Source of the DNA: a bacterium
GTDB lineage: Bacteria; Planctomycetota; Planctomycetia; Gemmatales; Gemmataceae
Assembly: GCA_017308215.1 (NCBI GenBank)
Contig: JAFKFQ010000262.1
Span: forward strand, 1-64,000
DNA: 64,000 nt
Direction of reading: 5' to 3'
This document shows, one piece after another, positions 1 through 64,000 of this stretch. Under the pieces are notes generated by a model. That model was not told the DNA's origin, made no database searches, and saw only the letters and a program-made list of their open reading frames with translations. Within the stretch, counting starts at the first letter, position 1; each line of letters opens with the position of its first letter. The translations under genes and the position numbers were made by a program.

Positions 1-480
1 CCCGACCGCCGGGTACCGCCCCGTCGACACCTCGCCGGTGACGATGTAGCTCGCCAGGTTCCACCCGGCCCCCTGGCCGGAGGGGGAAATCCCACTCGCG
101 TCGGACGGGCAGACCAATTCCTTGACCGTCAGCGGCCGGCCGCTCCCGTTGAAGTACGCGCTGTCGCTGCCGGAGGGCAGCGTGTTGTACGCGTTGCCCT
201 GCTCCATGTACGGTAGGATCGCGAAGAAGCTCGATACCGCCTGTAAGGTCGTGCTCTTCTTGGGCCAGGCGTTCCCGAACCACGGCATGTACCCGTTCGT
301 GTCGTTGCACGCGTGGAACGCAATCCCCATCTGCTTGAGGTTGTTCGCACACTTGGTGCGGGCGGCGGCCTCGCGAACCTTCTGGACGGCGGGCAGGAGG
401 AGGCCGATCAGGATGGCGATGATCGCGATCACGACCAACAACTCGATCAGCGTAAACCCGAGACGACGCGTTCTGGTCAT
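1..480 (-). CDS. DUF1559 prepilin-like protein (N-terminal part, runs off the left edge)
   Basis: The ATG at 478-480 opens a protein starting [20 protein letters not shown], a class III (type IV pilin-like) signal with the GFTLIE cleavage/methylation site followed by a hydrophobic helix. After it come the residues usual for the planctomycete DUF1559 family: [12 protein letters not shown], then C-N-N-L-K-Q and the FHxxN region. About 160 residues are visible and the stop lies outside the window. The family is very abundant in Planctomycetes and is thought to form pseudopilin-like surface or secretion structures; the role of this copy is unknown. A prepilin peptidase that could process it is encoded at 11,563-12,690. 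Confidence 0.9.
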
Positions 481-645
481 GAAGTGAACCCCCGGGATTA
501 ACCAAAACGCCCGGTGCGAACCGGGCGGCGGAGAGCGGAGGGAAACCAACCGCCGGATCGTACCCGCACCTACCGGGGGAGAGCAAGAAAAAATACGACC
601 GAGATGTCTAACAATTCAGGCGAAATGACATGCAAAGAGTTATTG

Positions 646-1548
646 TTATGTTCTCACCGTCTCGACGGCACCGTGATTCGTGCCGCTCTTGTTCGCCGCC
701 TCGATGAACGCCATGATCTCCAGCGTCTCCGCCGGGGGCACGGCCGGCGTCTTCTTCTCGAACGTCTCCACGATCTTCTTCAGCAGCTCGCGGTAGATGA
801 ACCGCGTGCCCACCGCCACCGACTTCACCTCCCGCTCCGCGAACCCGACGAACCCGTAGTCGGCGCGGCCGGTGCGGATGCCGCGGAGCGTCGCCACGCG
901 GCCGTCGGCCCAGTGGCCGGTCACCACGTCCACGCCCGCGTCGCTCACGTTGGTCACGCGGCGGCAGCCAGGCCCCATCAACGTGTAGAGGATTTCCGCG
1001 CCGTGGATGCCGTAGTGGTACAGGCCGGCGTTGCGGGCCGGGATCGGCGACAGCGGGGCGGCGCAGTGGACGGCGCAGCCGAGGAGTTTTCCCTTCGCCG
1101 GCGCGGCGACGTACTCGACCACCTCCGGCGCGTACCGCAGCGACGACGACGAAAATACGAACGTCTTGTGCCGCTCCGCCAGCTCGATGATGGCCCGCGC
1201 GTCGGCCGCCGAGCAGGTGAACGGCTTGTCGATGAAGCACGGGATGCCGCGCTCCAGGAACGGCCGGGCGCGGTTCAGGTGGACGGTGCCGTCCACGCTC
1301 TCGATGAGCATGGCGTCCACGCGGCCGATCATGTCGGCGGGGCGGTCCACGAGCGGCACCTCGTACTTCCGCAACTCGGCGGTGAACCCGGCGATCCGCT
1401 CGGGCGACAGCACCGACTCGCCCGGGCAGCCGACGACGATGCGGCCGCCCTCGACCCACTGGTCGCGGTCGACGCCGACGTGGTTGAGCCGCTGGGTGAA
1501 GGCGGAGGCGTGGGACGTGTCGAGGTCGAGGATGCCGAAGCGGATCAT
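646..1548 (-). CDS. Gfo/Idh/MocA-family NAD(P)-dependent oxidoreductase
   Basis: The ATG at 1548 begins MIRFGILDLDTSHASAF, a Rossmann-type beta-alpha-beta start; a longer reading to 1608 would add about 20 low-quality residues, so the inner ATG is chosen. About 300 residues. The middle has the fingerprint FIDKPFT, equivalent to the EKP motif of Gfo/Idh/MocA dehydrogenases where the Lys is catalytic, and a later H-Y-G-I-H-G-A-E segment typical of the C-terminal substrate domain. Likely an oxidoreductase on a sugar or sugar-derived alcohol; the substrate cannot be told. It is the last gene of a long minus-strand run and lies 25 bases after the methyltransferase stop. Confidence 0.85.
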   Translation of the reverse strand: MIRFGILDLDTSHASAFTQRLNHVGVDRDQWVEGGRIVVGCPGESVLSPERIAGFTAELRKYEVPLVDRPADMIGRVDAMLIESVDGTVHLNRARPFLERGIPCFIDKPFTCSAADARAIIELAERHKTFVFSSSSLRYAPEVVEYVAAPAKGKLLGCAVHCAAPLSPIPARNAGLYHYGIHGAEILYTLMGPGCRRVTNVSDAGVDVVTGHWADGRVATLRGIRTGRADYGFVGFAEREVKSVAVGTRFIYRELLKKIVETFEKKTPAVPPAETLEIMAFIEAANKSGTNHGAVETVRT

Positions 1549-1573
1549 GGCGGGGTCTCGCGGGGTGGGGTGG

Positions 1574-2383
1574 TCAGGCCCGCCGGCCGACGGCGAGCAG
1601 GTGGGCACTCGCGCCGAGGAGCGCGGGTTCGGCCTCGATCGCGGCGAGGGCGGCGAGGAGGACGGCCCGGCGCGTCGGGTCGGCGAGGCGCGCGTCCAGG
1701 TCGGCCAGGAGCCAGCCCGGTCCCTCCACCGCGACCGTCGCCTCGTGCGCCAGTCCGGCCGCGGCGAACTCGGCCGCCAACTCCTCCGGCCGGTGGAAGT
1801 ACGCCGTCGTGAAGTACGCCGGGTCGCCCGTCGGGTTGTCGTGCCGGCCGGTCGCCAGGTCGTGCGCCGCCGCGGCCGCGAAGGCCGGGTCGTCGAGGTA
1901 GCCGCCGCGGAGCCCGTCGAGGGTCGAGGCGAAGCGGGAGATCGCCGCGGCCGCGACGACGCCGTCCGGTCGGCACACCCGCCGGGCCTCGGCCAGCGCC
2001 CGGAGGCGGTCGGCCCGGTCGGGCAGGTGGTAGAGCGGGCCGAGGAGCAGTACCGCGTCGGCGCTCGCGTCGGGCAGTTGGAGCGCCCGCGCGTCGCCGA
2101 CCGCCGCCGTCAGGTCCGCCCCCGCCGCCCGCGCCTGCTCGACGTGGAGCGGTACCGGGTCGATCAGGTGGACGCGGTAGCCGCGCTCCGTCAGCCACGC
2201 GGCGTACCGTCCGGGGCCACCGCCGATGTCCGCGACCCGCGCGGGCGGCGGCGGGAGAAACCGTTCGAGGACGGCGCACGTCCGCGCGAATTCGAGCGCG
2301 CCCGGGCCGGTGGTGAGGCGGTCGCGCTCCATGCCCAGCGCGTAGAACGCCGCGATCGTCTCGGCGTCGCCCGTAGCCACCAC
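1574..2383 (-). CDS. class I SAM-dependent methyltransferase
   Basis: Motif I is VADIGGGPGRYAAWL, followed by an acidic strand (VHLIDPVP) for the SAM ribose, then VGDARAL and LLGPLYHLPD in the positions of motifs II and III. The fold is a small-molecule methyltransferase; the acceptor is unknown. The start is uncertain: GTG at 2383 or 2380, or ATG at 2332, fit the conserved N-terminus; the open frame extends upstream into the permease gene but is not protein-like there. It sits 37 bases after the permease stop on the same strand and may be co-transcribed. Confidence 0.8.
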   Translation of the reverse strand: MVATGDAETIAAFYALGMERDRLTTGPGALEFARTCAVLERFLPPPPARVADIGGGPGRYAAWLTERGYRVHLIDPVPLHVEQARAAGADLTAAVGDARALQLPDASADAVLLLGPLYHLPDRADRLRALAEARRVCRPDGVVAAAAISRFASTLDGLRGGYLDDPAFAAAAAHDLATGRHDNPTGDPAYFTTAYFHRPEELAAEFAAAGLAHEATVAVEGPGWLLADLDARLADPTRRAVLLAALAAIEAEPALLGASAHLLAVGRRA

Positions 2384-2420
2384 TGCGTCTCCCGGCGAAC
2401 CGCGTCCCCCGGTCCGCCGC

Positions 2421-5400
2421 TCACTCGCGGCGGAGGGCGGGGACGACCGGCACCCGCAGGATACCCGCCGTCGCGGTCGCCGCCACCACGAATCCGACGA
2501 CGAGCACCGCGCCGAGCATGACGGCGAGGCGGAGCCACGGCACGCTCGCGCCGCCGGCGACGTGCGGCGCCACCGATGCCAGCGCCGCCAGCACCCCCGC
2601 CGCGAGACCAAGGAGGAGCAGGAAGGCGTTCTCGGACAGCACCAGAACCTGGAGCGCCCGCGGCCGGTAGCCGACGGCGCGGAGCAGCGCCAGTTCGCCG
2701 ACTCGCTCCCACACGCCGCGGAGCAGCACGACCGCCAGTCCGAGCACGCCGAGGAGCAGACCGAACCCGCCGAGCAGCTGGAACGTGGACAGGTACGCCC
2801 CGACCACGGCCTGATACGCGGCCACCTTCTCGCGCGTCGGCGTCGCCACGAGGCCGTTCGGGCGCAGCGCCGTTTCGAGGACGCGCGCCACGTCGCGCTC
2901 CTTTTCCGGGGGCGTGTGGACGAGAAAGACGCGGTAGCCGTCCTGCGTCGGGAACAGCTTGACGAACCGGGCGTCAGCCATCAGCAGTTCGCTCTGGAAC
3001 GGGCTGTCCGTGAGCGTGCCGACGAGCCGTAGCCTCACCTCGTTGCCGCTGTCGTCCGGCACCGTTACCGTGCCGCCGACCATGACGTGCAGCATCCATA
3101 CGGCGGTGTTGTTCTCGGCGAACACCGGCACGGCGCCGTCCGGGTAGGTGCGGTTCAGCAGGAGCCACGGGTTCGCCCGCTCCTCGGGCGTCTCGGCCTC
3201 GGTCTGGTAGAAGTGGAAGCCGCCGCGCTGGACGAGCGCCTCCGGCACGCCGAGCACGCGCGGCCGCGTGGCCTGGTACAGGTTCATGCAGCTCGCGTCG
3301 TCGCCGCCCTTGAGCCGCAGCGTGAACACGTTCGCCCCGTCCGGTCCGGCGTCGAGCGCCGCGAGTTCCGCGGCCGCGGCTCGGAAGCGCGGGTCGTCGG
3401 TCTTCCCGCCGTAGGCTGCGAGCAGTTGCTTCTCCAGGTCGGTGCGACCGGGGCCGGAGTCGATCCGCTCGTAGACCGGTACGTCGGCCTCGGCGACGAG
3501 GTTGAACCCGCCGCTGCCACCGCCGTACTCGGCGAACGCCTTCCCGGGCTCACGGCGGAAGCTCTCGACGGCCACGAGCAGGAACGCCGCCGCCGCCAGG
3601 AGCGCCGCCGTGAGCAGGCTGCGGCCGGGGTTGCGGGCCGCGTTTCGGGCGCCGAGGCGGGCCAGCGCCGGGAACCCGCGGCCGTTGACCTCGGTGTGGC
3701 GCGTCCGCTTCATCCACAGCCATACCGCCGCGAGCGCTGCGGCCAGCAGCAGCCCGCCGCCGGCGAAGAACGTCATCGCCCGGTAGTCCGGGTTGCCGAT
3801 GAACGCCCCCGCCGCGATCAGCACAACGCCAACGGGCACGCCGAGGAGCATCCAGCGGGCGCGGCGCGGCGCCTTCTCCGGGCCGACCACGGCGGCTGTC
3901 GTTTCGCCCCGAAGCAGCGCCGGCGGCGCGACGCGCACCAGCCCGCGGACGCTCAGCCACAGCGCGCCGAGCGCCATCACCACCGTCAGCCCGAACCCGA
4001 GCGCGAAGCTGAGCGGTGCGGCGTGCGGTTCGAGGAACGTGCCGACCTCCGGGTCTGGCCAGAGGCGGACGAGCAACCCGAGCAGCAGCCGGTTGTACCC
4101 GACCGCCGCGACCAGCCCGCCGGCGGCGCCGGCGACCGCGAGCAGTAGCCCTTCGGCGAGCACCATGCGGCGGACTTGCCGCACCGCGTACCCGGTGGCG
4201 AGGAGCAGGCCGATCTCCTTCGCCCGCCGGTCGAGCGCGAGGCGAAAGAGGAGGCCGACGAGCATCAGGGCCGCGGCGATGAGGAAGAAGCTGAATCCGA
4301 GGAACAGCCCGCCGAAGTCGGTGCCGCCGCGGCTCGCGGTCAACAGCCGCTCGCGCACCGGGTCGAACCCGAGCCCGGCCGCGGCGGGGTCGAGGTGCTT
4401 CAACAACTCCGGCCCGAAACGGTCGGCCAGTTGCTCGGCGCCCTCGCCGCCGCCCGGCGCCACGCGGGCCGACGTGACCGTGCCGAACCGGCCGGCGAAC
4501 AGGCGCTCCGCGGTGGCGAGATTCACATACGCCATCGGCGTGGCGCGGTACGTGTTCCAGAACTTTGCCCGCGGGCCGTTGTCCGGGACGCGGGCGCGGA
4601 TGCGGTCCTTCGGGAGCATCGGCGGGCGGTCCCAGTCGAACAGGTTTGCCCGCTCGTCGGTGACGCCGCGGACGGTCGGCGTCAGGTCGCGGTCGTTCGC
4701 CGCGCCCGTGAGCGGAATGGCCCCGCGGAACGTCAGCGGCGCGGTCAGCACCTTCCCCTCGCCCTCCACGTCCGGGTGGTAGTAGCGGAGCGTCACAGGC
4801 GTGCCGGGTGCGAGCCCGCGGAACGGGTTCTCGGCCCAGTCGGGGATGACGACCTCGTTGTCGCCGAGCGCCGGGACGCCTTTCGGCAGGAACGGCCCGA
4901 GCGGCGCCGCCGCGGCCGCGTTCAACCCGGCGACGACGGGGTAGGGCAGCTCCTTCGTGCCGGCGGAAAGCGTGTCGGCGACGTAGACCACGGTCGGCTC
5001 GGCGCGCAGCTTGAGTGCGTCGGCCGCCTTCGTGACCGCTTCGAGCTGTGCCGCCGACAGCACCAGCTGGTCGGACTCGACGCTCAGGTATTTCTCGCGC
5101 CGCGGCACGCGCAGGCGGACGCCGTAGTCCTCGGGGCGGAGCCGCGATTTCAGCTCCGCGTTCAGCCGGTCTGTGGCTCCTCCGAACGCGAACAACGCCG
5201 TGGCGAGCGGGGCATCGGAGTGGTCGGACTCGTCGCGCGCCTGGTCGGAGAGGGCCGCGACGGGGACGAACACGTTCAGCGGCGCCGCCGGTGACGGGTT
5301 CAGGCTGAACTCGCCCGCCGGGTGCCCCGGCGCGAGCACCGCCGCGACCGTGTACGTGACCGTTGCCGTTACGTCGTCGGCGCCGCGCTTGGCGAGCGAC

Positions 5401-5891
5401 GACGACCGCGGCAGGTCCGAGAAGCGCTGCACACCGACGCGAACCTTGTCCCCGGCCTTCACCCCGAGCCGGTCGGCGACGCGGTGGGAAAGGGCGATGG
5501 GAGCCGCGTTCCGCTTGGCCGGCGCAGTCCAGTCGATCCCGAGGTCGGCGGTCGGCCGGAAGCGCGCGTCGATGCCGTAGACGGTGACGCGCCCGAGCGA
5601 CGGTGCGGCGGGGTCGCCCGTTTCGGCTTGGACCGACCCGGGGAGCACGAGCGCCGGTGCCGTGCCGTCGGGGGCGACGGCGGCGCGCACGGGGCGCGGG
5701 AGGAGCGCCGCGGCCTCGACGCCCGCGAGCTGCCGCTCGGCCTTCGCCCGCAGGCTGCCGCGGAGCGAGTCGCCGACGAGCAGCGCGCCGGTGAGCACCG
5801 CCGACCCGACGGCGACGCCGAGCAGCACCGCGAGGTTGCCGCGCCGGTGGAACCACAGGTTGCGGGCGGCGAGGCGGGGGAGGGTGAGCAT
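2421..5891 (-). CDS. FtsX-family ABC transporter permease (MacB/LolC-like, large)
   Basis: ATG at 5891 starts MLTLPRLAARNLWFHRRGNL, the usual opening of FtsX-type permeases before the first membrane helix. Residues about 1-600 hold a long periplasmic loop between helix 1 and a triple-helix bundle; a second half repeats the pattern (helix, loop with the Q-T-E-A-E-T region, and a final three-helix FtsX domain). About 1,156 residues, larger than a simple LolC/MacB. Together with the ATPase encoded just upstream (5,980-6,657) it should form an exporter or lipoprotein-release-type mechanotransmission complex in the inner membrane. An inverted repeat of about 77 bases lies between the two genes. 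Confidence 0.88.
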   Translation of the reverse strand: MLTLPRLAARNLWFHRRGNLAVLLGVAVGSAVLTGALLVGDSLRGSLRAKAERQLAGVEAAALLPRPVRAAVAPDGTAPALVLPGSVQAETGDPAAPSLGRVTVYGIDARFRPTADLGIDWTAPAKRNAAPIALSHRVADRLGVKAGDKVRVGVQRFSDLPRSSSLAKRGADDVTATVTYTVAAVLAPGHPAGEFSLNPSPAAPLNVFVPVAALSDQARDESDHSDAPLATALFAFGGATDRLNAELKSRLRPEDYGVRLRVPRREKYLSVESDQLVLSAAQLEAVTKAADALKLRAEPTVVYVADTLSAGTKELPYPVVAGLNAAAAAPLGPFLPKGVPALGDNEVVIPDWAENPFRGLAPGTPVTLRYYHPDVEGEGKVLTAPLTFRGAIPLTGAANDRDLTPTVRGVTDERANLFDWDRPPMLPKDRIRARVPDNGPRAKFWNTYRATPMAYVNLATAERLFAGRFGTVTSARVAPGGGEGAEQLADRFGPELLKHLDPAAAGLGFDPVRERLLTASRGGTDFGGLFLGFSFFLIAAALMLVGLLFRLALDRRAKEIGLLLATGYAVRQVRRMVLAEGLLLAVAGAAGGLVAAVGYNRLLLGLLVRLWPDPEVGTFLEPHAAPLSFALGFGLTVVMALGALWLSVRGLVRVAPPALLRGETTAAVVGPEKAPRRARWMLLGVPVGVVLIAAGAFIGNPDYRAMTFFAGGGLLLAAALAAVWLWMKRTRHTEVNGRGFPALARLGARNAARNPGRSLLTAALLAAAAFLLVAVESFRREPGKAFAEYGGGSGGFNLVAEADVPVYERIDSGPGRTDLEKQLLAAYGGKTDDPRFRAAAAELAALDAGPDGANVFTLRLKGGDDASCMNLYQATRPRVLGVPEALVQRGGFHFYQTEAETPEERANPWLLLNRTYPDGAVPVFAENNTAVWMLHVMVGGTVTVPDDSGNEVRLRLVGTLTDSPFQSELLMADARFVKLFPTQDGYRVFLVHTPPEKERDVARVLETALRPNGLVATPTREKVAAYQAVVGAYLSTFQLLGGFGLLLGVLGLAVVLLRGVWERVGELALLRAVGYRPRALQVLVLSENAFLLLLGLAAGVLAALASVAPHVAGGASVPWLRLAVMLGAVLVVGFVVAATATAGILRVPVVPALRRE

Positions 5892-5900
5892 AGGGTGCCC

Positions 5901-5977
5901 GGTATATAGCGGCCGGCTTGCCGGCCGTGCGCTGGCGAATCGGAAAGGCACGGCCGGCAAGCCGGCCGTTATATACC
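5901..5977. repeat. long inverted repeat A (30-base arms)
   Basis: Arms 5,901-5,930 and 5,948-5,977 are complementary over 30 bases with one mismatch, separated by 17 bases. Each arm contains the self-complementary core GGCCGGCTTGCCGGCC. It lies between the ABC ATPase stop and the permease start, inside an apparent operon, so the transcript would contain a very stable hairpin. The design matches repeat B at 13,221-13,285, suggesting a dispersed REP-like element. Confidence 0.85.
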
Positions 5978-5979
5978 CG

Positions 5980-6657
5980 TCAGGTCGCGTCCACCAACGC
6001 CCCGTCGGCCATCTCGGCGCGGCGCGGGAACAGTCGCGCCAGGTCCGGGCTGTGTGTCACCACCACGAGGATCGTGTTCTCCTGACCGTGCAGCTCCAGC
6101 AGCAGTTCGCCGACCGCCTGCGCCGTCTTGCGGTCGAGGTTCCCCGTCGGCTCGTCGGCGAGGAGGAGCATCGGCTTCAGGACCAGCGCCCGCGCCACGG
6201 CGACGCGCTGCCGCTCGCCGCCGGACAACTCCGCCGGGCGGTGGTCGAGCCGGCCGGCGAGACCGACGCGCTCCAGCAGTTGCCGGGCGTAGCCGTCCGT
6301 GACCGCGGGGGCGGTGCCGCGGCTGACCAGCGTCGGCACCAGCACGTTCTCCAGCACGCTGCACTGCGGCAACAGGTGGTGGTCCTGGAAGACGAACCCG
6401 ATGCGCCGGTTGCGGAACGCGGCGAGCTCGGCCTCCGGCAGCGCGAACGGGTCGGTGCCGTCGAGCGTCACGCCCCCCGACGAGGGCGTGTCGAGCGTGC
6501 CGAGGATGTGGAGCAGGGTGCTCTTGCCCGAGCCGGACGGACCCATCACCGCGAGCGCGTCGCCGCGCCCCAGCGCGAGGTTCACGCCGCGGAGGATCGG
6601 GAGCGGCCCGGAGCGCGTCGGGTACTCCTTCGACAGGGCGCGGACGGCCAGTGACAT
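5980..6657 (-). CDS. ABC transporter ATP-binding protein (LolD/MacB type)
   Basis: ATG at 6657 begins [17 protein letters not shown]. Walker A is GPSGSGKST, the Q-loop is [11 protein letters not shown], the signature is LSGGERQR, Walker B is [11 protein letters not shown] and the switch histidine is in VVTHS. All catalytic parts are present in about 225 residues. The EPTGNLD form and the size fit the MacB/LolD/FtsE group that pairs with FtsX-type permeases, here the gene immediately downstream. Only 7 bases separate it from the upstream prenyltransferase-fold gene. Confidence 0.93.
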
Positions 6658-6664
6658 TGCGGTG

Positions 6665-7603
6665 TCAGTCCGTGTGGAGGGCGGCCAGGGCCAGCGTGCC
6701 GAGGCCGTAGAAGGTGTATTCCACGTCGGTCCGGTCGTCCCAGAGCCCGCCGCGGAACCCGCCGGCCGCCGCCTCGCACGCCAGCGCGAAGTCGCGCACC
6801 GCGGGCCAGTCGAGGCGGTCCGCACAGCCGATCCGGTCGAGCGTCCACCCGCCGGTGAAGGTGGAGAGGAGGTCGGCGGCGGGGATGCGGTCGTTCGCCC
6901 GCAGCCCGCCCTCGAACTCGGCCGGGAGGGCGGCGAGGAAGTCGGCGACCGCGGCGCGGGCGTCGTCGCCGAGCGCGCCGAGGATCTGAAGGACGCCGAC
7001 GCCCGCGGCCGTCGGGTTCGTGCCGCTCCGCTTCATCGCGCCGATCTCGACGTACCCGCCGTCGGCGCGCTTGCGACTCTTGACGAACGCGGCCAGGCGT
7101 TCGGGGGCGGGCGTCGGCGTGCCGAGGAGCTCGTGGCAGAGCACGACAAGAAAACTGGTGTAGGTACTGCCGTGCGGCGCGCCGGGCGTCTTCCCGTAGC
7201 CGCCGTCCGGCGAGCGGAACGATTCGAGCACCGATCCCACGCGCTCGCGCCAGTCGGGCGGCGCGTCGGCGAGCACGTCCGGCCCGCCGCCGAGCGGGAC
7301 GAGGTAGCAACTCACGACGAGCGAGAACAGATCGACGACGCTGCCGCTGCCGCTCATCCGCGTGCGGAGGAAGTCGGCGGCGCGGCCGCACAGGTCGGCG
7401 TCGAGCGCTTGTAGCACGGCGAGCGAGCGGAGCGCGAAGCCGGTGTAGTACAGGTCCGACCCGCCCTCGCGCCCCGGCCAGCCGCCGTCGGGCAGTTGCC
7501 GGCCGCGGACGTAGGCCGCGGTGCGCTCGCGGGTCGCCGCCGGCAGGCGCTCGACGCCGTCGAGCAGCCGCGCCGTGAGGCGCGTCAGGTACGGCTCGCT
7601 CAT
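6665..7603 (-). CDS. prenyltransferase / squalene-oxidase repeat protein
   Basis: Starting MSEPYLTRLTARLLDG at 7603, about 312 residues. At least four copies of the alpha-alpha toroid repeat are visible, each with a D-G-G-(W/Y/F) core: LPDGGWPG, SPDGGYGK, ADGGYVEI and AGGFRGGLWD. The last is followed by DVEYTFYGLGTLAL, as in geranylgeranyltransferase beta subunits. No eukaryotic partner alpha subunit is expected, so the bacterial substrate is unknown. Its ATG overlaps the TGA of the upstream thioesterase (ATGA at 7,600-7,603), implying translational coupling. Confidence 0.85.
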   Translation of the reverse strand: MSEPYLTRLTARLLDGVERLPAATRERTAAYVRGRQLPDGGWPGREGGSDLYYTGFALRSLAVLQALDADLCGRAADFLRTRMSGSGSVVDLFSLVVSCYLVPLGGGPDVLADAPPDWRERVGSVLESFRSPDGGYGKTPGAPHGSTYTSFLVVLCHELLGTPTPAPERLAAFVKSRKRADGGYVEIGAMKRSGTNPTAAGVGVLQILGALGDDARAAVADFLAALPAEFEGGLRANDRIPAADLLSTFTGGWTLDRIGCADRLDWPAVRDFALACEAAAGGFRGGLWDDRTDVEYTFYGLGTLALAALHTD

Positions 7604-8019
7604 GCCACCCTTTCGAGAGCGGCGCGGACGTCCGGTGGAATCTCCACCGATTCGAGCTGGTCGGGGCCGGAGAGACAGAACACCGCCGTGATGCGCCCGA
7701 CCGCGACCGGCGCGCCGTGCTGGTTCGTGAAGTCGTAGCGGTAACTCACGGACTTCGTGCCGACCTTCTCGACCGTCACGCCGATGGTCAGCACGTCCTC
7801 GAACCGCGCCGGCGCCTTGTAGTCGCACGCCGCCGACACGCGCGGGAAGCCCCACTTCATGCCGTCGCGCCGCCAGCTCACGCTCAGCCCGCGGGCGCGC
7901 AGGAATTCCGTCTCCGCGACTTCCATGAAGCGGAAGAAGTTCGAGAAGTGCATGATGCCCGCCATGTCGGTGTCGCCGAACTCGACGCGGCGGGTGGTCG
8001 TGAACATTGGGGAGTTCAA
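7600..8019 (-). CDS. acyl-CoA thioesterase (4-hydroxybenzoyl-CoA thioesterase/YbgC-like hotdog)
   Basis: About 139 residues of hotdog fold. The active-site segment FGDTDMAGIMHFSNFFRFME has the family's D-x-D/G-x-x-(Y/H) arrangement on the first long helix; later KVGTKSVSYRYDF and ITAVFCLS are core strands. It should hydrolyse an acyl- or aroyl-CoA in the cytoplasm. Start at 8019 (MNSPMF) is used; MFTTTRR at 8007 is an alternative. It is coupled to the next gene by a 4-base overlap. Confidence 0.88.
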   Translation of the reverse strand: MNSPMFTTTRRVEFGDTDMAGIMHFSNFFRFMEVAETEFLRARGLSVSWRRDGMKWGFPRVSAACDYKAPARFEDVLTIGVTVEKVGTKSVSYRYDFTNQHGAPVAVGRITAVFCLSGPDQLESVEIPPDVRAALERVA

Positions 8020-8070
8020 AATCCAGAATGCGGGGTGCGGAATGCCGGCCGCCCGGTGCCCACCATCAGG

Positions 8071-9363
8071 TTACGGACCGTCGCCGGTCCCCATCAGGAC
8101 GCGCTCGGTTTCGCGCGCCATCGCGTCGGCGGTGAAGCGGTCGCGCACGGCCGCTTCACCGGCGCGGCCGGCGGACTCGCGCCAGTCGTGGTCGGCGAGG
8201 GCGCGGCGGAGGGCGGCGGCGAGTGCCGGGGTGTCGCCCGGCGGCACGAGCAAGCCGCCGCCGGCGTCGAGCAGTTCGGGGAAGGTGCCGTGGTGCGGCA
8301 GCACCACCGGCAGCCCGTTCGCCCACGCTTCCAGCACGTACAGCCCCTTCGGTTCGCGGTACGTCGTCGGCACGCACAGCACGTCCACCGAGCGCAGGAA
8401 CGCCACCTTGTCGGCGTGCGTCGGGCTCTCGACGTACTCGAAGCGGTCGGCGAGCCCCGCCGCGTCCAGTTTTGCCACCTGTTCGCGGAAGAACGGCCTG
8501 TCGTTCGGCCCGAGCCAACCGGACGCGCGGAGGATCGCGTCGGGGGCGTCGGGTGACTTCATGAGTGCGATGAAGGCTTCGACCGCGTGGTGGAACCCCT
8601 TCTCGGGGCAGACTCGCGCGAAATAGCCGACCGCGAACCGCCCGCCGCGCCGCACCTCCCGCGGGCCGCCGTGCCCGTCCAGGTTCAGCCCGGGGTACAC
8701 GACACGGACCTTCCCGCGCGGGACGCCGAGGTACGCGCTCATGTGGTCGGCGTAGAAGTGGCTCGTGCTGAGGAACCCGGCCGCGTCGGCGGTGTTGGTT
8801 CGGATGAGCTCCGCACACGTCGCCCGTTCCGCGGGGGCGAGTGCGTCGAGGAAGATGTCGTCGCCCTGGAGCGTCACCCAGACCGGCACGTCCAGCCGTT
8901 CGCGGAGCGCCGGGATGACGCCGGACAGGAGCGCGTTCGAGAACACGATCACGTCCGGCTGCACCTCATCGGCCAGCCAGCCGGCGAGCTTGGCGACCTC
9001 CTTCCGCTGCCGCCCGTGCCGCCCGCGGAGCATGGAGACGGTGATGCCGCCGAGCTCGCTGTACTTCATCCGCCCGGCGAACCGCGACACCCAGCGCAAG
9101 AGCCGCGGCACGTCCAGGAGGCGGTCGGCGAGCCAGGGGGTGTGGCGGAACAGCCACGACTTTTCCTGGAGGTAGACGTTGATCCCGCCGAAGAAGACGC
9201 GAGACTGGCTGACGTCGGTTTCGTCGGTGCGGATCGGCGTGTAGGTGGGGATCAGCAGCGCGTCGTGGCCGCGGCGGCGGAGGGCGGCAACCAGCGTGTT
9301 GTCGCGCATGCAACTGCCGCAGAACATGCCCGCCGCGCCGGCGGTGATGAACGCGATCCGCAT
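8071..9363 (-). CDS. family 4 glycosyltransferase
   Basis: 430 residues from ATG 9363 (MRIAFITAGAAGMFCGSCMR). The N-terminal Rossmann domain has a glycine-rich first loop. The C-terminal half shows GYFARVCPEKGFHHAVEAF and, near the end, VPTTYREPKGLYVLEAWANG, the E-x7-E nucleotide-sugar site of GT4 enzymes. It would transfer a sugar from an NDP donor to a lipid, polysaccharide or small molecule; the acceptor is not deducible. It heads the minus-strand run and is divergent from the kinase gene (start 9,514), so the roughly 150 bases between them should hold both promoters. Confidence 0.9.
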   Translation of the reverse strand: MRIAFITAGAAGMFCGSCMRDNTLVAALRRRGHDALLIPTYTPIRTDETDVSQSRVFFGGINVYLQEKSWLFRHTPWLADRLLDVPRLLRWVSRFAGRMKYSELGGITVSMLRGRHGRQRKEVAKLAGWLADEVQPDVIVFSNALLSGVIPALRERLDVPVWVTLQGDDIFLDALAPAERATCAELIRTNTADAAGFLSTSHFYADHMSAYLGVPRGKVRVVYPGLNLDGHGGPREVRRGGRFAVGYFARVCPEKGFHHAVEAFIALMKSPDAPDAILRASGWLGPNDRPFFREQVAKLDAAGLADRFEYVESPTHADKVAFLRSVDVLCVPTTYREPKGLYVLEAWANGLPVVLPHHGTFPELLDAGGGLLVPPGDTPALAAALRRALADHDWRESAGRAGEAAVRDRFTADAMARETERVLMGTGDGP

Positions 9364-9513
9364 CGCCCCTCCGCCCCTGGCCCGAACCGTGGATACCGGC
9401 GCCGCGGGCGCGGCTTTCGGCCCGGCACGAAAAGTCCACGAAACCGACCCCGCCGGGCCGATCCGCGGTCTATTCTTAGAGACATTCCCGCACCCGTGAC
9501 GCGCGATACGCTG

Positions 9514-10860
9514 ATGGCGGTGCAGACGGCCGAAACACTCCTGGCTGGCCTGAAGCGAGTTCCGCTCCTCACCCCGTCGCAACTGAAGCGGGTCGAGGAG
9601 GCGGCCGCCCGCGGTGCGCACACGCCCGACCGCGTCGTCGGCCGGCTCGTCGAGAAGGGCTGGGTGACCAGGTTCCAAGGTGAGACGCTTCTCGCCGGCC
9701 GGGCCGAGACGCTGGCGGTCGGCCCGTACCTGCTCCTCGAACAGCTCGGCGAGGGCGGGATGGGGCGCGTCTACAAGGCGCGGCACGTCCGCCTCGGCAG
9801 GCTCGATGCGGTCAAGGTGATCCGGGCCGACCGGCTCGCGTCGCGGACCGTCGCCCGGCGGTTCGCCCGGGAGATCCGCCTCACCGCGATCCTCGAGCAC
9901 CCGCACATCGTCCGCGCGCTCGACGCCGGCGAGGTCGGCGGCCGGCTCTACCTCGCCACCGAACTGATCGACGGCGAAGACCTGGCGACGGCCGTGGTCC
10001 GGTCCGGCCCGCTGTCCGCCGCCGACGCCTGCCTGGCGGCGTACCAGGCGTGCCTCGCGCTGCAGTACATCCACGACCGCGGGCTCGTCCACCGCGACGT
10101 GAAGCCGTCGAACCTGATGCGCGAGCGCGCCACGCGGGCCGTGAAGATCATGGACCTCGGGCTGTCCGGGGTGCGCGGGGGGGGCGCCGCGTCGCTGGCG
10201 AGCGGCACCCTCACGGCCGACGGGGTGATGCTCGGCACCCCGGACATCATGTCGCCGGATCAGGCCCACGACCCGCGCGGGGCGGACATCCGCACCGACC
10301 TGTACGGCCTCGGCGCGACGCTCTTTTTCCTCCTCACCGGCCGCCCGCCGTACCTCGGGTCCACCGTCGAGCGGTTGCTCGCCCACGCCAACGCGCCGGT
10401 CCCCGAGATCGTGACCCCGACCGGCCCGGCCCCGCCGGCGCTGGCGGCGATCGTGGAACGGCTGATGGCGAAGCACCCGGGCGACCGCTACCCGACGCCG
10501 GCCGCGGTCGCGGAGGCTCTGCTGGCGCTCCGCCCGGGAGCGCGGGCGGTCGAGGTGCTCGCGCCCGCCGCCGCGTCGGCCGTGGTCCCGGTCGTGGACG
10601 AATTGGTGCCCACGCCGGCCCCGGTGGAGGCGTGGCAGACGCAGTTCGAGGAATTGATCGACCAGGCCGAGTCGCACTCGCGCTTACCGTTGCGGCTGCC
10701 CGCCCGGTTGAGCCGTCGGCCGTGGTGGCTCGTCCCGGCCGTCGGCGCGGCCCTCACGGCCGCCATCCTCGCGGCGGCCGCGGCGGGCGGGCGCAACCGC
10801 ACGCCTCCGCATCCGGTGTCGCCCACGCCGCTCCCCGGTGCCGCTCGCCCCGGCCGATGA
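9514..10860 (+). CDS. Ser/Thr protein kinase (planctomycete type, C-terminal membrane anchor)
   Basis: 448 residues from ATG 9514; GTG 9496 is a possible earlier start. An N-terminal roughly 75-residue helical domain (LTPSQLKRVEE, GRLVEKGWVTRFQ) precedes the kinase domain: glycine loop GEGGMGRVYKA, Lys in DAVKVI, catalytic loop HRDVKPSN. The magnesium loop is DLG rather than DFG, and the usual MAPEQ after the activation loop reads MSPDQ. Near the C-terminus WWLVPAVGAALTAAILAAAA is a single membrane helix. Such kinases are numerous in Gemmataceae; the target is unknown. It is a chromosomal gene unlike the defence-island kinase at 31,340. Confidence 0.9.
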   Translation: MAVQTAETLLAGLKRVPLLTPSQLKRVEEAAARGAHTPDRVVGRLVEKGWVTRFQGETLLAGRAETLAVGPYLLLEQLGEGGMGRVYKARHVRLGRLDAVKVIRADRLASRTVARRFAREIRLTAILEHPHIVRALDAGEVGGRLYLATELIDGEDLATAVVRSGPLSAADACLAAYQACLALQYIHDRGLVHRDVKPSNLMRERATRAVKIMDLGLSGVRGGGAASLASGTLTADGVMLGTPDIMSPDQAHDPRGADIRTDLYGLGATLFFLLTGRPPYLGSTVERLLAHANAPVPEIVTPTGPAPPALAAIVERLMAKHPGDRYPTPAAVAEALLALRPGARAVEVLAPAAASAVVPVVDELVPTPAPVEAWQTQFEELIDQAESHSRLPLRLPARLSRRPWWLVPAVGAALTAAILAAAAAGGRNRTPPHPVSPTPLPGAARPGR

Positions 10861-10938
10861 GTTCCGCGGCCCCCGCGCGTTGGCGGTCGCACCGAGCGGC
10901 GGGCGCTGGCGGTCGGGCACGCCCGGCGGGCGGATTGG

Positions 10939-11556
10939 TCACAGCCGCGCGAAGTTGCGGAGTATCGCCAGCCCCACGTCCTGGCTCTTTTCCGGGTGGA
11001 ACTGCGTGGCGAACACGTTCCCCCGCCACACCGCCGCACAGAACGGCTCCGGGTACTCGGCGACCGCGACCGTCAGGTCCGGGTCGGTCGGGACCGGGTA
11101 GTACGAGTGGACGAAGTACGCCGCAGGGTCGGGCGGCAGGCCGGCGAACAGCGGGCAGTCGGGGCGTGTCGGGCGGAGGGTGTTCCAGCCCATGTGCGGC
11201 ACCTTCAGCCCCGGCCGCTCCGGGAACCGCACCACGTCGCCGCCGAACAGGTCGAGCCCGGGGAACAGCCCGTCCTCGTGGCTGCGCGTGAACAGCAGTT
11301 GCAGCCCGAGGCAGATGCCGAGGAACGGCCGGTCGGCGCGGACGTGCTCGCTGATGGTCTGCGCCAGCCCGGTCTCGCGGAGGCGGGCGATGGCGTCGCG
11401 GAAAGCCCCCACGCCGGGCAGCACGACCTTCCGCGCCGCGGCGACGCGCTCCGGGTCCGCGGTCACCTCGGCGGCCGCGCCCACCCGCTCGAACGCCTTC
11501 TGGACGCTCCGCAGGTTCGCCATCCCGTAATCGACGATCGCAATCTCGGCGGCCAT
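10939..11556 (-). CDS. hisH: imidazole glycerol phosphate synthase, glutamine amidotransferase subunit
   Basis: 205 residues. Class I amidotransferase triad: nucleophile Cys in FLGICLGLQLLF, His and Glu in TQFHPEKSQD. Family signatures IVDYGMANLRSVQKA at the N-terminus and VPHMGWN are specific to HisH. It supplies ammonia from glutamine to HisF in histidine synthesis. It follows the prepilin peptidase gene by 6 bases on the same strand; hisF is not in the window. Confidence 0.95.
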   Translation of the reverse strand: MAAEIAIVDYGMANLRSVQKAFERVGAAAEVTADPERVAAARKVVLPGVGAFRDAIARLRETGLAQTISEHVRADRPFLGICLGLQLLFTRSHEDGLFPGLDLFGGDVVRFPERPGLKVPHMGWNTLRPTRPDCPLFAGLPPDPAAYFVHSYYPVPTDPDLTVAVAEYPEPFCAAVWRGNVFATQFHPEKSQDVGLAILRNFARL

Positions 11557-11562
11557 GTGCGG

Positions 11563-12690
11563 CTACTTCCCCACGGGCTGCGGCTGGGGTTCGGGCTCCT
11601 CGCGGCGGCGGAGGAGGAGCCCCGCGGTGAGCATCCCCACGCCCACGATGGTGACCACGACCAGCAGCGTCTGGATGTCGAAGAACACGGGCTGAACCTT
11701 CGGCGCGAGCCACGGCCACGCGAACCACGTGACCACCACCCCGACCGCCAGCCCGGGGCCGAACGGCAGTTCGCGGTCCACGCCGGTACGGCGGACGGCG
11801 GCGATCACGATGGCCGGGAGCTTGAACACGATCAGCGCCGCGAACGCCCCGACGAACAGCGACAACACCACCGGCTGCCAGCCGAGGAACGCCCCCGCCA
11901 TCATGAGCAGGTCGGCGTCGCCGAGGCCGAGCGCCTCCTTGCCGAACCCGGTCTCGAACAGCCACTTCACCCCGCGCACCACGAACGACCCGGCGAGTGC
12001 ACCGAGGACAGCGTTTAACAGGCCGAGCTTCCACGTCCCGGCGAGGCTCACCGCGAACGCTGGCCCGTAGAACGGCCACGGCTGCACACCCTCGGGTACC
12101 CTGCCGGTGACCGGGAGGAGCATCCACGGGATACCGGGCTGTGCGAACGCGGCGGCGGCCGGCGGGTGCGGCCACGGCCACGGCAGGAAGGCGGCGCCGA
12201 CAACGCCGACGACCAACCCGGTAAACGGGATGAGCGGCGGGATGACCCGGTGCTCGGTGTCGATCACGGCGGCGGCGATGAGCAGCGCGACGAGCGCCGC
12301 GTGGTAGACGTACACGCCGACGAGTGGTGGCGGCGGCGTGGGGTCGAACCGGTAGTTCCACACCAGGCCGGGGTAGTTGAACCAGTTGAACACGACCTCG
12401 GCGAGGAACAACCCGAGGAACGCGAGCCCGGTGCCGAGCTCGACCCACAGGTAGCGAACCGAGAACCCCGCCCCGCAGTCGCGGCAGCGGCCGCGGAGGC
12501 GGAGGTAGCCGAGGATCGGGATGTTGTCGAACAGGCGGACCGGGCGGTAGCAGCTGAAGCACCGTGACCCGGGCCAGACAATGCTCTTCTCAAATGGAAG
12601 ACGGGCGGCCAGGACGTTGATGAACGACCCGACCATCAGCCCGAGGACGAGGGCGGAGACGGACCAGATGATGAGCGGGAGTTGGTCCAT
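11563..12690 (-). CDS. prepilin peptidase (A24 family, PilD/GspO-like)
   Basis: 375 residues from ATG 12690. N-terminal helix LGLMVGSFINVLAARLP, then two CxxC pairs (CFSC and CRDC) forming the zinc-binding cytoplasmic loop, then several membrane helices. The catalytic aspartates are in IDTEHRVIPP and in GLGDADLLMMAG (the GxGD motif). It cleaves and N-methylates prepilins such as the DUF1559 protein at the left edge. Its start overlaps the end of aroK by 55 bases, and hisH follows after 6 bases, so the three genes are probably one operon. Confidence 0.92.
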   Translation of the reverse strand: MDQLPLIIWSVSALVLGLMVGSFINVLAARLPFEKSIVWPGSRCFSCYRPVRLFDNIPILGYLRLRGRCRDCGAGFSVRYLWVELGTGLAFLGLFLAEVVFNWFNYPGLVWNYRFDPTPPPPLVGVYVYHAALVALLIAAAVIDTEHRVIPPLIPFTGLVVGVVGAAFLPWPWPHPPAAAAFAQPGIPWMLLPVTGRVPEGVQPWPFYGPAFAVSLAGTWKLGLLNAVLGALAGSFVVRGVKWLFETGFGKEALGLGDADLLMMAGAFLGWQPVVLSLFVGAFAALIVFKLPAIVIAAVRRTGVDRELPFGPGLAVGVVVTWFAWPWLAPKVQPVFFDIQTLLVVVTIVGVGMLTAGLLLRRREEPEPQPQPVGK

Positions 12691-13202
12691 GCGTCCAGGA
12701 TAGCGGAGGCCGCTTCGTCCGGCGACCGGGCGGCGGTGTCGCAAACGAAATCCGCGACCGCCCGGTACAGCGGTTCGCGGGCGGCGATCAGCGTGTGCAG
12801 CTCCTCGACACCGCCGGCAGGTGTGAGGTTCGGTCGCCGGGCGGCGGTGGTCGGGTCGGCGCGGAGCCGATCGAACGCGAGTTCCGGCGGCACCGTGAGC
12901 CAGACGACGAACCCGGAACGCTTGAGAATCTCGCGGTTCGCTTCGCGCAGCACCGCCCCGCCGCCGGTGGCGATGATGTGGTTCGTGCGCCGGCACAGAT
13001 CAGTGACCGCGGCCGCTTCGCGGTCACGGAACCCGGCCTCGCCCTCGGCGGCGAAGATGCCGGCGATGGTCCGCCCGGCGGTCGCCTCGACGAGCTCGTC
13101 GGCGTCGGCGAAGTCCCAGCCGAGTTTTGCGGCGAGGGCGGGGCCGACGGTGGACTTCCCCGACCCGCGCGGGCCGACGAGCAGGATGAGCGGCGCTGGC
13201 AT
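12636..13202 (-). CDS. aroK: shikimate kinase
   Basis: 188 residues. Walker A GPRGSGKST, the shikimate-binding DADELVE near residue 33, and IIATGGGAVLR, the Gly-rich shikimate site, are all present. It phosphorylates shikimate in aromatic amino acid synthesis. The last 15 or so residues are encoded over the start of the prepilin peptidase gene and are low-complexity Ser/Pro; the core enzyme ends before them. A long inverted repeat (13,221-13,285) lies just upstream. Confidence 0.93.
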   Translation of the reverse strand: MPAPLILLVGPRGSGKSTVGPALAAKLGWDFADADELVEATAGRTIAGIFAAEGEAGFRDREAAAVTDLCRRTNHIIATGGGAVLREANREILKRSGFVVWLTVPPELAFDRLRADPTTAARRPNLTPAGGVEELHTLIAAREPLYRAVADFVCDTAARSPDEAASAILDAWTNSRSSSGPSPPSSSG

Positions 13203-13220
13203 GACGCGATTCTATGCCTG

Positions 13221-13285
13221 ATTGGGCGGAGCCGGCGTCCCGCCGGCCGTAACACAAGGCCGGCGGGACGCCGGCCCCGCCCAAT
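13221..13285. repeat. long inverted repeat B (28-base arms)
   Basis: Arms 13,221-13,248 and 13,258-13,285 pair over 28 bases with one mismatch across a 9-base loop. The arms contain GCCGGCGTCCCGCCGGC. It lies between aroK and ssrA. Same architecture as repeat A (outer unique flank, one mismatch near base 9-10, GGCC-rich inner palindrome), so both are probably members of one dispersed family. It could also terminate transcription on either strand. Confidence 0.85.
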
Positions 13286-13380
13286 CAGGACGTCGCGCCG
13301 CCAGCTACTTCGGATTTCTTTCCCGTGGGGCGAACCGTATACTGCGGGTGTCGCGTCTAACCCCGCGACGGCTGGTAACC

Positions 13381-13784
13381 GGGGGCGATCTGGTATCGAC
13401 CGGGTATCGGACGTGTTCGGTGGCGTGTCGTGGTTGATCAGTAGGCCACGTAAAAAGCTGATCAAACTTTAACTGCTGAACCGCAGTTCTCCCTCGCGGC
13501 GTAAGACCCGCAGGCCGTACCGGTCCCTTCGCCTGAGAGGGGTCGGCTCGGACGCAAGTCAGGCTCGTGGGGGCTCGAGGGTCGGGGACACCACCCGACT
13601 CGACTCGGCGGCCGCTCCCGCTAAAAACTCTGGCCGATAGGCGACCGCGGACCCTGCCCGCCGGGGACGCGGAAGGCGAACACGGGGCAAGCCTCACGGA
13701 CAGGCCCCGAGCATAGGCGGGCTACACACGTAGATGCCGGCACGAAAGTGCCACGGGACCCGGGTTCAATTCCCGGCGCCTCCA
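13381..13784 (+). ncRNA. ssrA: transfer-messenger RNA (tmRNA), tag AEPQFSLAA
   Basis: The 5' end GGGGGCG (13,381) pairs with CGCCTCC at 13,777-13,783 as a tRNA-like acceptor stem; the T-arm is CCGGG-TTCAATT-CCCGG at 13,760-13,776, and the 5' part GGGGGCGATCTGGTATCGAC is the conserved tmRNA start. The tag frame runs from the resume codon GCT at 13,475 to TAA at 13,502-13,504 and reads A-E-P-Q-F-S-L-A-A, a proteolysis tag with the usual LAA end. CCA is not encoded (ACTA follows). tmRNA rescues stalled ribosomes; its 3' end is a favourite integration site, and an integrase gene follows directly. Confidence 0.95.
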
Positions 13785-13789
13785 CTAAG

Positions 13790-13824
13790 GGCCACTTGCG
13801 GGTTCTCCGCAAGTGGCCTTTTCT
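13790..13824 (+). terminator. Rho-independent terminator of ssrA
   Basis: A 12-base perfect stem, GGCCACTTGCGG at 13,790-13,801 with its complement at 13,807-13,818, loop of 5 bases, followed by TTTTCT. It starts 6 bases after the mature tmRNA end. Confidence 0.88.
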
Positions 13825-13987
13825 GTTGGAGTTGTGAAGATTGCCCAGTGTCACATCTGACCCGCCAGTCGGCGGTGGGTGCTTTTTTAAGCTGTTTTTG
13901 GGTGCTATCTGACCTCGGCGTGGGTGCTTTCTTCGTCTAGGATCGAGCAAAAGAACCCAGAAATCAAAACCTTATTGTGTGACGGCG

Positions 13988-15763
13988 ATGCCGAAGAAAG
14001 ATGCAAGTGAGTGGCAGCCGGACGGGCGAGGTCGGTATCGGCGGATGGTCGGGTGGATCGTCAGTGCCGGTAAGCGTCAGCAGTACCCCTTCTACTTCGG
14101 TTCCAACCTCGACCAAGCCAAGGCGCGGCTGATCCGGGTCAAGGAACTCTGGGCTCATCTGAACGAGCAACAAACCCGCGCCCCGGCGGTCGGCTTCCCG
14201 CCAACCCTCCCGTCGGGGGCGTCGGAGCCGTACTCGTGGGACGGGGAAGCGCTCTGGGTGGCCCGGACCTTGGCGGAAGGGAATGTGCATGTGGCCGTCG
14301 GCAGCGGCAAGGACGAACTCCCTGACCAGTACGCGGCCCGCTTGAGCCGGCTTGGGGAGCGGTTCCCGATGGTCCACTTCGTCCCCGAGGACCGCGCAAG
14401 GTTCGACGGGGGGAGTGCCTTCTGGCGTAAAGCCGCCGAGCACCAAGTCGAGCAGATCCGCCACATGCCCGTGAACGTCGTGCCCGAGGTCTCGGAGACG
14501 CTCCACGAGGCCATCGACAAGTACACCGCGCACATCAGGGCCACGGACCTCGAACCGACGCCCAGCGGTCCGCGGCTCACCGGGTTCGGGAACTGCAAGA
14601 TCGAGCAGGCACTCCGAATCAAGGAGCGGCAGAAGGACCAGCCGCTCTCCCAGCTCGACTTCCATGGGTGCCAGACGCTCCTCGACTACTGGCGGCTGCG
14701 ACCGCTGACCAAGGCCCGCAGGAAGGGCGGGCCGCAAAGGCCGATGACGAAGAAGACCTGCGAGAACCACGTCGGCGAGCTGCTGCGGCTCTTCCGCTGG
14801 CTGAGCAAGAGCAAGGACTTCCGCTGGCGGAAGCCCGAGGACTTCGACGATCTCCAGACCAACGTGAAGGACATTCAGGAGGAGCGGACGAGCATCGGCT
14901 TCCTGCAAGTGCGGGTCTACGACCGCGTACAACTCGCCCTCCTCAACAAGTACGCCACGCCGCTCGAACGGCTGCTCCTGCTCCTCGGCCTGAACTGCGG
15001 GTTCAAGGGGGCCGAACAGGGGACGCTGCTCGTGGACCACCTGTTCCTCGACCGGCCCCACCCGAACGCGCCGATGCTCAGGGAGGTCGCCAAGTTCCAC
15101 TGCCAGCCGGACGACAAGTTCATCCTGTACTCGCGGAACAAGTCCAAGGTGTACGGCGAGTTCCTCCTCTGGCCGCAGACGGTGGCCGGCATCCGGTGGG
15201 CCGTCGCGCGGCGGGACGAGATCTGCACCAGACTGGGGCTGGCGGACCGTCACCTCTTGGTGACGAAGCAGGGCCAGCCGTTCTTTCGGCGCACCGAAGG
15301 CAACAAGAACCAAAGCCAGATCTTCAGCAACAAGTGGGACGGGCTGACCCGGCGGATACGAAAGGATTACCCGGAGTTCCCGGCCTACCCCTTTAGCACG
15401 CTGCGGGACACGGGGGCCGACCTCGTGCGCCACGCTGCGGACGGCGAGGTGAGCGCTGTCTTCCTCTGCCACGGCAACCCGGTCAGGAAAGACAACCTAC
15501 TGGAACTCTACACGAACCGCCCGTTCGGTAGGCTCTTCAAGGCGATCCGCGAGATCGGTGAGGAGCTGCTCCCGGTGTTTGAGGCGGCCCCGGAAGACCC
15601 GTGGGAGCAGCCGATGCAGCAGTACTCGACGCTGACCAAGCGGGAGCGGATGCTCGCGCTCTCCAAGTCTGGCTTGCGACCATCGCAGGTCGCCAAGGAG
15701 GTAGGGGTGAGCAAGATGACGGTGCTGCGGTTGCTCAAGAAGCACAGCGCTGCCAACGATTGA
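13988..15763 (+). CDS. divergent tyrosine recombinase / integrase with C-terminal HTH
   Basis: 591 residues from ATG 13988 (GTG 13979 also possible). The C-terminal catalytic part shows LRDTGADL with Arg473, LCHG with His495 and LYTN with Tyr508, spaced as in tyrosine recombinases. The first catalytic block, usually GxRxxE, reads GFKGAEQG, with Lys340 where Arg is expected. Residues about 560-580 (LRPSQVAKEVGVSKMTVLRL) form a resolvase-type helix-turn-helix, an unusual C-terminal addition. The gene begins about 200 bases after ssrA and is oriented with it, the classic arrangement for an element integrated at tmRNA. Identification as integrase is inferred from these motifs and position. Confidence 0.72.
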   Translation: MPKKDASEWQPDGRGRYRRMVGWIVSAGKRQQYPFYFGSNLDQAKARLIRVKELWAHLNEQQTRAPAVGFPPTLPSGASEPYSWDGEALWVARTLAEGNVHVAVGSGKDELPDQYAARLSRLGERFPMVHFVPEDRARFDGGSAFWRKAAEHQVEQIRHMPVNVVPEVSETLHEAIDKYTAHIRATDLEPTPSGPRLTGFGNCKIEQALRIKERQKDQPLSQLDFHGCQTLLDYWRLRPLTKARRKGGPQRPMTKKTCENHVGELLRLFRWLSKSKDFRWRKPEDFDDLQTNVKDIQEERTSIGFLQVRVYDRVQLALLNKYATPLERLLLLLGLNCGFKGAEQGTLLVDHLFLDRPHPNAPMLREVAKFHCQPDDKFILYSRNKSKVYGEFLLWPQTVAGIRWAVARRDEICTRLGLADRHLLVTKQGQPFFRRTEGNKNQSQIFSNKWDGLTRRIRKDYPEFPAYPFSTLRDTGADLVRHAADGEVSAVFLCHGNPVRKDNLLELYTNRPFGRLFKAIREIGEELLPVFEAAPEDPWEQPMQQYSTLTKRERMLALSKSGLRPSQVAKEVGVSKMTVLRLLKKHSAAND

Positions 15764-15804
15764 CCGCACCCGTGCGCAGGATACCGGGGCCACGCGAAGG
15801 TCGT

Positions 15805-16047
15805 GTACGGCCACGGTACATCCGGCAGCCGGGCGAGCTGCCCCACAAGTTGACGGGCCACCTTCAGCGGTCCATTACCTACCGGATGTCGGCGGACCGG
15901 ACGCAAGCCTTCCTCGGGTCGAACTTGGCCTACGCGGGCCACCTCGAACTGGGAACGAGCAAGATGCCCGCCCGCCCCTTCCTTCGGCGAGTGCTCGGCG
16001 AGGAACAGGCCGCGCTCGCCAACATTGTCACGACCGGGAAGAAATGA
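15805..16047 (+). pseudogene. C-terminal remnant of an HK97 gp10-like phage protein
   Basis: The frame 15,805-16,047 reads LTGHLQRSITYRMS, then LGSNLAYAGHLELGTSKMPA and RPFLRRVLGEEQ, closely resembling the C-terminal half of HK97 gp10-family head-tail connector proteins (T-G-x-L-x-x-S-I-x-Y, Y-A-x-x-x-E-x-G-T-S-K-M-x-A-R-P-F-L). The N-terminal half is missing: upstream sequence in this frame is the integrase gene read out of frame. No start codon with ribosome site is seen. A degraded prophage gene. Confidence 0.75.
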
Positions 16048-16059
16048 CAGGGCGATTCT

Positions 16060-17205
16060 CTAAGCGAAATAGTCTTGCCCAGTGTCGAGGTGATCGTAGA
16101 GAGCATCTCGGCGACGAGAACGCGCGGCTTTTAGCACCTTTCTCTCTTGCTCGCTTGCAGAATGCCATAGCACGCCGAGAGGAATAAGACCTGCGACAAG
16201 TATTGCAGTAAAGACAAGAATACCCCACTTTGCCATCAAAGGTAGAATGCAGGAGCAGATCATAACAGCGGCGAAAACAATTAAGTAAGTATTAAATAGA
16301 CGCCAGATCTTGCCAACCCTTCGTTCCCGACGCCGGTCTACGGGACGCAATCCAGTTATGCGAGACGAACTCTGCCCGTCCATGATAAGGTAATAATCAT
16401 CTCCATCGTAGGAATAGTACGCAAGCCAGTACGGTAGAAAAACGCGGGCGCATTCGTGGCGCTCAGTAAACTGCCAACGGCAATCCTTATATACATCGCC
16501 CGGTATTAGCCGGACCACTGCCTCGCCAACAATATCATTGACGATGTGTTTGGCGCGTTTATTGAATACCGCAGCCTGATAGGCATCATCATCATGAAAC
16601 GGCTCAATGACACAAGACTCTACGGTCGCGTCATCGAAGGCACACCGCTCGCAGGTGTCACCGCGCTGGATGAACGCCAAGTTGTCACTGAGGAAGGTAG
16701 TGGTGACAGCAATAGCGACCGAAAAGTCGCCTTGCACTACACCTGATGCCGGATGCCAGTCCACCACCGTCTTGGTCCGGGTCACAGGCTCGGTGACCAG
16801 TCTGGACTGTTGGTGCGGCCCGTAGTGAACGCGCTGGACGTAATCGGTATAGATCACTTCGCGTTTGTAGCCACACGACGCCTGCCAATGGCCGGAATAC
16901 GTCCCGTCAAAGACGCAGACAGGTAAGAGCACAGGGTATGCGTAGCAGTCGTAGGAGTTTGGCACAATGTCGTCTGGGGTATAGTCCCCCTTAACCATCC
17001 ATCTTAAAGCTTCCTCTTCCATCTCCGAACGAGACACAGAGAACGGAACAGCAAGGCAAACAGCCCCCTCATAGTCGATATCGATTACTTCGCCGTATGG
17101 AAGAGATGCAAGGCAGCGGTGACACCGGTCGCGTTGCAATGCAACTGTGGAGATAGATACCGCTCCACAGTGATCGCACACATACTTATTGTACTGGCTT
17201 ATCAT
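16060..17205 (-). CDS. zinc-ribbon membrane protein of unknown function, lower GC
   Basis: About 381 residues from ATG 17205 (MISQYNKYVCDHC); a GTG at 17223 would add six. Near the N-terminus CDHC and CHRC form a four-cysteine zinc ribbon; a second CERC lies in the middle. A tract FLPYWLAYYSYDGDDYYLIM precedes two adjacent membrane helices near the C-terminus (YLIVFAAVMICSCILPLMA and WGILVFTAILVAGLIPLGVL), and the protein ends in a basic, charged tail. The arrangement resembles large zinc-ribbon membrane proteins of unknown role. Base composition is visibly lower in GC than all neighbours, and the gene lies between two phage-gene fragments, so it looks like a separate acquisition. Confidence 0.75.
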   Translation of the reverse strand: MISQYNKYVCDHCGAVSISTVALQRDRCHRCLASLPYGEVIDIDYEGAVCLAVPFSVSRSEMEEEALRWMVKGDYTPDDIVPNSYDCYAYPVLLPVCVFDGTYSGHWQASCGYKREVIYTDYVQRVHYGPHQQSRLVTEPVTRTKTVVDWHPASGVVQGDFSVAIAVTTTFLSDNLAFIQRGDTCERCAFDDATVESCVIEPFHDDDAYQAAVFNKRAKHIVNDIVGEAVVRLIPGDVYKDCRWQFTERHECARVFLPYWLAYYSYDGDDYYLIMDGQSSSRITGLRPVDRRRERRVGKIWRLFNTYLIVFAAVMICSCILPLMAKWGILVFTAILVAGLIPLGVLWHSASEQERKVLKAARSRRRDALYDHLDTGQDYFA

Positions 17206-17324
17206 GATGGGCGACCGGGGCACCTTTTCAGCCCGTCAGATCCACAGCAGGATAACAAACCGCTGTCGCTCGTGCCAGAAAAAACCGCGAGAGAAGCTCT
17301 GACACACTTCACCCCTAGATCGGG

Positions 17325-17530
17325 GTGAGCTTTCTATCCGACATCTTCGCCTACTACGCCGGGAACCTGACCCTGACCGGGCATTGCCCTACTCGAAGGT
17401 CTGAACTGGGGTGGCCCCCGCGAACACGGCCTTCCCCTACGCGGTCGTCGTTCACCTGTCCTCGACACCGACGTTCACGACGGGGCCGGGCTACCGCTGG
17501 GCGAAGGAGCGTGAGGGCACCCGAAGCAAA
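17325..17530 (+). pseudogene. decayed phage tail-completion-like fragment (frameshifted)
   Basis: Frame from GTG 17325 reads MSFLSDIFAYYAGNLTLTG, then protein-like sequence continues in another frame from about 17,411 as VAPANTAFPYAVVVHLSSTP and TFTTGPGYRWA. Together these resemble small tail-terminator/tail-completion proteins of tailed phages (P-x-N-x-x-x-P-Y-A-V-V core), which usually follow gp10 in phage gene order. The join is broken and no complete frame exists. The assignment is by pattern memory and is weaker than for the gp10 fragment at 15,805. Confidence 0.45.
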
Positions 17531-17644
17531 GATTCTGCCCCCCCCGCGACGGGATGCCCGCCCGCTAACGTGGTACGATTCAATTCCCGGTCAAGTGCCG
17601 CGACGTGCTGTGCGGTCGTATACCCTGCTGACAGGAGCCCCGCG

Positions 17645-18079
17645 ATGACACCCCCGGACTGGCTCGAATCGCTGATGCACGAGGTTTGTCGGGCCTGCGT
17701 CAGCGAGGTCCGAGGTCGCATGAGCGGGTTCTCCTTCCGCTGGGCCGAGCCGGACGGCAACCCACTCGGGACGTGGCTCCTCCAGATCGCCCCGGCGGTC
17801 GTGGAGGTCGCGGGCGGGCGGGAGGACGGCGCGACCGGCTACGACGGGGTAGACGCGGACCTGCTGGCGCTGCCGGGGTGCCTCGACGCCGTCGAGTCGT
17901 TCGCCTACGACCCCGGCCTCGGCGGGGAGGAGCCGCACCTGACGCTCGACGGCACGCTCGGCGGGCGGCAGGTGACGGTCGAGGTGTACTTCGAGCCGTT
18001 CGAGGGCGACGACCCGCAGACCATTTTCGACGTGAACCTCGGCGGGTGGCGAGAGAAGGAGCCCGATCGGGACGAGTGA
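17645..18079 (+). CDS. hypothetical protein, acidic, about 144 residues
   Basis: ATG 17645 follows AGGAGCC at a good ribosome-binding distance, which decides this start over the longer open frame from 17,411. The protein begins MTPPDWLESLMHEV and is rich in Asp, Glu and Gly with beta-strand-like stretches (TWLLQIAPAVVEV, QVTVEVYFEPFEGDD). No catalytic motif is recognised. It may be an immunity- or SMI1-like small acidic protein, but nothing specific supports that. Confidence 0.6.
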   Translation: MTPPDWLESLMHEVCRACVSEVRGRMSGFSFRWAEPDGNPLGTWLLQIAPAVVEVAGGREDGATGYDGVDADLLALPGCLDAVESFAYDPGLGGEEPHLTLDGTLGGRQVTVEVYFEPFEGDDPQTIFDVNLGGWREKEPDRDE

Positions 18080-18164
18080 GGCAATACCCGCCCAGCTCTT
18101 CATGTGACAGGCGGCTATGGGCTACCGGTTGGCTGCGGGGAGGGCGAGGCGCCCCGAGTGCTCG

Positions 18165-18407
18165 TCAGCCAGATTGTGACTTGGTCGGGGGTTTCGCCCG
18201 TAGCGACCCCTCGACCCGGGCGAGGATCTCGGACGCCGGGGTGCCGAGCGCCCGGCAGACGCGGAACAGCACCTCGACGGTCGGCGACTTGTGATCGTTC
18301 TCAAGTTGGCTCAGGTAGGCGCGGTCGATCCCCGCCGCGACCGACACTTTCTCCTGTGTCAGATCCGCCGCCTCTCGCGCCTTTCGTAACTCGTCGCCGA
18401 GCGACAT
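18165..18407 (-). CDS. XRE-family helix-turn-helix regulator
   Basis: 80 residues from ATG 18407 (MSLGDELRKAREAADLTQEK). The DNA-binding helices are DLTQEKVSVAAGIDRAYLSQ and the following ENDHKSPTVEVLFRVCRALG, typical of a Cro/C1-type repressor of minimal length. The C-terminal tail is basic. Possibly regulates a nearby element gene; no partner is obvious. It converges toward the gene at 17,645 and is divergent from the GYF-domain gene at 18,655. Confidence 0.85.
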   Translation of the reverse strand: MSLGDELRKAREAADLTQEKVSVAAGIDRAYLSQLENDHKSPTVEVLFRVCRALGTPASEILARVEGSLRAKPPTKSQSG

Positions 18408-18654
18408 GCCCGGCAGGGTAAAGCCATCCCGGCGGCGAGTCTGTTTACTATAGGCAACAAGTGGTTTGCCGCTCCGATTCGTCCGCCACCCCGAGTAGGG
18501 AGCCAGTGCGGCGTGGGGTGACGGACACCCGATAGGCCGGTCCCGCTGCCGCACATCGGGCATCGCATCGCCGTGCCCCCGCGCATCCGATGCAAGAGTC
18601 GAATCGCCCTCTGATGAGCGGTGCGGCGGGGGCCGTCAACCCGAGGTGTTACCC

Positions 18655-19899
18655 ATGTCGAGCAACTGGTTCGTCGTCCGAGGAGGGGAGGAACGCGGCC
18701 CGTTCTCGGCCCAGCGGTTGAAAGAGATGGCGACGGCGGGTGAGATCCGGCCACAGGACGGAGTGCGCCGCGAAGACATGCCCAGCGCGCGACCGGCGAG
18801 TTCGGTCAAGGGTCTGTTCCCGGACGCGGGTGGGATCGCCCCGGTCCGTCCGCCCGCTGGCAAGTCGAGCGACCGCTCAGCGACCCGCTCCCCGCCGCCG
18901 GGGGAGCCACAGGGGGGTGGCCGCACTCGGGGTCTGATTCTGGGGTCCGTTGTCGCTGCGTGTCTGTTGCTGTGCTGCGGCGGCTTCGGGGTGGTTGGCT
19001 ACTTCGTCAGCAAGGCGCGGAACTCGGCCCAGACAGAGGTCGCCGAGGCCGACGCCTTGTGGGAGCGGGGCGACAAGGCGGGTGCGACGGAGAAGTACCG
19101 GCGGCGGCTCGGCGCGAACGCCGCCTTCCTCAAGTCAGAGGACAGGCCCCGCGTGTACGGGAGGGTGATCGACTACGAGTTCGAGCACGGCGATGCGACC
19201 GCGGCCAAGTCGCTGCTCGCGGAGGCTGCGAGGAATGGGGTGACGCCACAGGTCGGCCACCCGGAGGCGAAAACGCTGCTGGCGCAGGCGGGTCCCAAAG
19301 GGGCGGACCCGGTCGCCATCGCGGACGACGGCGAGTTCAGCAACAAGCTCACCGCCCGCTTCCTCCCGTGCGTGCCGGGCAACGTGAAGACATACGAGCA
19401 AGAGACCTACGCCGCGGTCACCACCCGGTCATTGGTGTACGCCGAGTCCCGCGAGACATGTGGCGCGGGCGGGGTCATCAGCATCGCGGGGACAATGAAA
19501 AGTCCCGGCCAGCCGCCCACGCCACTCACCGGCATGAGGCACATTCGAACATCCGGCGGGTTCGTCGAGGTGGGCGAGGGGAACTCGCCGTCCCATTGGG
19601 CACGCATCATCAAGCTCGGGGCGAAGCTCGGCGACGAGTGGCCCGACAACCGGATCGAGGGCACGTTCAAGCTCGTCCGGTTCGACCGGGAGACGGCGCA
19701 TGGGGCCAAGGGTCCATACGATCTCGTCCGGGCGGTGATCGAACACCGCTCGGGCGGGAACGGGGCGGGGACCGGCTTCCTCACCGAGACGACATTGGAG
19801 TGGGACGGCGGCGTCCAGTCCGAGAAAAGGTACATTCTCTCCAATGGGCAGAAGCGGCTGGTCGGGCACAAACGGCTGGTCTCCAGCACCTCGGAGTGA
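18655..19899 (+). CDS. GYF_2 (DUF4339) domain membrane-anchored protein
   Basis: 414 residues. ATG 18655 is preceded by GAGG; a GTG at 18646 is less likely. The N-terminus WFVVRGGEERGPFSAQRLKE is the GYF_2 pattern (W-x-Y/V-x-x-x-G-x-x-x-G-P-x-S/T), common in planctomycetes. A Pro/Ser-rich linker leads to one membrane helix (GLILGSVVAACLLLCCGGFG), then a coiled, TPR-like stretch (EADALWERGDKAGATEKYR) and a beta-rich C-terminal domain of unknown role. Likely membrane-bound with the GYF part in the cytoplasm. Confidence 0.75.
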   Translation: MSSNWFVVRGGEERGPFSAQRLKEMATAGEIRPQDGVRREDMPSARPASSVKGLFPDAGGIAPVRPPAGKSSDRSATRSPPPGEPQGGGRTRGLILGSVVAACLLLCCGGFGVVGYFVSKARNSAQTEVAEADALWERGDKAGATEKYRRRLGANAAFLKSEDRPRVYGRVIDYEFEHGDATAAKSLLAEAARNGVTPQVGHPEAKTLLAQAGPKGADPVAIADDGEFSNKLTARFLPCVPGNVKTYEQETYAAVTTRSLVYAESRETCGAGGVISIAGTMKSPGQPPTPLTGMRHIRTSGGFVEVGEGNSPSHWARIIKLGAKLGDEWPDNRIEGTFKLVRFDRETAHGAKGPYDLVRAVIEHRSGGNGAGTGFLTETTLEWDGGVQSEKRYILSNGQKRLVGHKRLVSSTSE

Positions 19900-20055
19900 T
19901 CCCGTAACGTCTGAGTTCACTGAGCGGATCGAGACGACATTCTCCATCGCCCGTCCCACGTGCAGTGTGGTTGAACACGTAGCGACCGCTGACTACGTCA
20001 ACGGGGTCGAGCCGCCCCGTTCGTTTGAGCCGCGACCCGCTTCCCTCGGTGCTGG

Positions 20056-20763
20056 ATGAAATCGAGCGTGGCCGAGATCCGCGAGCGGTTCGACGCCGAC
20101 GTGGAGCGGTTCTCCAACCTCACCACTGGGCAGTCGGCAACGGTGGACGCCCCGCTTGCGATGGCACTCGTCGCCGAGGCCGCTGCGGTGGTCACCCCGC
20201 ACGCCCGGCACGTGCTCGACGTGGGTTGCGGGGCCGGAAACTACACCCTGAAGTTACTGGAGTACCTCCCCGGCCTCGACGTGACGCTGATCGACCTGAG
20301 CCGCCCAATGCTCGACCGGGCGGTCGAGCGGGTGGGGCGTGCCACCACCGGGTCGGTCACCCCCATCCAAGGCGACATCCGCGAGGTGGCACTGGGCGAG
20401 CAGCAGTTCGACACCGTGCTGGCCGCCGCGGTTCTACACCACCTGCGGACGGATGACGAGTGGGACGCCGTCAGCGCGTCCCTCCATAGGGCGGTTCGGC
20501 CCGGCGGGTCCGTCTGGGTGTTCGATCTGGTCGAGAGCGCGATCCCCGCCGTCCAGCGGATGATGTGGCGGCGGTACGGGGAGTACCTGACCGGCCTCCG
20601 GGACGCGGCGTACCGGGATCAGGTGTTCGCGTACATCGAGCGGGAGGACACCCCGCGACCACTGGCGTTCCAGCTCGACGCATTGCGGCGGGCCGGGTTC
20701 ATGCAGGTGGACGTTCTGCACAAGAACTCGTGCTTCGCGGCCTTCGGTGGGGTCAAGCACTGA
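20056..20763 (+). CDS. class I SAM-dependent methyltransferase
   Basis: 235 residues. Motif I is VLDVGCGAGNYTLKLL, the acidic strand is VTLIDLSRPMLDRA, motif II is IQGDIREV, and motif III VLAAAVLHHLRTDDEW; a C-terminal cap follows. The overall pattern (methyltransferase_11/25 family) fits a small-molecule or tRNA-modifying methyltransferase. It precedes an amidotransferase-like gene by 130 bases on the same strand. Confidence 0.88.
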   Translation: MKSSVAEIRERFDADVERFSNLTTGQSATVDAPLAMALVAEAAAVVTPHARHVLDVGCGAGNYTLKLLEYLPGLDVTLIDLSRPMLDRAVERVGRATTGSVTPIQGDIREVALGEQQFDTVLAAAVLHHLRTDDEWDAVSASLHRAVRPGGSVWVFDLVESAIPAVQRMMWRRYGEYLTGLRDAAYRDQVFAYIEREDTPRPLAFQLDALRRAGFMQVDVLHKNSCFAAFGGVKH

Positions 20764-20892
20764 GTGGCATGGCACGAGGGAGAGCACGTTAGGGGCGTGC
20801 CGGCCCGACAAGAGGGTGATCGAGGGGAGGACTCGACCGACGGTGGCCGGGCTGCCGATACGACTCTTCAAGTTCAGCAGAAAGGGTAGCAA

Positions 20893-21606
20893 GTGAGTGG
20901 CAAGAAAGTGCTGATATTCCGCGAAAAGGGAGACGATGCTGGGCTACTGGAGAGCGTGGCGCGTTGCGAAATCGAATACTGCACGAGGGACTACAGCACG
21001 GTTCGCACCACCGTTCGGTTCGATCCCGAACGCCACGTCGCGGTGGTCTCGCTCGGGGACGACAAGGGGTGCGCTTTCGAGCCCATCTATGTCAACGAGA
21101 TCGCGAGCATCGAGTGTGCGATTAACGAGCGGGTGCCGGTCCTCGGCATCTGCCACGGCGCGCAGGCGTTGGCGTATGTCGCCTCCAGCCACGACAGGTC
21201 CGCGATCGAGGAAAACCCACTAGGGGTCCGGGGTAAGTCACCGCCGGTCGATTTCGGCCTCGTTCGACTGCTGAGGGACGGGCTCGCCACCGACCCAATT
21301 GTCCGACGTGTTCCCTATCCGTGGGAGTTGTACCAGAACCACACCGCTTGCTTCCGCCTGCCCCCGGGAGCGAGGCCGCTGGCGTTCTCGGCAATGCGTG
21401 ACTCTGCCCTTCACTGTGACGCCTTCGTCTGGCAGGACATCCACTACGGCTTTCAATTCCACCCCGAGGTGAAGTTCTCGTGGCTTCAAGCGCAGCCGTT
21501 CGCGGCGGGTGAGAGTCCCGAGCGGCTGAGGGCAGTAGAGGCAACCGGCTTGGCCCTGCTCGTCTCGTGGTGGGAGGGGGTAGTGGAGGCAAGGCTTGCC
21601 ACCTAG
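20893..21606 (+). CDS. class I glutamine amidotransferase-like protein
   Basis: 237 residues from GTG 20893. Nucleophile elbow VPVLGICHGAQALAY carries the Cys; YGFQFHPEVKFSW supplies His and Glu of the triad. The N-terminus KVLIFREKGDDAG and the segment LGDDKGCAFEPIYVNEIAS differ from HisH, TrpG and GuaA, so it is a peripheral member (possibly gamma-glutamyl hydrolase- or PuuD-like). It could transfer or release ammonia from a glutamine-like substrate; the partner is not identified. Confidence 0.75.
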   Translation: MSGKKVLIFREKGDDAGLLESVARCEIEYCTRDYSTVRTTVRFDPERHVAVVSLGDDKGCAFEPIYVNEIASIECAINERVPVLGICHGAQALAYVASSHDRSAIEENPLGVRGKSPPVDFGLVRLLRDGLATDPIVRRVPYPWELYQNHTACFRLPPGARPLAFSAMRDSALHCDAFVWQDIHYGFQFHPEVKFSWLQAQPFAAGESPERLRAVEATGLALLVSWWEGVVEARLAT

Positions 21607-21698
21607 TTTGCCGACTTTACAAGCCGCCCTGAGCCCCCTCCGCTCAGTGTCGTGCTGGGTACGCAACTGGGGGCGCCGCGACACGGAGTCCAGACGTA

Positions 21699-22358
21699 AT
21701 GCGTTCTGAAGTGGCGAGACACATTCCGCCGACAGGCTTTGAAACGATCCACCTTGCTTTGCGGAACGCGAGTAAGCAGCCTCCGCGGGATTTCGAGGTG
21801 CCGACCTCTGTATTGAAGCGAGAAAAGCTAGTCCTTTTCAACATCGCTCCCCACGAGTTCTCGGCAGGGCTCGTGAGCTTGTTCCGACGGGATGAGAACT
21901 GGCTGCTGCAAGGCGGGTTTGTAAGCGCTGCCGGTGGCGAGCGCGGCTTCGTCGTGGAGGTCTACAGGAAGGACGCTCTCTCTGCCACCGCCCCGGATGG
22001 CGTCGTGTACCACGTAACGGACGCGGCTTCTAGCGAGGCGATTCTGCGAGGCGGGTTGAAGTCGGGCCGCACAGTCGGCAAACACCCCCGAAGCAAGCGA
22101 TTTCAGGAGTGTTCCTACTACCTCTACGCCTCGCCAACGCTGGCGGACGCAGCCACTTGGGCGAAGACCTTGTCCCTCCTCCCGACCGAATGGCGGTTCC
22201 TGCGGATCGACGTGGGCGCGGCTCGGATTTCCGTCCTGCGAGACCCGTGCAGCGGTGAATTACCCGCGCTGATCCTCGACGCCGAGGTCGTACCCCCTTC
22301 GTTCATCACCGAAGTCGGCCTTGAAACAGCCGGGCACGAGCAAACGCCCGATTCATGA
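21699..22358 (+). CDS. hypothetical protein, possible ADP-ribosyltransferase-like fold
   Basis: 219 residues. The first 100 residues are not recognised. In the second half, VVYHVTDAASSEAILRGGLK followed by SYYLYASPTLADAATWA and WRFLRIDV resembles the H / Y-x-S layout seen in DUF952-, KptA- or RES-like ADP-ribosyltransferase folds (histidine after the first strand, then helix, then a strand with Tyr/Ser). That is a weak motif-level hint, not an identification. The gene follows the amidotransferase-like gene by about 90 bases. Confidence 0.6.
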   Translation: MRSEVARHIPPTGFETIHLALRNASKQPPRDFEVPTSVLKREKLVLFNIAPHEFSAGLVSLFRRDENWLLQGGFVSAAGGERGFVVEVYRKDALSATAPDGVVYHVTDAASSEAILRGGLKSGRTVGKHPRSKRFQECSYYLYASPTLADAATWAKTLSLLPTEWRFLRIDVGAARISVLRDPCSGELPALILDAEVVPPSFITEVGLETAGHEQTPDS

Positions 22359-22828
22359 CCGCGCCGACGTGCGCGCGTCCCGCCTGTCATCGAGTGCTCA
22401 ACCGGGATGGCAGGGAGCGAGGCCTTGGTCGGGAGTGAAGGTTATCCGCGCTCGCCGTCAACGTGCGGGGTCGGTTGGGGATTTACGAGCCACGCCGTCG
22501 GACGAGCGCTGGCACCGCCGCGATTTTTTCGGCGGCGGCTTTTATGCAGGAACTCGAACTTGATGGGGCAAGTACCCGTGGGCGAAAAAGTAGGGTGGTC
22601 GAAATAAGAAAAAAATTTGTCGCGGTAGCCGGGCCACCGGCGTCATGGATGCTGAGTTGATAGGGGAAGCTGAATCGAGTTTCTCGATTTCAAAAAGTGC
22701 AACGCAAGTCGAGTTCGGAAGTCGCTGCTCTCGCGTAGATTGGCTTGCGATCCCCAGCGAACGAGATCATCCGGCGGCGCGGGGAGGCTCCTCCCCGCGC
22801 CGCCGGCCTTCCTGTTCGCGTCGTAGCT
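22359..22828. other. gene-poor spacer with two hairpins
   Basis: No convincing gene. A hairpin CCGCCG...CGGCGG near 22,515-22,536 followed by TTTT could terminate plus-strand transcription from the gene ending at 22,358. An A-rich patch (around 22,600-22,625) lies in the middle. A perfect palindrome at 22,771-22,806 ends the spacer. Confidence 0.6.
22771..22806 (-). terminator. 36-base perfect palindrome, likely terminator of the membrane protein gene
   Basis: Arms 22,771-22,787 and 22,790-22,806 are perfectly complementary (17 pairs) with a 2-base centre. It lies 22 bases after the stop of the minus-strand gene 22,829-23,338. There is no strong T-tract, so the terminator role is inference. 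Confidence 0.6.
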
Positions 22829-23338
22829 CTACTTCCTGCCCCAGAGCCCGCCCGCCTGCTTCGCCAACACGAAGATCATCACCGGCAGCGCCAGCCCGAA
22901 CCCGACGCCGAGGGTCTGGCTGAACCAGTGGGGCGGGGCGTGGGCCGCGTACTCGTAGGCGTTGAGCACCATCGACAGGACCGTCGCCATCCCCATGTAC
23001 AGCTTGCTCCACCGCCGCACGGTCTGGTCGTCCTCCGCGACCATCTCGGCCACCTCGGAGGCCACGAGGCCGAGGTCGATCCCGACGGCGAGCAGGACCG
23101 CCAGCACGAGCGGGCTCCCGGTCAGCGTCGAGACGGCGCAGGTCAAGTGAAAGACGGACAGGAACACGAGCCCCGCGGCCACCGAGCCGAGCACCATCGC
23201 CGTCCGTCGGCCTGCCCCCGTGCGAGTCTTCTTCGACCGGAGCCGCGGGGTCTTCTTGGCCTGCCTCGTCGTGGCCCGCTTGCCCGTCTGCGTCCGCGGG
23301 CGATGCGTGCCGTTCGTCATTTCCGTCAGGTCGATCAT
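22829..23338 (-). CDS. membrane protein with basic N-terminus, four predicted helices
   Basis: 169 residues from ATG 23338 (MIDLTEMTNGTH), with GGGAGGA as ribosome site; ATG 23320 (MTNGTH) is a later option. A Lys/Arg-rich, Thr-rich head of about 45 residues is followed by four hydrophobic helices (AMVLGSVAAGLVFLSVFHL, LVLAVLLAVGIDLGLVASE, MATVLSMVLNAYEYAA, LGVGFGLALPVMIFVLA). The layout recalls Spd/DUF2637-type plasmid membrane proteins of actinomycete elements, which help element spread; this link is by layout only. It carries the shared upstream motif at 23,381. Confidence 0.65.
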   Translation of the reverse strand: MIDLTEMTNGTHRPRTQTGKRATTRQAKKTPRLRSKKTRTGAGRRTAMVLGSVAAGLVFLSVFHLTCAVSTLTGSPLVLAVLLAVGIDLGLVASEVAEMVAEDDQTVRRWSKLYMGMATVLSMVLNAYEYAAHAPPHWFSQTLGVGFGLALPVMIFVLAKQAGGLWGRK

Positions 23339-23380
23339 TTCGTCCTCCCGATGCCGTCCGAGGGTCGTTCGCCACACCGG

Positions 23381-23398
23381 GGTAGCGGGTGTCCGTCT
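23381..23398 (-). promoter_or_regulatory. shared upstream motif, copy 1
   Basis: Minus-strand AGACGGACACCCGCTACC, 42 bases before the ATG at 23338. One of six copies of GACGGACACCYGCTAC, each in front of a minus-strand gene of this module. Confidence 0.75.
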
Positions 23399-23461
23399 GC
23401 CAGAGTCGATGGGTTAAATCACGGGTGGAACCGGGCACCATCAGGTGAAAGGGGGTGACGC

Positions 23462-23674
23462 ATGGTGCTCGTGGCGTCGGACGACGTGGCCCGCTACCGG
23501 ATCGCCGTCCCGGACGGGTGCGAGGTGCGGGTCGATCACAACGGGTTCGACTACGTGGTGGTTTCGGACCCCGACCTTCCCGACCGGGAGATGTGGCTGT
23601 TCGACGAGATCCTGACCGAAGCCGCCCGCAGTGGCGCGTTCGGTCTGCGGCTACTGACGGAAGAGCGGTTATAG
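23462..23674 (+). CDS. small hypothetical protein (70 residues)
   Basis: ATG 23462 follows AAAGGGGG at good spacing. The protein begins MVLVASDDVARYRIAVPDGC and is mostly beta-strand-like with an acidic middle (DNGF-like HNGFDYVVVSDPDLPD). It is the only plus-strand gene in the motif module and its 3' half overlaps, in opposite direction, the 3' end of the sigma-like gene by 124 bases. One of the two may end differently from what is given here. Confidence 0.5.
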   Translation: MVLVASDDVARYRIAVPDGCEVRVDHNGFDYVVVSDPDLPDREMWLFDEILTEAARSGAFGLRLLTEERL

Positions 23675-24198
23675 GGGGTGATCCGCGTCCGGGTCTGGGA
23701 GATCGCCGCCGCCGTGACCCCATGCTTGGCGGCGCACTCGCCCGTCCCCATCCCGTCCATCAGGTCCAGCGCGACCGCTCGCTGGCGGGCGGTGAGGGCG
23801 CCGAGGAAGACCGGGAAGTCGAGCCGGAACGAGACGGCCTCGGGGACGGGGGTGGTGTCGCTGACGAACTCGTGCAACTCGATGTACTCCAGCCTGAGCC
23901 GACCTCGCTTGGCGTGCGCGTAGAAGTCCTTGGGCCGGGTGCCCTCGCCGGACGGGACGGTGCGGCCCGCCCGCGTCTGCTTCGCGGCGTACCAAAGGAC
24001 CGACTGGACGATCCCCGGCTCGTCGCCCCGCCCCTGCCGGATCAGGCCGACGTAACCGTGCCACGTCAGCGCGAGAGTGTTCTGGACGGCCTCGTCGCGG
24101 GCCTCCGGGGCGAGGTCGCGGAACTGGGCGTGGGCCATCTTGGTCAGGTCGGTCACGAGGGCGGCGAACCGGGCGCGGTGGGCTTCGAAAGCGGTCAT
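23551..24198 (-). CDS. sigma-70-like / helix-turn-helix factor (planctomycete family)
   Basis: 215 residues from ATG 24198 (MTAFEAHRARFAALVTDLTK). The C-terminal half has VPEAVSFRLDFPVFLGALTA and ERTG-like MGTGECAAKHGVTAAAISQT, the pattern of a sigma region 4 helix-turn-helix seen in a family of small sigma-like proteins common in Gemmataceae (N-terminal two helices, then D-T-x-x-P-x-P-x-A-x-x-F). The last 40 residues after SQTRTR are unlike the family and overlap the plus-strand gene at 23,462, so the true stop may differ through mutation. Could recognise the shared upstream motif; that is inference. Confidence 0.7.
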   Translation of the reverse strand: MTAFEAHRARFAALVTDLTKMAHAQFRDLAPEARDEAVQNTLALTWHGYVGLIRQGRGDEPGIVQSVLWYAAKQTRAGRTVPSGEGTRPKDFYAHAKRGRLRLEYIELHEFVSDTTPVPEAVSFRLDFPVFLGALTARQRAVALDLMDGMGTGECAAKHGVTAAAISQTRTRITPYNRSSVSSRRPNAPLRAASVRISSNSHISRSGRSGSETTT

Positions 24199-24249
24199 GG
24201 CGAACTCCCGTCGGCGGTGTGCCACCGCGACGTGCGGTGGTGACGCCCG

Positions 24250-24267
24250 GGTAGCGGGTGTCCGTCT
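24250..24267 (-). promoter_or_regulatory. shared upstream motif, copy 2
   Basis: Minus-strand AGACGGACACCCGCTACC, 51 bases before the ATG at 24198 of the sigma-like gene. Confidence 0.75.
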
Positions 24268-24339
24268 GATGGACTGGGACGGTGGGGCGTCGGGGACGTG
24301 GCCCGGACGCCGACGGGAGGGGGTATTTGCAGGAGGCCG

Positions 24340-24585
24340 TCAGTGGGGCCGGAAGTTGAAGTACAGGCGCGGCTGGTGCTGGAACTCCAGCGACCGCCGC
24401 ACCCCGTCCGACTTTCGCCGCACGACGACGAGCGGGGCCGCGAACCCGACCACGATGAAGTCGTGCGCCAACTCCCTCGTGTCCCAAACCCGTCCGTGGC
24501 GGGCCTCCAGTGCCGCCCGCACGGTCGCCGCCCCGTTGATCTCGGTCAAGAGATCGCGGCGCGTGGCCTCGGTCGGATCTTTCAC
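24340..24585 (-). CDS. small conserved hypothetical protein (81 residues)
   Basis: GTG 24585 is preceded by GAGGAGAG. The sequence has LEARHGRVWDTRELAHDFIV, then VVVRRKSDGVRRSLEFQHQP ending RLYFNFRP. I recognise the pattern W-D-T-x-x-L-x-x-D-F ... F-Q-H-x-P-R-x-Y-F-N-F from small planctomycete mobile-element proteins, with no known function. No copy of the shared motif lies close to its start; a weak variant is at about 24,715. Confidence 0.65.
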   Translation of the reverse strand: MKDPTEATRRDLLTEINGAATVRAALEARHGRVWDTRELAHDFIVVGFAAPLVVVRRKSDGVRRSLEFQHQPRLYFNFRPH

Positions 24586-24749
24586 GGCTGCTCTCCTCGT
24601 TGTCGAAGGGGAACGTCGCCGCGTCGTTGGCGACCGACGCGGCGACTGAAAGGGTTGGCCCGCCGACAGTCGATCCCGACGGCGGACGGAGGTGGATCGA
24701 GGTCAGGGGTGTGGGTCGCGCCGGCTGTCCGTCACGCGCCGCAGTCGGC

Positions 24750-25064
24750 TCAGTATTCGTCGGGCAGCAGGATCGTCGTGGCGGCGCGCTGGCCGCCCTC
24801 GTCGGCGGCTTCCGTGATGACCCACAGTTTCACCCCGCTCCTCAACCGGTACGCCGAGAAGAGCCGGGAGCCGTCCGTCAGGGCCGCGTCGTTCAGGCCC
24901 TTGTCCTCGTCGTCGAGGTCACCCCAGTCGCCGGCGGCGTGGCGGGCCAGCAGCTCGTGGGCGGTCTGGCCCGCCGCGCGTATCGCGGCGAGCGCCCCCG
25001 GCGTGGCGACCTGCCGGCCCAGCGCGAACTTCGGGCTGGCGGCCTTGGGCGCGTCGTTCGTCAT
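24750..25064 (-). CDS. conserved hypothetical protein of mobile elements (about 104 residues)
   Basis: ATG 25064 (MTNDAPKAASPKFALGRQVA) chosen because 13 residues of the longer frame are not protein-like and would overlap the motif. Typical features are VATPGALAAIRAAGQTAHEL, RHAAGDWGDLDDEDKGLND, LWVITEA and the end TILLPDEY. This short family occurs on plasmids and integrative elements and is often mis-named a restriction subunit; function unknown. Motif copy 3 lies 36 bases upstream. Confidence 0.7.
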   Translation of the reverse strand: MTNDAPKAASPKFALGRQVATPGALAAIRAAGQTAHELLARHAAGDWGDLDDEDKGLNDAALTDGSRLFSAYRLRSGVKLWVITEAADEGGQRAATTILLPDEY

Positions 25065-25100
25065 GATCGTCTCCTCGGCTTGGTGTGTCGGTGCTGTCCG

Positions 25101-25118
25101 CATACCGGGTGTCCGTCG
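25101..25118 (-). promoter_or_regulatory. shared upstream motif, copy 3
   Basis: Minus-strand CGACGGACACCCGGTATG, 36 bases before the ATG at 25064. It differs from the others at two positions (GGTATG for GCTACC). Confidence 0.7.
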
Positions 25119-25119
25119 G

Positions 25120-25425
25120 TCACGCGGACTTCGCCGCCGACCGGCGCTGGTGGTGGCGCCGAGAAGCCCGCCGCAGCGGCGTCAGGCGGTAGCCGAGCCG
25201 GGTCAGTTCATCGGCGAGGGCCGCGTACTCGGGCGGGGCGGCGGGGCGGGAGTGGTTGACGACGGCGTGGTAGTCCGCGGCGGCGTGCTGGCCGACGCGG
25301 GCGTAGCTGAGGCAGTATTCACCGTGAATGGTTGCCGGTATCTCGGGGAAGAGTGCGATGACGCCGCCCTCCCGCCACCGGCGGAACACGACTCTGTGCG
25401 CGACTTCGCGGGTGCGACGAGCCAC
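25120..25425 (-). CDS. small conserved hypothetical protein (101 residues)
   Basis: GTG 25425 with AGGGGGTG in front. VARRTREVAHRVVFRRWREG, then VIALFPEIPA and a middle YCLSYARVGQHAAADYHAVV, ending in a basic tail. The pattern (basic start, F-P-x-x-P, S-Y-x-x-V-G-Q-H-x-x-A-D-Y) matches a small protein frequent in planctomycete genomes and phages, of no known function. A hairpin terminator precedes it and a weak motif-like GCGTAGCGG lies about 27 bases upstream. Confidence 0.65.
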   Translation of the reverse strand: MARRTREVAHRVVFRRWREGGVIALFPEIPATIHGEYCLSYARVGQHAAADYHAVVNHSRPAAPPEYAALADELTRLGYRLTPLRRASRRHHQRRSAAKSA

Positions 25426-25467
25426 GAAACACCCCCTGATGCTGGAGGAATGGGCGTAGCGGTGCGC

Positions 25468-25490
25468 GGCCCGCCCGGTCGGGGCGGGCC
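25468..25490 (-). terminator. hairpin terminator after the 25,505-25,927 gene
   Basis: Nine-base perfect stem (25,468-25,476 with 25,482-25,490), 5-base loop, 15 bases past the stop of the minus-strand gene. No T-tract. Confidence 0.55.
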
Positions 25491-25504
25491 TCAAGACGTG
25501 ACCG

Positions 25505-25927
25505 TCAGGCGTACACGGCGAGGACCGCGTCCCGGACCCGCTCCCAGTCGGAATCGCCCAGCTCGTTCTTGCGGGTTTCCGGCAGCGGGCTGACGTAGGC
25601 GCTCAGGATCGCGTCCGGGTCGTCGCCGGTGAACGAGATCGCCGGCGCCCAGCCGAAGCCGACCCCCGGGGCGCCGAGACTCCCCATCGTCCGCACGTCC
25701 TCGGCGGTCAGGCCGCACCGGCGTATGAACTCGTCGAACTGCCCGCGGCTGAGGACGGCGCACCACTTCCGGTGGTGCCCGCCCTCCCAGCGGCCTTCGA
25801 GGTAGCCGTACTCGAACTGGCCGTCGCCCTCGGTCTGGTCCCAGAGGTCGTGGACGTGCGGCGGGGCGTGGCCGAGTACGTCGATCCCAGCGGGAGTGTC
25901 CACGGAGTAGATGACGGAAAACTGCAT
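25505..25927 (-). CDS. hypothetical protein (140 residues)
   Basis: ATG 25927 (MQFSVIYSVDTPAGIDVLGH). Acidic and aromatic: LWDQTEGDGQFEYGYLEGRW, then GGHHRKWCAVLSRGQFDEFI, and an end DSDWERVRDAVLAVY. Recurs, as far as I recall, in planctomycete accessory regions; no catalytic signature. Motif copy 4 is 56 bases upstream. Confidence 0.68.
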   Translation of the reverse strand: MQFSVIYSVDTPAGIDVLGHAPPHVHDLWDQTEGDGQFEYGYLEGRWEGGHHRKWCAVLSRGQFDEFIRRCGLTAEDVRTMGSLGAPGVGFGWAPAISFTGDDPDAILSAYVSPLPETRKNELGDSDWERVRDAVLAVYA

Positions 25928-25983
25928 GGCGGCGGTCCTGATGGAGATGATTGGCCTCGGCACATTGCCACGGCCTACGCCGC

Positions 25984-26001
25984 CGTAGCAGGTGTCCGTT
26001 G
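25984..26001 (-). promoter_or_regulatory. shared upstream motif, copy 4
   Basis: Minus-strand CAACGGACACCTGCTACG, 56 bases before the ATG at 25927. It is also 138 bases before the divergent plus-strand gene at 26,139. Confidence 0.7.
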
Positions 26002-26138
26002 GACGAGTTGGTCGAACCCGTGCATGGCGTGTGGCTCTCGTGGCGGTAGGATGCACGGGCGCGGAGGTCTGCCTTCGTTGCGGACGCTCTTCTGGGCCGT
26101 GCTGATTGCACCGAGGTCAACGCGAGGATGGAGAAGTC

Positions 26139-27152
26139 ATGGCAAAGAAGCGAGTTGACGGCTCAACCGACCTCAAGGGCCGTTTCGAGCGGGCCTCCCG
26201 GTCACTCAACCCGCCTGCCTTGGCTGTTGGCGTTGACGTGACGTGGTGGGGAGGAAGCGGAAAGGCGAGCGAAGCACAGAGCCGAAAGGAGTGCATCGCT
26301 TTCGCACTCAGGACCGAAGACGGCTGGACGCTTCCCGAGTTCCGACGGGTCGATCTAACGGGCTTTAACGCCGCGGCTGGGAAGTCCGAGCCAAACGCTG
26401 ACCCGGACGGGGAAGACCTCATCGTCGAACTCAAGCACCTATTCGAGAAGCACGGCGCAGCAACCAAGATTGTCGTCGCGCTGGACGCCCCGCTCTTGGC
26501 AGTCGAGCGCGGACTGCCCCGCCGCAAGAAATCCCAAAAAGTCGGCGAGGTGGAGCGGAGGGCAGCAGACCGAGCATGGGCCACGAGTGTGTCACTCTCT
26601 CCGAAGGGCTGGAGGGCCATCAACATCCAGCCCGGCTCGCCTTTACCACCTCGGATCGCCTCAGTTGTCGAGAAGCTCGTCACGGCGGGGTTCAGTTTGT
26701 ACCTGAAACCCGACTCGCCGCTCAAGGATCGCCTCCTGATCGAGTGCTTCCCGAACGAGGTCATTTGGAGCGGTGGTGTAATGGGACGGTGCGGCTCGTA
26801 CACCTTCGCCTCAATGACCGCCTACAAACAGATGGGCAAGTGCGGGACCGTGCTACCCCTCGGCCTGCTCGAACAAGTGTGTACCCACACTCTCCGTCCG
26901 TGCCTAGAACTCGCTGGCCTGAACGCCGACGGGTGGCTGTCCCGATTCTGGGATTGGCTCTCGAAGGACGAAGTCGTCGTAACCGGTGTGGAGGGGGCGA
27001 CGGGGAAATGCTTCGACGACGCCATCGATTCGGTGCTCTCCCTCATCGCCGCCGTGTCGTTCATCGATGGGTCGGCGCACGTCCATCAAGGAGACGACCC
27101 GCAGGATGGGCACATCATCGGCCCCGGTCTCCCGTCGGGCCAACTGTCCTGA
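26139..27152 (+). CDS. DUF429 domain protein (predicted RNase H-like nuclease)
   Basis: 337 residues; ATG 26139 has GGATGGAGAAG upstream. The fold's first strand with its acidic residue is ALAVGVDVTWWGG; the second acidic site is KIVVALDAPLLAVERG; then LLIECFPNEVIWSG and the C-terminal GKCFDDAIDSVLSLIAAVSF supply the last acidic pair. This is the DUF429 pattern, a predicted RNase H-fold nuclease of unknown biological role. Alone on the plus strand among minus-strand genes, with a bidirectional hairpin after it. Confidence 0.82.
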   Translation: MAKKRVDGSTDLKGRFERASRSLNPPALAVGVDVTWWGGSGKASEAQSRKECIAFALRTEDGWTLPEFRRVDLTGFNAAAGKSEPNADPDGEDLIVELKHLFEKHGAATKIVVALDAPLLAVERGLPRRKKSQKVGEVERRAADRAWATSVSLSPKGWRAINIQPGSPLPPRIASVVEKLVTAGFSLYLKPDSPLKDRLLIECFPNEVIWSGGVMGRCGSYTFASMTAYKQMGKCGTVLPLGLLEQVCTHTLRPCLELAGLNADGWLSRFWDWLSKDEVVVTGVEGATGKCFDDAIDSVLSLIAAVSFIDGSAHVHQGDDPQDGHIIGPGLPSGQLS

Positions 27153-27156
27153 CGAC

Positions 27157-27178
27157 CGAGATCGCACGTGCGGTCTCG
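27157..27178. terminator. bidirectional hairpin between convergent genes
   Basis: CGAGA-T-CGCA/TGCG-G-TCTCG forms an 11-pair stem around a CpG centre, 4 bases after the DUF429 stop and 29 bases before the Xer stop on the other strand. A degraded copy of the shared motif (about 27,190-27,210) follows. Confidence 0.55.
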
Positions 27179-27206
27179 ATACCCGGTCTCGGGTAAGGAG
27201 TGTCGG

Positions 27207-28145
27207 TCAGTAGTTCAGTTTCTCCGCGGCGTCGGCCAGATCCTTGTCACTGCGGCGGGTGTACCGGGCCGTCGTGGTCAGCGACTCGTGGCCGAGGATC
27301 TGGGCCAGTCCGACGAGGTCGTTGCCGGTGTCCGCGAGGTACTGGTGGGCCATCGTGTGCCGTAGCAGGTGCGGGTGGAGCTCGACGCCGGTGATCGCGC
27401 CGTACTTGGCGCACAGGGCGCGAACGCCCCGCTCGGTCAGCGGCCCCCGCTCGCCGATGAACACCCGGTCGGTCTCGACCGGGGGCCGGGCGTCGAGGTA
27501 CGCCTGCACCGCCCGCCGGGCCGGGAGAGGCAGCGGGGCCGTCCGCTGCTTGCCGCCCTTGCCGTGCCGGAAGACCGCCGACCCGCTCCGCTCCCCGATC
27601 AGCAAATCGTCCAGATCGAGCTGCACGAGGTCGCCGACCCGGCAGCCGGTGTACAGCAGAAGGTGGAAGACCGCGTCCGCCCGCACGTCGCTCCGCAGCT
27701 CCACCTCCCGCAGCAGACGGCGGACCTGAGACCGGTCGAGCCCCTTCGGCGCGAGCGCCTGCCGCCGCAGCTCGCGGACCGGCTGGGCGACGTTGGCGGT
27801 GACGCGGCCCACGGCGGCCAGCCACCCGAAGAACCGCCGCACCGACACCATCGCCCGGTTCACCGTGGCGACCGCCTGCCCCTTGGTCCGGCGCAGGTGG
27901 TCGCGGAAGTCGGTGATGTCCCGGGTCGTCACCCGCCCGACGACGAACCGCTCGCCGTTCGTCGCCGCGAACCAGATCACGAGCTTTTTCAGGTCGCTCA
28001 CCACCGCCCGACGGGTCTCGGGGGCGAAGTCGTTGGCGGCGAGGTACTGGTCGAGGAGGCCGGGCTCCTCCTTCCCGAGCGGCAGGCCCCCGAACGCATT
28101 ACCGCCCGAGTTCTGGCGGCCTTCTGGACGGAAATCTGACGCCAT
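27207..28145 (-). CDS. tyrosine recombinase (XerC/XerD-like)
   Basis: 312 residues. N-terminal SAM-like core-binding domain (about 25-125), then the catalytic domain: Arg in [12 protein letters not shown], Lys in [13 protein letters not shown], His-x-x-Arg in [14 protein letters not shown], His in [13 protein letters not shown] with the Tyr nucleophile. All catalytic residues are intact. It probably catalyses excision/integration or dimer resolution of the element. It follows the HTH and RuvB-like genes on the same strand at short spacing, likely one transcription unit driven from motif copy 5. Confidence 0.93.
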
Positions 28146-28205
28146 ATGGACACTCCTCCCTCGTAACTCGGGTGGTATTGGCCGTTATCGCCCCTGCTTA
28201 CCGGC

Positions 28206-28670
28206 TCAGTTCGGGCGCTTCAGGTGCAGGAACACTCGCCGCAACACTTCGCCCGAGTCCACTCCTTCGACGCCGCTCGGGTACAGCGCCTTGATCGCCG
28301 CGCCGACTTGATCCGCCGTCGGTGACGCCAACCCGAGCGCCTTGAGCCCGTCGAGCAGGTCGGTGTGCGTGCCGCCCGCCTTCGGCTTGGGGGTTACCGG
28401 GCGGGCTGGCTTGGGGGCGACGGGGCGGTGCCCGCGGGCATAGAAGAGGACCGGCTGGCAGTTGACCCCGCAGTTGCGGCGCCGCACCTCAAGGCACCTC
28501 CGCTGGAGCTCCTCGGGGTAGCACGGACGCCGGGTCCGCACGTGGTAGACCGGCGGGGGGAACACCCCTTCCCCGACGAGCTGGTAGTACCTCGCCCGGC
28601 TCAGGCCCACCATCCGGGCCATGTCCGCCACGGAGACGACGGCCTTGGTCGGCACCGGCTGGTCGCGCAT
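28206..28670 (-). CDS. MerR/AlpA-like helix-turn-helix protein (excisionase-type)
   Basis: 154 residues from ATG 28670. The N-terminal KAVVSVADMARMVGLSRARY followed by YQLVGEGVFPPPVYHV is a winged-helix AlpA/excisionase pattern, where FPPP follows the recognition helix. A Cys pair and Pro-rich linker lead to a C-terminal acidic helical domain (ADQVGAAIKALYPSG). Lies between the RuvB-like gene (20 bases upstream) and the Xer gene (60 bases downstream), so it may direct recombination or regulate the module. Confidence 0.75.
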   Translation of the reverse strand: MRDQPVPTKAVVSVADMARMVGLSRARYYQLVGEGVFPPPVYHVRTRRPCYPEELQRRCLEVRRRNCGVNCQPVLFYARGHRPVAPKPARPVTPKPKAGGTHTDLLDGLKALGLASPTADQVGAAIKALYPSGVEGVDSGEVLRRVFLHLKRPN

Positions 28671-28690
28671 GGTCGTCCTCTCGGATGAAG

Positions 28691-29653
28691 TTACTCCGGG
28701 CCGTTCGCCCGGCGGGTCAGCAGTTCGCGGCCCTCGGCGGTCAACTGCCGCCGCCCTTGGTCGTCCTTCAGGATCAGCCCGGAGCGGATCAGGAACGGCT
28801 CGATCACCTGCGACACGGTGCGGGCCGGCAGGCCGATCAGGCTGGCGACGACGTTCAGCCGGCTGGCACCCTCGGCCAGCGCGGCGAGGTACTGCCGCTC
28901 GGTCGGGCCGAGGCCGATCTCGTCGAGCCCCTCCAGCGCGCACGCCCGGGTCAGGTGTCCGCGGGTGATGGTGGTCTCCCCCTCGGCGCGGCAGACGCGG
29001 CGGCACGCCTGCAACAGCCGCAGCGCCAGCCGCGGCGTGCCCCGCGCCCGCTCGGCGATCAGGGGCGGCAGCCCGTCGTGGACCGGCCAGCCGAGGGCGC
29101 GGCCCCGCTGGGCGACCAGCGCGGCCAACTCCCCGACCGTGTAGAACTGGAACCGCAGGACGAGTCGCATCCGGTCGCGGAGGGGTTGCAGCAGGCCGTA
29201 CTCGTCCGTCGTGCTCAGCAGGAGCGAGAAGTCGTTGAGCGGGATCGACTGCGGCCCGCCCTTGGCCCGGCTCGGGAGGACGACCTTCCGCTGGTCGAGC
29301 GCGAGGTACAGCGCCGTCTGGTACTCCTTGTCGAGTTCGTGGCACTCGTCGATGTGGATCAGGTCGCGGTCCTTCGCGCCCAGCAGCAGCGCGTTGAGGT
29401 CGGCGGGGCCGGTGACCGACTGGCCGAGAACCTCGTGGAGACCCGTCCCCATCTCGGCGGCGACGACTTTCGCCACCTGCGACTTGCCGAGCCCCGGGCC
29501 GCCGACCAGCAGGGCGTGGTCGAACTTGCGGCGGTCGGCGGCGGCGGCTTCGAGGGCAACGGTGACCTGATCGACGACGCCCCGCTGGCCGATCAGGTGC
29601 GAGAGGGCGGACGGGGCGGCGTCGTTCACCTCGGTCGGTCGCTGGTCGGTCAT
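28691..29653 (-). CDS. RuvB-like AAA+ ATPase
   Basis: 320 residues from ATG 29653. Alignable by eye to RuvB: LSHLIGQRGVVDQVTVALEA, Walker A GGPGLGKSQ, Walker B LIHIDECHEL, sensor 1 LLLSTTDEYG followed by PLRDRM (arginine finger), and sensor 2 RGTPRLALRLL, then a C-terminal winged helix (RQYLAALAEGASRLN, IEPFLIRSGLI). RuvB drives Holliday-junction branch migration; this is a mobile-element paralogue, possibly acting with the Xer recombinase two genes downstream. Differs from housekeeping RuvB in the DECH box. Motif copy 5 is 41 bases upstream. Confidence 0.85.
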   Translation of the reverse strand: MTDQRPTEVNDAAPSALSHLIGQRGVVDQVTVALEAAAADRRKFDHALLVGGPGLGKSQVAKVVAAEMGTGLHEVLGQSVTGPADLNALLLGAKDRDLIHIDECHELDKEYQTALYLALDQRKVVLPSRAKGGPQSIPLNDFSLLLSTTDEYGLLQPLRDRMRLVLRFQFYTVGELAALVAQRGRALGWPVHDGLPPLIAERARGTPRLALRLLQACRRVCRAEGETTITRGHLTRACALEGLDEIGLGPTERQYLAALAEGASRLNVVASLIGLPARTVSQVIEPFLIRSGLILKDDQGRRQLTAEGRELLTRRANGPE

Positions 29654-29694
29654 GGCGGACTCCGTCGGTTGTGGTGGGGGTGATCGCCCGAGGG

Positions 29695-29712
29695 CATAGC
29701 GGGTGTCCGTCA
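29695..29712 (-). promoter_or_regulatory. shared upstream motif, copy 5
   Basis: Minus-strand TGACGGACACCCGCTATG, 41 bases before the ATG at 29653 of the RuvB-like gene. Confidence 0.75.
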
Positions 29713-29910
29713 CTCGACCCGGAGAGAGGATCGCGCACCCGGCGCGGTTCGCAATGTCGGTAACGCCGGGCCGAGACCGAACGCGACGGACGACGGCCTG
29801 TTGAGCAAGGCCGCGGGGGGTTCATGGGGGGCAGATCCGATCACGACGGGCGAGTACCGGGAGTTCGGCGGGTACGGTGGGGTCGTGATGGTCTGAAGCG
29901 AAGGAGGTAC

Positions 29911-29932
29911 GGGGGCGACACCAGTCGCCCCC
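29911..29932 (-). terminator. hairpin terminator of the ArdC gene
   Basis: Perfect 9-base stem (29,911-29,919 with 29,924-29,932) and a 4-base loop, 11 bases past the stop codon on the minus strand. Confidence 0.6.
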
Positions 29933-29942
29933 TGAACGGGCG

Positions 29943-30857
29943 TCACGCCACGGCAACCTCCTCGGGCTGCGCCTGCTGTTGGCTGGAGAAGCCGAGGAAG
30001 AAGGTGGCGGCGCGACTGGCGTCCGCCGTCACCCGGAAGATGTACCTCGGGTCGGCCTTCATCGCGCCGAGCCAGTATGCGAGGTACGACGTGCTGTTCG
30101 ACCGGTCGCCATGCGGAAGACCGAGGTCGGTCGCCACGAAGCTCGCCGCCAGCTCGGCCCGAAGTTCGCCTTCGGCGTAGGAGCCGGTCCAGCCGAGCCG
30201 GTGCTCGGTCCAATGCCCGGCCAACTCGTGCAGGACCGTCTGGTAGTAGTCCTGCTCCTCCGCGAATTGGGCCTTGGGCGGCAGCTGGACGTAGTCACCG
30301 TCGGCGCCGGGCGCCGGCCTGCGGTAGTACGCCCGGTCGCCGCCGTGGCGGATGTCGGCCCCGGTGGCGGCGATGGCCCGCTCAGCTGGGAGGTAGTCGA
30401 TGAAGTCCACGCGGTCTCGGGCTTCGGCCCGGAGGCGGTCGGCGGCCTCGCCTTCGACCTGATCGACGGAGAACACCGTGAAGTTCCGCAGGACGAGGTA
30501 CTTGCCCTCGCGTTCATCGCCGTCCTCGGCGTCCTTCGGCTTCCGCGTGACCGGCTTGCAGAATACGACGTTGCAACCCCACCGCCCGCTGGGGACGTGC
30601 GGGGGGCGGGCCTTGACCCGGCACCCGATCTCGTGCCACTGGCGGAAGGTCGCGTAGCGGCTCGACGTGAGCCCGAGGCGTTGGCGGTACAGTTGCAGGA
30701 GCAGGACGTTGATGCCGGTGTAGCGGCGTCCGGTGGCGGCGTTCGCGGGCGGGCCGGACGTGCCCCACGGGCACTTCCACGGGGGCACGCGGCCCTTCTC
30801 CAGAGCGTTGACGATCTCGGCGGTGATTTGCTGCCGGGTCTCGTTCGGACTGGACAT
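29943..30857 (-). CDS. ArdC-like antirestriction protein (ssDNA-binding domain plus zincin)
   Basis: 304 residues from ATG 30857. The N-terminal DUF1738 domain starts NETRQQITAEIVNALEKGRV and PPWKCPWG, with the family's RRYTGINVLLL. The C-terminal metallopeptidase-like part has YYQTVLHELAGHWTEHRLG (HExxH) and the downstream AELAASFVATDLGL with the third-ligand Glu. ArdC proteins protect incoming mobile DNA from restriction during transfer, which fits an element lying next to restriction systems. Motif copy 6 is 41 bases upstream. Confidence 0.88.
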   Translation of the reverse strand: MSSPNETRQQITAEIVNALEKGRVPPWKCPWGTSGPPANAATGRRYTGINVLLLQLYRQRLGLTSSRYATFRQWHEIGCRVKARPPHVPSGRWGCNVVFCKPVTRKPKDAEDGDEREGKYLVLRNFTVFSVDQVEGEAADRLRAEARDRVDFIDYLPAERAIAATGADIRHGGDRAYYRRPAPGADGDYVQLPPKAQFAEEQDYYQTVLHELAGHWTEHRLGWTGSYAEGELRAELAASFVATDLGLPHGDRSNSTSYLAYWLGAMKADPRYIFRVTADASRAATFFLGFSSQQQAQPEEVAVA

Positions 30858-30898
30858 GACCGTGCTCCTCGTGGGGTGGGTGGGGATCACCACGAGCG

Positions 30899-30916
30899 GG
30901 TAGCAGGTGTCCGTCA
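30899..30916 (-). promoter_or_regulatory. shared upstream motif, copy 6
   Basis: Minus-strand TGACGGACACCTGCTACC, 41 bases before the ATG at 30857, the same distance as copy 5. Confidence 0.75.
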
Positions 30917-31339
30917 GTTCGAGATGGATTCGGCCACTGGCGTGCCGGGGGCGGTGCAGCGTGTGAGCCGATAGAACGCAACGAAATCGGCACGAAGTCC
31001 CGAGCCCGGCCATGCCCGACCAGTGCCTTCGAGACCCACCGACCAGATCCGGCAGGAGTGCGCCACCAAGCTCCGCTCCGCCGAAACCGGCGACATGTTC
31101 ACGACCATTCCCGGGTGCTCTCTGAGCGGGACCGGCGCACGCCGAGCATGGTGGGGATGCGGATCACGCCCGACGGTTGCCTGCTGGCTCGAAGGCAAGG
31201 CCACGTACAAGGCGTTTCTTGGGGCCGGGGCCGACCTGACCCGCAACCTCCACGGGGTCGTCGAGGTCGCCGGGCTGGACGGCGACGAGGCGGGTAACCT
31301 TCTGGGCCGGATCGCCGCGAACAAGGGGGCAACGGACCG
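30917..31339. other. spacer between the mobile-element module and the Pycsar operon
   Basis: About 420 bases with open frames but none with convincing protein character or a ribosome site. It is the boundary between the motif-bearing module and the defence genes. No repeat or tRNA was seen. Confidence 0.5.
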
Positions 31340-32626
31340 TCAGTCGGCCAGCACCGCGAGGATCGACGGGTGCAGTTTGGAGCGCGAGACGCGCTCCTTC
31401 ACCCACTCCCGTAGGGATGGTGACGCCGCCTTGAGCCGCTCCGCGATGGCGAGGCTCTCCCCCACCTCACGCTTCAGCTCCATGAGAGTCTCGGCGATGT
31501 CCATGACGTGAAAGCGGTTGTGCCCGACCCCGAGGTCGAGAACGCAGACGACCAGATCAGCCCGGATGTGGTAGTCCGTCAACGCCTCGTAGAGCGTGCG
31601 GCACTGGGCGGCGATCTTGTCCGTGTAGGAGAAGCCCCACCCCTGCGAGGTCACGTGACCCGCGAAGCTGGCAATCAGTTCCCGCATGTCCTCTTTGCTG
31701 GCCCCGAGCATCAGCCGCGCCGCCAGCGGCGGCAACTGCATGACCGCCTCGTGGACCAGATCGGCGTCCGTTCGGAACTGGGTCAGGATTTCGAGGATGC
31801 GCTCCGCGTGTTCGGGCGACACGCTCGCCCTCGCTGAGAACTGGGCGATCAGCTTGGTCAACTCCTCGTGGGGCGAGGTCGCCGCCACGGTGCCCGAGAC
31901 GTAGTGCCACGCCTGCTTGAGATCGGCGACGGTCTGGTAGCGCTTGTCCGGGTTGGTCCGGGTGCATTTGTCGATGACCATCGCCACTCCCGGATCGAGC
32001 GAGGAGGTGTCGGTGGCGGTGGAGGCAAGCTCGCCGACGTGCAGTTCGAGCAGCAACCGGCCCAAGCTGTAGATGTCCGACCGCTCGTCGGCATTCTTGG
32101 CGTTGGCCATCTGCTCGGGGGCCATGTACAGCGGCGTCCCCATCGGGTAGCCGGTGATCGTGTGGCGGGTGCTCGCGGAGTCCAGCACTCGCCCGAGTCC
32201 GAAGTCCGTGACCACGAGGTCGTCGTCGCTGTTCATCAGGACGTTCTCGGGCTTGAGATCCCGGTGGATGACGCCCTCGCCGTGCGTGTACTCGATGGCG
32301 TCGAGGATCGAGCCGTACACCTTGGCGATCCGGTCCCCGTCGCCTTGCATCGTGCGGAGCACGTCCCTCAGCGTGTGCTGATACCTCGGCATGACGTACC
32401 AGTAGGGGGCCTCCTGCAAGTGGAGGCCGACCACCTTGACCACGTTCGGGTGGTCGAGCCGGTGCAGTAGCCGGACCTCCTCGCGGAACCGGCGGGTGCT
32501 GTCCTCGCCCAAGCCGGGCAGGAGCTTCTTCTTGGCGAAGACCTTCCCGTCCTCCTTCCGCTTGCACAGCCAGACCTCGCCGAACCCGCCAGAGCCGAGC
32601 TTCCGAAAAGCGACGTAGCTAGGCAT
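31340..32626 (-). CDS. Ser/Thr protein kinase with C-terminal helical domain, next to Pycsar genes
   Basis: 428 residues from ATG 32626, ribosome site GAGGGAA; GTG 32635 is the alternative. Canonical kinase: glycine loop LGSGGFGEV (10-18), Lys32, HRDLKPEN (121-128), DFG (141-143) and GTPLYMAPEQ. Residues about 260-428 form a helical domain unlike PASTA or membrane-anchored bacterial kinases, with FSARASVSPEHAERILEILT and YEALTDYHIRADLVVCVLDL; it may bind a regulator. No membrane helix, so cytoplasmic. It lies 69 bases after the PycTM gene on the same strand and could be the fourth gene of that operon, or an independent defence kinase. Confidence 0.85.
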   Translation of the reverse strand: MPSYVAFRKLGSGGFGEVWLCKRKEDGKVFAKKKLLPGLGEDSTRRFREEVRLLHRLDHPNVVKVVGLHLQEAPYWYVMPRYQHTLRDVLRTMQGDGDRIAKVYGSILDAIEYTHGEGVIHRDLKPENVLMNSDDDLVVTDFGLGRVLDSASTRHTITGYPMGTPLYMAPEQMANAKNADERSDIYSLGRLLLELHVGELASTATDTSSLDPGVAMVIDKCTRTNPDKRYQTVADLKQAWHYVSGTVAATSPHEELTKLIAQFSARASVSPEHAERILEILTQFRTDADLVHEAVMQLPPLAARLMLGASKEDMRELIASFAGHVTSQGWGFSYTDKIAAQCRTLYEALTDYHIRADLVVCVLDLGVGHNRFHVMDIAETLMELKREVGESLAIAERLKAASPSLREWVKERVSRSKLHPSILAVLAD

Positions 32627-32695
32627 TTCCCTCACTCCGGTAAGCCGACGAGACCGCGCACCGACGATCCCACGACACCGCCGATCATCCCCGCC

Positions 32696-33298
32696 TCAGC
32701 CGGGCAGCAGGGAGATGCAAAACACGGCGACTACCCAGCAGACGAGGCCGACGACGGTGGCTTGGGCTGAGGCCCTCACGGTCCTGTGCTTGGTGAGGGC
32801 GATGTGCGAGGTCTCAACGATCTGCGTCCCCACATCCCTGAGCCAGTCGTCCTCGGACATCCCCTTCAGTTCGGTGACGTACCTCTCGAAGTCGTGGCCG
32901 TACTGGGTGGCAACGTGGCCGAAGAAGATTCGGCACTTCGGGGCCTTCTCCCCGAACCGGGACATGACGGCGTAGATCAGCATCCCCACGGCGACGACCG
33001 AGCAGAGGGCGAAGGCGATCAGGGCCACCAGACCGACCCACGCGGGGGCCGGGGCGGGGCTGGCGGCAAGCGCCTTCTTGAGTGCCCCCACGCTGCTGAC
33101 TACGAACCCGAACATCAGGGTGTTGATGGCGAACACGAACGCCGCCTTGGTGTCGGCGAAGCGGATCTGCTCCTGCACCCCGGCCAGCACCTTGAGGCAG
33201 TTGTCGAGGCTCGACTTCCTTTCGGCGGGGTCGCCCGCGGGCTGGCCGTTCGTCGGCTGGGCCGGGGTCGTCGGGTTGCTCGCTGGTTTCTTGGCCAC
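32696..33298 (-). CDS. pycTM: Pycsar effector PycTM-like membrane protein (DUF5706 type)
   Basis: 200 residues from GTG 33298, 9 bases after GGGGAGG; GTG 33307 overlapping the previous stop is less well placed. A disordered Pro/Thr head is followed by LKVLAGVQEQIRFADTKAAF, the hallmark of the PycTM/DUF5706 family (helix, then A-D-T-K-A at the entry of helix 1). Membrane helices are at about 52-72, 86-112 and 180-198, with a cytoplasmic segment (120-178) rich in charged residues. In known Pycsar systems the effector senses cCMP or cUMP and damages the membrane, aborting infection. The family call rests on motif, topology and the cyclase two genes upstream. Confidence 0.82.
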   Translation of the reverse strand: MAKKPASNPTTPAQPTNGQPAGDPAERKSSLDNCLKVLAGVQEQIRFADTKAAFVFAINTLMFGFVVSSVGALKKALAASPAPAPAWVGLVALIAFALCSVVAVGMLIYAVMSRFGEKAPKCRIFFGHVATQYGHDFERYVTELKGMSEDDWLRDVGTQIVETSHIALTKHRTVRASAQATVVGLVCWVVAVFCISLLPG

Positions 33299-33303
33299 GC
33301 CCG

Positions 33304-33885
33304 TCACCTCCCCAGCCGCCGCTGGCAGCAGACCTTGAACTTCTTGCCGCTCCCGCACGGGCACGGCTCGTTGCGCCCGACTCCCCCCTTTTCTCGCACC
33401 GCCTCGGCGATGCCCGCCGTGCCGTGCGCTCTGGCCTCCCCGGGCCAGACGGCCTTGACCCCGGTGAATTCTTCCTTCACGAGCGCCTGCTGGTACAGGT
33501 GCTCCTTGAACAAGAAGGTGTGCGCCACGGCGAACAGGTCGTTCAACGAGTCGCCCCGCCCGAAGTCTATTCCGCTCTCGCCCGGCACGTACAGGCACAG
33601 GCTCCAGTCCGAGTTGATGTGCGAGTCGCCGCCCTTCTGCCAGCGATCCCGGTGGCTGACCAGTATGACGGTGGGGGTCGTCCCCCGGTCGGGGAAGCTC
33701 GGAGGGTACTCGACCCGCAGCGTCACTGACTCGTAGCGGTGGCCGTGCCGGGACTGGACGTGGAAGACGCCCTCCAAGTAAGCCACGCCGCCCCCGGCGA
33801 CCCCGCTGCGGAAGTCGTCGAGGGTCTGGCGCCCGATCCGCTGCTCGGCCTCCCACCGGGCCGGGTTTCGCTCGTGCCACCCCAT
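33304..33885 (-). CDS. E2 ubiquitin-conjugating-like protein fused to a SEC-C zinc motif
   Basis: 193 residues. The core matches a minimal UBC fold: strands ESVTLRVEYPPSFPD, then TPTVILVSH, then HINSDWSLCLYVPGES, where His89/Asn91 and Cys97 mimic the HPN...C active site of E2 enzymes; a long helix follows (DLFAVAHTFLFKEHLYQQAL). The end (170-187) is GRNEPCPCGSGKKFKVCC, a complete SEC-C zinc motif as on SecA. No E1 or JAB gene is nearby. The gene starts 1 base after the cyclase stop and its stop overlaps the start region of the PycTM gene, so it is an integral operon member. In CBASS, E2-like proteins modify the nucleotide synthase; by analogy it may act on the cyclase. Confidence 0.78.
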   Translation of the reverse strand: MGWHERNPARWEAEQRIGRQTLDDFRSGVAGGGVAYLEGVFHVQSRHGHRYESVTLRVEYPPSFPDRGTTPTVILVSHRDRWQKGGDSHINSDWSLCLYVPGESGIDFGRGDSLNDLFAVAHTFLFKEHLYQQALVKEEFTGVKAVWPGEARAHGTAGIAEAVREKGGVGRNEPCPCGSGKKFKVCCQRRLGR

Positions 33886-33886
33886 G

Positions 33887-35446
33887 TCAGTGCGACCGCC
33901 ACGGGCGGCTGTTGTGCCACGCGCCGGTCGTCGGCGAGGCGGCAGTGGTCACGAAGACTTGGCCTTCCTTGACGGAAGCGCCGAGGCTCCCGGCCCGTGC
34001 CGCCTTCGTCTCCTTGATCCGGTCGAGTTTGGGGAACGTCAGCCCCGTGGCGACATAGGTATCGCCGTCCTGAGCGAACTCGGCCCGCACGTCCTCGTCG
34101 TCCAGTTGGTCGTAGATGTCCTCGGAGATGCATATCTGCTTCGCCCCGGTTCGTTGCTGGAGCCGCTCGGCGGACGACACCTCCGGGCCGAAGCAGATGC
34201 CGACCCGCCGCCCCTTCTTGCCCAGTCGGGTCACGAACGCCTTGCCCACGTCCAGCCCGACCGCCACGTGGATGTCCTTGCGGTCCTTGAGGTGCTCGTT
34301 GAGGACGTGCTCCATCGAGGACTGCAACGCGATGGCGATGTCCACCGCCCTGCGGCACCGCTTGGCGTGCTTGTCGTCGCCGCACGGCATGTGCAGGATC
34401 GCCAAGATGCAGTCGCCCCGGTGCTGGAGGACCAGCCCCTCGTGGTCCGAGCCGATGACCGAGTGGAACTCGGACCGGATCATGTGGAACTGGCGGATCA
34501 GCGCGACGACCTTCTCGTCGCCCTCGGCCTCCTGCACGTAGCGGGTGAACCCGTCGAGGTCGGCGTAGACCGCCACCGCCGCCGTCCGCTTGCAGTTCCG
34601 CTCCGTCAGCACGTCGAGGTCGATCAGGGCGGCGGCGTCGGAGACTTCGATCTGGGCGAGCGGCAAGTCGTCCCGGTACTCCTCCGTCTTCTTCCGCCAC
34701 TTGTCCGCGTCCCACGACACCCCGAGGTCGTCGGCCAGATCGGGGTAGCGGTCCCACCGCAGGCCCGTGGCCCGGTAGCTCTGGACCCCGCTCACCACGG
34801 CGGACTTCTTGAAGTGCTCCTTCAGGCCGTCGGGCAGGTGGTCGTACACGTCTCGCGTGACGGTGATCGTGTCCGTGGCCCCGAGGATCTTGGCGGCGAG
34901 GTTGGCGCACGACCCCAACGAGATGAGTTCACGCTCGCCGGTCATGCCGATGTTGGCGATGTAGCTGGTGCCGCCACTCAGCCCCGCCGCGCTGCCGAAG
35001 CGGACCTCCTCGAACACCGGGTCGAACACGCCGATGACGTAGCTGTTGTGCGTGACGGCGTGGACCACGGCCCTCCTCGCCCGCTCGGCGGCGTTCGACC
35101 CGTCGTCGGGGTCGTAGGGCTTGTAGGCGAGGGCGTGAAGGCGGACGGTCTGCCGCTGGATGTCGCCGATGTCGTCGGCGTCCATCAAGTCCCGCTGGAC
35201 CTTGCGGAGCACGCTCGCCGCCCGAACGAGCTTCTTCTGCTTCTGCTTGTCGTTCCCGGCGTCGGCGACCGCCCCGTGGAATCCGGGCACGTCCACGTAC
35301 AGGTGGACGCCTTCGGCCCGCCGCACGTCCTTCGTGCCCAGATTGCGGAAGTCCATCGTGCGGCGTAGGTCTTGGACATCAACCTCGAAGTCGTGGAAGT
35401 CGCGGTCCCTGACCCGCTGTCTCGACCGCCCCTCGTTCCATCCCAT
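33887..35446 (-). CDS. pycC: Pycsar-type nucleotide cyclase with tandem cyclase domains
   Basis: 519 residues from ATG 35446 with GGGAGGG six bases ahead. The second domain (about 285-450) is a class III cyclase: metal Asp in VYADLDGFTRYV (D296/D298), second metal Asp345 in QHRGDCILAIL, and FGPEVSSAERLQ at the position of the transition-state Asn/Arg block. The first domain (about 45-205) has LYVDVPGF and SLGSCANLAAKIL at matching places but lacks the second metal Asp, so it looks like a degenerate partner half. The adjacent PycTM-like effector points to a cCMP- or cUMP-making Pycsar cyclase rather than a housekeeping adenylate cyclase; the product is inferred. Confidence 0.8.
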   Translation of the reverse strand: MGWNEGRSRQRVRDRDFHDFEVDVQDLRRTMDFRNLGTKDVRRAEGVHLYVDVPGFHGAVADAGNDKQKQKKLVRAASVLRKVQRDLMDADDIGDIQRQTVRLHALAYKPYDPDDGSNAAERARRAVVHAVTHNSYVIGVFDPVFEEVRFGSAAGLSGGTSYIANIGMTGERELISLGSCANLAAKILGATDTITVTRDVYDHLPDGLKEHFKKSAVVSGVQSYRATGLRWDRYPDLADDLGVSWDADKWRKKTEEYRDDLPLAQIEVSDAAALIDLDVLTERNCKRTAAVAVYADLDGFTRYVQEAEGDEKVVALIRQFHMIRSEFHSVIGSDHEGLVLQHRGDCILAILHMPCGDDKHAKRCRRAVDIAIALQSSMEHVLNEHLKDRKDIHVAVGLDVGKAFVTRLGKKGRRVGICFGPEVSSAERLQQRTGAKQICISEDIYDQLDDEDVRAEFAQDGDTYVATGLTFPKLDRIKETKAARAGSLGASVKEGQVFVTTAASPTTGAWHNSRPWRSH

Positions 35447-35493
35447 GTCGGACCCTCCCGATAGACCGGAGTCGCCCCCGGGTGAGCGGGGCG

Positions 35494-35533
35494 TGTACGC
35501 TATAATGGTACAGTTCGCTAAACAGGGTGTCAA
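35494..35533 (-). promoter_or_regulatory. promoter and operator of the Pycsar operon
   Basis: Minus-strand TTGACA (35,528-35,533), 17-base spacer, TACCAT (35,505-35,510). The -10 box lies inside an inverted repeat TGTAC-N9-GTACA (35,494-35,512). Transcription would start about 50 bases before the cyclase ATG. A repressor on the repeat would block the promoter; the XRE gene on the other side is the obvious candidate. Confidence 0.7.
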
Positions 35534-35545
35534 CCGGCTTGTCGG

Positions 35546-35574
35546 TTGCATCATGCCCTTTCTGCTTGTACAAT
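35546..35574 (+). promoter_or_regulatory. promoter and operator of the XRE/ImmA pair
   Basis: TTGCAT (35,546-35,551), 17-base spacer, TACAAT (35,569-35,574). The -10 box overlaps the palindrome TTGTACAA (35,566-35,573), which shares its GTAC centre with the operator of the divergent operon, suggesting autoregulation by the XRE protein. Confidence 0.65.
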
Positions 35575-35626
35575 GAGCTTTCGCCTCCACCGCAGGTTCG
35601 GGTCGTCCGAAACAGGGCAAATAACC

Positions 35627-36031
35627 ATGTCCACCGTGGGAGATCGGATCAAGAAGCGGAGGGCCGAGCTTGGGTGGACTCAAGACCAACTGGCGCAGAA
35701 GGCCGGGATCAGCAAGTCGTTCCTGTCCGATCTGGAGAACGGGAAGCGGAGCGTCAGCGCCGACAACCTGCTCGACATCGCCCGCGTGCTGAGCCTCAGC
35801 CTCGACTACCTGATGAAAGGGGGAGAGACCGGAGCGAAGCCTGCCGAGGTGCAGATCCCGGCGTCCCTCGCCGCCTTCGCCGAGGATGAGGGGCTGACGT
35901 TCAAGCAGGCCCTCGCACTGCTCAGGATGCGGGAGCAGATCGTCGCCCACCGCTCGACCTCGAAGAAGGAAGGGGTGGACAAGGTGGACTGGCAGAGGTT
36001 CTACGAGGCGGTGAAGGAGTTCCTCGAATGA
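35627..36031 (+). CDS. XRE-family repressor (CapH/ImmR-like)
   Basis: 134 residues from ATG 35627. DNA-binding domain at the N-terminus (GDRIKKRRAELGWTQDQLAQ, then AGISKSFLSDLENGKRSVSA), followed by a linker and a C-terminal LTFKQALALLRMREQI-type helical part. Its last codon overlaps the start of the ImmA/IrrE gene (ATGA). This pair layout is that of ImmR/ImmA and of the CapH/CapP regulators of CBASS and other defence systems, in which the protease cleaves the repressor after DNA damage. It probably represses itself and the divergent Pycsar operon. Confidence 0.85.
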   Translation: MSTVGDRIKKRRAELGWTQDQLAQKAGISKSFLSDLENGKRSVSADNLLDIARVLSLSLDYLMKGGETGAKPAEVQIPASLAAFAEDEGLTFKQALALLRMREQIVAHRSTSKKEGVDKVDWQRFYEAVKEFLE

Positions 36032-37068
36032 GCCGACTCGACGACGAGCCCGACGTGATCGAGCAGGCCCGGAGACTGCGGCTGGCCGGACACGGCAACC
36101 CCGTGCAGGCCATCGTCGGCCACTGCCTCGACCGCATCCGGCGTTGGGTCCAGTCGGACGGCCCGGTGGCCACCATCGGGCAGCTTGAGGCGCTCGTCAC
36201 CCGCCGCCTGCGTATGGTCTTCGAGGAGGTCGAGTCCGACGAGGGCCTCGCCGCCCTGATCCGCAAGTACATCCTGCTCGGGGAGGGGGTGTTCGCCTAC
36301 CTCAAGCACGACCTCGACGGCGACACGTTCGGGGCTACCTACCGCCGCAGCACGGCGGCACCCGACGCCCCGGATCGGCTGGTGGCGATCATCGACTGCC
36401 GGGGTGACAAGGGGGCACGCCGGTTTTTCACCCGCTGGCACGAGGTCGCACACTTCCTCGTCGAGCCGGACCCGGAGGAGGTCGAGACCCCGGTTCACCG
36501 GGCCTCGGACTCGCCGTTGGAGCGGCTGATGGACGAGATCGCCGCCCACGCCGGGTTCTACGAGCCGATCTTCGGCCCGGCGTTCGACCGGGAGATGGCG
36601 AGCCGTCCCCGACTGACATTTCAGGTCGTCGAGGCGGTTCGCGGCCAGTGTTTTCCCGACGCCAGCTTCCAAGCCACCCTGTTCGCCTGCCACCGCAGGC
36701 TGATGACGCCGGTGGTCTACGTCGAGGCGGAAGAACGGCTCAAGGCCGAGCACGAACGGCAGATCAAGGGCGGTGTGCAGTGGCTCTTCGAGGAGGCCCG
36801 CCCGGAGGCCCAGCTTCGGGCAGCGCAGGTAGTGCCGAACGCCGCCGCCCAGAGGGCGAAGCTGTTCATAGCCCCCAACATGCGCATCCCGTCCTCGTCG
36901 GTGATCCACCGACTCTTCTTCGACAGCCTCGGGTCGGAAGACACCGGGCGGGAGAACCTGAACACGTGGGAGCACTCTGGCGGGAAGCGGCTGGCGGATC
37001 AGGAGGTCTGGGTCGAGGCGAAGAAGGTCAAGGGCCGGGTGGTCGCCATCGTCCAGCCGGTGACGTGA
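36028..37068 (+). CDS. ImmA/IrrE-family metallopeptidase (CapP-like)
   Basis: 346 residues. The zinc site is RWHEVAHFLVEPD (HExxH at about 138), with further acidic ligands downstream in MDEIAAHAGFYEP (the ExxxH/A helix of IrrE-like proteases). The domain after about residue 230 is specific to longer members and may sense the inducing signal. Start overlaps the XRE stop by 4 bases. Expected role: cleave the XRE repressor on damage or infection and induce the Pycsar operon. Confidence 0.85.
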   Translation: MSRLDDEPDVIEQARRLRLAGHGNPVQAIVGHCLDRIRRWVQSDGPVATIGQLEALVTRRLRMVFEEVESDEGLAALIRKYILLGEGVFAYLKHDLDGDTFGATYRRSTAAPDAPDRLVAIIDCRGDKGARRFFTRWHEVAHFLVEPDPEEVETPVHRASDSPLERLMDEIAAHAGFYEPIFGPAFDREMASRPRLTFQVVEAVRGQCFPDASFQATLFACHRRLMTPVVYVEAEERLKAEHERQIKGGVQWLFEEARPEAQLRAAQVVPNAAAQRAKLFIAPNMRIPSSSVIHRLFFDSLGSEDTGRENLNTWEHSGGKRLADQEVWVEAKKVKGRVVAIVQPVT

Positions 37069-37118
37069 AGCGGGGTGAGAGGCGAGCGGTTGGACCGTGA
37101 CATGGGGCGGGGCTGAGC

Positions 37119-38318
37119 ATGACCGACGCATTGTTCGAGCAACTGCTGTACGAGGAGGAGAGTACCACGCTCGACTTCAAGAGGGAGCAGTATCGCTTCG
37201 TGAAGGCCAGCAACGAGGACAAGTCCGAGCTCCTCAAGGACATCCTCGGCTTTGCGAATGCGTGGCGGCGCTCCGAGGCGTACATCCTCATCGGGGTCGA
37301 GGACGTGCGGGGCGGGCGGGCCAACGTCGTCGGCATCCCGGCTACGGACCACCTCGACGACCACTCGTTGCAGCAGTTCGTGAACAACCTGACCAACCGC
37401 CCCGTCCGCTTCCACTACGAGGCGTTCGGTTTCGAGTCTAAGCAGATTGGAGTGGTCCGCATCGAGGAGCGGCAGGCCCGCCCGCTCTACCTCAAGTCGA
37501 ACTACGGCAAGCTCAAGAAGACCGAGGTGTACGTCAGGAGGGGTAGTTCCACCGACCCGACGAAGCCAGCCGGGCCGGACGAGATCGCCCTGATGGGTCA
37601 GGGCTCCGGGCCGCAGGACGCCGAGTTGGTGGTCGAGTTCGCCGACGTGGCGCGGGACGACTCACTGGGTACGCATGTCTCGTGGGAGGCCGAGTTCTGC
37701 GAGATGCCGCCGATGGAGACGATCCCTGACCTCACCCGCACGATGCAGCGGCGCCCGCTGGGCATCGACCCTTCGGCGATCCAGTTCGACCCGATGAACC
37801 GGCCCAACGAGGACTACTTCCGAGAACTGGCGAACTACGAGTTTGTTCGGCGCCTATTCCGGCCCGTGCGGTTAGTCGTGAAGAACGTCGGCCAAGTCGC
37901 CGCCAGTAGTGTGCGGGCCGAACTGATTGTCCCCACGAATGCCGGGGCAATGGTGCTGGACTCGTTGGACTTGCCCGACCCGCCGGAGCGCCGGGCCGAG
38001 TTCGTCTCCCCCGCCCTCAAGAAGATCCGCCCGGCGTTCCGGCGATCCCCCGGCGACGTGACCATCGACAAGAACGACGACAGGTTCCGGGTGGAGATTG
38101 ACTGTGGGGGGCTCCAGCCGGGTAGACGGGTGTGGTCCGATGTCTTCTTCATTGGCAAGGGAGCCAGTGGAGATCTGTGTCTGAGCGGGCAGGTGTTCGC
38201 CGAGAACCTACCCCAGCCGAAAGACTTCACTCTGCTGATCTCGGTCAATGTCAACCAAACCCGGATGTCGGTGAAGGAGTTGAAGGCGCTGCCGGGACAG
38301 GCCGGGACGGACGACTAG
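37119..38318 (+). CDS. AlbA_2 / Schlafen-type putative DNA-binding protein
   Basis: 399 residues. The N-terminal roughly 150 residues match the AlbA_2 domain: EESTTLDFKREQYRF, LLKDILGFANAWRRSEAYIL, IGVEDVRGG and a closing KKTEVYVRRGSSTDPTKP. The remaining 250 residues form a beta-rich domain of unknown type. AlbA_2/Slfn proteins are frequent in defence islands and several act as RNases or regulators; here the function is not deducible. It begins 50 bases after the ImmA-like gene, same strand. Confidence 0.8.
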   Translation: MTDALFEQLLYEEESTTLDFKREQYRFVKASNEDKSELLKDILGFANAWRRSEAYILIGVEDVRGGRANVVGIPATDHLDDHSLQQFVNNLTNRPVRFHYEAFGFESKQIGVVRIEERQARPLYLKSNYGKLKKTEVYVRRGSSTDPTKPAGPDEIALMGQGSGPQDAELVVEFADVARDDSLGTHVSWEAEFCEMPPMETIPDLTRTMQRRPLGIDPSAIQFDPMNRPNEDYFRELANYEFVRRLFRPVRLVVKNVGQVAASSVRAELIVPTNAGAMVLDSLDLPDPPERRAEFVSPALKKIRPAFRRSPGDVTIDKNDDRFRVEIDCGGLQPGRRVWSDVFFIGKGASGDLCLSGQVFAENLPQPKDFTLLISVNVNQTRMSVKELKALPGQAGTDD

Positions 38319-38348
38319 CCGGGCACGTCCTTCGAGGGAATCCTAACG

Positions 38349-39377
38349 ATGAGCCGACCTAACTCAATGAAGATCGGGGCCATCGAGAACACCGGCCCGA
38401 ACACCCTCGTCGCGTTCCTCCGCAACGCCGGGGACGGCTGCGCCCGCATCGACATCGCGGTGGCGTTCATCACGGCGGCGGGGCTCGACTCCCTCCTTTA
38501 CCTCCTGAAGCGGGCCGCGTCCCGAGGCCGGGTTCGCGTTCTGACGGGACTGTACCAAGGGTTCACCGATCCGAAGGCCCTCTGGACGCTGTTGGGGGAG
38601 CAGGAGCAGACCGGCGGTCGCATCTCGGTGAGGCTGTCGCGGGACGGCCACTTCCACTGGAAGGCATACTTGCTGGTAAAGGAGGCCACCGCCAAGGTCG
38701 TCGTCGGGTCGTCGAACTTGACCGACGACGGCCTCCAGCAGAGCGGCGAGTTGAACCTCGTCCTGTCGGTGCCCACCGCCTCGAAGGAGTTCCGCGATCT
38801 ACAAGGAGTCTTCGACCGGCACTGGGACGGGCTCGGCGAGCCGTTGACCGCCGAGATCACCAGTAAGTACGAGCGGTGGCGTAAGGAGGCGGACCCGGTG
38901 CCGCCGCACCGCTCTGTGCCGATCCGCAAGATACTCGGCGGCACTCCGAAAAAGAAGCAGCCGGTGGTGCAGGAGGCCCGCTACTGGCGTACCTGCATTA
39001 CCGGGTACTTCGCCAAGGAGACCGAGCGAGTCCTGAAGACCGCGACCAACTGGGACGAGCGGGGCCTCATGTACTTCAGCACGTGGCGACCCACCTTCAG
39101 GGTCGGCGACCGGGTGATCCTGTTCGACCTCAGCGACAACTTCCTCGGCCTGATCGAGATCAAGGACACCACGCGGACGCCCGAGCGGACCCCGGACGGT
39201 CACCATTTCGCCGCGTACCGACAGGTGAAGGGGTTTGCCCGCCGCAGGCTGGTCAAGAACCGCTGGAAGGCGTTGAAGGCGGCGGGGCTGCTCAGGAGGA
39301 AGGACGACGCCTACCTGACGCGGAAGATGGCGAAGGAGCGGTTCGACCTGTATCTCGATCAGCTGAAGAAGTCGTAA
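38349..39377 (+). CDS. phospholipase D-like nuclease domain protein
   Basis: 342 residues. One HKD motif: HFHWKAYLLVKEATAKVVVG followed by SSNLTDDGL (H-x-K-x4-D-like, GSSN), preceded by a beta-sheet core (ARIDIAVAFITAAGLDSLLY, RVRVLTGLY). A single motif implies dimerisation for catalysis, as in BfiI-like nucleases. The C-terminal half contains a lysine/arginine-rich DNA-binding-like region. It lies 43 bases upstream of hsdM, so it may belong to the restriction locus as an accessory nuclease. Confidence 0.75.
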   Translation: MSRPNSMKIGAIENTGPNTLVAFLRNAGDGCARIDIAVAFITAAGLDSLLYLLKRAASRGRVRVLTGLYQGFTDPKALWTLLGEQEQTGGRISVRLSRDGHFHWKAYLLVKEATAKVVVGSSNLTDDGLQQSGELNLVLSVPTASKEFRDLQGVFDRHWDGLGEPLTAEITSKYERWRKEADPVPPHRSVPIRKILGGTPKKKQPVVQEARYWRTCITGYFAKETERVLKTATNWDERGLMYFSTWRPTFRVGDRVILFDLSDNFLGLIEIKDTTRTPERTPDGHHFAAYRQVKGFARRRLVKNRWKALKAAGLLRRKDDAYLTRKMAKERFDLYLDQLKKS

Positions 39378-39420
39378 GCACGTGCCGAAGGTCTGGGTGG
39401 TCATGGGGGAACACACGCTG

Positions 39421-41013
39421 ATGGGCCTGTTCGGCAAGCACGGCAGCGGCAAGAAGCTCGACGTGCCCGCCCTCGAAGGGTGGCTCTGGGAGGCCGCGTG
39501 CGTCATCCGGGGGCCGCTCGACGCGCCGAAGTTCAAGGACTACATCCTGCCGCTGATCTTCCTGAAGCGGCTGTCCGACGTGTTCGACGACGAGATCGCC
39601 CACCTCGCCCACGACTTCGGCGACGAGCAAACCGCCCTCAAGCTGATCGAGCAAGACCGCAAGCTCGTGCGATTCTTCATCCCCAAGAAGGCCCGCTGGG
39701 CGAGCATCGCCGAGCGGACCAGCGGGGTCGGGGAGTACCTGACCGACGCGGTGCGAGCCGTCGCCAAGGCCAACCCGCAACTGTCGGGCGTGGTGGACAT
39801 CACCGACTTCAACGCGACCGCCGCGGGCCAGCGGATCGTCGATGACGGGCGACTGGCGGTGCTCGTGCAGGTGCTCAACAACCCCAAGTACCGGCTCGGG
39901 CTGGACGACGTGGAGCCGGACATCCTTGGCCGCGCCTACGAGTACCTGCTGCGTAAGTTCGCCGAGAGTCAGGGCCAGTCGGCGGGCGAGTTCTACACCC
40001 CTCCCGAGATCGCAATCGTCATGGCGAGGTTCCTCGACCCGAGGCCCGGCCAGACGGTTTACGACCCCTGCTGCGGCTCGGGCGGCTTGCTCATCAAGTG
40101 CCACCTGCGGCTGCTCCATACCAAGGGCAAGAAGGACAACGGGAGGCTCAAGCTCCCGGCTTCGGTCGCCCCGCTCAAGTTGTTCGGACAGGAGATCAAC
40201 CCATCGACGTTTGCGATGGCGAGGATGAACGCCTTCATTCACGACATGGAGGCCGAGATCGGGCTGGGCGACACCATGCACCGCCCGGCGTTCACCGAGG
40301 GCGAGGGGAAGTTGCGGCTTTTCGACCTCGTAACGGCCAACCCGATGTGGAACCAGAAGTTCGACAGCAAGACCTACGAGAACGATACCTACGAGCGGTT
40401 CAGCCGGGGCGTGCCACCGTCGTCGAGCGCCGACTGGGGCTGGGTGCAGCACATGGCCGCGCACCTGAAGCCGACCGGAAAGATGGCCGTTGTGCTCGAC
40501 ACCGGGGCGGCGAGCCGGGGTAGTGGCAACACCGGCTCGAACAAGGAGCGGGACGTTCGCAAGCAGTTCGTCGAGGCCGACTTGATCGAAGCCGTGCTCC
40601 TGCTGCCCGACAACCTCTTCTACAACACGACGGCCCCCGGCGTGGTCATAGTGCTCAACCGCAAGAAGCGAAGGCCGGGGGAGATCGTCGTCATCAACGC
40701 CTCGAAGCTGTTCACCAAGGGCCGACCAAAGAACCACCTCGAAGACGGTCACGTCCAGCAGATCACCGAGGCGTACCACGAGTGGAAGACGGTAGAGGGG
40801 CTGGCGGCTGTCATCACAAAGGAGGAGGTCGTCAAGAACGACTACAACCTGTCGCCGAGTCGCTACGTGTCGGTCGGCGGGCAGGAGGAGGTGCTGCCGC
40901 TGGAGGAGGCCGTCGTGCTGCTTCAGGAGGCCGAAGAGGAGCGGGCAGAGGCCGACAAGCAATTGGACGCCGTTATGGCGAAACTGGGACTCGCAGGGTG
41001 GCGGAATGGATGA
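39421..41013 (+). CDS. hsdM: type I restriction-modification system, methyltransferase subunit
   Basis: About 530 residues from ATG 39421, which has GGGGGA ten bases ahead; ATG 39403 and GTG 39382 are upstream options. The N-terminal helical domain is LEGWLWEAACVIRGPLDAPK and the catalytic domain has GEFYTPPEIAIVMARFL, SAM motif VYDPCCGSGGLL and the target-base motif as LVTANPMWNQKF, an NPMW variant of the usual NPPF/Y. It makes N6-methyladenine with HsdS. The stop overlaps the hsdS start by 8 bases. Confidence 0.93.
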   Translation: MGLFGKHGSGKKLDVPALEGWLWEAACVIRGPLDAPKFKDYILPLIFLKRLSDVFDDEIAHLAHDFGDEQTALKLIEQDRKLVRFFIPKKARWASIAERTSGVGEYLTDAVRAVAKANPQLSGVVDITDFNATAAGQRIVDDGRLAVLVQVLNNPKYRLGLDDVEPDILGRAYEYLLRKFAESQGQSAGEFYTPPEIAIVMARFLDPRPGQTVYDPCCGSGGLLIKCHLRLLHTKGKKDNGRLKLPASVAPLKLFGQEINPSTFAMARMNAFIHDMEAEIGLGDTMHRPAFTEGEGKLRLFDLVTANPMWNQKFDSKTYENDTYERFSRGVPPSSSADWGWVQHMAAHLKPTGKMAVVLDTGAASRGSGNTGSNKERDVRKQFVEADLIEAVLLLPDNLFYNTTAPGVVIVLNRKKRRPGEIVVINASKLFTKGRPKNHLEDGHVQQITEAYHEWKTVEGLAAVITKEEVVKNDYNLSPSRYVSVGGQEEVLPLEEAVVLLQEAEEERAEADKQLDAVMAKLGLAGWRNG

Positions 41014-42325
41014 CGAGCCCAATGACCGGCTGGTTGAAACGGAAATTGGCGTGCTACCGTCTTCATGGCGGCTATGCCGCTTTGATGAACTATTCGACTC
41101 GAAACTCGGAAAGATGCTTTCGCAAAAAGCAAGATTAGGCTCCGCACCGCGTCCCTACCTCCGCAACGCGAATGTTCAATGGAGCAGAGTTGACGTATCA
41201 GACTTGCTTGAAATGGATTTTTCCGAAGATGAGCAGGAGCGTTTTCGACTTGTATGCGGAGACATTCTGATCTGCGAAGGAGGAGAGGTTGGCAGGACCG
41301 CGATCTGGCGCGGGCAGCTTGAGGAATGCTATTTCCAGAAGGCGATCCACCGTGCCCGGCCCATCAATGGAGCGATGGACAGCGAGTTTTTCATGTATCA
41401 CATGATGAATTCCTTCTTGATACAGAATACTTACGGCACTCAAGGAACAGAAACGACGATTGCTCACCTGCCTGCGGTGAAGTTGAAGGCGTTACTCGTT
41501 CCTGCCCCACCCATCGAGGAGCAGCGAGCCATAGCCAGATTGCTCCGCACCGTGCAGCAGGCAAAGGAGGCGACTGAGAAGGCCGTCGCCGCCGCGCGGC
41601 AACTGAAGCAGAGCATCATGCGGCACCTATTCACCTACGGCCCAGTGCCGGTCGAAGAGGCCGACCGAGTGCCGCTGAAGGAGACTGACTTCGGTGCGGT
41701 GCCCGAGATGTGGAAGACGATACCTCTAAGCGACTGTGCCGTGGTACAGACCGGCGTGGCCAAGGGCCGCAAGTTGGACGGTGCCGATGCCGTGAGCGTG
41801 CCTTACCTGCGGGTCGCCAATGTGCAGGACGGCTACCTCGACCTGAGCGAGATGAAGAACATCGACATTCGCCGGTCCGAATTGTCCCGATACTCGCTCC
41901 AGCCGGGCGACGTGGTGCTCACCGAGGGCGGCGACTTCGACAAGCTGGGCCGGGGGTTTATCTGGAACGGCGAGGTGCCCGGCTGCGTCCACCAGAACCA
42001 TGTGTTCGCCGTCAGGGCGGATCGCCGCCTGCTGGTCCCCGAGTTCCTCGCATATCTCACCCAGAGCCCCTACGGTAAGGCGTACTTCCTCTCGGTGGCC
42101 CACAAGACGACGAACTTGGCTTGCATCAACACGACGAAGCTAAAGGCGTTTCCGACCCTCGTACCGCCAAAGAATGAGCAGAAGGAAATTGCCGGATGCC
42201 TGTCGGCAGTGGACGCGAAAATCGGGCGCGAGGAAGCCAAGCGGAACGCTCTGGACTGCCTGTTCAAGAGCTTGCTCCACAAGCTGATGACGGGCAAGTT
42301 GCGAGTCGCTGGAGAGGAAAGCTGA
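41006..42325 (+). CDS. hsdS: type I restriction-modification system, specificity subunit
   Basis: 439 residues with two target-recognition domains, each followed by a long helix: the first ends LVPAPPIEEQRAIARLLRTV, the second LVPPKNEQKEIAGCLSAVDA. Each domain shows the PYLRNANVQ / PYLRVANVQD box. The DNA for the first domain (about 41,006-41,500) is visibly lower in GC than the rest of the locus, as expected if that domain was swapped in from elsewhere, changing the recognised half-site. Confidence 0.92.
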   Translation: MDDEPNDRLVETEIGVLPSSWRLCRFDELFDSKLGKMLSQKARLGSAPRPYLRNANVQWSRVDVSDLLEMDFSEDEQERFRLVCGDILICEGGEVGRTAIWRGQLEECYFQKAIHRARPINGAMDSEFFMYHMMNSFLIQNTYGTQGTETTIAHLPAVKLKALLVPAPPIEEQRAIARLLRTVQQAKEATEKAVAAARQLKQSIMRHLFTYGPVPVEEADRVPLKETDFGAVPEMWKTIPLSDCAVVQTGVAKGRKLDGADAVSVPYLRVANVQDGYLDLSEMKNIDIRRSELSRYSLQPGDVVLTEGGDFDKLGRGFIWNGEVPGCVHQNHVFAVRADRRLLVPEFLAYLTQSPYGKAYFLSVAHKTTNLACINTTKLKAFPTLVPPKNEQKEIAGCLSAVDAKIGREEAKRNALDCLFKSLLHKLMTGKLRVAGEES

Positions 42326-42333
42326 GGGACCGG

Positions 42334-43251
42334 ATGCTCGCCACTATCATTCTCGACTCGTTCACAAAGGTCGAGGCCCCGGAGATCGCCGCGGCGCTCG
42401 ACATGATCTGCGCACCTGATGAGACCTACGGGTTTGCGAGCGCCTGCATCTACGCCTTCTGGAGCATCCCCGACCGGAACATCCTATACATCGGGCTGGC
42501 GGGCGACGTGACCGTGCGGTTCCGTCAGCACACCGGAATTCGGGCGTGTGAGCCCGAGTGCTGTAAGCGTCGAGAGATTGAGGACTACTTCGCAAGGTAC
42601 GACCGGCTCGGGTACACGGTCATGGTTCAGTCCACGAACGACCAGCCGGCCACGGTAGGCGAGAAGATCGAACTGGCTGAACTCTACGACGAGTTGTTCG
42701 CCGACGACGTGGCCGACTTCTTTCAGGGCAAGGAGAACATCCAGATCGCCGAAGGGTTCCTAATCGAACTTCACCGGAAGCTCGGCGACCGCCTCCCCAC
42801 GTGGAACAAGATTCAAGGATCTGAACTTGGTAGGCGGCAGCGGTCCCTCTCTGACCATCGGGAGCGGATAAGGGCTGCGCTTGAGACGGCGAGGTCAGGC
42901 CGGGTCGGCAACCCTCCCGGCGTACCAGAGCACTTGCCATACGAACTTCTTCTCAACCTCACCGGGGAGGAACTTTCCTACCTGAACGCGAGGTCAACGC
43001 TCCGCGAGATTGCCTCGGACAACACCATTGAGGGCCATGAAGAGTTTCTTCACGCCGTCCGACTCGATGTGCTTCTGAACGGCTCGACCGTGGAGAGGGC
43101 CATCGAGCGACTGGTGGCCCACCAGCCGATCCACGACTGGAGGGCCAAGGCGATGACCGAGAGCGGATACCTGCACCGGACCCCGCCGATCCCCGGTATT
43201 TCCCGACCCGCTTCAGGCGAGGGAGGACGCGGCCATGCCCCTCGGCAATGA
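42334..43251 (+). CDS. GIY-YIG-like nuclease domain protein inside the type I locus
   Basis: 305 residues from ATG 42334, after AGAGGAAAGCTGAGG. Residues about 35-90 read CIYAFWSIPDRNILYIGLAG, then VTVRFRQHTG: the Y...YIG...R..H core of GIY-YIG domains, with a later Glu-rich helix. The rest is helical and unrecognised. It sits between hsdS and hsdR and overlaps the hsdR start by 17 bases, so it is expressed with the restriction genes; the role is unknown. Confidence 0.75.
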   Translation: MLATIILDSFTKVEAPEIAAALDMICAPDETYGFASACIYAFWSIPDRNILYIGLAGDVTVRFRQHTGIRACEPECCKRREIEDYFARYDRLGYTVMVQSTNDQPATVGEKIELAELYDELFADDVADFFQGKENIQIAEGFLIELHRKLGDRLPTWNKIQGSELGRRQRSLSDHRERIRAALETARSGRVGNPPGVPEHLPYELLLNLTGEELSYLNARSTLREIASDNTIEGHEEFLHAVRLDVLLNGSTVERAIERLVAHQPIHDWRAKAMTESGYLHRTPPIPGISRPASGEGGRGHAPRQ

Positions 43252-46094
43252 ACAGGCGGCGGTCCAGAACCCGTTCGTGCGGTACGCTCAGGAGGCGGGC
43301 TGGGTTTACCTCTCGCCCGAAGAAGCCCTCGACCTGCGCCGCGGCCTGACGAGCCCCGTGCTCGACGCCGTGCTGGTCGAGCAACTCCAGAAGCTCAACC
43401 CCGGCGTAGTGGACCGCCAGAAGGCCGAGGAGGAGGCGCGCCGACGCTTGGGAGTTCCTCAAGGGCCTCAAGACCGTCTTCGTCGAGGCCGAGTGCCGCG
43501 AGCGGAACGTCCGGTTCGTCGAGACCGACCCGACGAGGCTCTCGGCCAACGCCTTCCACGTCACCAGCGAATTCAAGTTCAGCACCGGCACCCCGCCCGA
43601 CATCCGAACGGACATCCAGTTCTTCATCAACGGCGTCCCGGTGTTGGTCGTGGAGACGAAGGCCGCAAAGCTGAAGGACGGGATCGCCCAAGCATTCGAC
43701 GACATCCGGTACTACCACAAGCACGGCCCCGAACTGGTGGCCGTCACGCAGGTCTACTCTGTCACGCACCTGCTCCAGTTCTACTACGGGGCGACGTGGA
43801 ACCTCTCCCGCAAGGGCCTGCTCAACTGGCGCGACGAGCAGGCCGGGGACTACGAGGCGCTGTGCAAGGGGTTCATCGACCCCGAGCGGCTGGTCCGGGT
43901 GCTGACCGAGTTCATCCTGTTCGTCCGCAAGGACGGCGAGTTGACCAAGGCCGTCCTGCGGCCCCACCAGATGCGCGCCGCCGAGCGGTGCGTGCGGCGG
44001 GCCAAGGAGGCCGAGAAGAAGCGGGGCCTGATCTGGCACACGCAGGGGTCGGGCAAGACGTACACGATGATTACGGTCGCCAAGATGCTGTGCGAGGACG
44101 CCGCCTTGGCCAACCCGACCGTCCTGCTCATCGTGGACCGCAACGAACTGGAGAGCCAGCTTTCGGGCAACCTCGAAGCGGTCGGCCTCGGGGGTGCCAT
44201 CGTCGCCGACTCCAAGAAGGACTTGGAGCGGCTGCTGCGGGCGGATCGGCGGGGGATCGTCGTCTCGATGATCCACAAGTTCGACGACATCCCGGCCAAC
44301 GTCAACCTGCGGGACAACATCTACGTGCTGGTGGACGAGGCCCACCGTAGCACCGGCGGCGACCTCGGCAACTACCTCATGGGGGCACTGCCGAACGCGA
44401 CGTACCTCGGCTTCACCGGCACGCCCATCGACCGCACGGCCTACGGCAAGGGCACGTTCAAGGTGTTCGGCGGCGGCGACGAGAAGGGCTACCTCGACAA
44501 GTACAGCATCCGCGAGTCGGTCGCGGACGGCACGACCGTCCCGCTCCACTACAGCCTCGCCCCGAACGAGCTTCAGGTGGACCGCGAGACGCTGGAGAAG
44601 GAGTTCCTCGGGCTGAGCGAGCTTGAGGGCGTCAGCGACGTGGAGGAGTTGAACAAGGTTCTGGAGCGGGCCGTCACGCTCAAGAACATGATGAAGAACA
44701 GGGACCGGGTGCGGAAGGTCGCCGCGTTCATGGCGGACCACTTCAAGACGGCCATCGAGCCGATGGGGTACAAGGCGTTCGTTGTCGCCGTGGACCGCGA
44801 GGCGTGCGTGCTCTACAAGGAGGCCCTCGACAAGCTGCTGCAGCCCGAGTGGTCGCGGGTCGTCATCAGCGGCGGTGGCAAGAAGGACTCGGAGGAACTC
44901 CGCAAGTACCACATCGACGAGGCCGACGAGCAGGCCGTCCGCAAGGCGTTCCGCAAGCCCGACGCCCTGCCCAAGATCCTGATCGTCACGGAGAAACTGC
45001 TGACCGGGTACGACGCGCCGATCCTGTACTGCATGTACCTCGACAAGCCGATGCGGGACCACGTGCTGCTTCAGGCCATCGCCCGCGTCAACCGGCCCTA
45101 CGAGGACGACGAGGGGCGGCGCAAACCCGCCGGGTTCGTCCTCGACTTCGTGGGCATCTTCAACAACTTGGAGAAGGCGCTGGCGTTCGACTCGCAGGAC
45201 GTGGAGGCCGTCGTCGAGGGCATCGACGTGCTCAAGGCGCGGTTCGCCGCCCTGATCGACGAGGCCCGCAAGGCGTACCTGCCGATTACGGCGGGCAAGA
45301 AGGGCGACAAGGCGGTCGAGGCGGTGCTGGAGCACTTCCGCGACAAGGAGGTGCGGCAGGAGTTTTACACGTTCTACGAGGAGCTTGAGGAGGTCTACGA
45401 GATCCTGTCGCCCGACGCCTTCCTGCGGCCCTTCATGGCCGACTACGCCGAACTCACCGACATGTACCAGATCGTCCGCTCGAACTACGAGCGGGGCGTG
45501 TCGGTGGACAAGGAGTTCCTGCGGAAGACGGCCCGGCTGGTGCAACAGCACACCCAGACGGAGGCCGTCAGCCCGCCCGCCAAGGTCCACCGCCTGACCG
45601 CCGAGACGCTGGCCCAGATCGCCGGGACCGACCAGCCCGACGCGGTGAAGGTGTTCAACTTGCTCAAGGCCCTCGACCAGATGGTCAAGGAGGAGTCGAA
45701 GGAGCAGCCGTTCCTCGTCAGCATCGGCGAGAAGGCCGAGGAGATCGCCAAGGCGTTCGAGGACCGGCAGAAGACGACGCAGGACACCCTGACCGAGCTT
45801 GAGCAGATCGTGCGGGAGCTTCGCAAGGCGCAGGAGGAGCGGGACGCCACGGACCTGTCGCCCGAGGCGTTCGCCGTGTTCTGGTACTTGCAGAAGGAGG
45901 CGGTGCCCAAGGCCGAGGAGATTGCGGGGCAGGTGGCGACCGCGTTCGCGGCCCACCCGCACTGGCAGACCAGCACGCACCAAGAGCAGGAGCTTCGGCG
46001 GGCGCTCTACAAGGCCCTGATCGACGCCGGGGTGGAGAAGGTCGTCGAGTACGCCCAGACCCTCATGAAGATGCTGCGGCGGGCCAGCGAATGA
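43235..46094 (+). pseudogene. hsdR: type I restriction endonuclease subunit, frameshifted near its N-terminus
   Basis: Frame from ATG 43235 (MPLGNEQAAVQNPFVRYAQE) reads well to about 43,435 (QKAEEEA), then the protein continues in the next frame as ADAWEFLKGLKTVFVEAECR from 43,440 to the stop at 46,094. The second part has the nuclease Asp and ExK (DIQFFINGVPVLVVETKA), helicase motif I WHTQGSGKTYTM, motif II VDEAHRST, LGFTGTPID and motif VI QAIARVNRPYE. So the enzyme is complete except for a frameshift (one extra base, or a 3n+1 deletion) near 43,435. A restart at ATG 43641 would lose the catalytic Asp. Restriction is probably off unless the shift is an assembly error or bypassed. Confidence 0.82.
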
Positions 46095-46447
46095 CCAAGC
46101 GCCGCAAGGGCAGGCCCCCGGCGAACGGCCCGGTGCCGCTCAGCCGCGAGGCGTTCAGGGACGAGGTGGCGGGTTGGGTGTCCACGATGAAAGTGGAGCC
46201 CAAAGAGGTCCACGTCCGCCCGATGAGCCGCAAGTGGGGAAGTTGCTCGACGACGGGCCGCGTCACGTTCGACGCGGGCCTGCTGGAGCAGCCCGCCGAG
46301 TTCCGCAGGCAGGTGATCGTCCACGAGTTACTGCACCTGAAGGTGCCGAACCACGGCAAGCTGTTCCGTGCCTTACTGAAGGCGTACTTGGGCACCGCCA
46401 GCGTGACGATCCAAAAGACCCACGGCGCTCAAGCACATGTGCATTGA
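46091..46447 (+). CDS. YgjP-like (DUF45) metallopeptidase
   Basis: 118 residues, start overlapping the hsdR stop (ATGA). VRPMSRKWGSCSTTGRVTFD followed by VIVHELLHLKVPNHGKLFRA gives the W-G-S-C and HELxHL-x7-H features of DUF45 zinc peptidases. These are regularly found beside type I hsdR genes; the substrate is unknown. Confidence 0.88.
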   Translation: MTKRRKGRPPANGPVPLSREAFRDEVAGWVSTMKVEPKEVHVRPMSRKWGSCSTTGRVTFDAGLLEQPAEFRRQVIVHELLHLKVPNHGKLFRALLKAYLGTASVTIQKTHGAQAHVH

Positions 46448-46464
46448 GGGGGGAAGAGCGTCCT

Positions 46465-48567
46465 ATGCAGCCAGTCGCATTCCGCGTCCAGATGTACCGC
46501 TCGGTGATCGACTCCGGGTGGATCGAGATCAACCCGATGACGGTGCTCGTCGGCAAGAACGAGTCGGGCAAGACCACGCTCCTCAAGGCCCTCCACAAGT
46601 TCAACCCGCACTCCCCCGAGCCGTACTCGATGGACAGCGAGTGGCCCCGGGGCCGCCGCAAGGACCGCAACAGCTCGCAGGTCGTGTGCTCGGTGCGGTT
46701 CCGCTTCACCGAGGAGGAGATCGAAGAACTGGCTCAGATTACCGACGTTCCGCTCGGCTCGCCCGAGATCGAAATCACCAAGGACTACAAGGGTCGGTTC
46801 GAGGTCCGCTTCACCGCCGACCTCTTCCCCAACCGGCTGCACCCGAACGCCATCGACAAGATCTGCGAGTCGCTCCCCAAACTGCCCGACCAGGTGGGCA
46901 ACACCTTCCGTGAGAAGGCGGAAGCGTCGGCTGCTGAGGCACGCCGCTTGGCCCACGAAGGCCGGTTCGGGGACTTCGTGAAGCTCAAGCCCGAGCAGGC
47001 CGCCGCGTTGCAGGAGGCGATGAGCCCAGCCGAACTGGCCCCGCACCACCAGCACGAGCAGAGCCACCTGAACGACTACCTCGCCAAGATCGACCAGATC
47101 AACGCCCGCCTGTCGGTCGAGCCGTCGATCCAGAAGCGGGCGCACGAGTTCGTCGTCAAGCGCATCCCGACCTTCATCTACATGACGGACTACAAGGCGT
47201 TCACCGGGTCCGCCCAGCTCGATCAGGTCAAGGGCCGCAAGGACCGCAACCAGCTTACCGACGAGGACCGGACCCTCCTGATGATCCTTAGCCTGTCCGG
47301 GCTCGACCTCGACGAAGAAGTCAGGAAGGGTGGGGAGGCCGACCGGGAGCAGCGGCAGTACGACCTCGACGACGCCTCCGCGACGTTGACGAGGGAGATT
47401 TCCGAGCGCTGGCGGCAGAAGAAGTACGAGGTCCAGTTCCGGGCGGACGGCCACCACTTCTACACGTTCGTCAAGGACGAGCGCGACCCGGCCCTGATCC
47501 GGCTGGAAGAGCGGTCCAAGGGCTTCCAGTGGTTCTTCTCCTTCGACCTGATGTTCATGCACGAGAGCGCCGGGACGTTCGAGGGGTGCGTCATCCTGCT
47601 CGACGAGCCGGGCCTGCACCTGCACCCGGACGCCCAGCGCGACCTGCTGAAGCGGCTGCGGGCCTACGCCGAGGACAACACGCTCCTCTACACCACGCAC
47701 CTCCCGTTCATGATCGACCTCCAGCGGCCCGGCGACGTGCGGGTGCTCAGCGAGACGCCCAACGGCCCGGTCGTCACCGAAGACCTGACCCTCGGCCAGC
47801 CCGAGGCGAAGTTCGTCCTGCAAGCCGCGCTCGGGATGAGCGGCGCGGCGAGCTACCTCGTCGCCCAGCGGAACCTCGTCGTCGAAGGCGTCGATGACTT
47901 CTGGTTCCTCACCGAGTTGTCGCGGCTGTTGAGGGCCTCGGGCCTTCCGCACCTGCCCGACGACGTTCACATCACCCCCGCCGGGGGCGCGTCGGAGGCG
48001 GTGTACATCGCCACGATCATGATCGGCCAGAAGCTAGAGGTCGTCGTACTGCTCGACACCGACAGCGCGGGGGAAACGGCGTGGGCCAAGCTGGTGAAAG
48101 GTTGGCTGACGAAGTACCAGACGACGCCGAGCCACGCCTTCCGCCTCGGGGAGTGTACGGGGGCGTCCGGCGAGTTCTCGATCGAGGACGTGTTCGAGCG
48201 GGACTACTACCTCGGCAAAGTGGCCGAAGCATGCAAGAAGCAGTTGGCGTCGGCGGGGGTGGACCAGCCCACGCTCGACGGCCACGGGCAACTCGTCAAG
48301 CAGGTGGAGCGGGCGTGCGAGGCGCTTGGGTTCCACTTCAACAAGGGGTCGGTGGCGAAGCTGATCCGCACCGAGTACGCCAACCTGAAGACCGCCGGCG
48401 AGTTGCCCGGCGTCACCCGAGACGCGGCGGTCGCCATCTTCACGAAGATCTGCGAGGCGCTCAAGGAGGACGGAGGCCCAATACCAGTAGAGCCCGCCAA
48501 GCTCGGGAGGCCAAAGAGGCCGCGGGCGTCATCGGGACGTGCAACCGGCAGCGACGGTTCGGACTAG
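46465..48567 (+). CDS. OLD-family ATPase/TOPRIM nuclease
   Basis: 700 residues from ATG 46465. ABC-type ATPase: Walker A VGKNESGKTTLL near the N-terminus, signature-like EERSKGFQWFFSF, Walker B CVILLDEPGLHLHPDAQRDL. The C-terminal TOPRIM part has NLVVEGVDDFWFL (Glu) and VVVLLDTDSAGE (DxD). This is the architecture of overcoming-lysogenisation-defect nucleases such as GajA and phage P2 Old. The Gabija partner (UvrD-like GajB) is absent: the next gene is McrB. It lies 17 bases after the DUF45 gene. Confidence 0.85.
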   Translation: MQPVAFRVQMYRSVIDSGWIEINPMTVLVGKNESGKTTLLKALHKFNPHSPEPYSMDSEWPRGRRKDRNSSQVVCSVRFRFTEEEIEELAQITDVPLGSPEIEITKDYKGRFEVRFTADLFPNRLHPNAIDKICESLPKLPDQVGNTFREKAEASAAEARRLAHEGRFGDFVKLKPEQAAALQEAMSPAELAPHHQHEQSHLNDYLAKIDQINARLSVEPSIQKRAHEFVVKRIPTFIYMTDYKAFTGSAQLDQVKGRKDRNQLTDEDRTLLMILSLSGLDLDEEVRKGGEADREQRQYDLDDASATLTREISERWRQKKYEVQFRADGHHFYTFVKDERDPALIRLEERSKGFQWFFSFDLMFMHESAGTFEGCVILLDEPGLHLHPDAQRDLLKRLRAYAEDNTLLYTTHLPFMIDLQRPGDVRVLSETPNGPVVTEDLTLGQPEAKFVLQAALGMSGAASYLVAQRNLVVEGVDDFWFLTELSRLLRASGLPHLPDDVHITPAGGASEAVYIATIMIGQKLEVVVLLDTDSAGETAWAKLVKGWLTKYQTTPSHAFRLGECTGASGEFSIEDVFERDYYLGKVAEACKKQLASAGVDQPTLDGHGQLVKQVERACEALGFHFNKGSVAKLIRTEYANLKTAGELPGVTRDAAVAIFTKICEALKEDGGPIPVEPAKLGRPKRPRASSGRATGSDGSD

Positions 48568-48658
48568 CGGTATTCACGGTGAATGGAATCACGGCGCGTC
48601 GTCCGCTGGGGCGGTGGCCGGGAGCGCCGTAGGGTCAGGCCAACGGAGAGGGTGCGAC

Positions 48659-50965
48659 ATGCTGGAGCCGAGTGTCAAGCAGCGTATCCAAGAGCGTTGT
48701 CAGCAGATGAACGCCGAGGGGAAGCTGCTGCCCCGCCCCCAGTTGGAACAGTTCTACAAGACCTTCCGCGACCGGTTCGGCCCCGACAAGCTGGCGAGCC
48801 TCGACGGCGAGGCACTGCTGGAGACGATGCACGCCCACGGCAGCAAGGACAGCCTCGTCTACTGGATCGAGTTCAAGAACGACGACGAGTTCCCGGCCCA
48901 GTTCGGGAGCATCTCCGGGGGGAGCGCCTTCAAGTTCGGGCTCTTCCGCCGCAAGGAGACCGGGACGTGGGTGACCGCGGACGAAACCAACAACGCCAAG
49001 GACATTTCGGTCGAAGAGGCCGTCGTGATCGCCCGGAAGCACCGCGACCAACTGCTCCGCGGCGTCGAACACCTGCGGCGGCTACCGGGCAACGGCGCGG
49101 ACGACGACTACCGGCGGCTCCAAGAGGCCCTCGACCGGGACGCCCCGGACGTGAGCGACCTGTCGTGGGGTCATAAATACTTCAGCCTCCTGTTCCCCGA
49201 CAAACTGGACGAGCTCCACTCCCCCGACTTGCAGCGGTTCCACCTCCTGAAACTGCTCCAGACGCCGCCACCCGGGAAGGGACGGTACACGTGCGCGGGC
49301 CGGTTCGTGGCCGCCGCCGCGGAGGTGGGCGTCCCCATGAACAGCCTGATGGCGCTGCTCTACGTCGTCAACGGCAGGAAGCACCGCTACTGGCGGGTCG
49401 GCACCAGCGACGGCTCGGCCCCCCGCAACCGCTGGGCCATGATGAAGGACGGCGGCCTCGTGGCCGTCGGCTGGCCCGCGGTCGGCGACCTGTCCGACGT
49501 GGAGGCCACCAAGGAGTCCCGGGAGCGGGTCCAGCAGCGCCTCACCAGCAACTACCCGAACACGCCGCAGGCCACCGGGCGGGCGGTCACCCAGATCGTC
49601 AACTTCGTCGCGACGATGGAAGAGGGCGACTACGTCCTGCCGTCGGACGGGGGCACCGTGATCGGGGTCGGGCGCGTCACGGGGCCGTACACCTACGACC
49701 CCGCCTCGGACTTCCCGCACCGGCGCCCCGTCACGTGGCTCTCCCTCGACGAGTGGAAGATGCCCGAGAGTGAGGGCCTGCAAACGACGGTCCACGAGAT
49801 CAAGAAGTACCCCGCGAACATCTTGGAGGTCGAGCGGCACGTCCAGACCCCGACCGCGCCGGCGGCGGTCGCCATCAGCGCCTCACCCCCGGCGCAACAC
49901 CCGCGGGGGCAGCCGCCGCGGCTCGACGGCGTTCCGGGTCGGGTGCAGGCCGTCCTCGACCGCAAGAGCCAGTGCATCCTGTACGGCCCGCCCGGCACCG
50001 GCAAGACGTACTGGGCGGAACGGGCGGCGCTCGACCTCGCCGCACACTGGGCGTTCGGGAAGCCGTTCGACCGGTTGGCCGAGGGCGACAGGCAGGCGGT
50101 CACCGGAGGTGACGCCGGGGCCGGGCTGGTGCGGCTCTGCTGCTTCCACCCGGCCTACGGGTACGAGGACTTCATCGAGGGATACCGGCCCGAGCCCGCC
50201 GGGGGCCAGATCGCGTTCCGGCTGCGCGACGGGCTGTTCAAGCGGACCTGCCGGGACGCCGAGCAGGCCCCGGACCGCAAGTTCTTCGTCCTCGTGGACG
50301 AGATCAACCGGGGGGACATTCCGCGGATCTTCGGCGAGCTCCTGACGGTGCTGGAGAAGGACAAGCGGGGCAAGGCCGTCGTGCTGCCGGTCAGCGGGGA
50401 GAGGTTCCGGGTGCCCCCGAACGTCTACCTGATCGGCACGATGAACACGGCGGACCGCTCCATCTCGCTGCTCGACGCCGCCCTGCGGCGGCGGTTCGGC
50501 TTCGTCGAACTGATGCCCGACGCCGCAGTGCTCAAGGGCCACGCGGTCGAGGGCATCCCGCTGGGGCCGTGGCTGGAGGCCCTCAACCGGCGGATCTGCG
50601 CCCACGTCGGGCGGGACGCCCGCAACCTCCAGATCGGCCACTCGTACCTCCTCCAAGGCGGGCGTGCCCTGAAGGATCTCGCCTCGTTCCGTCGAGCCCT
50701 GCGGGACGACATCCTGCCGCTCGTCGAGGAATACTGCTACGGGGACTTCCCGGCCCTCCAGAACATCGTCGGCAACGGCCTGCTGGACGGGGAGAACCAG
50801 CGCATCCGGCACGATCTCTTCGGAGACGGGCAGGAGGCGGCACTGGTGCAGGCACTCTTGGAGCCGTGCCCGGAGGTGCTGGCCTCCCCGGCTGCGCTGG
50901 CGTCCGCCGCGGCGGGCGGCGAGCCGCCGACCGACGACGGCGACGAGGCCGGGGGCGAGCCGTGA
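48659..50965 (+). CDS. mcrB: McrB-like GTPase/AAA+ with N-terminal EVE-like reader domain
   Basis: 768 residues from ATG 48659. The first part includes [20 protein letters not shown], then about residues 235-410 an EVE/PUA-like domain ([48 protein letters not shown]). The motor has Walker [14 protein letters not shown] (about 442), Walker [21 protein letters not shown] and the McrB signature [20 protein letters not shown]. McrB recognises modified DNA through the N-terminal domain and, with McrC, cleaves it. The start of the next gene overlaps its stop. Confidence 0.9.
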
Positions 50966-52266
50966 CCGAGGCCGCCGCCCCGATCCGCCTGACGGAGTGG
51001 CAGACCCGGACCCCGGAGCCGGGGAGCGGGCTGGAGGGCCGCACGCTCGGCGCCGCGGACCGCGCCCTCGCCGCCGAACTCGCCAAGGCCGGGATGCTGG
51101 AGGTCACGGAACTGCGGGCGGGGCTGCTGGTCCGGTCCTACTCGCACGTCGGGAAGGTCCGGCTCGGCGGGATCGAGATCACGATCCTCCCGAAACTCGA
51201 CCAGACCTCCCTGCTGAGCCTGCTGCGCTACGCCTACGGCTTCCGCAACCTTCGGGTGTTCGCCGAGGCTGCCCAGTCGCTCGACCGGTCGGGGTTCGCG
51301 GACCTCCTCGTGAGCCAACTGAACGCGGAGGCGGGCGAGCTCCTCGCCCGCGGCCTGCACCGCGCCTACGTCCCCCGGCGGGAGTGGCTCGCCAGCCCCA
51401 AGGGGCGGATCGACATCGGGCGGCTGGCCGACCGCGGCGGCGTGCCCGCCGCCAGCCTGCCCTGCACCCACCACCCGAGGGTGGAGGACTCCCTGCTCAA
51501 CCAACTGCTGCTGGCCGGGCTGAACCTCGCCGGGGCCGTCGCCGCCGACCTCCACCTGCGGCGAGAGGCGCGGCGGCTGGCGGCTGTACTCGCGGACCGG
51601 GTGACGGCCACGCGGCTCGACGCGGGCGTGCTGGACCGCGGGTTCACTCGGCTGGACCGGACCACGACCGCCTACGAGCCGGCCCTGACGCTGACCCGGC
51701 TGCTCTGGGAGGCCCAACGGGTCACGCTGGGCGAGGCCGACACGGAACTGCGCCTGCCCGGCTTCCTCTTCGACATGAACCGCTTCTTCCAAGCCCTGCT
51801 CTCCCGCTTCCTGCGGGAGAACCTGCCCGAGCACTCCGTCGCGGACGAGTACCGGCTGCGGGGGATGATGCACTTCTTGCCTCGTTACAACCCGCGAGCC
51901 CGCCGCCCGCCCGTCCCCCGGCCCGACTTCGTGGTCCTGCGCGGCCAGCGCGTGTCGGCCATACTGGACGCCAAGTACCGCGACCTGTGGGACCGGCCCC
52001 TCCCCCGCGAGATGCTGTACCAGCTGGCGGTCTACGCCGCGAGCCACGAGGGGCGGACGGCCACGATCCTGTACCCGACCACCGCCGCCGGTGCGACGGA
52101 AGCGCGCATCGGCGTCCGGGACGCGGTCTTCGGACGGTACATGGCACAGGTCCACCTTCGGCCCGTCATCCTCGACGTACTCGAACGGCACGTGGCGGCG
52201 GGGGACGCAGCGGGTGCGGTTCGAGAGCGACGGGCATACGCCGACTGGCTGCTGACCGGGGGCTGA
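50962..52266 (+). CDS. mcrC: McrC-like restriction endonuclease subunit
   Basis: 434 residues from GTG 50962 (GTGA overlap with mcrB). N-terminal beta-rich partner-binding part ([33 protein letters not shown]), then the PD-(D/E)xK nuclease: [20 protein letters not shown] with Asp at about 319 and the D-A-K at about 335. It is the cutting subunit of the modification-dependent McrBC complex. Confidence 0.9.
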
Positions 52267-52425
52267 CACGAGTAGGCTCGGGGCTGAGATCGACGGTGTG
52301 CGGGCCGACCCGTGTGATTTGGTGAGGTGTTCATGCGGCGCGGGGTAAGCCAGACTCCGACGCCTCGTTTTCGCGTTGGATGGCGGCCCCTTACCGGCGA
52401 CCGCACGCAGCATGACGGAGCCTCG

Positions 52426-53367
52426 ATGATGGCCCGCGAACACCGCCCCGCGACGACACACGTGACCTGCAAGCTGTGTCGGAAGCGGTTCCGGGCCATC
52501 ACCGTCTTTCACCTCCGGGCGAAGCACCACTTCGAGGGCGACCACCCCATCCTCGACTACATGGCCGAGTTCGACCTCCGCTTCTCCATGTGCGGGGAGT
52601 CGAGGCGGAAGATCAGCGAGGGCAAGGAGGAGTTCTGGGAGGAGCGCGGCCAGCACCGGACGCCCGAGTCGGTCGTGGCCGAGATCCGGCGGCGGCACCG
52701 AGCCGGGAAGAGCCTCCGCGGCAAGCAGGTGCCCGTCTGGCTGTACGAGATCAGCCGACGGCTGTTCGGCGGGTGGCCGAAGGCCGTCGCGGCGGCGGGG
52801 CTCGACTACGAGCAGGTCACCGGCGTCCGACGCTGGACACGGGACCGGGTGGTCGGGCGGATCAAGGAACTGGAGGCTGAGGGCGTCCCCCTCGACGCCA
52901 CGAGCGTCGAACAGCAGTACCCCGCCCTCCACAACGCCGCCACGAAGCTGTTCCCCCGGAGCTGGGCGAAGGCCCTTCTGGCCGCGGGCTTGAACCCCGA
53001 CGACCACAAGATGCCGAGGTGTGTGTGGAACCGCACATCCGCGGAAGATTGGATTCGTCGGCGCGCCGCCGCCAAGGAGTCTATCCTGACCCGTGACGTG
53101 CCCCGCGACCTCCGACATTTCGTCAACAAGTACATGGGGACCGGGTGGGCCGAGTTCGTTGAGGCGGTGACCGGCGCGCCGTATCCGGGCATCAAGAAAC
53201 GGCTCGACTGGACCAAGGACAAGGTACTCGCGGAGATCCGGCGGCTGAAGGCCGAGGGCCAGCCGCTCAACTCCCGGGCGGTTGCAGCCCGGGGGCAGGC
53301 CGTCATCAAGCAGGCCCGCAAGTTTTTCGGGTCGTGGGACGCGGCCCGGGCCGCGGCGGGGGTTTGA
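52426..53367 (+). CDS. zinc-finger protein with three HNH-associated repeats
   Basis: 313 residues from ATG 52426, ACGGAG ahead. N-terminal C2H2-like finger THVTCKLCRKRFRA with HLRAKHHF, similar to Ros/MucR fingers. Then three copies of a roughly 55-residue repeat, each of form (W/R)T-x-(D/E)-x-V-x-x-x-I-x-x-L ... F-(G/P)-x-(S)W-x-x-A-x-x-AGL: endings are LFGGWPKAVAAAGL, LFPRSWAKALLAAGL and FFGSWDAARAAAGV. This is the homing-endonuclease-associated repeat (HNH_repeat), a DNA-binding helix pair. No HNH catalytic motif is present, so it may be a DNA-binding regulator. Confidence 0.75.
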   Translation: MMAREHRPATTHVTCKLCRKRFRAITVFHLRAKHHFEGDHPILDYMAEFDLRFSMCGESRRKISEGKEEFWEERGQHRTPESVVAEIRRRHRAGKSLRGKQVPVWLYEISRRLFGGWPKAVAAAGLDYEQVTGVRRWTRDRVVGRIKELEAEGVPLDATSVEQQYPALHNAATKLFPRSWAKALLAAGLNPDDHKMPRCVWNRTSAEDWIRRRAAAKESILTRDVPRDLRHFVNKYMGTGWAEFVEAVTGAPYPGIKKRLDWTKDKVLAEIRRLKAEGQPLNSRAVAARGQAVIKQARKFFGSWDAARAAAGV

Positions 53368-53428
53368 CGGCTGCGGCAGGGCAACGACGGTTCCGACGAG
53401 TGTGCCCGGTCGGGCGTGGGGGACGAAC

Positions 53429-54316
53429 ATGCCGAGCAGAAAAGGCGAGGCACCCGGCGAAGCCTACCCGCTGAGGTTGACCGCACGCCAGCGGGAGTCG
53501 GTCCTGAGTTGCCCCCGACTCAAGCGGGCGATCAAGCTGCGGATCGAGCAGGCCGAGGGTGAAACGCGGACCATCACCTTCACCCGGATGGAACTCGATC
53601 ACCTGACCGAGCAGATCGGCCAAACCGCTCTCTCTGCTTCAAGCCCCGATAAAAAGCGGCTGCACTCCGTTCTGTCGATAATTACCGACATGATCGAGGC
53701 CGCCGGGGACGGCCCACCTGCGGCTGTGACCCCTGCCGCATCCCGGCATCCCGCCCGGGCCGCGGACTTGCTCTACCAGTTCAAGATCAAGTTGCTCGAC
53801 ATCGAGCCGGCGATCTGGCGGCGGGTACTGGTGCCGGACTGCACGCTCGACGTGCTTCACGAGTACATCCAAGCCGCGTTCGGCTGGGAGAATTGCCACC
53901 TGCACCAGTTCGAGATCGGCGGCGTGCGGTACGCCCCGCCCGAGCCCGTCGGCATGGGCTTCGACATGGAGACGGAGGATGAGAGTGCGGCGGTGCTGAG
54001 CGGCTTGCTGCCGAAAACGAAGCGGAAGGCCCGCTGGGTCTACGAGTACGACTTCGGCGACGGCTGGCGGCACGAGGTATTGTTCGAGGGCGTGCCGCCC
54101 GCACACCCGAAGGCGAAGTACCCCCAGTGCGTCGAAGGCGCGAGGGCGTGCCCGCCCGAAGACTGCGGCGGTCCGTGGGGCTACGCCGACTTCCTCGCCG
54201 CCGTCTCCGACCCGGAGCACGAGCAGCACGAGGAAATGTTGGAGTGGCGGGGGCCGTTCGACCCCGAGGCATTCGATCCGAGGAAGGCGACCAAGGAGAT
54301 GAGGGCGGTGCCGTGA
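53429..54316 (+). CDS. plasmid pRiA4b ORF-3-like protein
   Basis: 295 residues from ATG 53429. After an unrelated N-terminal 110 residues (KRLHSVLSIITDMIEAAG) the IS1096/pRiA4b ORF-3 domain begins: YQFKIKLLDIEPAIWRRVLV, HEYIQAAFGWENCHLHQFEI, WVYEYDFGDGWRHEVLFEG and CPPEDCGGPWGYADFLAA. All conserved Trp, Asp and Cys residues are present. Function of the family is unknown; it is common on plasmids and mobile elements. Confidence 0.9.
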   Translation: MPSRKGEAPGEAYPLRLTARQRESVLSCPRLKRAIKLRIEQAEGETRTITFTRMELDHLTEQIGQTALSASSPDKKRLHSVLSIITDMIEAAGDGPPAAVTPAASRHPARAADLLYQFKIKLLDIEPAIWRRVLVPDCTLDVLHEYIQAAFGWENCHLHQFEIGGVRYAPPEPVGMGFDMETEDESAAVLSGLLPKTKRKARWVYEYDFGDGWRHEVLFEGVPPAHPKAKYPQCVEGARACPPEDCGGPWGYADFLAAVSDPEHEQHEEMLEWRGPFDPEAFDPRKATKEMRAVP

Positions 54317-54425
54317 GCGCCCTCCGACCCTGCCGACGACCATTTTGGACGTGCGGGGCGCGAAACCTGCCGAGACCACGTCCCGCTCTCGGCTACGGCG
54401 ATGATCCAGAACGCGAAGGGAAGAC

Positions 54426-55706
54426 ATGCCACGGACGCACGCCTGCCTCCTCTTGCTCGCGGGGGTATTCGTCTTCGCCGAGGCCCGCTCGCCAGCCGAC
54501 GAGCCCGCCTCGAAAACCCCGCCGACAGACTGGCCGCGGTGGCGGGGGCCGAACGCGGACGGGGTGGCGGACGGCAGAGACCTCCCGGTCAGGTGGGGCA
54601 AGACCGAGAACGTCCTCTGGTCGGCGAAGTTGCCGGGGTGGGGGACGAGTTCCCCGGTCGTGTACGGCGACCGCGTGTTCGTCACCTCGCAGGTCGTTGA
54701 AAGCGGGAAGAAGACCCTGCTGACCCTGTGCCTTGACCGGAAGGACGGGAAGGAACTCTGGCGGCACGACTTCGGGTTCGGGGCCGACCAGAACACCCAC
54801 GCGAAGTCGAACCTCGCGGTCAACACGCCCGCCGTCACCTCGGACGCGGTGTACGTGGCGTTCGGCAACGCCGACATCGCCCGGTACACCCACGACGGCA
54901 AGCTCGTCTGGGTGCGGCGCTACCTCAAGACGTTCGACGACCCGAAGACGGCGTGGGGGTACGCGGTCAGCCCACTCGTCCTCGGCGACAGCGTGCTGTT
55001 CCCGTGGAATCACCATAAGGGGCCGTGCTACCTGATCGGCCTCGACCAGAGGACAGGGGAGATCGGGTGGAAGAAGGACCGGCCCATCGGGACGGCCCAC
55101 GCCACGCCACTGCTCGTCGGGCACCACGGGCAGACCGACATCCTCGTCCCCGGTCAGAACCGGCTCACGGCGTTCGACGCCAAGACGCACACCGAGTTGT
55201 GGCGGTACGGGGAGGGGTCGGGGCCGTTCAACGGCGAGATCATTTCCAGCCCGGTGTTCGGGGACGGGATGGTGTACTTGCAGTTGTGGCGGGAGAGCAA
55301 GATCCACGCCGTCCGGCTGCGCGGGGACGGCAGACCGCCCGAGGCGGTGTGGGTGAGCGAGAGGGCGGGGCCGGTCGAGCCGTCACTGCTCTACTACCGG
55401 GGACTGGTCTACGCGCTGATGGACAACGGCCTGCTCGCCTGCCTCGACGGAAAGACCGGGCACGAACACTACCGGGAGCGACTGCGGGGCGCCTTCAACT
55501 CGTCCCCGGTCGCCAGCGACGGGCACGTCTTCGTGAGCAACACCGACGGGGTCACGTTCGTGGTCAAGGCCGGGCGGGAGTTCGAGGTGCTGGGCACCAA
55601 CGACCTCGGGGAGCGGATCTCGGCCTCGCCCGCGATCATGGGGAACACGATGATCTTCCGCACCGACTCCCACCTGTACTGCGTGGGCCGTGCATCCGAG
55701 AAATAA
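54426..55706 (+). CDS. secreted PQQ-binding-like beta-propeller protein
   Basis: 426 residues with a signal peptide at the start (MPRTHACLLLLAGVFVFAEA). The body has the WPRWRGPNADGVADG opening and repeated blades such as VLWSAKLPGWGTSSPVVYGD and SSPVASDGHVFV, NTPAVTSDAVYVA. This PQQ-like propeller (outer membrane protein assembly BamB-like in name only) is very common in planctomycetes as an exported protein. No quinoprotein dehydrogenase active site is evident. It seems a chromosomal-type gene inside the accessory region. Confidence 0.85.
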   Translation: MPRTHACLLLLAGVFVFAEARSPADEPASKTPPTDWPRWRGPNADGVADGRDLPVRWGKTENVLWSAKLPGWGTSSPVVYGDRVFVTSQVVESGKKTLLTLCLDRKDGKELWRHDFGFGADQNTHAKSNLAVNTPAVTSDAVYVAFGNADIARYTHDGKLVWVRRYLKTFDDPKTAWGYAVSPLVLGDSVLFPWNHHKGPCYLIGLDQRTGEIGWKKDRPIGTAHATPLLVGHHGQTDILVPGQNRLTAFDAKTHTELWRYGEGSGPFNGEIISSPVFGDGMVYLQLWRESKIHAVRLRGDGRPPEAVWVSERAGPVEPSLLYYRGLVYALMDNGLLACLDGKTGHEHYRERLRGAFNSSPVASDGHVFVSNTDGVTFVVKAGREFEVLGTNDLGERISASPAIMGNTMIFRTDSHLYCVGRASEK

Positions 55707-55823
55707 GGAGCCGACGGCCTCCGAACAAGGGAACGGGAGGCACCGGGGGGATGAGCGTGGCTGACCCGGGAATCAGGCTGACGGGGTGCGGCAGAGTGTA
55801 GAAGTACGAGGTCGTCAGTCCCG

Positions 55824-56312
55824 TCATCTTCGCTTCCCCCAGCCCAGCGCCTCCTCCCGTGTGGCGAAAGTGACCTGCTCCAGTCCGCCCTGCGACCGTC
55901 TGCGGCACGCCCGGTACTCCCCGGTCGGGACACCGCCCCGGAAGATCGACTCCACGTAGCACTCGGCGTACACCTGCCGCGAGTTTCGCTCGTACATCTG
56001 GTCCGAGCAGGAACGAGCGGGTGGTGCGGCGTCCTGTCCCTGATCGGCGTCGGGCATCGGACCTGCCGCTGTTCTCTCAGCATAGATGACGAACCCGCAC
56101 TCCTCCTCTTCGACCGTCTGCACAGGAGCGTTCATGGCTGTCGGGGAAGGCCATGACCCGGTCCAGACGACCTTGAGCGGGTCGTGGCCCGGACAGCCGC
56201 ATGTGATCCGCTGGGAGCCGCACTCGCTACACGGCTCTACGTCGCATTCGTTCCGGTGCGGGTTGCCGACCTCAGCCCCGCAATCGGGGCACTCCCTGCC
56301 GCTGTTATTCAC
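55824..56312 (-). CDS. cysteine-rich zinc-ribbon hypothetical protein
   Basis: 162 residues. CPDCGAEVGNPHRNECDVEP followed by CSECGSQRITCGCPGHDPLK gives four to five Cys pairs, a double zinc ribbon that I recognise from planctomycete hypothetical proteins (C-P-x-C-G ... C-D-x-E-x-C-x-x-C-G), followed by W-T-G-x-W-P. The C-terminal half is not recognised. Confidence 0.7.
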   Translation of the reverse strand: MNNSGRECPDCGAEVGNPHRNECDVEPCSECGSQRITCGCPGHDPLKVVWTGSWPSPTAMNAPVQTVEEEECGFVIYAERTAAGPMPDADQGQDAAPPARSCSDQMYERNSRQVYAECYVESIFRGGVPTGEYRACRRRSQGGLEQVTFATREEALGWGKRR

Positions 56313-57214
56313 TTCGAACTCCTTTTCTGAAAGTGTGTCTTCTCGCGGACGGACCTGTTCGCCCCCTCAGCGCACGCCCCGCTGTGGCAGTCTCTCGCGT
56401 GCGTCCGCGCGTGCCGCCTCGGCCAATCGAACACACAGGTCCGGCCAGCACCGTCTGGATACACCTGCGCGCCACCTGCGCCGACCCGTCTTTGGCCTTC
56501 AAACCAAGGCGGGGGCCGGGTGAACCATAGCAGACCCAGCCACAACCGAGTCGGAGATGTGGCAGCCGATTATCAACGGTTTCTGCTGGCGAGGGAAGAC
56601 TCGACCATTTGCAATCAATTACCAGATGAAACCAGCTATTATTATATTCGTCGCGAAAGAATTGCACAACAGATCGTTGTGTGAGCCCTGATCCGAGCAT
56701 GTCCGAGTTAGTTGCGAGCAGCAGCAGGCGTACTCTACTACTCGGTCACCATCAGTATAGATCGGTGGTGTGAGACAATCGCGCATTCGTGCTAAACGAG
56801 GCGGGGCTGCACGGGGGTAGATGGAGGTAATCGTCGGCCCGACTTGTGGGCATCATTCAAGGCTGGCAACTTTGGCCCCCAAACACGTCTCGTGCGAGCA
56901 GGTGAGGGGCCGTCAAGCCTTGAGGCAAACTAACTTTATCCTATTATGAAGGCACAGGCTGCGATGTCTTCGCGCCAAGTTCTGAGACATGGAAGGGCTG
57001 ACGCCTGCCGCGGCATCCGAGGTGATCTTGATCGATCGGGACGTTCTTTGGGCTCGAAAGTTCGAGCGGGTGGCGTGGGCGGCGATGGCATTCCCGGCTG
57101 CGGCCCCGCAGAGTCGCATGATTCCAACTCGAACCGAAGGACAGATACCGGGCAGGCTTATCCGGGGCAGTGGTGACGAGGTCAGATCCGGTCTGACGGC
57201 GGAAGGAGAACAAC
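56313..57214. other. 900-base gene-free stretch with a lower-GC core
   Basis: No open frame here has convincing protein character. The middle (about 56,570-56,960) is clearly richer in A and T than the surrounding DNA, with runs such as CTATTATTATATTCG. It could be a decayed gene, a replication-related region or an insertion scar; no terminal repeats were found. Confidence 0.5.
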
Positions 57215-57622
57215 ATGGACGACATCGCCGACCGCTACCTCGCGGACGCGACCGAGGGCGACGTGCGGCTCGTCCGCGATCACGAGGAGTTCCTTTACGA
57301 CTATCGCACGGGCACAATGAACACGGCGCAGCGACTCCTACTGGCCTGCGGGCTGGGCGAGATCTGGGGATGGGACACCCTCGACGTGCGGGTGGAGATC
57401 GTCGCCCGGTCCGTGCAGGACTGGGACGACGGTGGCGGGTGCTCGGCGCACCTCTACGCGGACGGGTCGATCGCCGTGGACGACGGGGGCGGCTACCACC
57501 CGTGCGCGGACCTCGCCTCCATGCTCGACTACACCGGATGGGACGCCCACGAGTTCGAGGGGTGGGACGACCCGTCTGACAACCATGTCCCGGTCGCGGA
57601 CTGGCGGCGGGAGGGCTTCTGA
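57215..57622 (+). CDS. hypothetical protein, acidic (135 residues)
   Basis: ATG 57215 after GGAAGGAGAACAAC, a strong ribosome site. MDDIADRYLADATEGDVRLV opens a very acidic protein with the middle GWDTLDVRVEIVARSVQDWD and DDGGGYHPCADLASML. No known domain recognised. The next gene starts 1 base after its stop, so the two are probably translated together. Confidence 0.7.
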   Translation: MDDIADRYLADATEGDVRLVRDHEEFLYDYRTGTMNTAQRLLLACGLGEIWGWDTLDVRVEIVARSVQDWDDGGGCSAHLYADGSIAVDDGGGYHPCADLASMLDYTGWDAHEFEGWDDPSDNHVPVADWRREGF

Positions 57623-57623
57623 C

Positions 57624-58097
57624 GTGGGCCTCGACCTGCGCCGCGACCCCGAGTGGGTGGACGGCTCCGTGATCATCACGGAATGGCAGCGGCCACCGGG
57701 GAGCAAGGGCTATCTCGCCGACATCGCGCTGCCGTCCGGTCCCGGGCCGCACCGGTACGACCTCGACCGGACGTTTCTGCGGGGGAGCGGGACCAAATAC
57801 ATCTACTACCGCGACCTCGACGACGGGGTCTACGAGGCCGAGAGCGCGTACCGGTCGTCCGTCACGCGGAGGTACTACATCCTCGTCACCGGCGGGCAGC
57901 CACGGGTGTTTTCGACCCGAAAGTCCGTCGCCCTCGACTGGCTCGGCATTCTGGCACGGGTGCGCCACGAGCTGATCCCGGAGACGCCTTGGTACGTGCT
58001 CGAAGACTGGATCGGCGACCACTTCACCTGCTCCGACACGGTGCGGGTCGCCTTGGGGGCGATCGCCGCCCAGAGGCAGCCCTCCGCACCCCGATGA
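57624..58097 (+). CDS. hypothetical protein (157 residues)
   Basis: GTG 57624 follows GGGAGGG; one base separates it from the previous stop. VGLDLRRDPEWVDGSVIITE, with YIYYRDLDDGVYEAESAYRS and RRYYILVTGGQPRVF. Mostly beta-strand in character, no motif recognised. Its partner is the acidic protein just upstream. Confidence 0.65.
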   Translation: MGLDLRRDPEWVDGSVIITEWQRPPGSKGYLADIALPSGPGPHRYDLDRTFLRGSGTKYIYYRDLDDGVYEAESAYRSSVTRRYYILVTGGQPRVFSTRKSVALDWLGILARVRHELIPETPWYVLEDWIGDHFTCSDTVRVALGAIAAQRQPSAPR

Positions 58098-58313
58098 AGC
58101 CTCCCTAGATCCGCTGGTGCCGGATTTGTCCACCTCTGACTCGGTCAGCCCTTACATCCGGCGACGGATCGGCCCCTAGACACACAACACATTAAGCAAG
58201 AAAATGGTGTTCTCGACCGGAAAAACGGCAGTGCAACGACTATTATAATTCGTCTTAAATGAACGGGCGGCGCCTACCCTTGAGAGATTGGCGCCGCCCG
58301 CAAAAGGACCGTC

Positions 58314-59807
58314 ATGACTATAATAGTGTCCCCGCGCCGGAAACCGCGCGCCAAGTCCGAGAAAAAGTACCGAACGATCACCGGCTTTCTCCGGGATCTG
58401 ACTTCGTCGCTTGACTTCGGGCTCAAGTCCAAGACTGGAAACCCGTACCACGTCAACAAGAACGAAGAAGTGGTCGGACACATCAACCACGGGTTCACCA
58501 TCAACCGGGTCAAACTGCTGAACTTTACCCGACACTTCGCCGGGTTGAATACCGTGTACTTCGCGGGCAACTCGCACTCCAAGGCGAAGTACACCTTGCT
58601 TATGATTGACATCGACTGCCACGGCAGGGGAACGGTGGCCGGGGCGATCAAGTTCTGTGAACACCTCCGGGACACGATGTTCCCCGGCCTCTACTTCGAG
58701 GCGTCCGGGCGCGGCGCCCACGCTTACCTGATTGTGGACAAGCAGGGGCACCACCCGGCGTTCCTGAACACGTTGTACAAGCGCCTCGCAGACCACCTGA
58801 AGACGGTCCTGCGGGCGGGCGACTTCGACGTGGAAAACGTGGAGGTCAAGGGCACCCTCCCCGTCATCGAGTGGGCCGAGCGGGCTCGCGGGGAGCGTCC
58901 CAAGGTGCGGTCGTACCGGGCCGGGATGCTCGCCGCACTCCCCCGGGAGGGGGACCGGTTCGCCGAACTGAAGGCGACCACGCGAATCGACGCCGATTTC
59001 ATGATGAAGCTCCCCGTCGTCAGGGCTGACGAGCCTGCGGTCCCGAGGTTCCGTGTACTGCCCGCTGTGCCGGTCCCGACCGGGTCCGTCTCCGGGCGGG
59101 TCATTTCCGACGACGAGGTAGGCCGGATCACCGAACGCTACGCCGAGCTCGCCAAGTCCTTTCTGGGTTCGGACGGCCTGAAGCTGTCGGGCCGGGCCAA
59201 GGTGACCGAGGCGGACGTGGCGGTCTTCCTCTGTCTGCTGAAATACTTCTCGAACAACCCGAATCCCGAGGGCACCTTGCCGTGGCAGCGGTTCAAGGGA
59301 CTGTGGGAGGCCATGAAGCAGTCCGGCGATATTGATCGCCAGTTCCACCCCGGTAGATTCGCCGCCATCCGCGACCTGCTCGATTCGTTTGGGATGATCG
59401 AGTGGGCCGACCGGACGTACCAGCTGGGGGTGTGGGAGGGCGGGAAGTACCGCAAGGGGCGGGCGGCCAAGTGGAAGGCGTCGGCCCGCCTGATGTCGAT
59501 GCTGGATGAAGAGAAGGAGAAGGACACCCTCTCCAGTAACGAGTCTGATCCGGTATCCGTGGTTTCTGCTGAAGAAGAGGGAGAGGAGGAGAACATCCTC
59601 TCCGGTAATAAGGCCAGTCCTACATGTTTACTCTCTGGTGATGAAGGGGGAGAAGAGAGAGACATCCTCTCCAGTAACAAGGAACACCTCCTTTCCCAGA
59701 AGCCCCGGCAGGACATCATCCGTCCCATTCCGATCTACGCCGTAGGCGACCGATACCTGCTGGCTGACCCCGGCGACCTTGTTCCGTGTTATCAACTGGC
59801 CGCGTAG
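58314..59807 (+). CDS. replication-initiator/primase-like protein (archaeo-eukaryotic primase fold)
   Basis: 497 residues from ATG 58314. The core around residues 95-140 reads YTLLMIDIDCHGRG followed by GLYFEASGRGAHAYLIVDKQ: the hDxD and S-G-R-G-x-H motifs of archaeo-eukaryotic primase-type replication proteins. Residues 270-390 look like a winged-helix DNA-binding region (VTEADVAVFLCLLKYFSNNP, FAAIRDLLDSFGMIEWADRT). The C-terminal quarter contains a 23-residue tandem repeat. An AT-rich spacer with TATAAT (about 58,240) precedes it. Likely a plasmid or element replication protein; the motif match is by eye. Confidence 0.65.
   Translation: MTIIVSPRRKPRAKSEKKYRTITGFLRDLTSSLDFGLKSKTGNPYHVNKNEEVVGHINHGFTINRVKLLNFTRHFAGLNTVYFAGNSHSKAKYTLLMIDIDCHGRGTVAGAIKFCEHLRDTMFPGLYFEASGRGAHAYLIVDKQGHHPAFLNTLYKRLADHLKTVLRAGDFDVENVEVKGTLPVIEWAERARGERPKVRSYRAGMLAALPREGDRFAELKATTRIDADFMMKLPVVRADEPAVPRFRVLPAVPVPTGSVSGRVISDDEVGRITERYAELAKSFLGSDGLKLSGRAKVTEADVAVFLCLLKYFSNNPNPEGTLPWQRFKGLWEAMKQSGDIDRQFHPGRFAAIRDLLDSFGMIEWADRTYQLGVWEGGKYRKGRAAKWKASARLMSMLDEEKEKDTLSSNESDPVSVVSAEEEGEEENILSGNKASPTCLLSGDEGGEERDILSSNKEHLLSQKPRQDIIRPIPIYAVGDRYLLADPGDLVPCYQLAA
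59523..59678 (+). repeat. 69-base degenerate tandem repeat inside the primase-like gene
   Basis: The core GACATCCTCTCCAGTAAC recurs at 59,523, 59,592 and 59,661, exactly 69 bases (23 codons) apart, coding for LSSNES, LSGNKA and LSSNKE at the same position of each 23-residue unit rich in Glu. The third unit is partial. Could serve as iterons for the protein or simply be a protein repeat. Confidence 0.75.
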
Positions 59808-59959
59808 GGCCATTACCCGCCTCTCGCGCACTCCCGTGTGGCAGCCGTAGCCGGGACAATTCGCGGCCAGTAGGCACATGGCGGATGGCACCATTCGCAC
59901 GCCAGAGGTCATCGACCAACCCTGCGTCCAACACGAACGGTCTGATCGATCGTGATCAA

Positions 59960-59995
59960 CCCGCCTGCTTGGTTCGGCTGGTCCGAGCAGGCGGG
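59960..59995. terminator. bidirectional hairpin between convergent genes
   Basis: CCCGCCTGCT (59,960-59,969) pairs with AGCAGGCGGG (59,986-59,995). It lies between the primase-like gene and the DNA methyltransferase gene, which converge. Confidence 0.65.
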
Positions 59996-60024
59996 CCGTC
60001 GGACTGCGTGGTCCGATGGCACAG

Positions 60025-60813
60025 TCAGGTCGTCCACAAGGACCGCTTTGCCCGACGAAGACGGGCTAGGGCCAGCTTCACGTACTCCCCGTGAACCTCG
60101 AAGCTCAGCCAGTTTCGCCTAGTTAATAATGACATTTTGGCAGTCGTTCCGACGCCCCCGAATGGATCGAGCACCACGTCGAGCGGCGCCGAAAAGCTGT
60201 AAATCAGGTCGCGGGCCAGTGCCTCGGACATCGGGGCCATGTGCTGACGGGCTTCCGGGTCAACTGCCTTCCTCCCGCCCGGGTACGACCAGATCGTCCC
60301 GCGCTTGCCGAAGTCGGCAATCGGCTGGGGCGTGTGACCGTAGACCAGTCGCCCGTCGCGGCCCCGCCGGTGTCGGTCGGCCACGACCCTCCCGGCGTAC
60401 TTATTCGGGCGGTCCTTGAGGACGTTCACCGTCATCGGCCTCCCCTTGCTGAGCACGAAGACGAACTGGTGGGTCGGGCAGTACCGGCGCTGACAGCTGA
60501 GGCGGTAGTCGCGGGTCTCGCAGACGATGGTCTCCCAGAGGCGGAACCCGAGTGTCATCAGATGGACCACCTGCCGGAAGCTCGTACCGGTTCGAAACCC
60601 TTTTTTTGTGATCACGTCCTGCACCTGCCAACAGACGACCCCGCCCGGCTTCGTGACCCTGTAGAGGTGAGCCGCGACCGCCTCGAAATCCCAACTGTGC
60701 CCTCCGTAGTCCCGCAGATCGTCGTAAGGGGGGCTCGTCAGCGTCATGGGGATGCTGTTGCTCGCCACCTGCTCCAGCCCCTCGACGTTGTCGCAGTGGT
60801 GGATGCCGGTCAT
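60025..60813 (-). CDS. site-specific DNA methyltransferase (SPPY type)
   Basis: 262 residues from ATG 60813. Catalytic motif IV comes first: MTLTSPPYDDLRDYGG, and the SAM motif near the end is VVLDPFGGVGTTAKM, a beta-class (circularly permuted) order. The SPPY form is most often seen in N4-cytosine methyltransferases, but N6-adenine enzymes cannot be excluded. Its ATG overlaps the TGA of the ParB-like gene by one base. No restriction enzyme is adjacent, so it may act as an orphan methylase protecting or marking the element. Confidence 0.88.
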   Translation of the reverse strand: MTGIHHCDNVEGLEQVASNSIPMTLTSPPYDDLRDYGGHSWDFEAVAAHLYRVTKPGGVVCWQVQDVITKKGFRTGTSFRQVVHLMTLGFRLWETIVCETRDYRLSCQRRYCPTHQFVFVLSKGRPMTVNVLKDRPNKYAGRVVADRHRRGRDGRLVYGHTPQPIADFGKRGTIWSYPGGRKAVDPEARQHMAPMSEALARDLIYSFSAPLDVVLDPFGGVGTTAKMSLLTRRNWLSFEVHGEYVKLALARLRRAKRSLWTT

Positions 60814-61661
60814 CACGCCACCTTCCTTTCCACGATCAGAGCATCCACCTTCTGAAGCAGGCCGATCCCGTCGCGGATGGCCGCCCCGAGGGGAAGGATG
60901 TCGGCGTCCGCCCACACGAACTCGCCGAAGTCGTCTACGATCGACTGGAGGCGGACGACGACCTCGGCCACCCGCCGCCGGAGGGACTGCTTTTCGGGCT
61001 CAGGCGTGGCGGTCTCCTCGGACGACTCCTGCGCCGGGCTCGTCGGCCCGTTGATCTTGAGCATCCTGTATCGGGCGACCCCCCTCACGGTCAGCGACTC
61101 CTTCGCCCTCAGCATCTTGCCCTGCTCCTCGGCCTCCAGTTCGGCGACCTCGGCGGCGACGGCGAGCGAGATTTCCCCCCGGTCCATGGCCTCGACCAGT
61201 TCCGGGATGCCCCGCTCGACAACGTCTTTCGCTCTCTTGTAACCATCCTTCCCGCCGAGCCCGAGGCGCTTCGCCGCCTGATCCACGGTGAGGCGTTCGA
61301 CCTCGCACGTGCGAGTTCGTTTCGAGCGGCGGTCCCCGCCGTGGCGGAAGGAGGAGAGCGCCTTGACCAGCTCGACACTCTCGCTGGGAGTGTAGTTCTT
61401 CCGGCTCCCGTTCTCGGCTGCTTCTCCCTCCAAGATGGACCGCAGGTTGATCACCCGCACCGGGATGACCGTCATCTTGAGGATATCTCGGCAGGCCCGG
61501 AGACGGCGTTCGCCGAACACGAGGACGTTCCGGGGGGTCACGCCGATCGGCTGAAGAAGGCCGACCTCCTTGATGCACGCCGCCAAGCCGTCGAGGTCGC
61601 CGAGATCCTTGCGGTGCCGCTGTCCGATCTGGATGTCGGCGATGTTCATTTCGTTGGTCAT
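60813..61661 (-). CDS. ParB/RepB-type N-terminal domain protein
   Basis: 282 residues; starts at 61661 (MTNEMNIADIQIGQRHRKDL) or ATG 61649. ParB N-terminal domain: LAACIKEVGLLQPIGVTPRN, then LVFGERRLRACRDI, the nucleotide-binding GERRLRA box. Then a helix-turn-helix (TVDQAAKRLGLGGKDGYKRA) and an Arg/Glu-rich coiled C-terminus. Such proteins serve in plasmid partition or as DNA-binding regulators; no ParA gene is nearby. Coupled by TGATG to the methyltransferase gene. Confidence 0.82.
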   Translation of the reverse strand: MTNEMNIADIQIGQRHRKDLGDLDGLAACIKEVGLLQPIGVTPRNVLVFGERRLRACRDILKMTVIPVRVINLRSILEGEAAENGSRKNYTPSESVELVKALSSFRHGGDRRSKRTRTCEVERLTVDQAAKRLGLGGKDGYKRAKDVVERGIPELVEAMDRGEISLAVAAEVAELEAEEQGKMLRAKESLTVRGVARYRMLKINGPTSPAQESSEETATPEPEKQSLRRRVAEVVVRLQSIVDDFGEFVWADADILPLGAAIRDGIGLLQKVDALIVERKVA

Positions 61662-62020
61662 GAGCGATTCTCCTCAGCCGCCCGGCGGGCGCGCGACCCT
61701 CCTTCGGCGCGTGGTGGTCCCCACGCGCCCCGGGTCGGTCCGACCGGGACGACGGTTGTGTGTTGTGAGTGCTTGCTATAGACCGGCCCCGACGGCACCC
61801 TGCCGTCGGAACGAAAGACTATACGAGCCCCGAAACCACCGTGAAAGCAAGAATCCCAGCAGAATTCGGTGGCATGTCGCGGACGCGAAACACTGCGCTT
61901 CCGCCCCCGAGGCAACAGCCCCGGACCGCGGCGGGTGCGGTACGGGTCGTGTCGCGTGTCACCCGCCCTTCCGTCCACCACGTTCTGCCCGACGCGAGGT
62001 GGCGGGGCATGTCTCCGAGG
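61662..62020. other. upstream region of the ParB-like gene
   Basis: No gene is seen in these roughly 360 bases. Apart from the promoter and palindrome noted separately, the DNA shows no repeats or RNA-gene features. Confidence 0.5.
61789..61846 (-). promoter_or_regulatory. promoter with palindrome at the transcription start of the ParB-like gene
   Basis: On the minus strand TTTCAC (61,841-61,846), 17-base spacer, TATAGT (61,818-61,823). Just downstream at 61,789-61,809 is a perfect 9-base hairpin CCGACGGCA/TGCCGTCGG with a 3-base loop, at or near the transcription start, a plausible operator for autoregulation. Confidence 0.55.
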
Positions 62021-62542
62021 TCAGGCCGCCTTCTTCTTCGGGCCGTGGCCGAGATACCAGTTCATCCAGTCCCGGACCTCTTGTTCGAGCCCCTCCACCT
62101 CGACCACTTCGAGAAGGGTCTCGTCCATGATGGAGTTGTGGTTGTCGATGAAGTGGGCGAGGTCACCGACGCCGCACTCGTAGTTCACCCGCTCCCGGAA
62201 CCGCTCCCACGCCTCGGCGAGCGGCACGTCGGCGGGAATGGGCTCGGACGCCCGCCGCTCCTCCTTGGCCTCGGCGAGTTGCCCGTCGAGGAACTCCCGG
62301 AAGTTGTCGAGGTAGCCGACCGCCTCGATCCAGTCGAGGAGGATGGTCTCGGTGTCCTCGCCGCACTCGCAGAGGTAGCGGAAGATCAGATCGCGGGCAG
62401 TCAGGTTGGGGAGGTTCAGCTTCCCGACCTTCTTCTCGACCGAGGCGAACAACTTGTGAACGTCGAGGTCGGCGGGGCGGCCCTTTCCCTTCTGGGTCGA
62501 GGCCCGGGCCGAGGTCTTCTTGTGGGTGGCGGTCGCGGCCAT
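62021..62542 (-). CDS. hypothetical protein (173 residues), basic head and acidic helical body
   Basis: ATG 62542. A Lys/Thr-rich N-terminal 22 residues (MAATATHKKTSARASTQKGK) precede a helical body with LPNLTARDLIFRYLCECGED and LLEVVEVEGLEQEVRDWMNW and a basic C-terminus (GHGPKKKAA). No recognised domain. The next gene upstream on the strand (62,591) is separated by 48 bases. Confidence 0.7.
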   Translation of the reverse strand: MAATATHKKTSARASTQKGKGRPADLDVHKLFASVEKKVGKLNLPNLTARDLIFRYLCECGEDTETILLDWIEAVGYLDNFREFLDGQLAEAKEERRASEPIPADVPLAEAWERFRERVNYECGVGDLAHFIDNHNSIMDETLLEVVEVEGLEQEVRDWMNWYLGHGPKKKAA

Positions 62543-62590
62543 GTCTGGGACTCCTGAGTGGGTTGGTCGGGTCAGGTTCGGCGGACGGGA

Positions 62591-62905
62591 TCATCTTCCG
62601 CGGTAAATCACGGGTAGCGCTTGGAAGAACGCCTTCGGGACATCCAGCGTGAGGGAGTAGCCTTCGCTGTTCAGCAGGACGACGCACCCGACGTAGGTGC
62701 CGGTAGGGTCGAGGAACCAGTCCGTCACCGGGTAACGCAGCCCCGGCGGGAGGAGGGTCACCTCGATGTCGGCCCGGCGCTCGAGCCCCCACTCGCCCCC
62801 CTTCTCGTAACACTGGGCGAGGTGGGCCGCGGTGAAGTACGGGCGGGCCGGGTGGTCCGCGTGGGGGTCGAGCGTGACCTCCACCTTGGGCGGCGTATCC
62901 GCCAT
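62591..62905 (-). CDS. hypothetical protein (104 residues)
   Basis: ATG 62905 (MADTPPKVEVTLDPHADHPA); a longer frame to 62998 adds non-protein-like residues. The body has YFTAAHLAQCYEKGGEWGLE and VTDWFLDPTGTYVGCVVLLN. No known domain. Probably co-transcribed with the gene at 62,021. Confidence 0.62.
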   Translation of the reverse strand: MADTPPKVEVTLDPHADHPARPYFTAAHLAQCYEKGGEWGLERRADIEVTLLPPGLRYPVTDWFLDPTGTYVGCVVLLNSEGYSLTLDVPKAFFQALPVIYRGR

Positions 62906-63084
62906 GTCGGGGTCTCCAGTGGGGTGTCGGATCGGGAGGCGGCGGGCTGTCGCCGCCGCCTCGGCCTGTCGCTCCGTGGGATAGGCCCTCAACCACACAC
63001 GCCTCGACCGCGAAATGTAAATGGACAGGCGTTCAGAATGTGCCTTCCTTGCGTCCCGTGCGGCGTCCGACTACCATCGCCGGG

Positions 63085-63960
63085 ATGAGCCGCAGCAAGA
63101 GCAAGGCGATCGAAGAGGTGTTGATTCAGTTCCCGTCGCTCAAGCCGCTGGAGATCGAGAAGCTACTCGCCGAGCGCGGGATCGAGGTGGACCGGAACCT
63201 GATCGTGGTCGCCCGCCATCGCTTCCGGGAGCGACGAAAGCGATTCCCGGAAGACCTCGTGCTCGTCATCGTGAAGACGCTCATCAGCCGCAGGCCGGAC
63301 CTCATGGCCCGCCTGTTCAGCGAGTTCGAGGTGGTCGTTCGAGATGCGTGGAGTGCGGTGAGCCCGAGCCTTTCTCCAGAGGAAGTCGCCGACAGGTTGG
63401 CCGCTCTCATCGACGCCCGCCCACCGCAGGAGACAGTCATCGGACGGCTGTCGCGGGCGGCCATGCGCGTGTTGGACAGGCACCCGCATCTCAAGCGGTC
63501 GGTGGCAGTCGTGTCAGGCGTGAAACCCGACGATGTGAGCGGAATGATCCTGATCGCAACCGGGCTCGACGCGGCCACGGACGAAGAGTTGGAGGCAATG
63601 GCCCTGCGGCATCTGGAGAAGACGTTCCCGCCCGGGACGACCGTTGAAGAAGTCGCCCGGGCATACTTCCTCGCCGTGCAGCGTCAGTCGGGAGCAGTTG
63701 CCGGTGGGAAGCAACTCGGGAATGTCAGCGAGAAGGGACGGGCGGAACGAATCGGCGAGCGAGTCGTGGGCTCGTTCGGGGGGGGCGGGATAAACGCGGG
63801 TGCCGTGATCGAACTCGCACGCCAGCTGCTCGGCGTCGTTTCGGACTGGAACGACGAGGCCATCGCGGAGCGGATTCTGTCTAGTCTGCAACTCGGCATC
63901 GAGCCCGACGAGCAGCCGAGCTTGTGGACCGAGGGACTGGCGGTTCGGGGCAAACGATGA
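63085..63960 (+). CDS. hypothetical protein, helical (291 residues)
   Basis: ATG 63085 (MSRSKSKAIEEVLIQFPSLK). N-terminal helix-turn-helix-like SLKPLEIEKLLAERGIEVDR, then a long helical body with RHRFRERRKRFPEDLVLVIV and a Gly-rich FGGGGINAGAVIELARQL near the C-terminus. Not recognised. A small gene begins 28 bases later. Confidence 0.62.
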   Translation: MSRSKSKAIEEVLIQFPSLKPLEIEKLLAERGIEVDRNLIVVARHRFRERRKRFPEDLVLVIVKTLISRRPDLMARLFSEFEVVVRDAWSAVSPSLSPEEVADRLAALIDARPPQETVIGRLSRAAMRVLDRHPHLKRSVAVVSGVKPDDVSGMILIATGLDAATDEELEAMALRHLEKTFPPGTTVEEVARAYFLAVQRQSGAVAGGKQLGNVSEKGRAERIGERVVGSFGGGGINAGAVIELARQLLGVVSDWNDEAIAERILSSLQLGIEPDEQPSLWTEGLAVRGKR

Positions 63961-63988
63961 CGGCGCCGAGCTATCGCGGGGGAGTCGG

Positions 63989-64000
63989 ATGACAGAGGAG
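63989..64000 (+). CDS. start of a further gene cut by the right edge
   Basis: ATG 63989 follows GGGGGAG at 7 bases. Only MTEE is inside the window, so nothing can be said about the product. Confidence 0.35.

What the first reader, a model, noticed from the sequence alone, without database searches (positions are those of the whole stretch)
31340..35446. Pycsar anti-phage operon carrying an E2-like protein and followed by a Ser/Thr kinase
Seen: cyclase, E2-like and membrane-effector genes are packed with 1-base or overlapping junctions, and a kinase gene follows after 69 bases on the same strand. Known: minimal Pycsar is a PycC cyclase making cCMP or cUMP plus a PycTM or PycTIR effector. Inferred: the extra E2-SEC-C protein, wedged between cyclase and effector, is part of the system and may modify or regulate the cyclase as E2/E1 proteins do for CBASS synthases; the kinase may add another layer. 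I do not know of Pycsar operons with this composition, so it could be an undescribed subtype.
Basis: partly seen in the sequence, partly recalled or inferred. Interest (0 to 1): 0.92.

Follow-up and report, generated by a model that had tools for sequence, protein, structure and literature searches.

The report
Phage-defence cyclase tagged by ubiquitin-like enzyme
A bacterial phage-alarm enzyme is encoded next to a relative of ubiquitin-conjugating enzymes, and its tail carries a short signal also found on unrelated alarm enzymes with the same kind of partner, which suggests that the partner controls the alarm by linking it through that tail.

Summary
Confirmed: a compact minus-strand operon in a planctomycete encodes a long Pycsar cyclase (PycC), an E2-like protein with a SEC-C zinc motif, and a PycTM effector. 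A kinase gene follows but is not conserved. An E2 beside PycC is not unique: of 94 long-PycC loci, 90 have an E2-type gene directly downstream (7 like the window's, 58 E2-ntca/Crich type, 25 E1-E2); three of the other four are cut by contig ends. New here is that the cyclase's disordered C-terminus matches its partner. PycC beside E1-E2 ends in GF[AS] (25 of 25), recalling the Gly/Ala end of CBASS synthases. PycC beside the window's E2 type ends in [KR]PW-x(1-4) (7 of 7). The same ending occurs on unrelated synthases beside E2s of the same PADLOC group (CD-NTases, a short PycC, a metallo-beta-lactamase-fold protein): 18 of 19 in all, including 4 of 5 examined after the idea was noted, and on no other machine-called ORF among 1313. 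Best reading: the E2 loads PycC through its tail onto Cys97 and attaches it to a lysine, priming cyclic-pyrimidine synthesis. The chemistry is inferred. A new variant of Pycsar, and a candidate portable tail signal for stand-alone bacterial E2s.

The parts
33887..35446 (-). pycC: long Pycsar cyclase, 519 aa, two cyclase-fold domains; predicted metal ligands D296 and D345 conserved
   Evidence: PADLOC PycC 7e-98; PF00211; D296 and D345 invariant in 13- and 28-row alignments; AlphaFold2 model pLDDT 84.9 with two cyclase-like repeats. The metal-ligand role is recalled class III cyclase knowledge.
33890..33931 (-). disordered C-terminal tail of PycC, residues 506-519, ending SRPWRSH
   Evidence: pLDDT below 50 for 506-519; [KR]PW-x(1-4) end in 7 of 7 planctomycete PycC with this E2 type
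33304..33885 (-). E2-like protein with C-terminal SEC-C motif, 193 aa; candidate catalytic Cys97 in H89-I-N-S-D-W-S-L-C97
   Evidence: PADLOC E2 models 4e-15; SEC-C PF02810; the H89 and C97 columns invariant in 12 aligned E2s, 4 of them planctomycete; UBC/UEV-like model
33319..33375 (-). SEC-C zinc-binding motif of the E2, residues 171-189
   Evidence: PF02810 residues 171-189
32696..33307 (-). PycTM membrane effector, about 200 aa; GTG start at 33307 or 33298
   Evidence: PF18967 7e-12; PDLC02364 6e-26
35627..36031 (+). divergent XRE-type repressor candidate (CapH-like position)
   Evidence: HTH_3 2e-18; homologues upstream of PycC in the other planctomycete loci
36028..37068 (+). HExxH protein (WHEVAH) after the XRE gene; ImmA/CapP-like by motif and position only
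   Evidence: No Pfam hit; homologue called next to the XRE gene in 5 of 7 other planctomycete contigs
31340..32635 (-). Ser/Thr kinase, probably not part of the system
   Evidence: Pkinase 2e-43; not seen beside PycC elsewhere; 129 kinase-domain matches in the genome

Best explanation
This is a Pycsar anti-phage operon in which the cyclase is itself the substrate of a ubiquitin-like transfer carried out by a stand-alone E2. The E2 binds the flexible [KR]PW-x(1-4) tail of PycC and takes it onto Cys97, probably by trimming the residues after the motif, since no E1 gene is in the operon. It then joins PycC to a lysine of another PycC or of a nearby protein. This primes PycC. On infection the primed enzyme makes a cyclic pyrimidine, most likely cUMP, which opens PycTM and kills or arrests the cell. 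Shown: gene identities, conserved linkage, conserved E2 Cys/His, tail predicted disordered, and a tail motif that matches the E2 type across unrelated synthases. Inferred: thioester, trimming, lysine ligation, activation rather than inhibition, nucleotide identity, phage defence.
For: (1) 90 of 94 long-PycC loci have an E2-type gene on the same strand directly after PycC; over 91 rows (one contig counted twice) the E2 profile match begins a median of 17 nt after the PycC reading frame, at most 94. (2) Cyclase and E2 stay together while the effector changes: the window has PycTM, the six other planctomycete loci have PycTIR. (3) Tail code: GF[AS] end in 25 of 25 PycC with E1-E2 and 0 of 65 others; [KR]PW-x(1-4) end in 7 of 7 PycC with the window's E2 type and 0 of 83 others. 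(4) The KPW end recurs on unrelated synthases directly upstream of E2s of the same PADLOC group: 18 of 19 in all. Five of the 19 were opened after the idea was noted: 4 of 5 strict, 5 of 5 with PW. Of 1313 machine-called ORFs of at least 100 aa in 179 loci, 21 end so, and these are 15 such synthase genes, some held in several loci. Five short PycC without any E2 hit (E up to 1) in their loci lack the motif. (5) In type II CBASS the synthase C-terminus is Gly/Ala when full-length Cap2/Cap3 are present and is what gets conjugated (PMC10097602, passages); cyclase-to-cyclase conjugation was proposed for the E2-only type (PMC11153139, passages). (6) The E2 model resembles UEV/E2 folds, including the E2 of the Serratia CdnG-E2 complex (8hsb_B, Z 7.5, rmsd 3.5, 127 residues).
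Against: No biochemical evidence. The residue after KPW is not fixed, so the conjugated residue cannot be named. One partner ends ISPWSR, without the K/R. The shared label is the PADLOC E2 group, not SEC-C: of ten non-planctomycete-PycC E2s tested, Pfam SEC-C was over its cut-off in 3, below it in 3 and absent in 4. The E2 active-site region is modelled at low confidence (pLDDT about 45), and Z near 8 is middling. The seven planctomycete PycC are one clade, so their shared tail alone could be ancestry; the weight rests on the unrelated folds. The CBASS paper reports no conserved terminal residue outside Cap2/Cap3 operons. No JAB hit was seen beside E2-only PycC. A genomic E1-like protein was not searched for.
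Confidence: 0.66

Rival explanations
1. The E2 is a non-catalytic adaptor, like a UEV: it docks the KPW tail to hold PycC off (or on) until infection, and no covalent bond is made.
For: Best structural matches are UEV domains that bind short Pro-rich peptides; a docking motif need not have a fixed terminal residue.
Against: The Cys and His columns are invariant in 12 aligned E2s. Sister systems carry E1-E2 plus JAB with a Gly-Phe-Ala/Ser end that fits conjugation.
Confidence: 0.2
2. The tail is a degron or restraint signal: E2 conjugation silences or removes PycC until infection.
For: C-terminal motifs are common degrons (general knowledge). Conjugation of a CBASS cyclase to PspA was proposed to prevent activation (PMC11153139, passages).
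Against: For Cap2, conjugation raised cGAMP output (PMC10097602, passages). No protease was noticed next to the E2 in the loci read.
Confidence: 0.12
3. The four genes, kinase included, form one system with phosphorylation as another layer.
For: Same strand, 69-base gap.
Against: No kinase homologue among printed neighbours of PycC elsewhere; 129 kinase-domain matches in the genome; no match to this kinase at E 1e-40 in 58 relatives, with at most 30 candidates scored per genome.
Confidence: 0.05
4. The cyclase is a signalling (housekeeping) enzyme and the operon is not for defence.
For: Class III cyclase matches are common in relatives (77 of 149 genomes).
Against: Full-length PycC profile match; PycTM/PycTIR partners; sparse distribution (2 of 392 phylum genomes at E 1e-30); plasmid relatives; neighbouring HsdM, PLD-nuclease, Schlafen-type and integrase genes.
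Confidence: 0.04

Closest known systems
Pycsar (PycC + PycTM or PycTIR)
   Same: PycC and PycTM by profile; effector swap between PycTM and PycTIR
   Different: The description I could read (PMC11224242) has cyclase plus receptor only; its main text holds no 'ubiquitin' or 'operon'. Here an E2 gene lies between them.
Type II-short CBASS (CD-NTase + stand-alone E2; Serratia CdnG-E2, 8hsb)
   Same: E2 of the same PADLOC group and similar fold; E2 gene directly after the synthase; KPW or PW end on the ten CD-NTases read here
   Different: The synthase is a class III cyclase, unrelated in fold to CD-NTase; the window's E2 is a distant member of the group
Type II CBASS (Cap2 E1-E2, Cap3 JAB)
   Same: Counterpart Pycsar operons (25 loci) carry E1-E2, 24 of them with a JAB hit, and a fixed PycC C-terminus
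   Different: The window's operon has no E1 and no JAB; its PycC tail is KPW-type
Pfam E2-ntca (PF20298) and E2-Crich (PF20272)
   Same: Stand-alone E2 directly after PycC in 58 loci; the Pfam name suggests that its authors noted a cyclase link (my inference)
   Different: The window's E2 does not match PF20298; it has SEC-C instead of the Cys-rich domain
CapH + CapP regulators
   Same: Divergent XRE gene plus HExxH gene beside an immune operon; such regulator families are reported next to immune operons including Pycsar (PMC13373217, passages)
   Different: Assigned here by motif and position only

Membership tests
Pycsar | PycC-type class III cyclase | tested here: met
   PDLC02366 7e-98, residues 1-493; 6yii_A
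Pycsar | PycTM or PycTIR effector in the same operon | tested here: met
   PF18967 7e-12; overlapping or 5-base junction
Pycsar | makes cCMP or cUMP | not testable with these tools
   Only clade E is reported to make cCMP (PMC11224242, section 6), so cUMP is expected for this 6yii-like cyclase
Pycsar | protects against phage | not testable with these tools
   -
Prokaryotic E2 (UBC fold) | E2 sequence profile | tested here: met
   PDLC00872 and PDLC00865 4e-15; tblastn to the Haliscomenobacter E2 31% over 129 aa, 4e-6; not recovered at E 1e-10 in genome searches
Prokaryotic E2 (UBC fold) | UBC-like fold | tested here: met
   Foldseek ranks nearly only E2/UEV chains but none at E 0.001; VIA Z up to 8.4; moderate
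Prokaryotic E2 (UBC fold) | conserved active-site Cys | tested here: met
   Cys97 and His89 columns invariant in 12 rows and in 7 planctomycete rows
Prokaryotic E2 (UBC fold) | forms thioester and transfers | not testable with these tools
   -
Type II-short CBASS | CD-NTase synthase | tested here: not met
   Synthase is PycC; CD-NTase model PDLC00780 finds nothing in the window's genome at E 1e-15
Type II-short CBASS | stand-alone E2 directly after the synthase | tested here: met
   1-base gap
E2-ntca (PF20298) | Pfam profile match | tested here: not met
   Window E2 hits only SEC-C in Pfam at E up to 1
CapH/CapP | XRE repressor plus metallopeptidase, divergent | tested here: inconclusive
   HTH_3 found; the second gene has HExxH but no Pfam hit

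The most novel reading that the evidence does not exclude
A portable C-terminal sorting signal, [KR]PW-x(1-4), marks bacterial immune synthases of unrelated folds (long PycC, short PycC, CD-NTases of different PADLOC models, a metallo-beta-lactamase-fold protein) for a stand-alone E2 that works without E1, like a sortase: it cuts after the motif, keeps the acyl group as a thioester and joins the synthase to lysine. Other E2 types read other tails (GF[AS] for E1-E2, basic-Pro-Tyr/His for most E2-ntca, HTFYG for a short E2). Any immune enzyme can thus be put under E2 control by gaining a tail.
Probability: 0.45. Interest if true: 0.9.

Novelty: new variant of a known kind. Interest (0 to 1): 0.8.

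Why it matters
[quoted passage not shown] Here a second, unrelated synthase class carries matching tail signals and conjugation-type enzymes, so ubiquitin-like priming of cyclic-nucleotide synthases could be a general bacterial immune mechanism, not a CBASS oddity. The tail motif makes it directly testable by point mutation and tail swaps, and gives a sequence handle for finding further E2 substrates.

Tried and rejected
Kinase as a member: rejected. Housekeeping cyclase: rejected. E2 as chance cargo: rejected. Relatives of the E2s or of the Chryseobacterium PycC in viral contigs: four scans found none; phage records, searched with the Vibrio E2: no match. A conserved palindromic operator upstream of PycC: only short, different inverted repeats in five loci. 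Terminal-residue rule for the E2-ntca class: none; the basic-Pro-aromatic pattern there is post hoc, 49 of 58, or 40 of 49 after dropping rows at least 95% identical. GF[AS] and KPW were also first seen by eye; only the last 5 KPW loci count as a test. I first took SEC-C as the common mark of the KPW-linked E2s; Pfam does not bear that out for all, so the group is defined by PADLOC E2 models. The PycC tree puts E1-E2 in one clade plus one long-branch row, L122, inside the E2-ntca rows; that placement is unsure. In the VIA list no row stands above Z 8.4; families not listed there are not excluded.

Rows dropped: L066 is the same contig as L084, which makes 94 of 95 loci; nine more E2-ntca rows are at least 95% identical to another row but stay in the counts. 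Four loci have no E2 call: L087, L145 and L161 end inside PycC, and L111 has a disrupted frame. Carnobacterium E2 (L167) was left out of the KPW count because an IS transposase gene lies directly upstream. Three more L. salivarius plasmids (H49, H50, H56) were not opened. L132 was left out of the tree. One search read the E. faecalis CD-NTase with wrong coordinates; its end ISPWSR is.
Full report
What is there. The four genes are real and compact on the minus strand. PycC matches PADLOC PycC models along nearly its whole length (E 7e-98), the membrane protein matches PycTM (PF18967 7e-12), the middle protein matches PADLOC CBASS E2 models (4e-15) and ends in a SEC-C zinc motif, and the last is a Ser/Thr kinase. 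The cyclase's best solved relative is 6yii_A, which PMC11224242 (sections 4 and 6 read, other passages seen) calls the clade A PycC of Pseudomonas aeruginosa. That paper says clade A has two cyclase domains and that only clade E is known to make cCMP, so cUMP is expected here. The AlphaFold2 model has two cyclase-like repeats and a tail, residues 506-519, of pLDDT below 50.

Is the E2 part of the system? A scan of a collection holding one genome for each of 84,980 species, with a 13-row PycC alignment, gave 135 relatives, of which the best 80 were kept. With 12 plasmid loci, two planctomycete loci and the window I examined 95 loci; two are one contig, so 94. Profile searches on six-frame ORFs with models seeded from these loci put an E2-type gene on the same strand directly after PycC in 90 of 94: 7 of the window's type (all planctomycete), 58 of the E2-ntca/Crich type (Pfam names, checked with Pfam on four loci) and 25 E1-E2 fusions, 24 with a JAB hit. 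The four misses are three contigs that end inside PycC and one disrupted frame. The seed alignment held mostly E2-linked cyclases, so this is a statement about long PycC, not about all Pycsar: five short PycC on plasmids have no E2 hit (E up to 1) in their loci and none of the tail motifs. In the planctomycetes cyclase and E2 stay together (65-68% and 54-61% identity to the window) while the effector changes: PycTM in the window, PycTIR in the other six; one of these, L085, also has a PycTM hit on the other strand 3.8 kb away.

The tail. In type II CBASS the synthase C-terminus is Gly or Ala when full-length Cap2/Cap3 are present and is the residue conjugated; other architectures show no conserved terminal residue (PMC10097602, passages). 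I asked the same of PycC. With E1-E2, 25 of 25 end in GF[AS]; of the other 65, none. With the window's E2 type, 7 of 7 end in [KR]PW-x(1-4); of the other 83, none. I then read the gene directly upstream of related E2s on plasmids. A Chryseobacterium short PycC ends RPWLKRS, a Runella metallo-beta-lactamase-fold protein KPWQRG, and CD-NTases of Haliscomenobacter, Vibrio gigantis, Aliarcobacter, Cytobacillus and Ligilactobacillus KPWCRS, KPWFKQ, KPWKNI, KPWGDTY and KPWRN. After noting the idea I opened five more loci: Roseivivax KPWFPGE and Enterococcus ISPWSR, then three planctomycete loci found only through PADLOC E2 models, with ends RPWRRNA, KPWGSGR and KPWSE. All three upstream genes are CD-NTases by PADLOC, one of them best matched by a different model (PDLC00803) from the rest. 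In all 18 of 19 strict, 19 of 19 with PW. The E2s of these loci match the PADLOC CBASS E2 models; Pfam SEC-C is over its cut-off in only some of them. Among 1313 machine-called ORFs of at least 100 aa in the 179 loci then held, 21 have the end: 15 such synthase genes, some held in several overlapping loci. GF[AS] ends exactly the 25 E1-E2 PycC. Two CD-NTases in relatives of the window's family, found as a check in 71 genomes, have no KPW; both carry HTFYG near the end and are followed by a shorter gene that is E2-like by motif (L187 also by profile, 1e-5; L188 not).

How it may work. The E2 model has the order helix, four strands, active-site loop, helices. Its best structural matches are UEV and E2 proteins, among them the E2 of the Serratia CdnG-E2 complex (Z 7.5, rmsd 3.5 over 127 residues). 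His89 and Cys97 fall in columns invariant across 12 aligned E2s. For the E2-only CBASS, cyclase-to-cyclase conjugation was proposed as the activation step (PMC11153139, passages). From memory, not from a call, the Serratia work (Yan 2024, not held) reported trimming of the synthase C-terminus by the E2. That would explain why the residues after KPW vary: they would be a leaving group. So I propose E2 loading of PycC through its tail, ligation to lysine, and a primed cyclase whose product opens PycTM. Loading, trimming, ligation and the direction of control are inferred; an adaptor role or a restraint role remain open.

Regulation and surroundings. Divergent from pycC lie an XRE gene and an HExxH gene; XRE homologues are called in all seven other planctomycete contigs and the second gene in five. 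DNA-damage-responsive regulators including CapH + CapP are reported beside immune operons including Pycsar (PMC13373217, passages). Around lie an integrase, ArdC, a Schlafen AlbA_2 protein, a PLD nuclease and HsdM, which looks like a mobile defence island. The kinase is not conserved and such genes are frequent here.

What is known. My searches of the held library, for Pycsar or PycC with ubiquitin terms, JAB or conjugation, cUMP with ubiquitin-like, and CBASS with KPW, gave no paper whose title, abstract start or read passages describe E2 control of PycC or this tail. Most hits were seen as listings only; passages were read in PMC10952713, PMC12948488, PMC12657218, PMC10286901, PMC10419184 and the papers named above. 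Key subscription papers are not held, and the Pfam name E2-ntca suggests that a cyclase link was noticed before, so the neighbourhood itself may be in print. [quoted passage not shown] The tail code is therefore the part most likely to be new.

Verdict. A Pycsar variant with a CBASS-type stand-alone E2, strongly supported as one unit; a conjugation mechanism likely; the kinase not part. Interest 0.8.

Noticed in passing
L187 and L188 (unnamed planctomycete genomes): CD-NTases with HTFYG near the end (followed by DHDPNNDS or S), beside a shorter gene that looks E2-like by motif; a possible further tail/E2 pair.
   Followed up: partly
L163 (Runella plasmid), L173, L174, L175: Metallo-beta-lactamase-fold proteins paired with an E2 (end KPWQRG) or with ThiF E1-type genes (ends near KPMG or QPMG); NCBIfam names a '6A-MBL' anti-phage system with a cap2_3 protein.
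   Followed up: partly
L077:2247-4325: Bradyrhizobium plasmid: PycC, E2, then a DUF2235 protein in the effector place.
   Followed up: no
L078, L093, L131, L155 and others: A second, short PycC plus TIR effector lies next to the long PycC-E2 pair; apparently two Pycsar units in one locus.
   Followed up: no
L079:5502-6259: Acinetobacter plasmid: E2 and its Cys-rich domain are split into two overlapping genes.
   Followed up: no
window 37119-41013 (+): Schlafen AlbA_2 protein, PLD nuclease and HsdM methylase genes: neighbouring defence-type genes.
   Followed up: partly
window 27207-31013 (-): Phage-type integrase, RuvB-like AAA protein and ArdC-like protein: mobile-element genes beside the operon.
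   Followed up: partly
L167 (Carnobacterium plasmid): An IS30 transposase gene lies directly upstream of an E2 gene with SEC-C, where a synthase gene would be expected.
   Followed up: no

Follow-up and report, generated by a model that had tools for sequence, protein, structure and literature searches.

Suicidal defences need to be kept off until they are required, and the locus described here raises the question of how such a system is silenced and released in a planctomycete. It lies in a window of 64,000 nucleotides (positions 1-64,000 of the forward strand of contig JAFKFQ010000262.1, assembly GCA_017308215.1) from a member of the Gemmataceae (Planctomycetota; Planctomycetia; Gemmatales), in which a 180-bp intergenic region carries a divergent promoter pair with capH and capP on one side and a Pycsar operon on the other. 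The gene identities, the promoter positions, a conserved box together with its uniqueness, and the persistence of this box beside CapH when the payload changes were computed here. We consider it quite probable that this region serves as the switch of a Pycsar locus under CapH/CapP control, in which CapH would act through the GTTCGCTAAACA box.

The rightward side of the locus begins with a gene for an XRE protein of 134 residues (35627-36031, plus strand), with a helix-turn-helix at residues 4-64 (Pfam HTH_3, 1.8e-18) followed by a helical C-terminal domain. Among 20 PADLOC models capH is its best match (2.5e-14), its PDB profile matches include the N-terminal domain of E. coli CapH (7t5u, 2.2e-6) and DdrO (6.5e-5), and DdrO is also the best full-length match of its AF2 model (6jq1, 2.5e-5). 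The gene overlaps by 4 bp that of a capP-like metallopeptidase of 346 residues (36028-37068, plus strand) bearing HEVAH at residues 138-142, and His138, Glu139, His142, Glu165 and Asp169 of this protein are invariant in 14 homologs. The peptidase has no match in Pfam and a weak one to PADLOC capP (0.003), and the only PDB folds that its AF2 model (pLDDT 88) matches below 0.001 are those of PprI/IrrE and CapP (7t5t, 7.4e-8), the next match standing at 0.028. The arrangement is that of a CapH/CapP module: a CapH-related XRE/HTH repressor, an adjacent zinc metallopeptidase with HExxH and the CapP/IrrE fold, and an adjoining defence operon, here a Pycsar system opposite capH across the intergenic region. 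As the initial annotation had proposed, the XRE protein is very probably a repressor acting in the pycC-capH intergenic region.

The divergent operon is, as judged from its sequence, a Pycsar system made up of a clade-A PycC, an E2-like protein and PycTM. The pyrimidine cyclase PycC (33887-35446, minus strand) has two cyclase domains, matches the PADLOC PycC model over its full length (6.8e-98) and aligns through residues 2-448, with both cyclase domains included, to P. aeruginosa PycC (PDB 6yii, 9.9e-37), which belongs to clade A (PMC11224242). It is 64-68% identical to PycC of the homologous loci L008, L011-L014 and L016, and its candidate catalytic metal-binding aspartates in ADLDGFT and HRGDCIL are conserved in the loci where this region is present. 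The E2-like, ubiquitin-conjugating-like protein (33304-33885, minus strand; PADLOC E2, 3.8e-15) ends in a SEC-C motif (Pfam, 2.2e-10), and its Cys97 lies within a CL[YF]VPG motif conserved in six loci. The cyclic-pyrimidine-responsive effector of the window is the transmembrane protein PycTM (32696-33307, minus strand; Pfam PF18967, 6.9e-12; PADLOC PycTM, 6.5e-26), and the effectors found elsewhere are PycTIR in L011 and L013 and a CAP12-PCTIR TIR with cNMP in L008 and L012. The PycTIR-type effector of L008 (L008:13117-15431) is short, with 253 residues versus 306 elsewhere and a TIR match that ends early, and it is followed by a transposase-like gene; this effector is probably interrupted. 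A Ser/Thr protein kinase gene (31340-32635, minus strand) lies directly downstream of pycTM in the window and matches PADLOC defence kinase models.

Some further observations concern the E2-like gene and the cyclase tail. An E2-like gene with the conserved cysteine follows pycC in the window and in L008, L011, L012, L013 and L016, and the C-terminal tail of PycC (PW..S[KR]PW.S[EH]) is conserved beyond a variable linker, a pattern of sequence conservation that would fit a cyclase tail serving as substrate for conjugation, as in CBASS cyclases. On plasmids, an E2 gene (Methylobacterium) or ThiF and Mov34/JAB genes (Mesorhizobium) lie next to clade-A-like PycC genes, and a PycC gene of this kind from P. 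aeruginosa has neither beside it. A direct search for relatives of the E2-like protein on plasmids returned none.

Close relatives of the CapP-like protein are rare, being present in 3 of 392 genomes of the phylum, and a search of GTDB contigs gave 15 loci; viral contigs yielded none. The homologous capHP loci belong to Planctomycetota, Verrucomicrobiota, Acidobacteriota and one deltaproteobacterium, with L010 representing the same locus as G171/L009. In the window and in L008, L011, L012, L013 and L016, capH-capP is divergent from pycC-E2, and in L014 the same capHP/pycC layout is truncated, its pycC being cut by the contig end. Other payloads occupy the far side of the shared intergenic region in further loci, namely a pAgo with an HNH-type partner in L010 and L015, CBASS cyclases in L019 and L020, a CBASS TRIP13 gene in L021 and a remote PycC-like gene in L017, from a Verrucomicrobiales genome. 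The pAgo proteins (L010:6677-9491 and L015:6656-9398) are short ones with an HNH/PNTD-type partner. Downstream of capP in L012 there is a second, single-domain Pycsar cyclase (L012:11650-12381; PADLOC, 5.7e-86), and a single capHP pair is thus flanked there by two Pycsar cyclases.

The intergenic region was initially annotated with two back-to-back promoters, and both are present and conserved in homologous loci. The payload promoter, TTGACA-17-TACCAT (35505-35533, minus strand; -35 at 35533-35528 and -10 at 35510-35505), is the sole sigma70-like match in a 2-kb scan (0.1 expected) and in the surrounding 15.5 kb (1.2 expected). The capH promoter, TTGCAT-17-TACAAT (35546-35574, plus strand; -35 at 35546-35551 and -10 at 35569-35574), is weak by itself, with 8 of 12 consensus positions, a score equalled by 11% of shuffles. 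Both are credible because counterparts occupy corresponding positions in the homologous loci. On the payload side, 11 loci show TTGAC[AT] and a -10 starting with TA after 16-18 bp, and their offset from the box described below does not vary; on the capH side TTGAAG or TTGAAA-17-TA[AG]NNT is found in L008 and L011-L016, with TATACT at 16 bp as the -10 of L010.

Comparison of the homologous capHP loci revealed a consensus element, GTTCGC(T/A)A(A/T)(A/G)CA, with GTCAA, complementary to the payload promoter -35, 4 bp further on. In the window this element corresponds to GTTCGCTAAACA (box 1, 35513-35524, plus strand), proposed here as the main operator and located within the spacer of the payload promoter, and a degenerate copy, GTACGCTATAAT (box 2, 35495-35506, plus strand), lies 18 bp upstream of it, over the payload -10. 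A de novo motif search in 12 diverse upstream regions, which took L008 alone from the mutually close group L008, L012, L013 and L016 (a group counting as fewer independent observations), recovered GTTCGC[AT]A[AT]RCA with a log-likelihood of 76 versus 29-38 for shuffled sequences (width 12). In 11 loci the distance of the box from the start of capH is -102 to -123, and its 16-bp spacing to GTCAA is constant. With a PSSM built without the window, box 1 scores 20.3 bits and box 2 scores 9.6 bits; the next best site in the 64 kb reaches 13.2 bits, so that no second CapH box comes near it elsewhere in the window, for instance before hsdM. The full motif is found once in the 9-Mb genome, even when two mismatches are allowed, and a scan of the 392 phylum genomes located it at two capHP loci and nowhere else; the reversed control gave a few scattered matches. 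L010, L017 and L019 each have a clear second box 17-19 bp upstream, and over the set of loci the three top-ranking offsets for such a box are -17, -18 and -19. The same box is retained with the pAgo and HNH payload (L010 and L015) and with CBASS (L019-L021), and therefore it follows CapH rather than any one payload. A good box is absent from two distant loci, L022 and L023. A search of the phylum for pycC relatives lacking capHP, which would have served as negative controls for the box, gave none, the only pycC-bearing genomes found being that of the window and G307.

In the mechanism that we propose, where binding of CapH to the box, repression, sensing of single-stranded DNA and cleavage are modelled on CapH/CapP and DdrO/PprI, CapH would bind box 1, aided by the degenerate box 2. 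Since one box occupies the spacer of the Pycsar promoter and the other its -10, CapH bound there would keep polymerase away from pycC, and pycC-E2-pycTM would be held silent. Phage attack or DNA damage would generate single-stranded DNA and activate CapP, which would cut the C-terminal domain of CapH, the best-guess site being a low-confidence basic loop at residues ~109-120; the CapH dimer would then fall off and Pycsar would be induced. It has been reported that CapP cleavage of CapH is stimulated by single-stranded DNA and that PprI cleaves DdrO (PMC10233336, PMC10904395), and release through ssDNA-triggered cleavage by CapP would follow these studied relatives. Both window proteins are remote from the CapH and CapP that have been characterised; for the CapP-like peptidase the structural match gives 11% identity and the PADLOC match stands at 0.003, so that activation by ssDNA might not extend to it. 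The rightward promoter of capH-capP lies outside the box, and these genes are probably expressed independently.

The initial annotation had also postulated repression of both directions. This part of the proposal finds no support in the conserved sequence, because box 1 ends 21 bp ahead of the capH -35 and no copy of the box lies on the capH promoter; the conserved box overlaps the Pycsar promoter only. Its effect on capH could equally be modestly positive or nil. An operator with two faces like that of lambda cI, through which bound CapH would repress the Pycsar promoter while stimulating its own, seems unlikely: it would agree with a box that leaves the capH -35 free, its centre lying ~62 bp ahead of the predicted transcription start of capH, and with a capH promoter that is weak by consensus, but the spacing between box and capH promoter varies between loci (~20-35 bp) and a fixed contact geometry is not conserved.

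Different operators had been put forward initially, namely two GTAC palindromes over the -10 boxes. TGTAC-N9-GTACA (35494-35512, with arms TGTAC at 35494-35498 and GTACA at 35508-35512) does cover the first -10, TTGTACAA (35566-35573) does overlap the TACAAT -10 of the capH promoter, and the XRE ATG at 35627 indeed follows 53 bases beyond the latter palindrome. Autorepression is common among XRE regulators, which would suit a protein that binds GTAC-centred palindromes at both promoters and represses both directions equally. This model is nevertheless very improbable. Neither palindrome is conserved: they occur in 0 of 14 homologous loci, despite several XRE proteins there being 59-73% identical to that of the window, and 10 of the 14 lack any GTAC over the 220 bp that precede capH. 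Such palindromes are also expected by chance, as random 180-bp sequences of the same dinucleotide content contain a perfect 8-bp palindrome in 54% of cases and an inverted repeat with 5-bp arms in 89%; the genome shows no enrichment of TTGTACAA (19 sites versus 27 for the reversed control), and the left arm of TGTAC-N9-GTACA is accounted for as part of the degenerate box 2. The GTAC palindromes were rejected as operators on account of their absence from homologs and their chance frequency, and the GTAC-centred binding attributed to the XRE protein is not supported. On the basis of sequence conservation, the likely repressor site is the conserved box GTTCGCTAAACA.

This box is not a clean palindrome, and some of its conservation reflects the promoter, because part of the element overlaps the -35. 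It might accordingly be asked whether the box, which directly adjoins TTGAC, the conserved -35 on the payload side, is a mere promoter element (an extended -35 or spacer) or a feature of an RNA leader rather than an operator bound by protein. We hold this to be highly unlikely, given that GTTCGC lies ~9-15 bp from the -35 hexamer, in a region that carries no sequence signal in sigma70 promoters, that several loci carry two copies of the box 17-19 bp apart and that the pattern is found nowhere else in the 392 genomes. It is hardly to be expected, finally, that capH and capP are a stand-alone regulator of a mobile element with Pycsar beside it by accident, as the nearby tyrosine recombinase (27207-28145) and ArdC-like protein (29943-31013) and the same logic in ImmR/ImmA modules (PMC10233336) would allow, when the neighbour facing capH in at least 11 loci is a defence operon, with three kinds of payload among them, and the box sits in the payload promoter. 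Two other repeats in the region were also rejected as operators. The inverted repeat CAACCG-N6-CGGTTG (35531-35548), between the -35 boxes, has no counterpart in the aligned homologous regions, and the direct repeat AAACAGGG (35520-35527 and 35610-35617) has its second copy close to the capH start codon, within the leader, where it is probably ribosome-binding sequence.

The proposed control of Pycsar by CapH through its box can be placed among known systems. Like DdrO/PprI (IrrE) of Deinococcus, in which derepression is achieved by cleavage (PMC10904395), the window pair has DdrO as the best full-length fold match of its XRE protein and PprI as that of its peptidase; DdrO, however, governs dispersed DNA-repair promoters, whereas the window switch is local, because its motif occurs once in the genome. 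RptR, BrxR/CapW and CapK/CapS are likewise local repressors of defence operons at promoter sites (PMC12255303, PMC9122601, PMC13373217), but they are unrelated proteins, and the XRE/peptidase pair has no WYL domain, STAS domain or kinase. With canonical Pycsar (PycC with PycTM or PycTIR) the window shares a recognisable PycC and PycTM, and it differs in having an E2-like gene between cyclase and effector and an expression placed beside capHP. A close parallel is offered by the CapH/CapP regulators of CBASS operons (7t5t, 7t5u), where an XRE repressor and an HExxH metallopeptidase with overlapping genes also lie beside a defence operon; both window proteins match in fold the solved structures of CapH and CapP, and CBASS cyclases lie opposite capHP in two of the relatives found here. 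The differences are the payload, a clade-A Pycsar, a CapP that is 11% identical by structural alignment, and a GTTCGC box that is defined purely by comparison. CapH/CapP-like genes were reportedly associated with Pycsar by Lau et al. (EMBO J, 2022). Pycsar has also been named among the payloads of such regulators (PMC13373217). CapHP-controlled immune operons are thus of a known kind, and what is new here is the candidate operator and the modularity across payload types, not the pairing of capHP with Pycsar.

The locus offers a concrete candidate operator for a switch of the CapH/CapP type outside CBASS, and this operator appears to accompany its regulator through exchanges of the killing module. 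It is an evenly balanced proposition that CapH/CapP and their own GTTCGC operator, set in the outward-facing promoter, form a portable immune control cassette placed before at least three defence systems (E2-containing Pycsar, short pAgo with HNH, and CBASS) in several phyla, keeping the operator/promoter layout and silencing the outward side only. Pycsar in these bacteria is predicted to be inducible by DNA damage, and a pAgo system under DNA-damage control, as L010 and L015 would represent, would merit attention.

Downstream of capP, a co-directional block on the plus strand (37119-46094) contains genes for SLFN/AlbA_2 (37119-38318), PLD (38349-39377), HsdM (39382-41013), HsdS (41006-42325), an ORF without assignment (42196-43251) and HsdR (43641-46094), and the capH promoter may also drive the genes for SLFN, PLD and the type I restriction-modification system. 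HsdR seems to start in another frame (43235-46094, plus strand): the frame from 43235 has an HsdR-like N-terminal sequence by eye, with no profile match, and the 43641-46094 frame matches REase_I from profile position 220 onward, so that a frameshift or an assembly error is possible. The tyrosine recombinase and the ArdC-like antirestriction protein mentioned above are both encoded on the minus strand, as is a RuvB-like AAA protein (28691-29713), and the window also has a tmRNA gene (13381-13785, plus strand); the island carrying them may be mobile.

What the first reader, a model, noticed from the sequence alone, without database searches (positions are those of the whole stretch)
35627..37068. 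CapH/CapP-like repressor-protease pair next to a Pycsar rather than a CBASS operon
Seen: XRE gene and HExxH ImmA/IrrE gene overlap by ATGA and are divergent from the Pycsar operon. Known: CapH/CapP control CBASS and some other defence systems by damage-triggered repressor cleavage. Inferred: this Pycsar operon is inducible by DNA damage or infection.
Basis: partly seen in the sequence, partly recalled or inferred. Interest (0 to 1): 0.7.

Follow-up and report, generated by a model that had tools for sequence, protein, structure and literature searches.

The report
Damage-sensing switch beside Pycsar defence
A bacterium carries a two-gene switch, a repressor and the enzyme predicted to cut it, that sits back-to-back with a phage-defence operon over a conserved DNA control site; it is probably a divergent relative of a known DNA-damage switch and is re-used by bacteria to control several different suicide-type defences.

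Summary
An XRE gene (35627-36031) and a HEVAH protease gene (36028-37068) overlap by ATGA and diverge from a Pycsar operon (cyclase, E2-like, PycTM; 35446-32696). The repressor aligns over its full length with DdrO. The protease has almost no sequence signal, but its AlphaFold model (pLDDT 89) matches CapP best (Z 17.2), then PprI. Both PprI ssDNA contacts that could be placed, Arg85 and Phe88, are invariant here (R131, F134; 15/15 proteins).

New evidence: in the related loci the XRE gene nearly always lies directly upstream of the protease. Seven loci, the window included, have this cyclase divergent. Others have CBASS, short Argonaute/HNH or an E1-type operon. A box, TGTTCGCWAWRCARGAAGTCAA, lies upstream of the repressor (20.7 bits against 9.9 +/- 0.2 shuffled), occurs once in the 9.0-Mb genome and sits on the predicted Pycsar promoter. 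Between close relatives with different partners, similarity stops at this box, so the operator travels with the regulator.

Verdict: a divergent CapH/CapP-type controller of Pycsar. Damage induction is likely but untested. Published work already mentions this class of regulator next to Pycsar, so novelty is moderate. The E2-like protein inside the Pycsar operon may be the fresher lead.

The parts
35627..36031 (+). XRE repressor (CapH/DdrO-like): N-terminal HTH plus C-terminal domain with the conserved motif IVAHRS (residues 105-110, 35939-35956), the suggested cleavage region
   Evidence: Pfam HTH_3 1.8e-18; PADLOC capH 2.5e-14; full-length alignment to DdrO 6jq1/6rnx; A107 and R109 invariant in 14 proteins
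36028..37068 (+). CapP/PprI-fold metalloprotease: HEVAH residues 138-142, probable third ligand D169, C-terminal GAF/PAS-like domain
   Evidence: AlphaFold model pLDDT 89.3; Foldseek PprI 3.1e-8, CapP 2.2e-7; VIA-align CapP Z 17.2, PprI Z 15.2; 9 of 15 family members hit capP, best 2.3e-5
36418..36429 (+). Codons for R131 to F134, the positions matching PprI Arg85 and Phe88 (ssDNA contacts)
   Evidence: Invariant in 15 of 15 proteins; register fixed by the HExxH motif, PprI residues from PMC10904395
35512..35533 (+). Conserved operator-like box AGTTCGCTAAACAGGGTGTCAA
   Evidence: Motif 20.66 bits against 9.94 +/- 0.23 in shuffles; only match in the window and in the 9.0-Mb genome at up to 3 mismatches
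35505..35533 (-). Predicted sigma-70 promoter of the Pycsar operon, TTGACA-17-TACCAT, covered by the box
   Evidence: 10 of 12 consensus matches; 0.1 expected per shuffle
35531..35548 (.). Inverted repeat CAACCG-6-CGGTTG next to the box; present in the window only, significance uncertain
33887..35446 (-). Pycsar cyclase (PycC), long form; conserved C-terminal tail PWH-S-(K/R)PWRS(E/H)
   Evidence: PADLOC PycC 6.8e-98 over residues 1-493; Pfam Guanylate_cyc 7.6e-13; 65-68% identical relatives
33304..33885 (-). E2-like (ubiquitin-conjugating fold) protein with invariant Cys97 and a C-terminal SEC-C motif
   Evidence: PADLOC E2 3.8e-15; SEC-C 2.2e-10; Cys97 invariant in 6 of 6; fold matches mostly E2/UEV domains but weak, best E 0.1
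32696..33301 (-). PycTM transmembrane effector of Pycsar
   Evidence: Pfam PycTM 6.7e-12; PADLOC PycTM 6.3e-26
37119..38318 (+). AlbA_2/Schlafen-like gene, probably in the same operon as the regulator pair
   Evidence: Pfam SLFN_AlbA_2 7.1e-17; directly follows the protease in L009 and L012 as well

Best explanation
This is a self-contained damage-responsive switch. Shown from sequence and models: a DdrO/CapH-type repressor, a CapP/PprI-fold metalloprotease, overlapping (probably coupled) genes, and a conserved box lying on the predicted divergent Pycsar promoter. Inferred: the repressor dimer binds the box and blocks RNA polymerase, so little cyclase, E2-like protein and PycTM is made. When phage attack or replication damage exposes ssDNA, the protease binds it (R131, F134), cuts the repressor near IVAHRS in the C-terminal dimerisation domain, and the repressor leaves the DNA. 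The Pycsar operon is then expressed before or during infection. The same repressor probably autoregulates its own operon, including the AlbA-like gene.
For: Repressor matches DdrO end to end, including the cleavable C-terminal domain. Protease fold is CapP then PprI, well above all other families. HExxH and the two PprI ssDNA contacts that could be placed are invariant in 15 proteins. The XRE gene precedes the protease in all relatives whose upstream DNA was held, except the weakest, L020. The box is conserved upstream of the repressor whether the partner is Pycsar, short Argonaute or (in L015) CBASS, is unique in the genome and covers the predicted promoter. In L010 (Pycsar) against L011 (Argonaute) similarity is 0.91 in the box and 0.72 on the repressor side, but 0.51-0.52 (background) on the partner side. 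Partners are immune operons where identifiable.
Against: No expression, binding or cleavage data. The protease is only 11-17% identical to CapP/PprI, so activation by ssDNA is inferred from two residues and a fold; PprI Arg207 and Arg267 could not be placed. The box is not an obvious palindrome, unlike usual XRE operators, and part of its conservation is the -35 element. The third metal ligand appears to be Asp rather than Glu.
Confidence: 0.77

Rival explanations
1. The pair mainly controls its own downstream genes (AlbA-like, PLD nuclease, type I restriction-modification), and the Pycsar operon is only a neighbour.
For: The downstream genes are co-directional and close (50 bp to AlbA-like); in L009 and L012 the AlbA-like gene directly follows the protease.
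Against: The conserved box sits on the promoter of the divergent operon. The downstream systems vary (BREX BrxC, DISARM DrmD, SIR2, type I RM), while the divergent cyclase recurs in seven loci, in two separated clades of the protease tree. Co-control of both sides is not excluded.
Confidence: 0.12
2. The pair answers a trigger other than ssDNA, for example a nucleotide or a phage product bound by the GAF/PAS-like C-terminal domain, with the same repressor-cleavage output.
For: The C-terminal domain models as a GAF/PAS-like sensor. GAF domains can bind cyclic nucleotides, and PMC10904395 raises other ligands for PprI.
Against: The equivalents of PprI Arg85 and Phe88 are invariant, and both characterised relatives, PprI and CapP, are ssDNA-activated (PMC10904395).
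Confidence: 0.2
3. A toxin-antitoxin pair of the XRE-COG2856 kind or a prophage/ICE repressor-antirepressor pair (ImmR/ImmA type) that only happens to lie here.
For: XRE plus HExxH protein pairs have been predicted as toxin-antitoxin systems (own knowledge); a tyrosine recombinase lies at 27207-28145.
Against: Where the neighbours of the pair could be named in relatives they are immune operons; no protease relative in 2.9 million viral contigs or 72,556 plasmids.
Confidence: 0.06

Closest known systems
CapH/CapP controller of CBASS (Lau et al. 2022, cited in PMC13373217; Thauera CapP structure 7t5t)
   Same: HTH repressor gene just upstream of an M78-fold HExxH protease gene, next to an immune operon; the protease model superposes on CapP over most of its length (Z 17.2, 243 residues); repressor best PADLOC family capH.
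   Different: About 11% identity in the protease and a larger protein (346 residues); capP profile only borderline (0.0032; best relative 2.3e-5); partner is Pycsar with an E2-like gene.
PprI (IrrE)/DdrO of Deinococcus
   Same: Same protease fold, DdrO-like full-length repressor, invariant equivalents of Arg85 and Phe88.
   Different: PprI/DdrO controls a genome-wide regulon; here the box occurs once in the genome and the repressor gene overlaps the protease gene.
CapW/BrxR and CapK/CapS regulators of immune operons (PMC9122601, PMC13373217)
   Same: Local, damage-responsive repressors reused across unrelated defence systems; BrxR relatives already seen near Pycsar.
   Different: WYL ligand binding or kinase signalling instead of repressor proteolysis.
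E2-only type II CBASS (Cap2-short; own knowledge)
   Same: A nucleotide cyclase encoded beside a stand-alone E2-like protein with its Cys kept.
   Different: The cyclase is a Pycsar adenylate/guanylate-cyclase fold, not a CD-NTase; the E2 carries a SEC-C tail.

Membership tests
CapH/CapP regulator pair | HTH repressor gene adjacent to and upstream of a metalloprotease gene, at an immune operon | tested here: met
   ATGA overlap; repeated in the relatives; Pycsar, CBASS, short Argonaute partners
CapH/CapP regulator pair | Protease with CapP fold and HExxH | tested here: met
   Foldseek 2.2e-7 to 7t5t; VIA Z 17.2, rmsd 4.1, 243 aligned; H138, E139, H142 invariant
CapH/CapP regulator pair | Sequence match to the CapP profile | tested here: inconclusive
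   Window protein 0.0032; 9 of 15 family members match, best 2.3e-5
CapH/CapP regulator pair | Repressor with HTH and cleavable C-terminal dimerisation domain | tested here: met
   capH 2.5e-14 over residues 3-91; DdrO alignment over profile positions 4-134. Cleavage itself not testable
CapH/CapP regulator pair | Protease activated by ssDNA, cleaving the repressor and derepressing the operon | not testable with these tools
   Only residues R131 and F134 checked against PprI
PprI/DdrO regulon | Operator repeated at many repair genes across the genome | tested here: not met
   One match to the box in 9.0 Mb at up to 3 mismatches; assembly is about 85% complete
Peptidase_M78 (PF06114) | Profile match above the curated cut-off | tested here: not met
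   No hit for the window protein; 3 of 15 family members at best 0.0032. The fold nevertheless matches
Pycsar | PycC cyclase with a PycTM or PycTIR effector | tested here: met
   PycC 6.8e-98, PycTM 6.7e-12 in the window; cNMP-binding plus TIR effector in L004
Pycsar | Cyclase makes cCMP or cUMP on infection | not testable with these tools
   No assay
E2-only CBASS-type conjugation | E2 fold with catalytic Cys acting on the cyclase | tested here: inconclusive
   Cys97 invariant, PADLOC E2 3.8e-15; fold search weak, best E about 0.1; cyclase tail conserved

The most novel reading that the evidence does not exclude
A portable, sequence-divergent CapH/CapP family whose operator moves with it controls any abortive-infection operon placed across the box (Pycsar, CBASS, short Argonaute, E1-type) and at the same time its own co-directional defence genes. 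In the Pycsar version the cyclase is additionally held or primed by a stand-alone E2-like protein through its conserved C-terminal tail, a control layer not described for Pycsar in the papers I could search.
Probability: 0.25. Interest if true: 0.72.

Novelty: new variant of a known kind. Interest (0 to 1): 0.5.

Why it matters
It would extend repressor-cleavage control from CBASS to Pycsar and short Argonaute in Planctomycetota and other little-studied phyla, through a protease family that Pfam and NCBIfam miss. The conserved box and the partner swap at the box give a directly testable rule for predicting which operon such a controller governs, and can flag new defence operons. It also points to a Pycsar operon with an E2-like protein.

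Tried and rejected
Protease relatives in viral contigs and plasmids: none. The cyclase in viral contigs: none; only 25-29% relatives on plasmids. PDB sequence search with the protease: IrrE only at E 0.11-0.15, so the fold rather than the sequence carries the case. The inverted repeat CAACCG/CGGTTG looked like the operator at first, but relatives lack it. The box has no obvious palindrome. E2 fold search was weak. No second copy of the tmRNA 3' end in the window, so a tmRNA-integrated element is unproven. The primary CapH/CapP and E2-only CBASS papers are not in the library.

Full report
What is there. XRE runs 35627-36031 and the protease 36028-37068, sharing ATGA. On the other side of a 180-base gap lies a three-gene Pycsar operon on the minus strand: a long PycC cyclase, an E2-like protein with a SEC-C tail, and PycTM. 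Downstream of the protease, in the same direction, follow an AlbA_2/Schlafen-like gene, a PLD nuclease and a type I restriction-modification system.

The repressor. Its best PADLOC family is capH (2.5e-14). Against solved structures it aligns with DdrO from end to end (6jq1 E 2.8e-8 over residues 5-132), and a profile of 14 family members does so at 1.5e-11, so the C-terminal, cleavable half is present too. In that half A107 and R109 of the motif IVAHRS are invariant. In DdrO of D. geothermalis the cleavage-site loop holds Leu117-Arg118, and Arg118 is required for ssDNA-stimulated cutting (PMC10904395). That IVAHRS is the equivalent is my inference. It is the only full-length relative of this repressor in the genome; ten other matches cover little more than the HTH.

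The protease. Sequence alone is nearly silent: no Pfam hit, capP at 0.0032. With relatives the signal grows: 9 of 15 match capP, best 2.3e-5, and 3 match Peptidase_M78 weakly. The AlphaFold model (pLDDT 89.3) settles the fold: Foldseek gives only PprI/IrrE and CapP below 0.001, and VIA-align ranks CapP first (Z 17.2) and PprI second (15.2). PprI binds ssDNA through Arg85, seven residues before its first metal histidine, and stacks Phe88, four before it (PMC10904395). The same spacing gives R131 and F134 here, both invariant in all 15 proteins. PprI Arg207 and Arg267 could not be placed. By the IrrE register the third metal ligand would be D169, also invariant.

Relatives and partners. One scan of bacterial and archaeal genomes gave 15 related loci, L006 being the same locus as L005; L002/L004 is a further one. 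The XRE gene precedes the protease wherever upstream sequence was held, apart from the weakest match, L020. The cyclase is divergent in the window, L004, L007, L008, L009, L010 (cut) and L012; the E2 gene follows in all but the cut one. L004 has a PycTIR effector, and a gene in the same place starts similarly in L007, L008, L009 and L012. Other divergent partners are CBASS in L015 (cyclase plus SAVED effector) and L016 (cyclase plus patatin), type III CBASS in L017 (cyclase, two HORMA, TRIP13), short Argonaute with an HNH-APAZ-like partner in L006 and L011, an E1-domain operon in L019, and a cut PycC-like protein in L013. Downstream neighbours vary: BrxC, DrmD, SIR2, a second Pycsar plus type I RM, AlbA-like. 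The module is therefore a general controller, and Pycsar is its commonest partner in this sample.

The operator. Ungapped motif search of 260 bases upstream of the repressor found TGTTCGCWAWRCARGAAGTCAA at 20.66 bits against 9.94 +/- 0.23 in shuffles. The box is strong in the Planctomycetota and Verrucomicrobiota loci and only partial or absent in the Acidobacteriota and Myxococcota ones. In the window it is 35512-35533, the only match in 64 kb (0.01 expected) and in the 9.0-Mb genome. It coincides with the only predicted promoter of the gap, pointing at Pycsar (TTGACA-17-TACCAT); part of its conservation may therefore be the -35 element. The clade L006, L007, L010, L011 has swapped partners: L010 (Pycsar) and L011 (Argonaute) are 0.91 identical in the box and 0.72 on the repressor side, but 0.51-0.52, the shuffled level, on the partner side. 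The operator belongs to the regulator.

Mechanism and confidence. Repression of the divergent promoter by box binding, then protease cleavage of the repressor: about 0.77. ssDNA or DNA damage as the trigger: about 0.65. Co-control of the downstream genes: plausible, untested.

Known or new. PMC13373217 lists Pycsar, BREX, CBASS and DISARM among operons next to CapW/BrxR and CapH+CapP, and PMC9122601 reports BrxR near Pycsar. So the association as such is not new. New here, as far as the accessible library shows, are the divergent family, the portable box, the short-Argonaute partner and the E2-containing Pycsar. In the last, Cys97 is invariant in a HIxxDWxxC context, the full-length E2 was found only beside this cyclase in the genomes searched, and the cyclase ends in a conserved tail. 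Its role is unknown.

Noticed in passing
33304-33885 (-) and 33887-35446 (-); L004, L007, L008, L009, L012: A stand-alone E2-like protein with invariant Cys97 and a SEC-C tail is encoded between a Pycsar cyclase and its effector; the cyclase has a conserved C-terminal tail (PWH-S-KPWRSE). This resembles E2-only CBASS and may be an undescribed Pycsar variant.
   Followed up: partly
L006:6680-9491 (-), L011:6659-9398 (-): The same regulator pair and box lie divergent from a short Argonaute (pAgo E about 1e-144) with an HNH-APAZ-like partner gene.
   Followed up: partly
L017:4515-7355 (-): A complete type III CBASS (cyclase, two HORMA proteins, TRIP13) divergent from a distant member of the pair.
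   Followed up: partly
L008:10959-12381 (+): A second Pycsar-like pair (PycTM and a cyclase) directly downstream of the protease, so that the controller is flanked by Pycsar genes on both sides.
   Followed up: no
L012:5585-6588 (+): The protease gene of Rhodopirellula sallentina is frameshifted in the record (assembly error or decay).
   Followed up: no
37119-38318 (+); L009:11002-12216: An AlbA_2/Schlafen-like gene follows the protease in three loci and may be a third member of the module (PADLOC candidate PDC-S50).
   Followed up: partly
13381-29713: A tmRNA gene followed by an ORF with an HTH at its C-terminus (13979-15763), a tyrosine recombinase (27207-28145) and a RuvB-like gene (28691-29713) suggest an integrated element carrying the defence island; no second copy of the tmRNA 3' end was found in the window.
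   Followed up: partly
31340-32635 (-) and 29943-31013 (-): A Ser/Thr kinase gene just beyond PycTM (matches phage-defence kinase profiles) and an ArdC-like antirestriction gene next to it.
   Followed up: no
46174-52266 (+): Further likely defence genes: an OLD-like AAA ATPase, then genes that look like McrB and McrC.
   Followed up: no
60025-61661 (-): A ParB-like gene beside an N6_N4 DNA methylase, a further sign of a mobile element.
   Followed up: no
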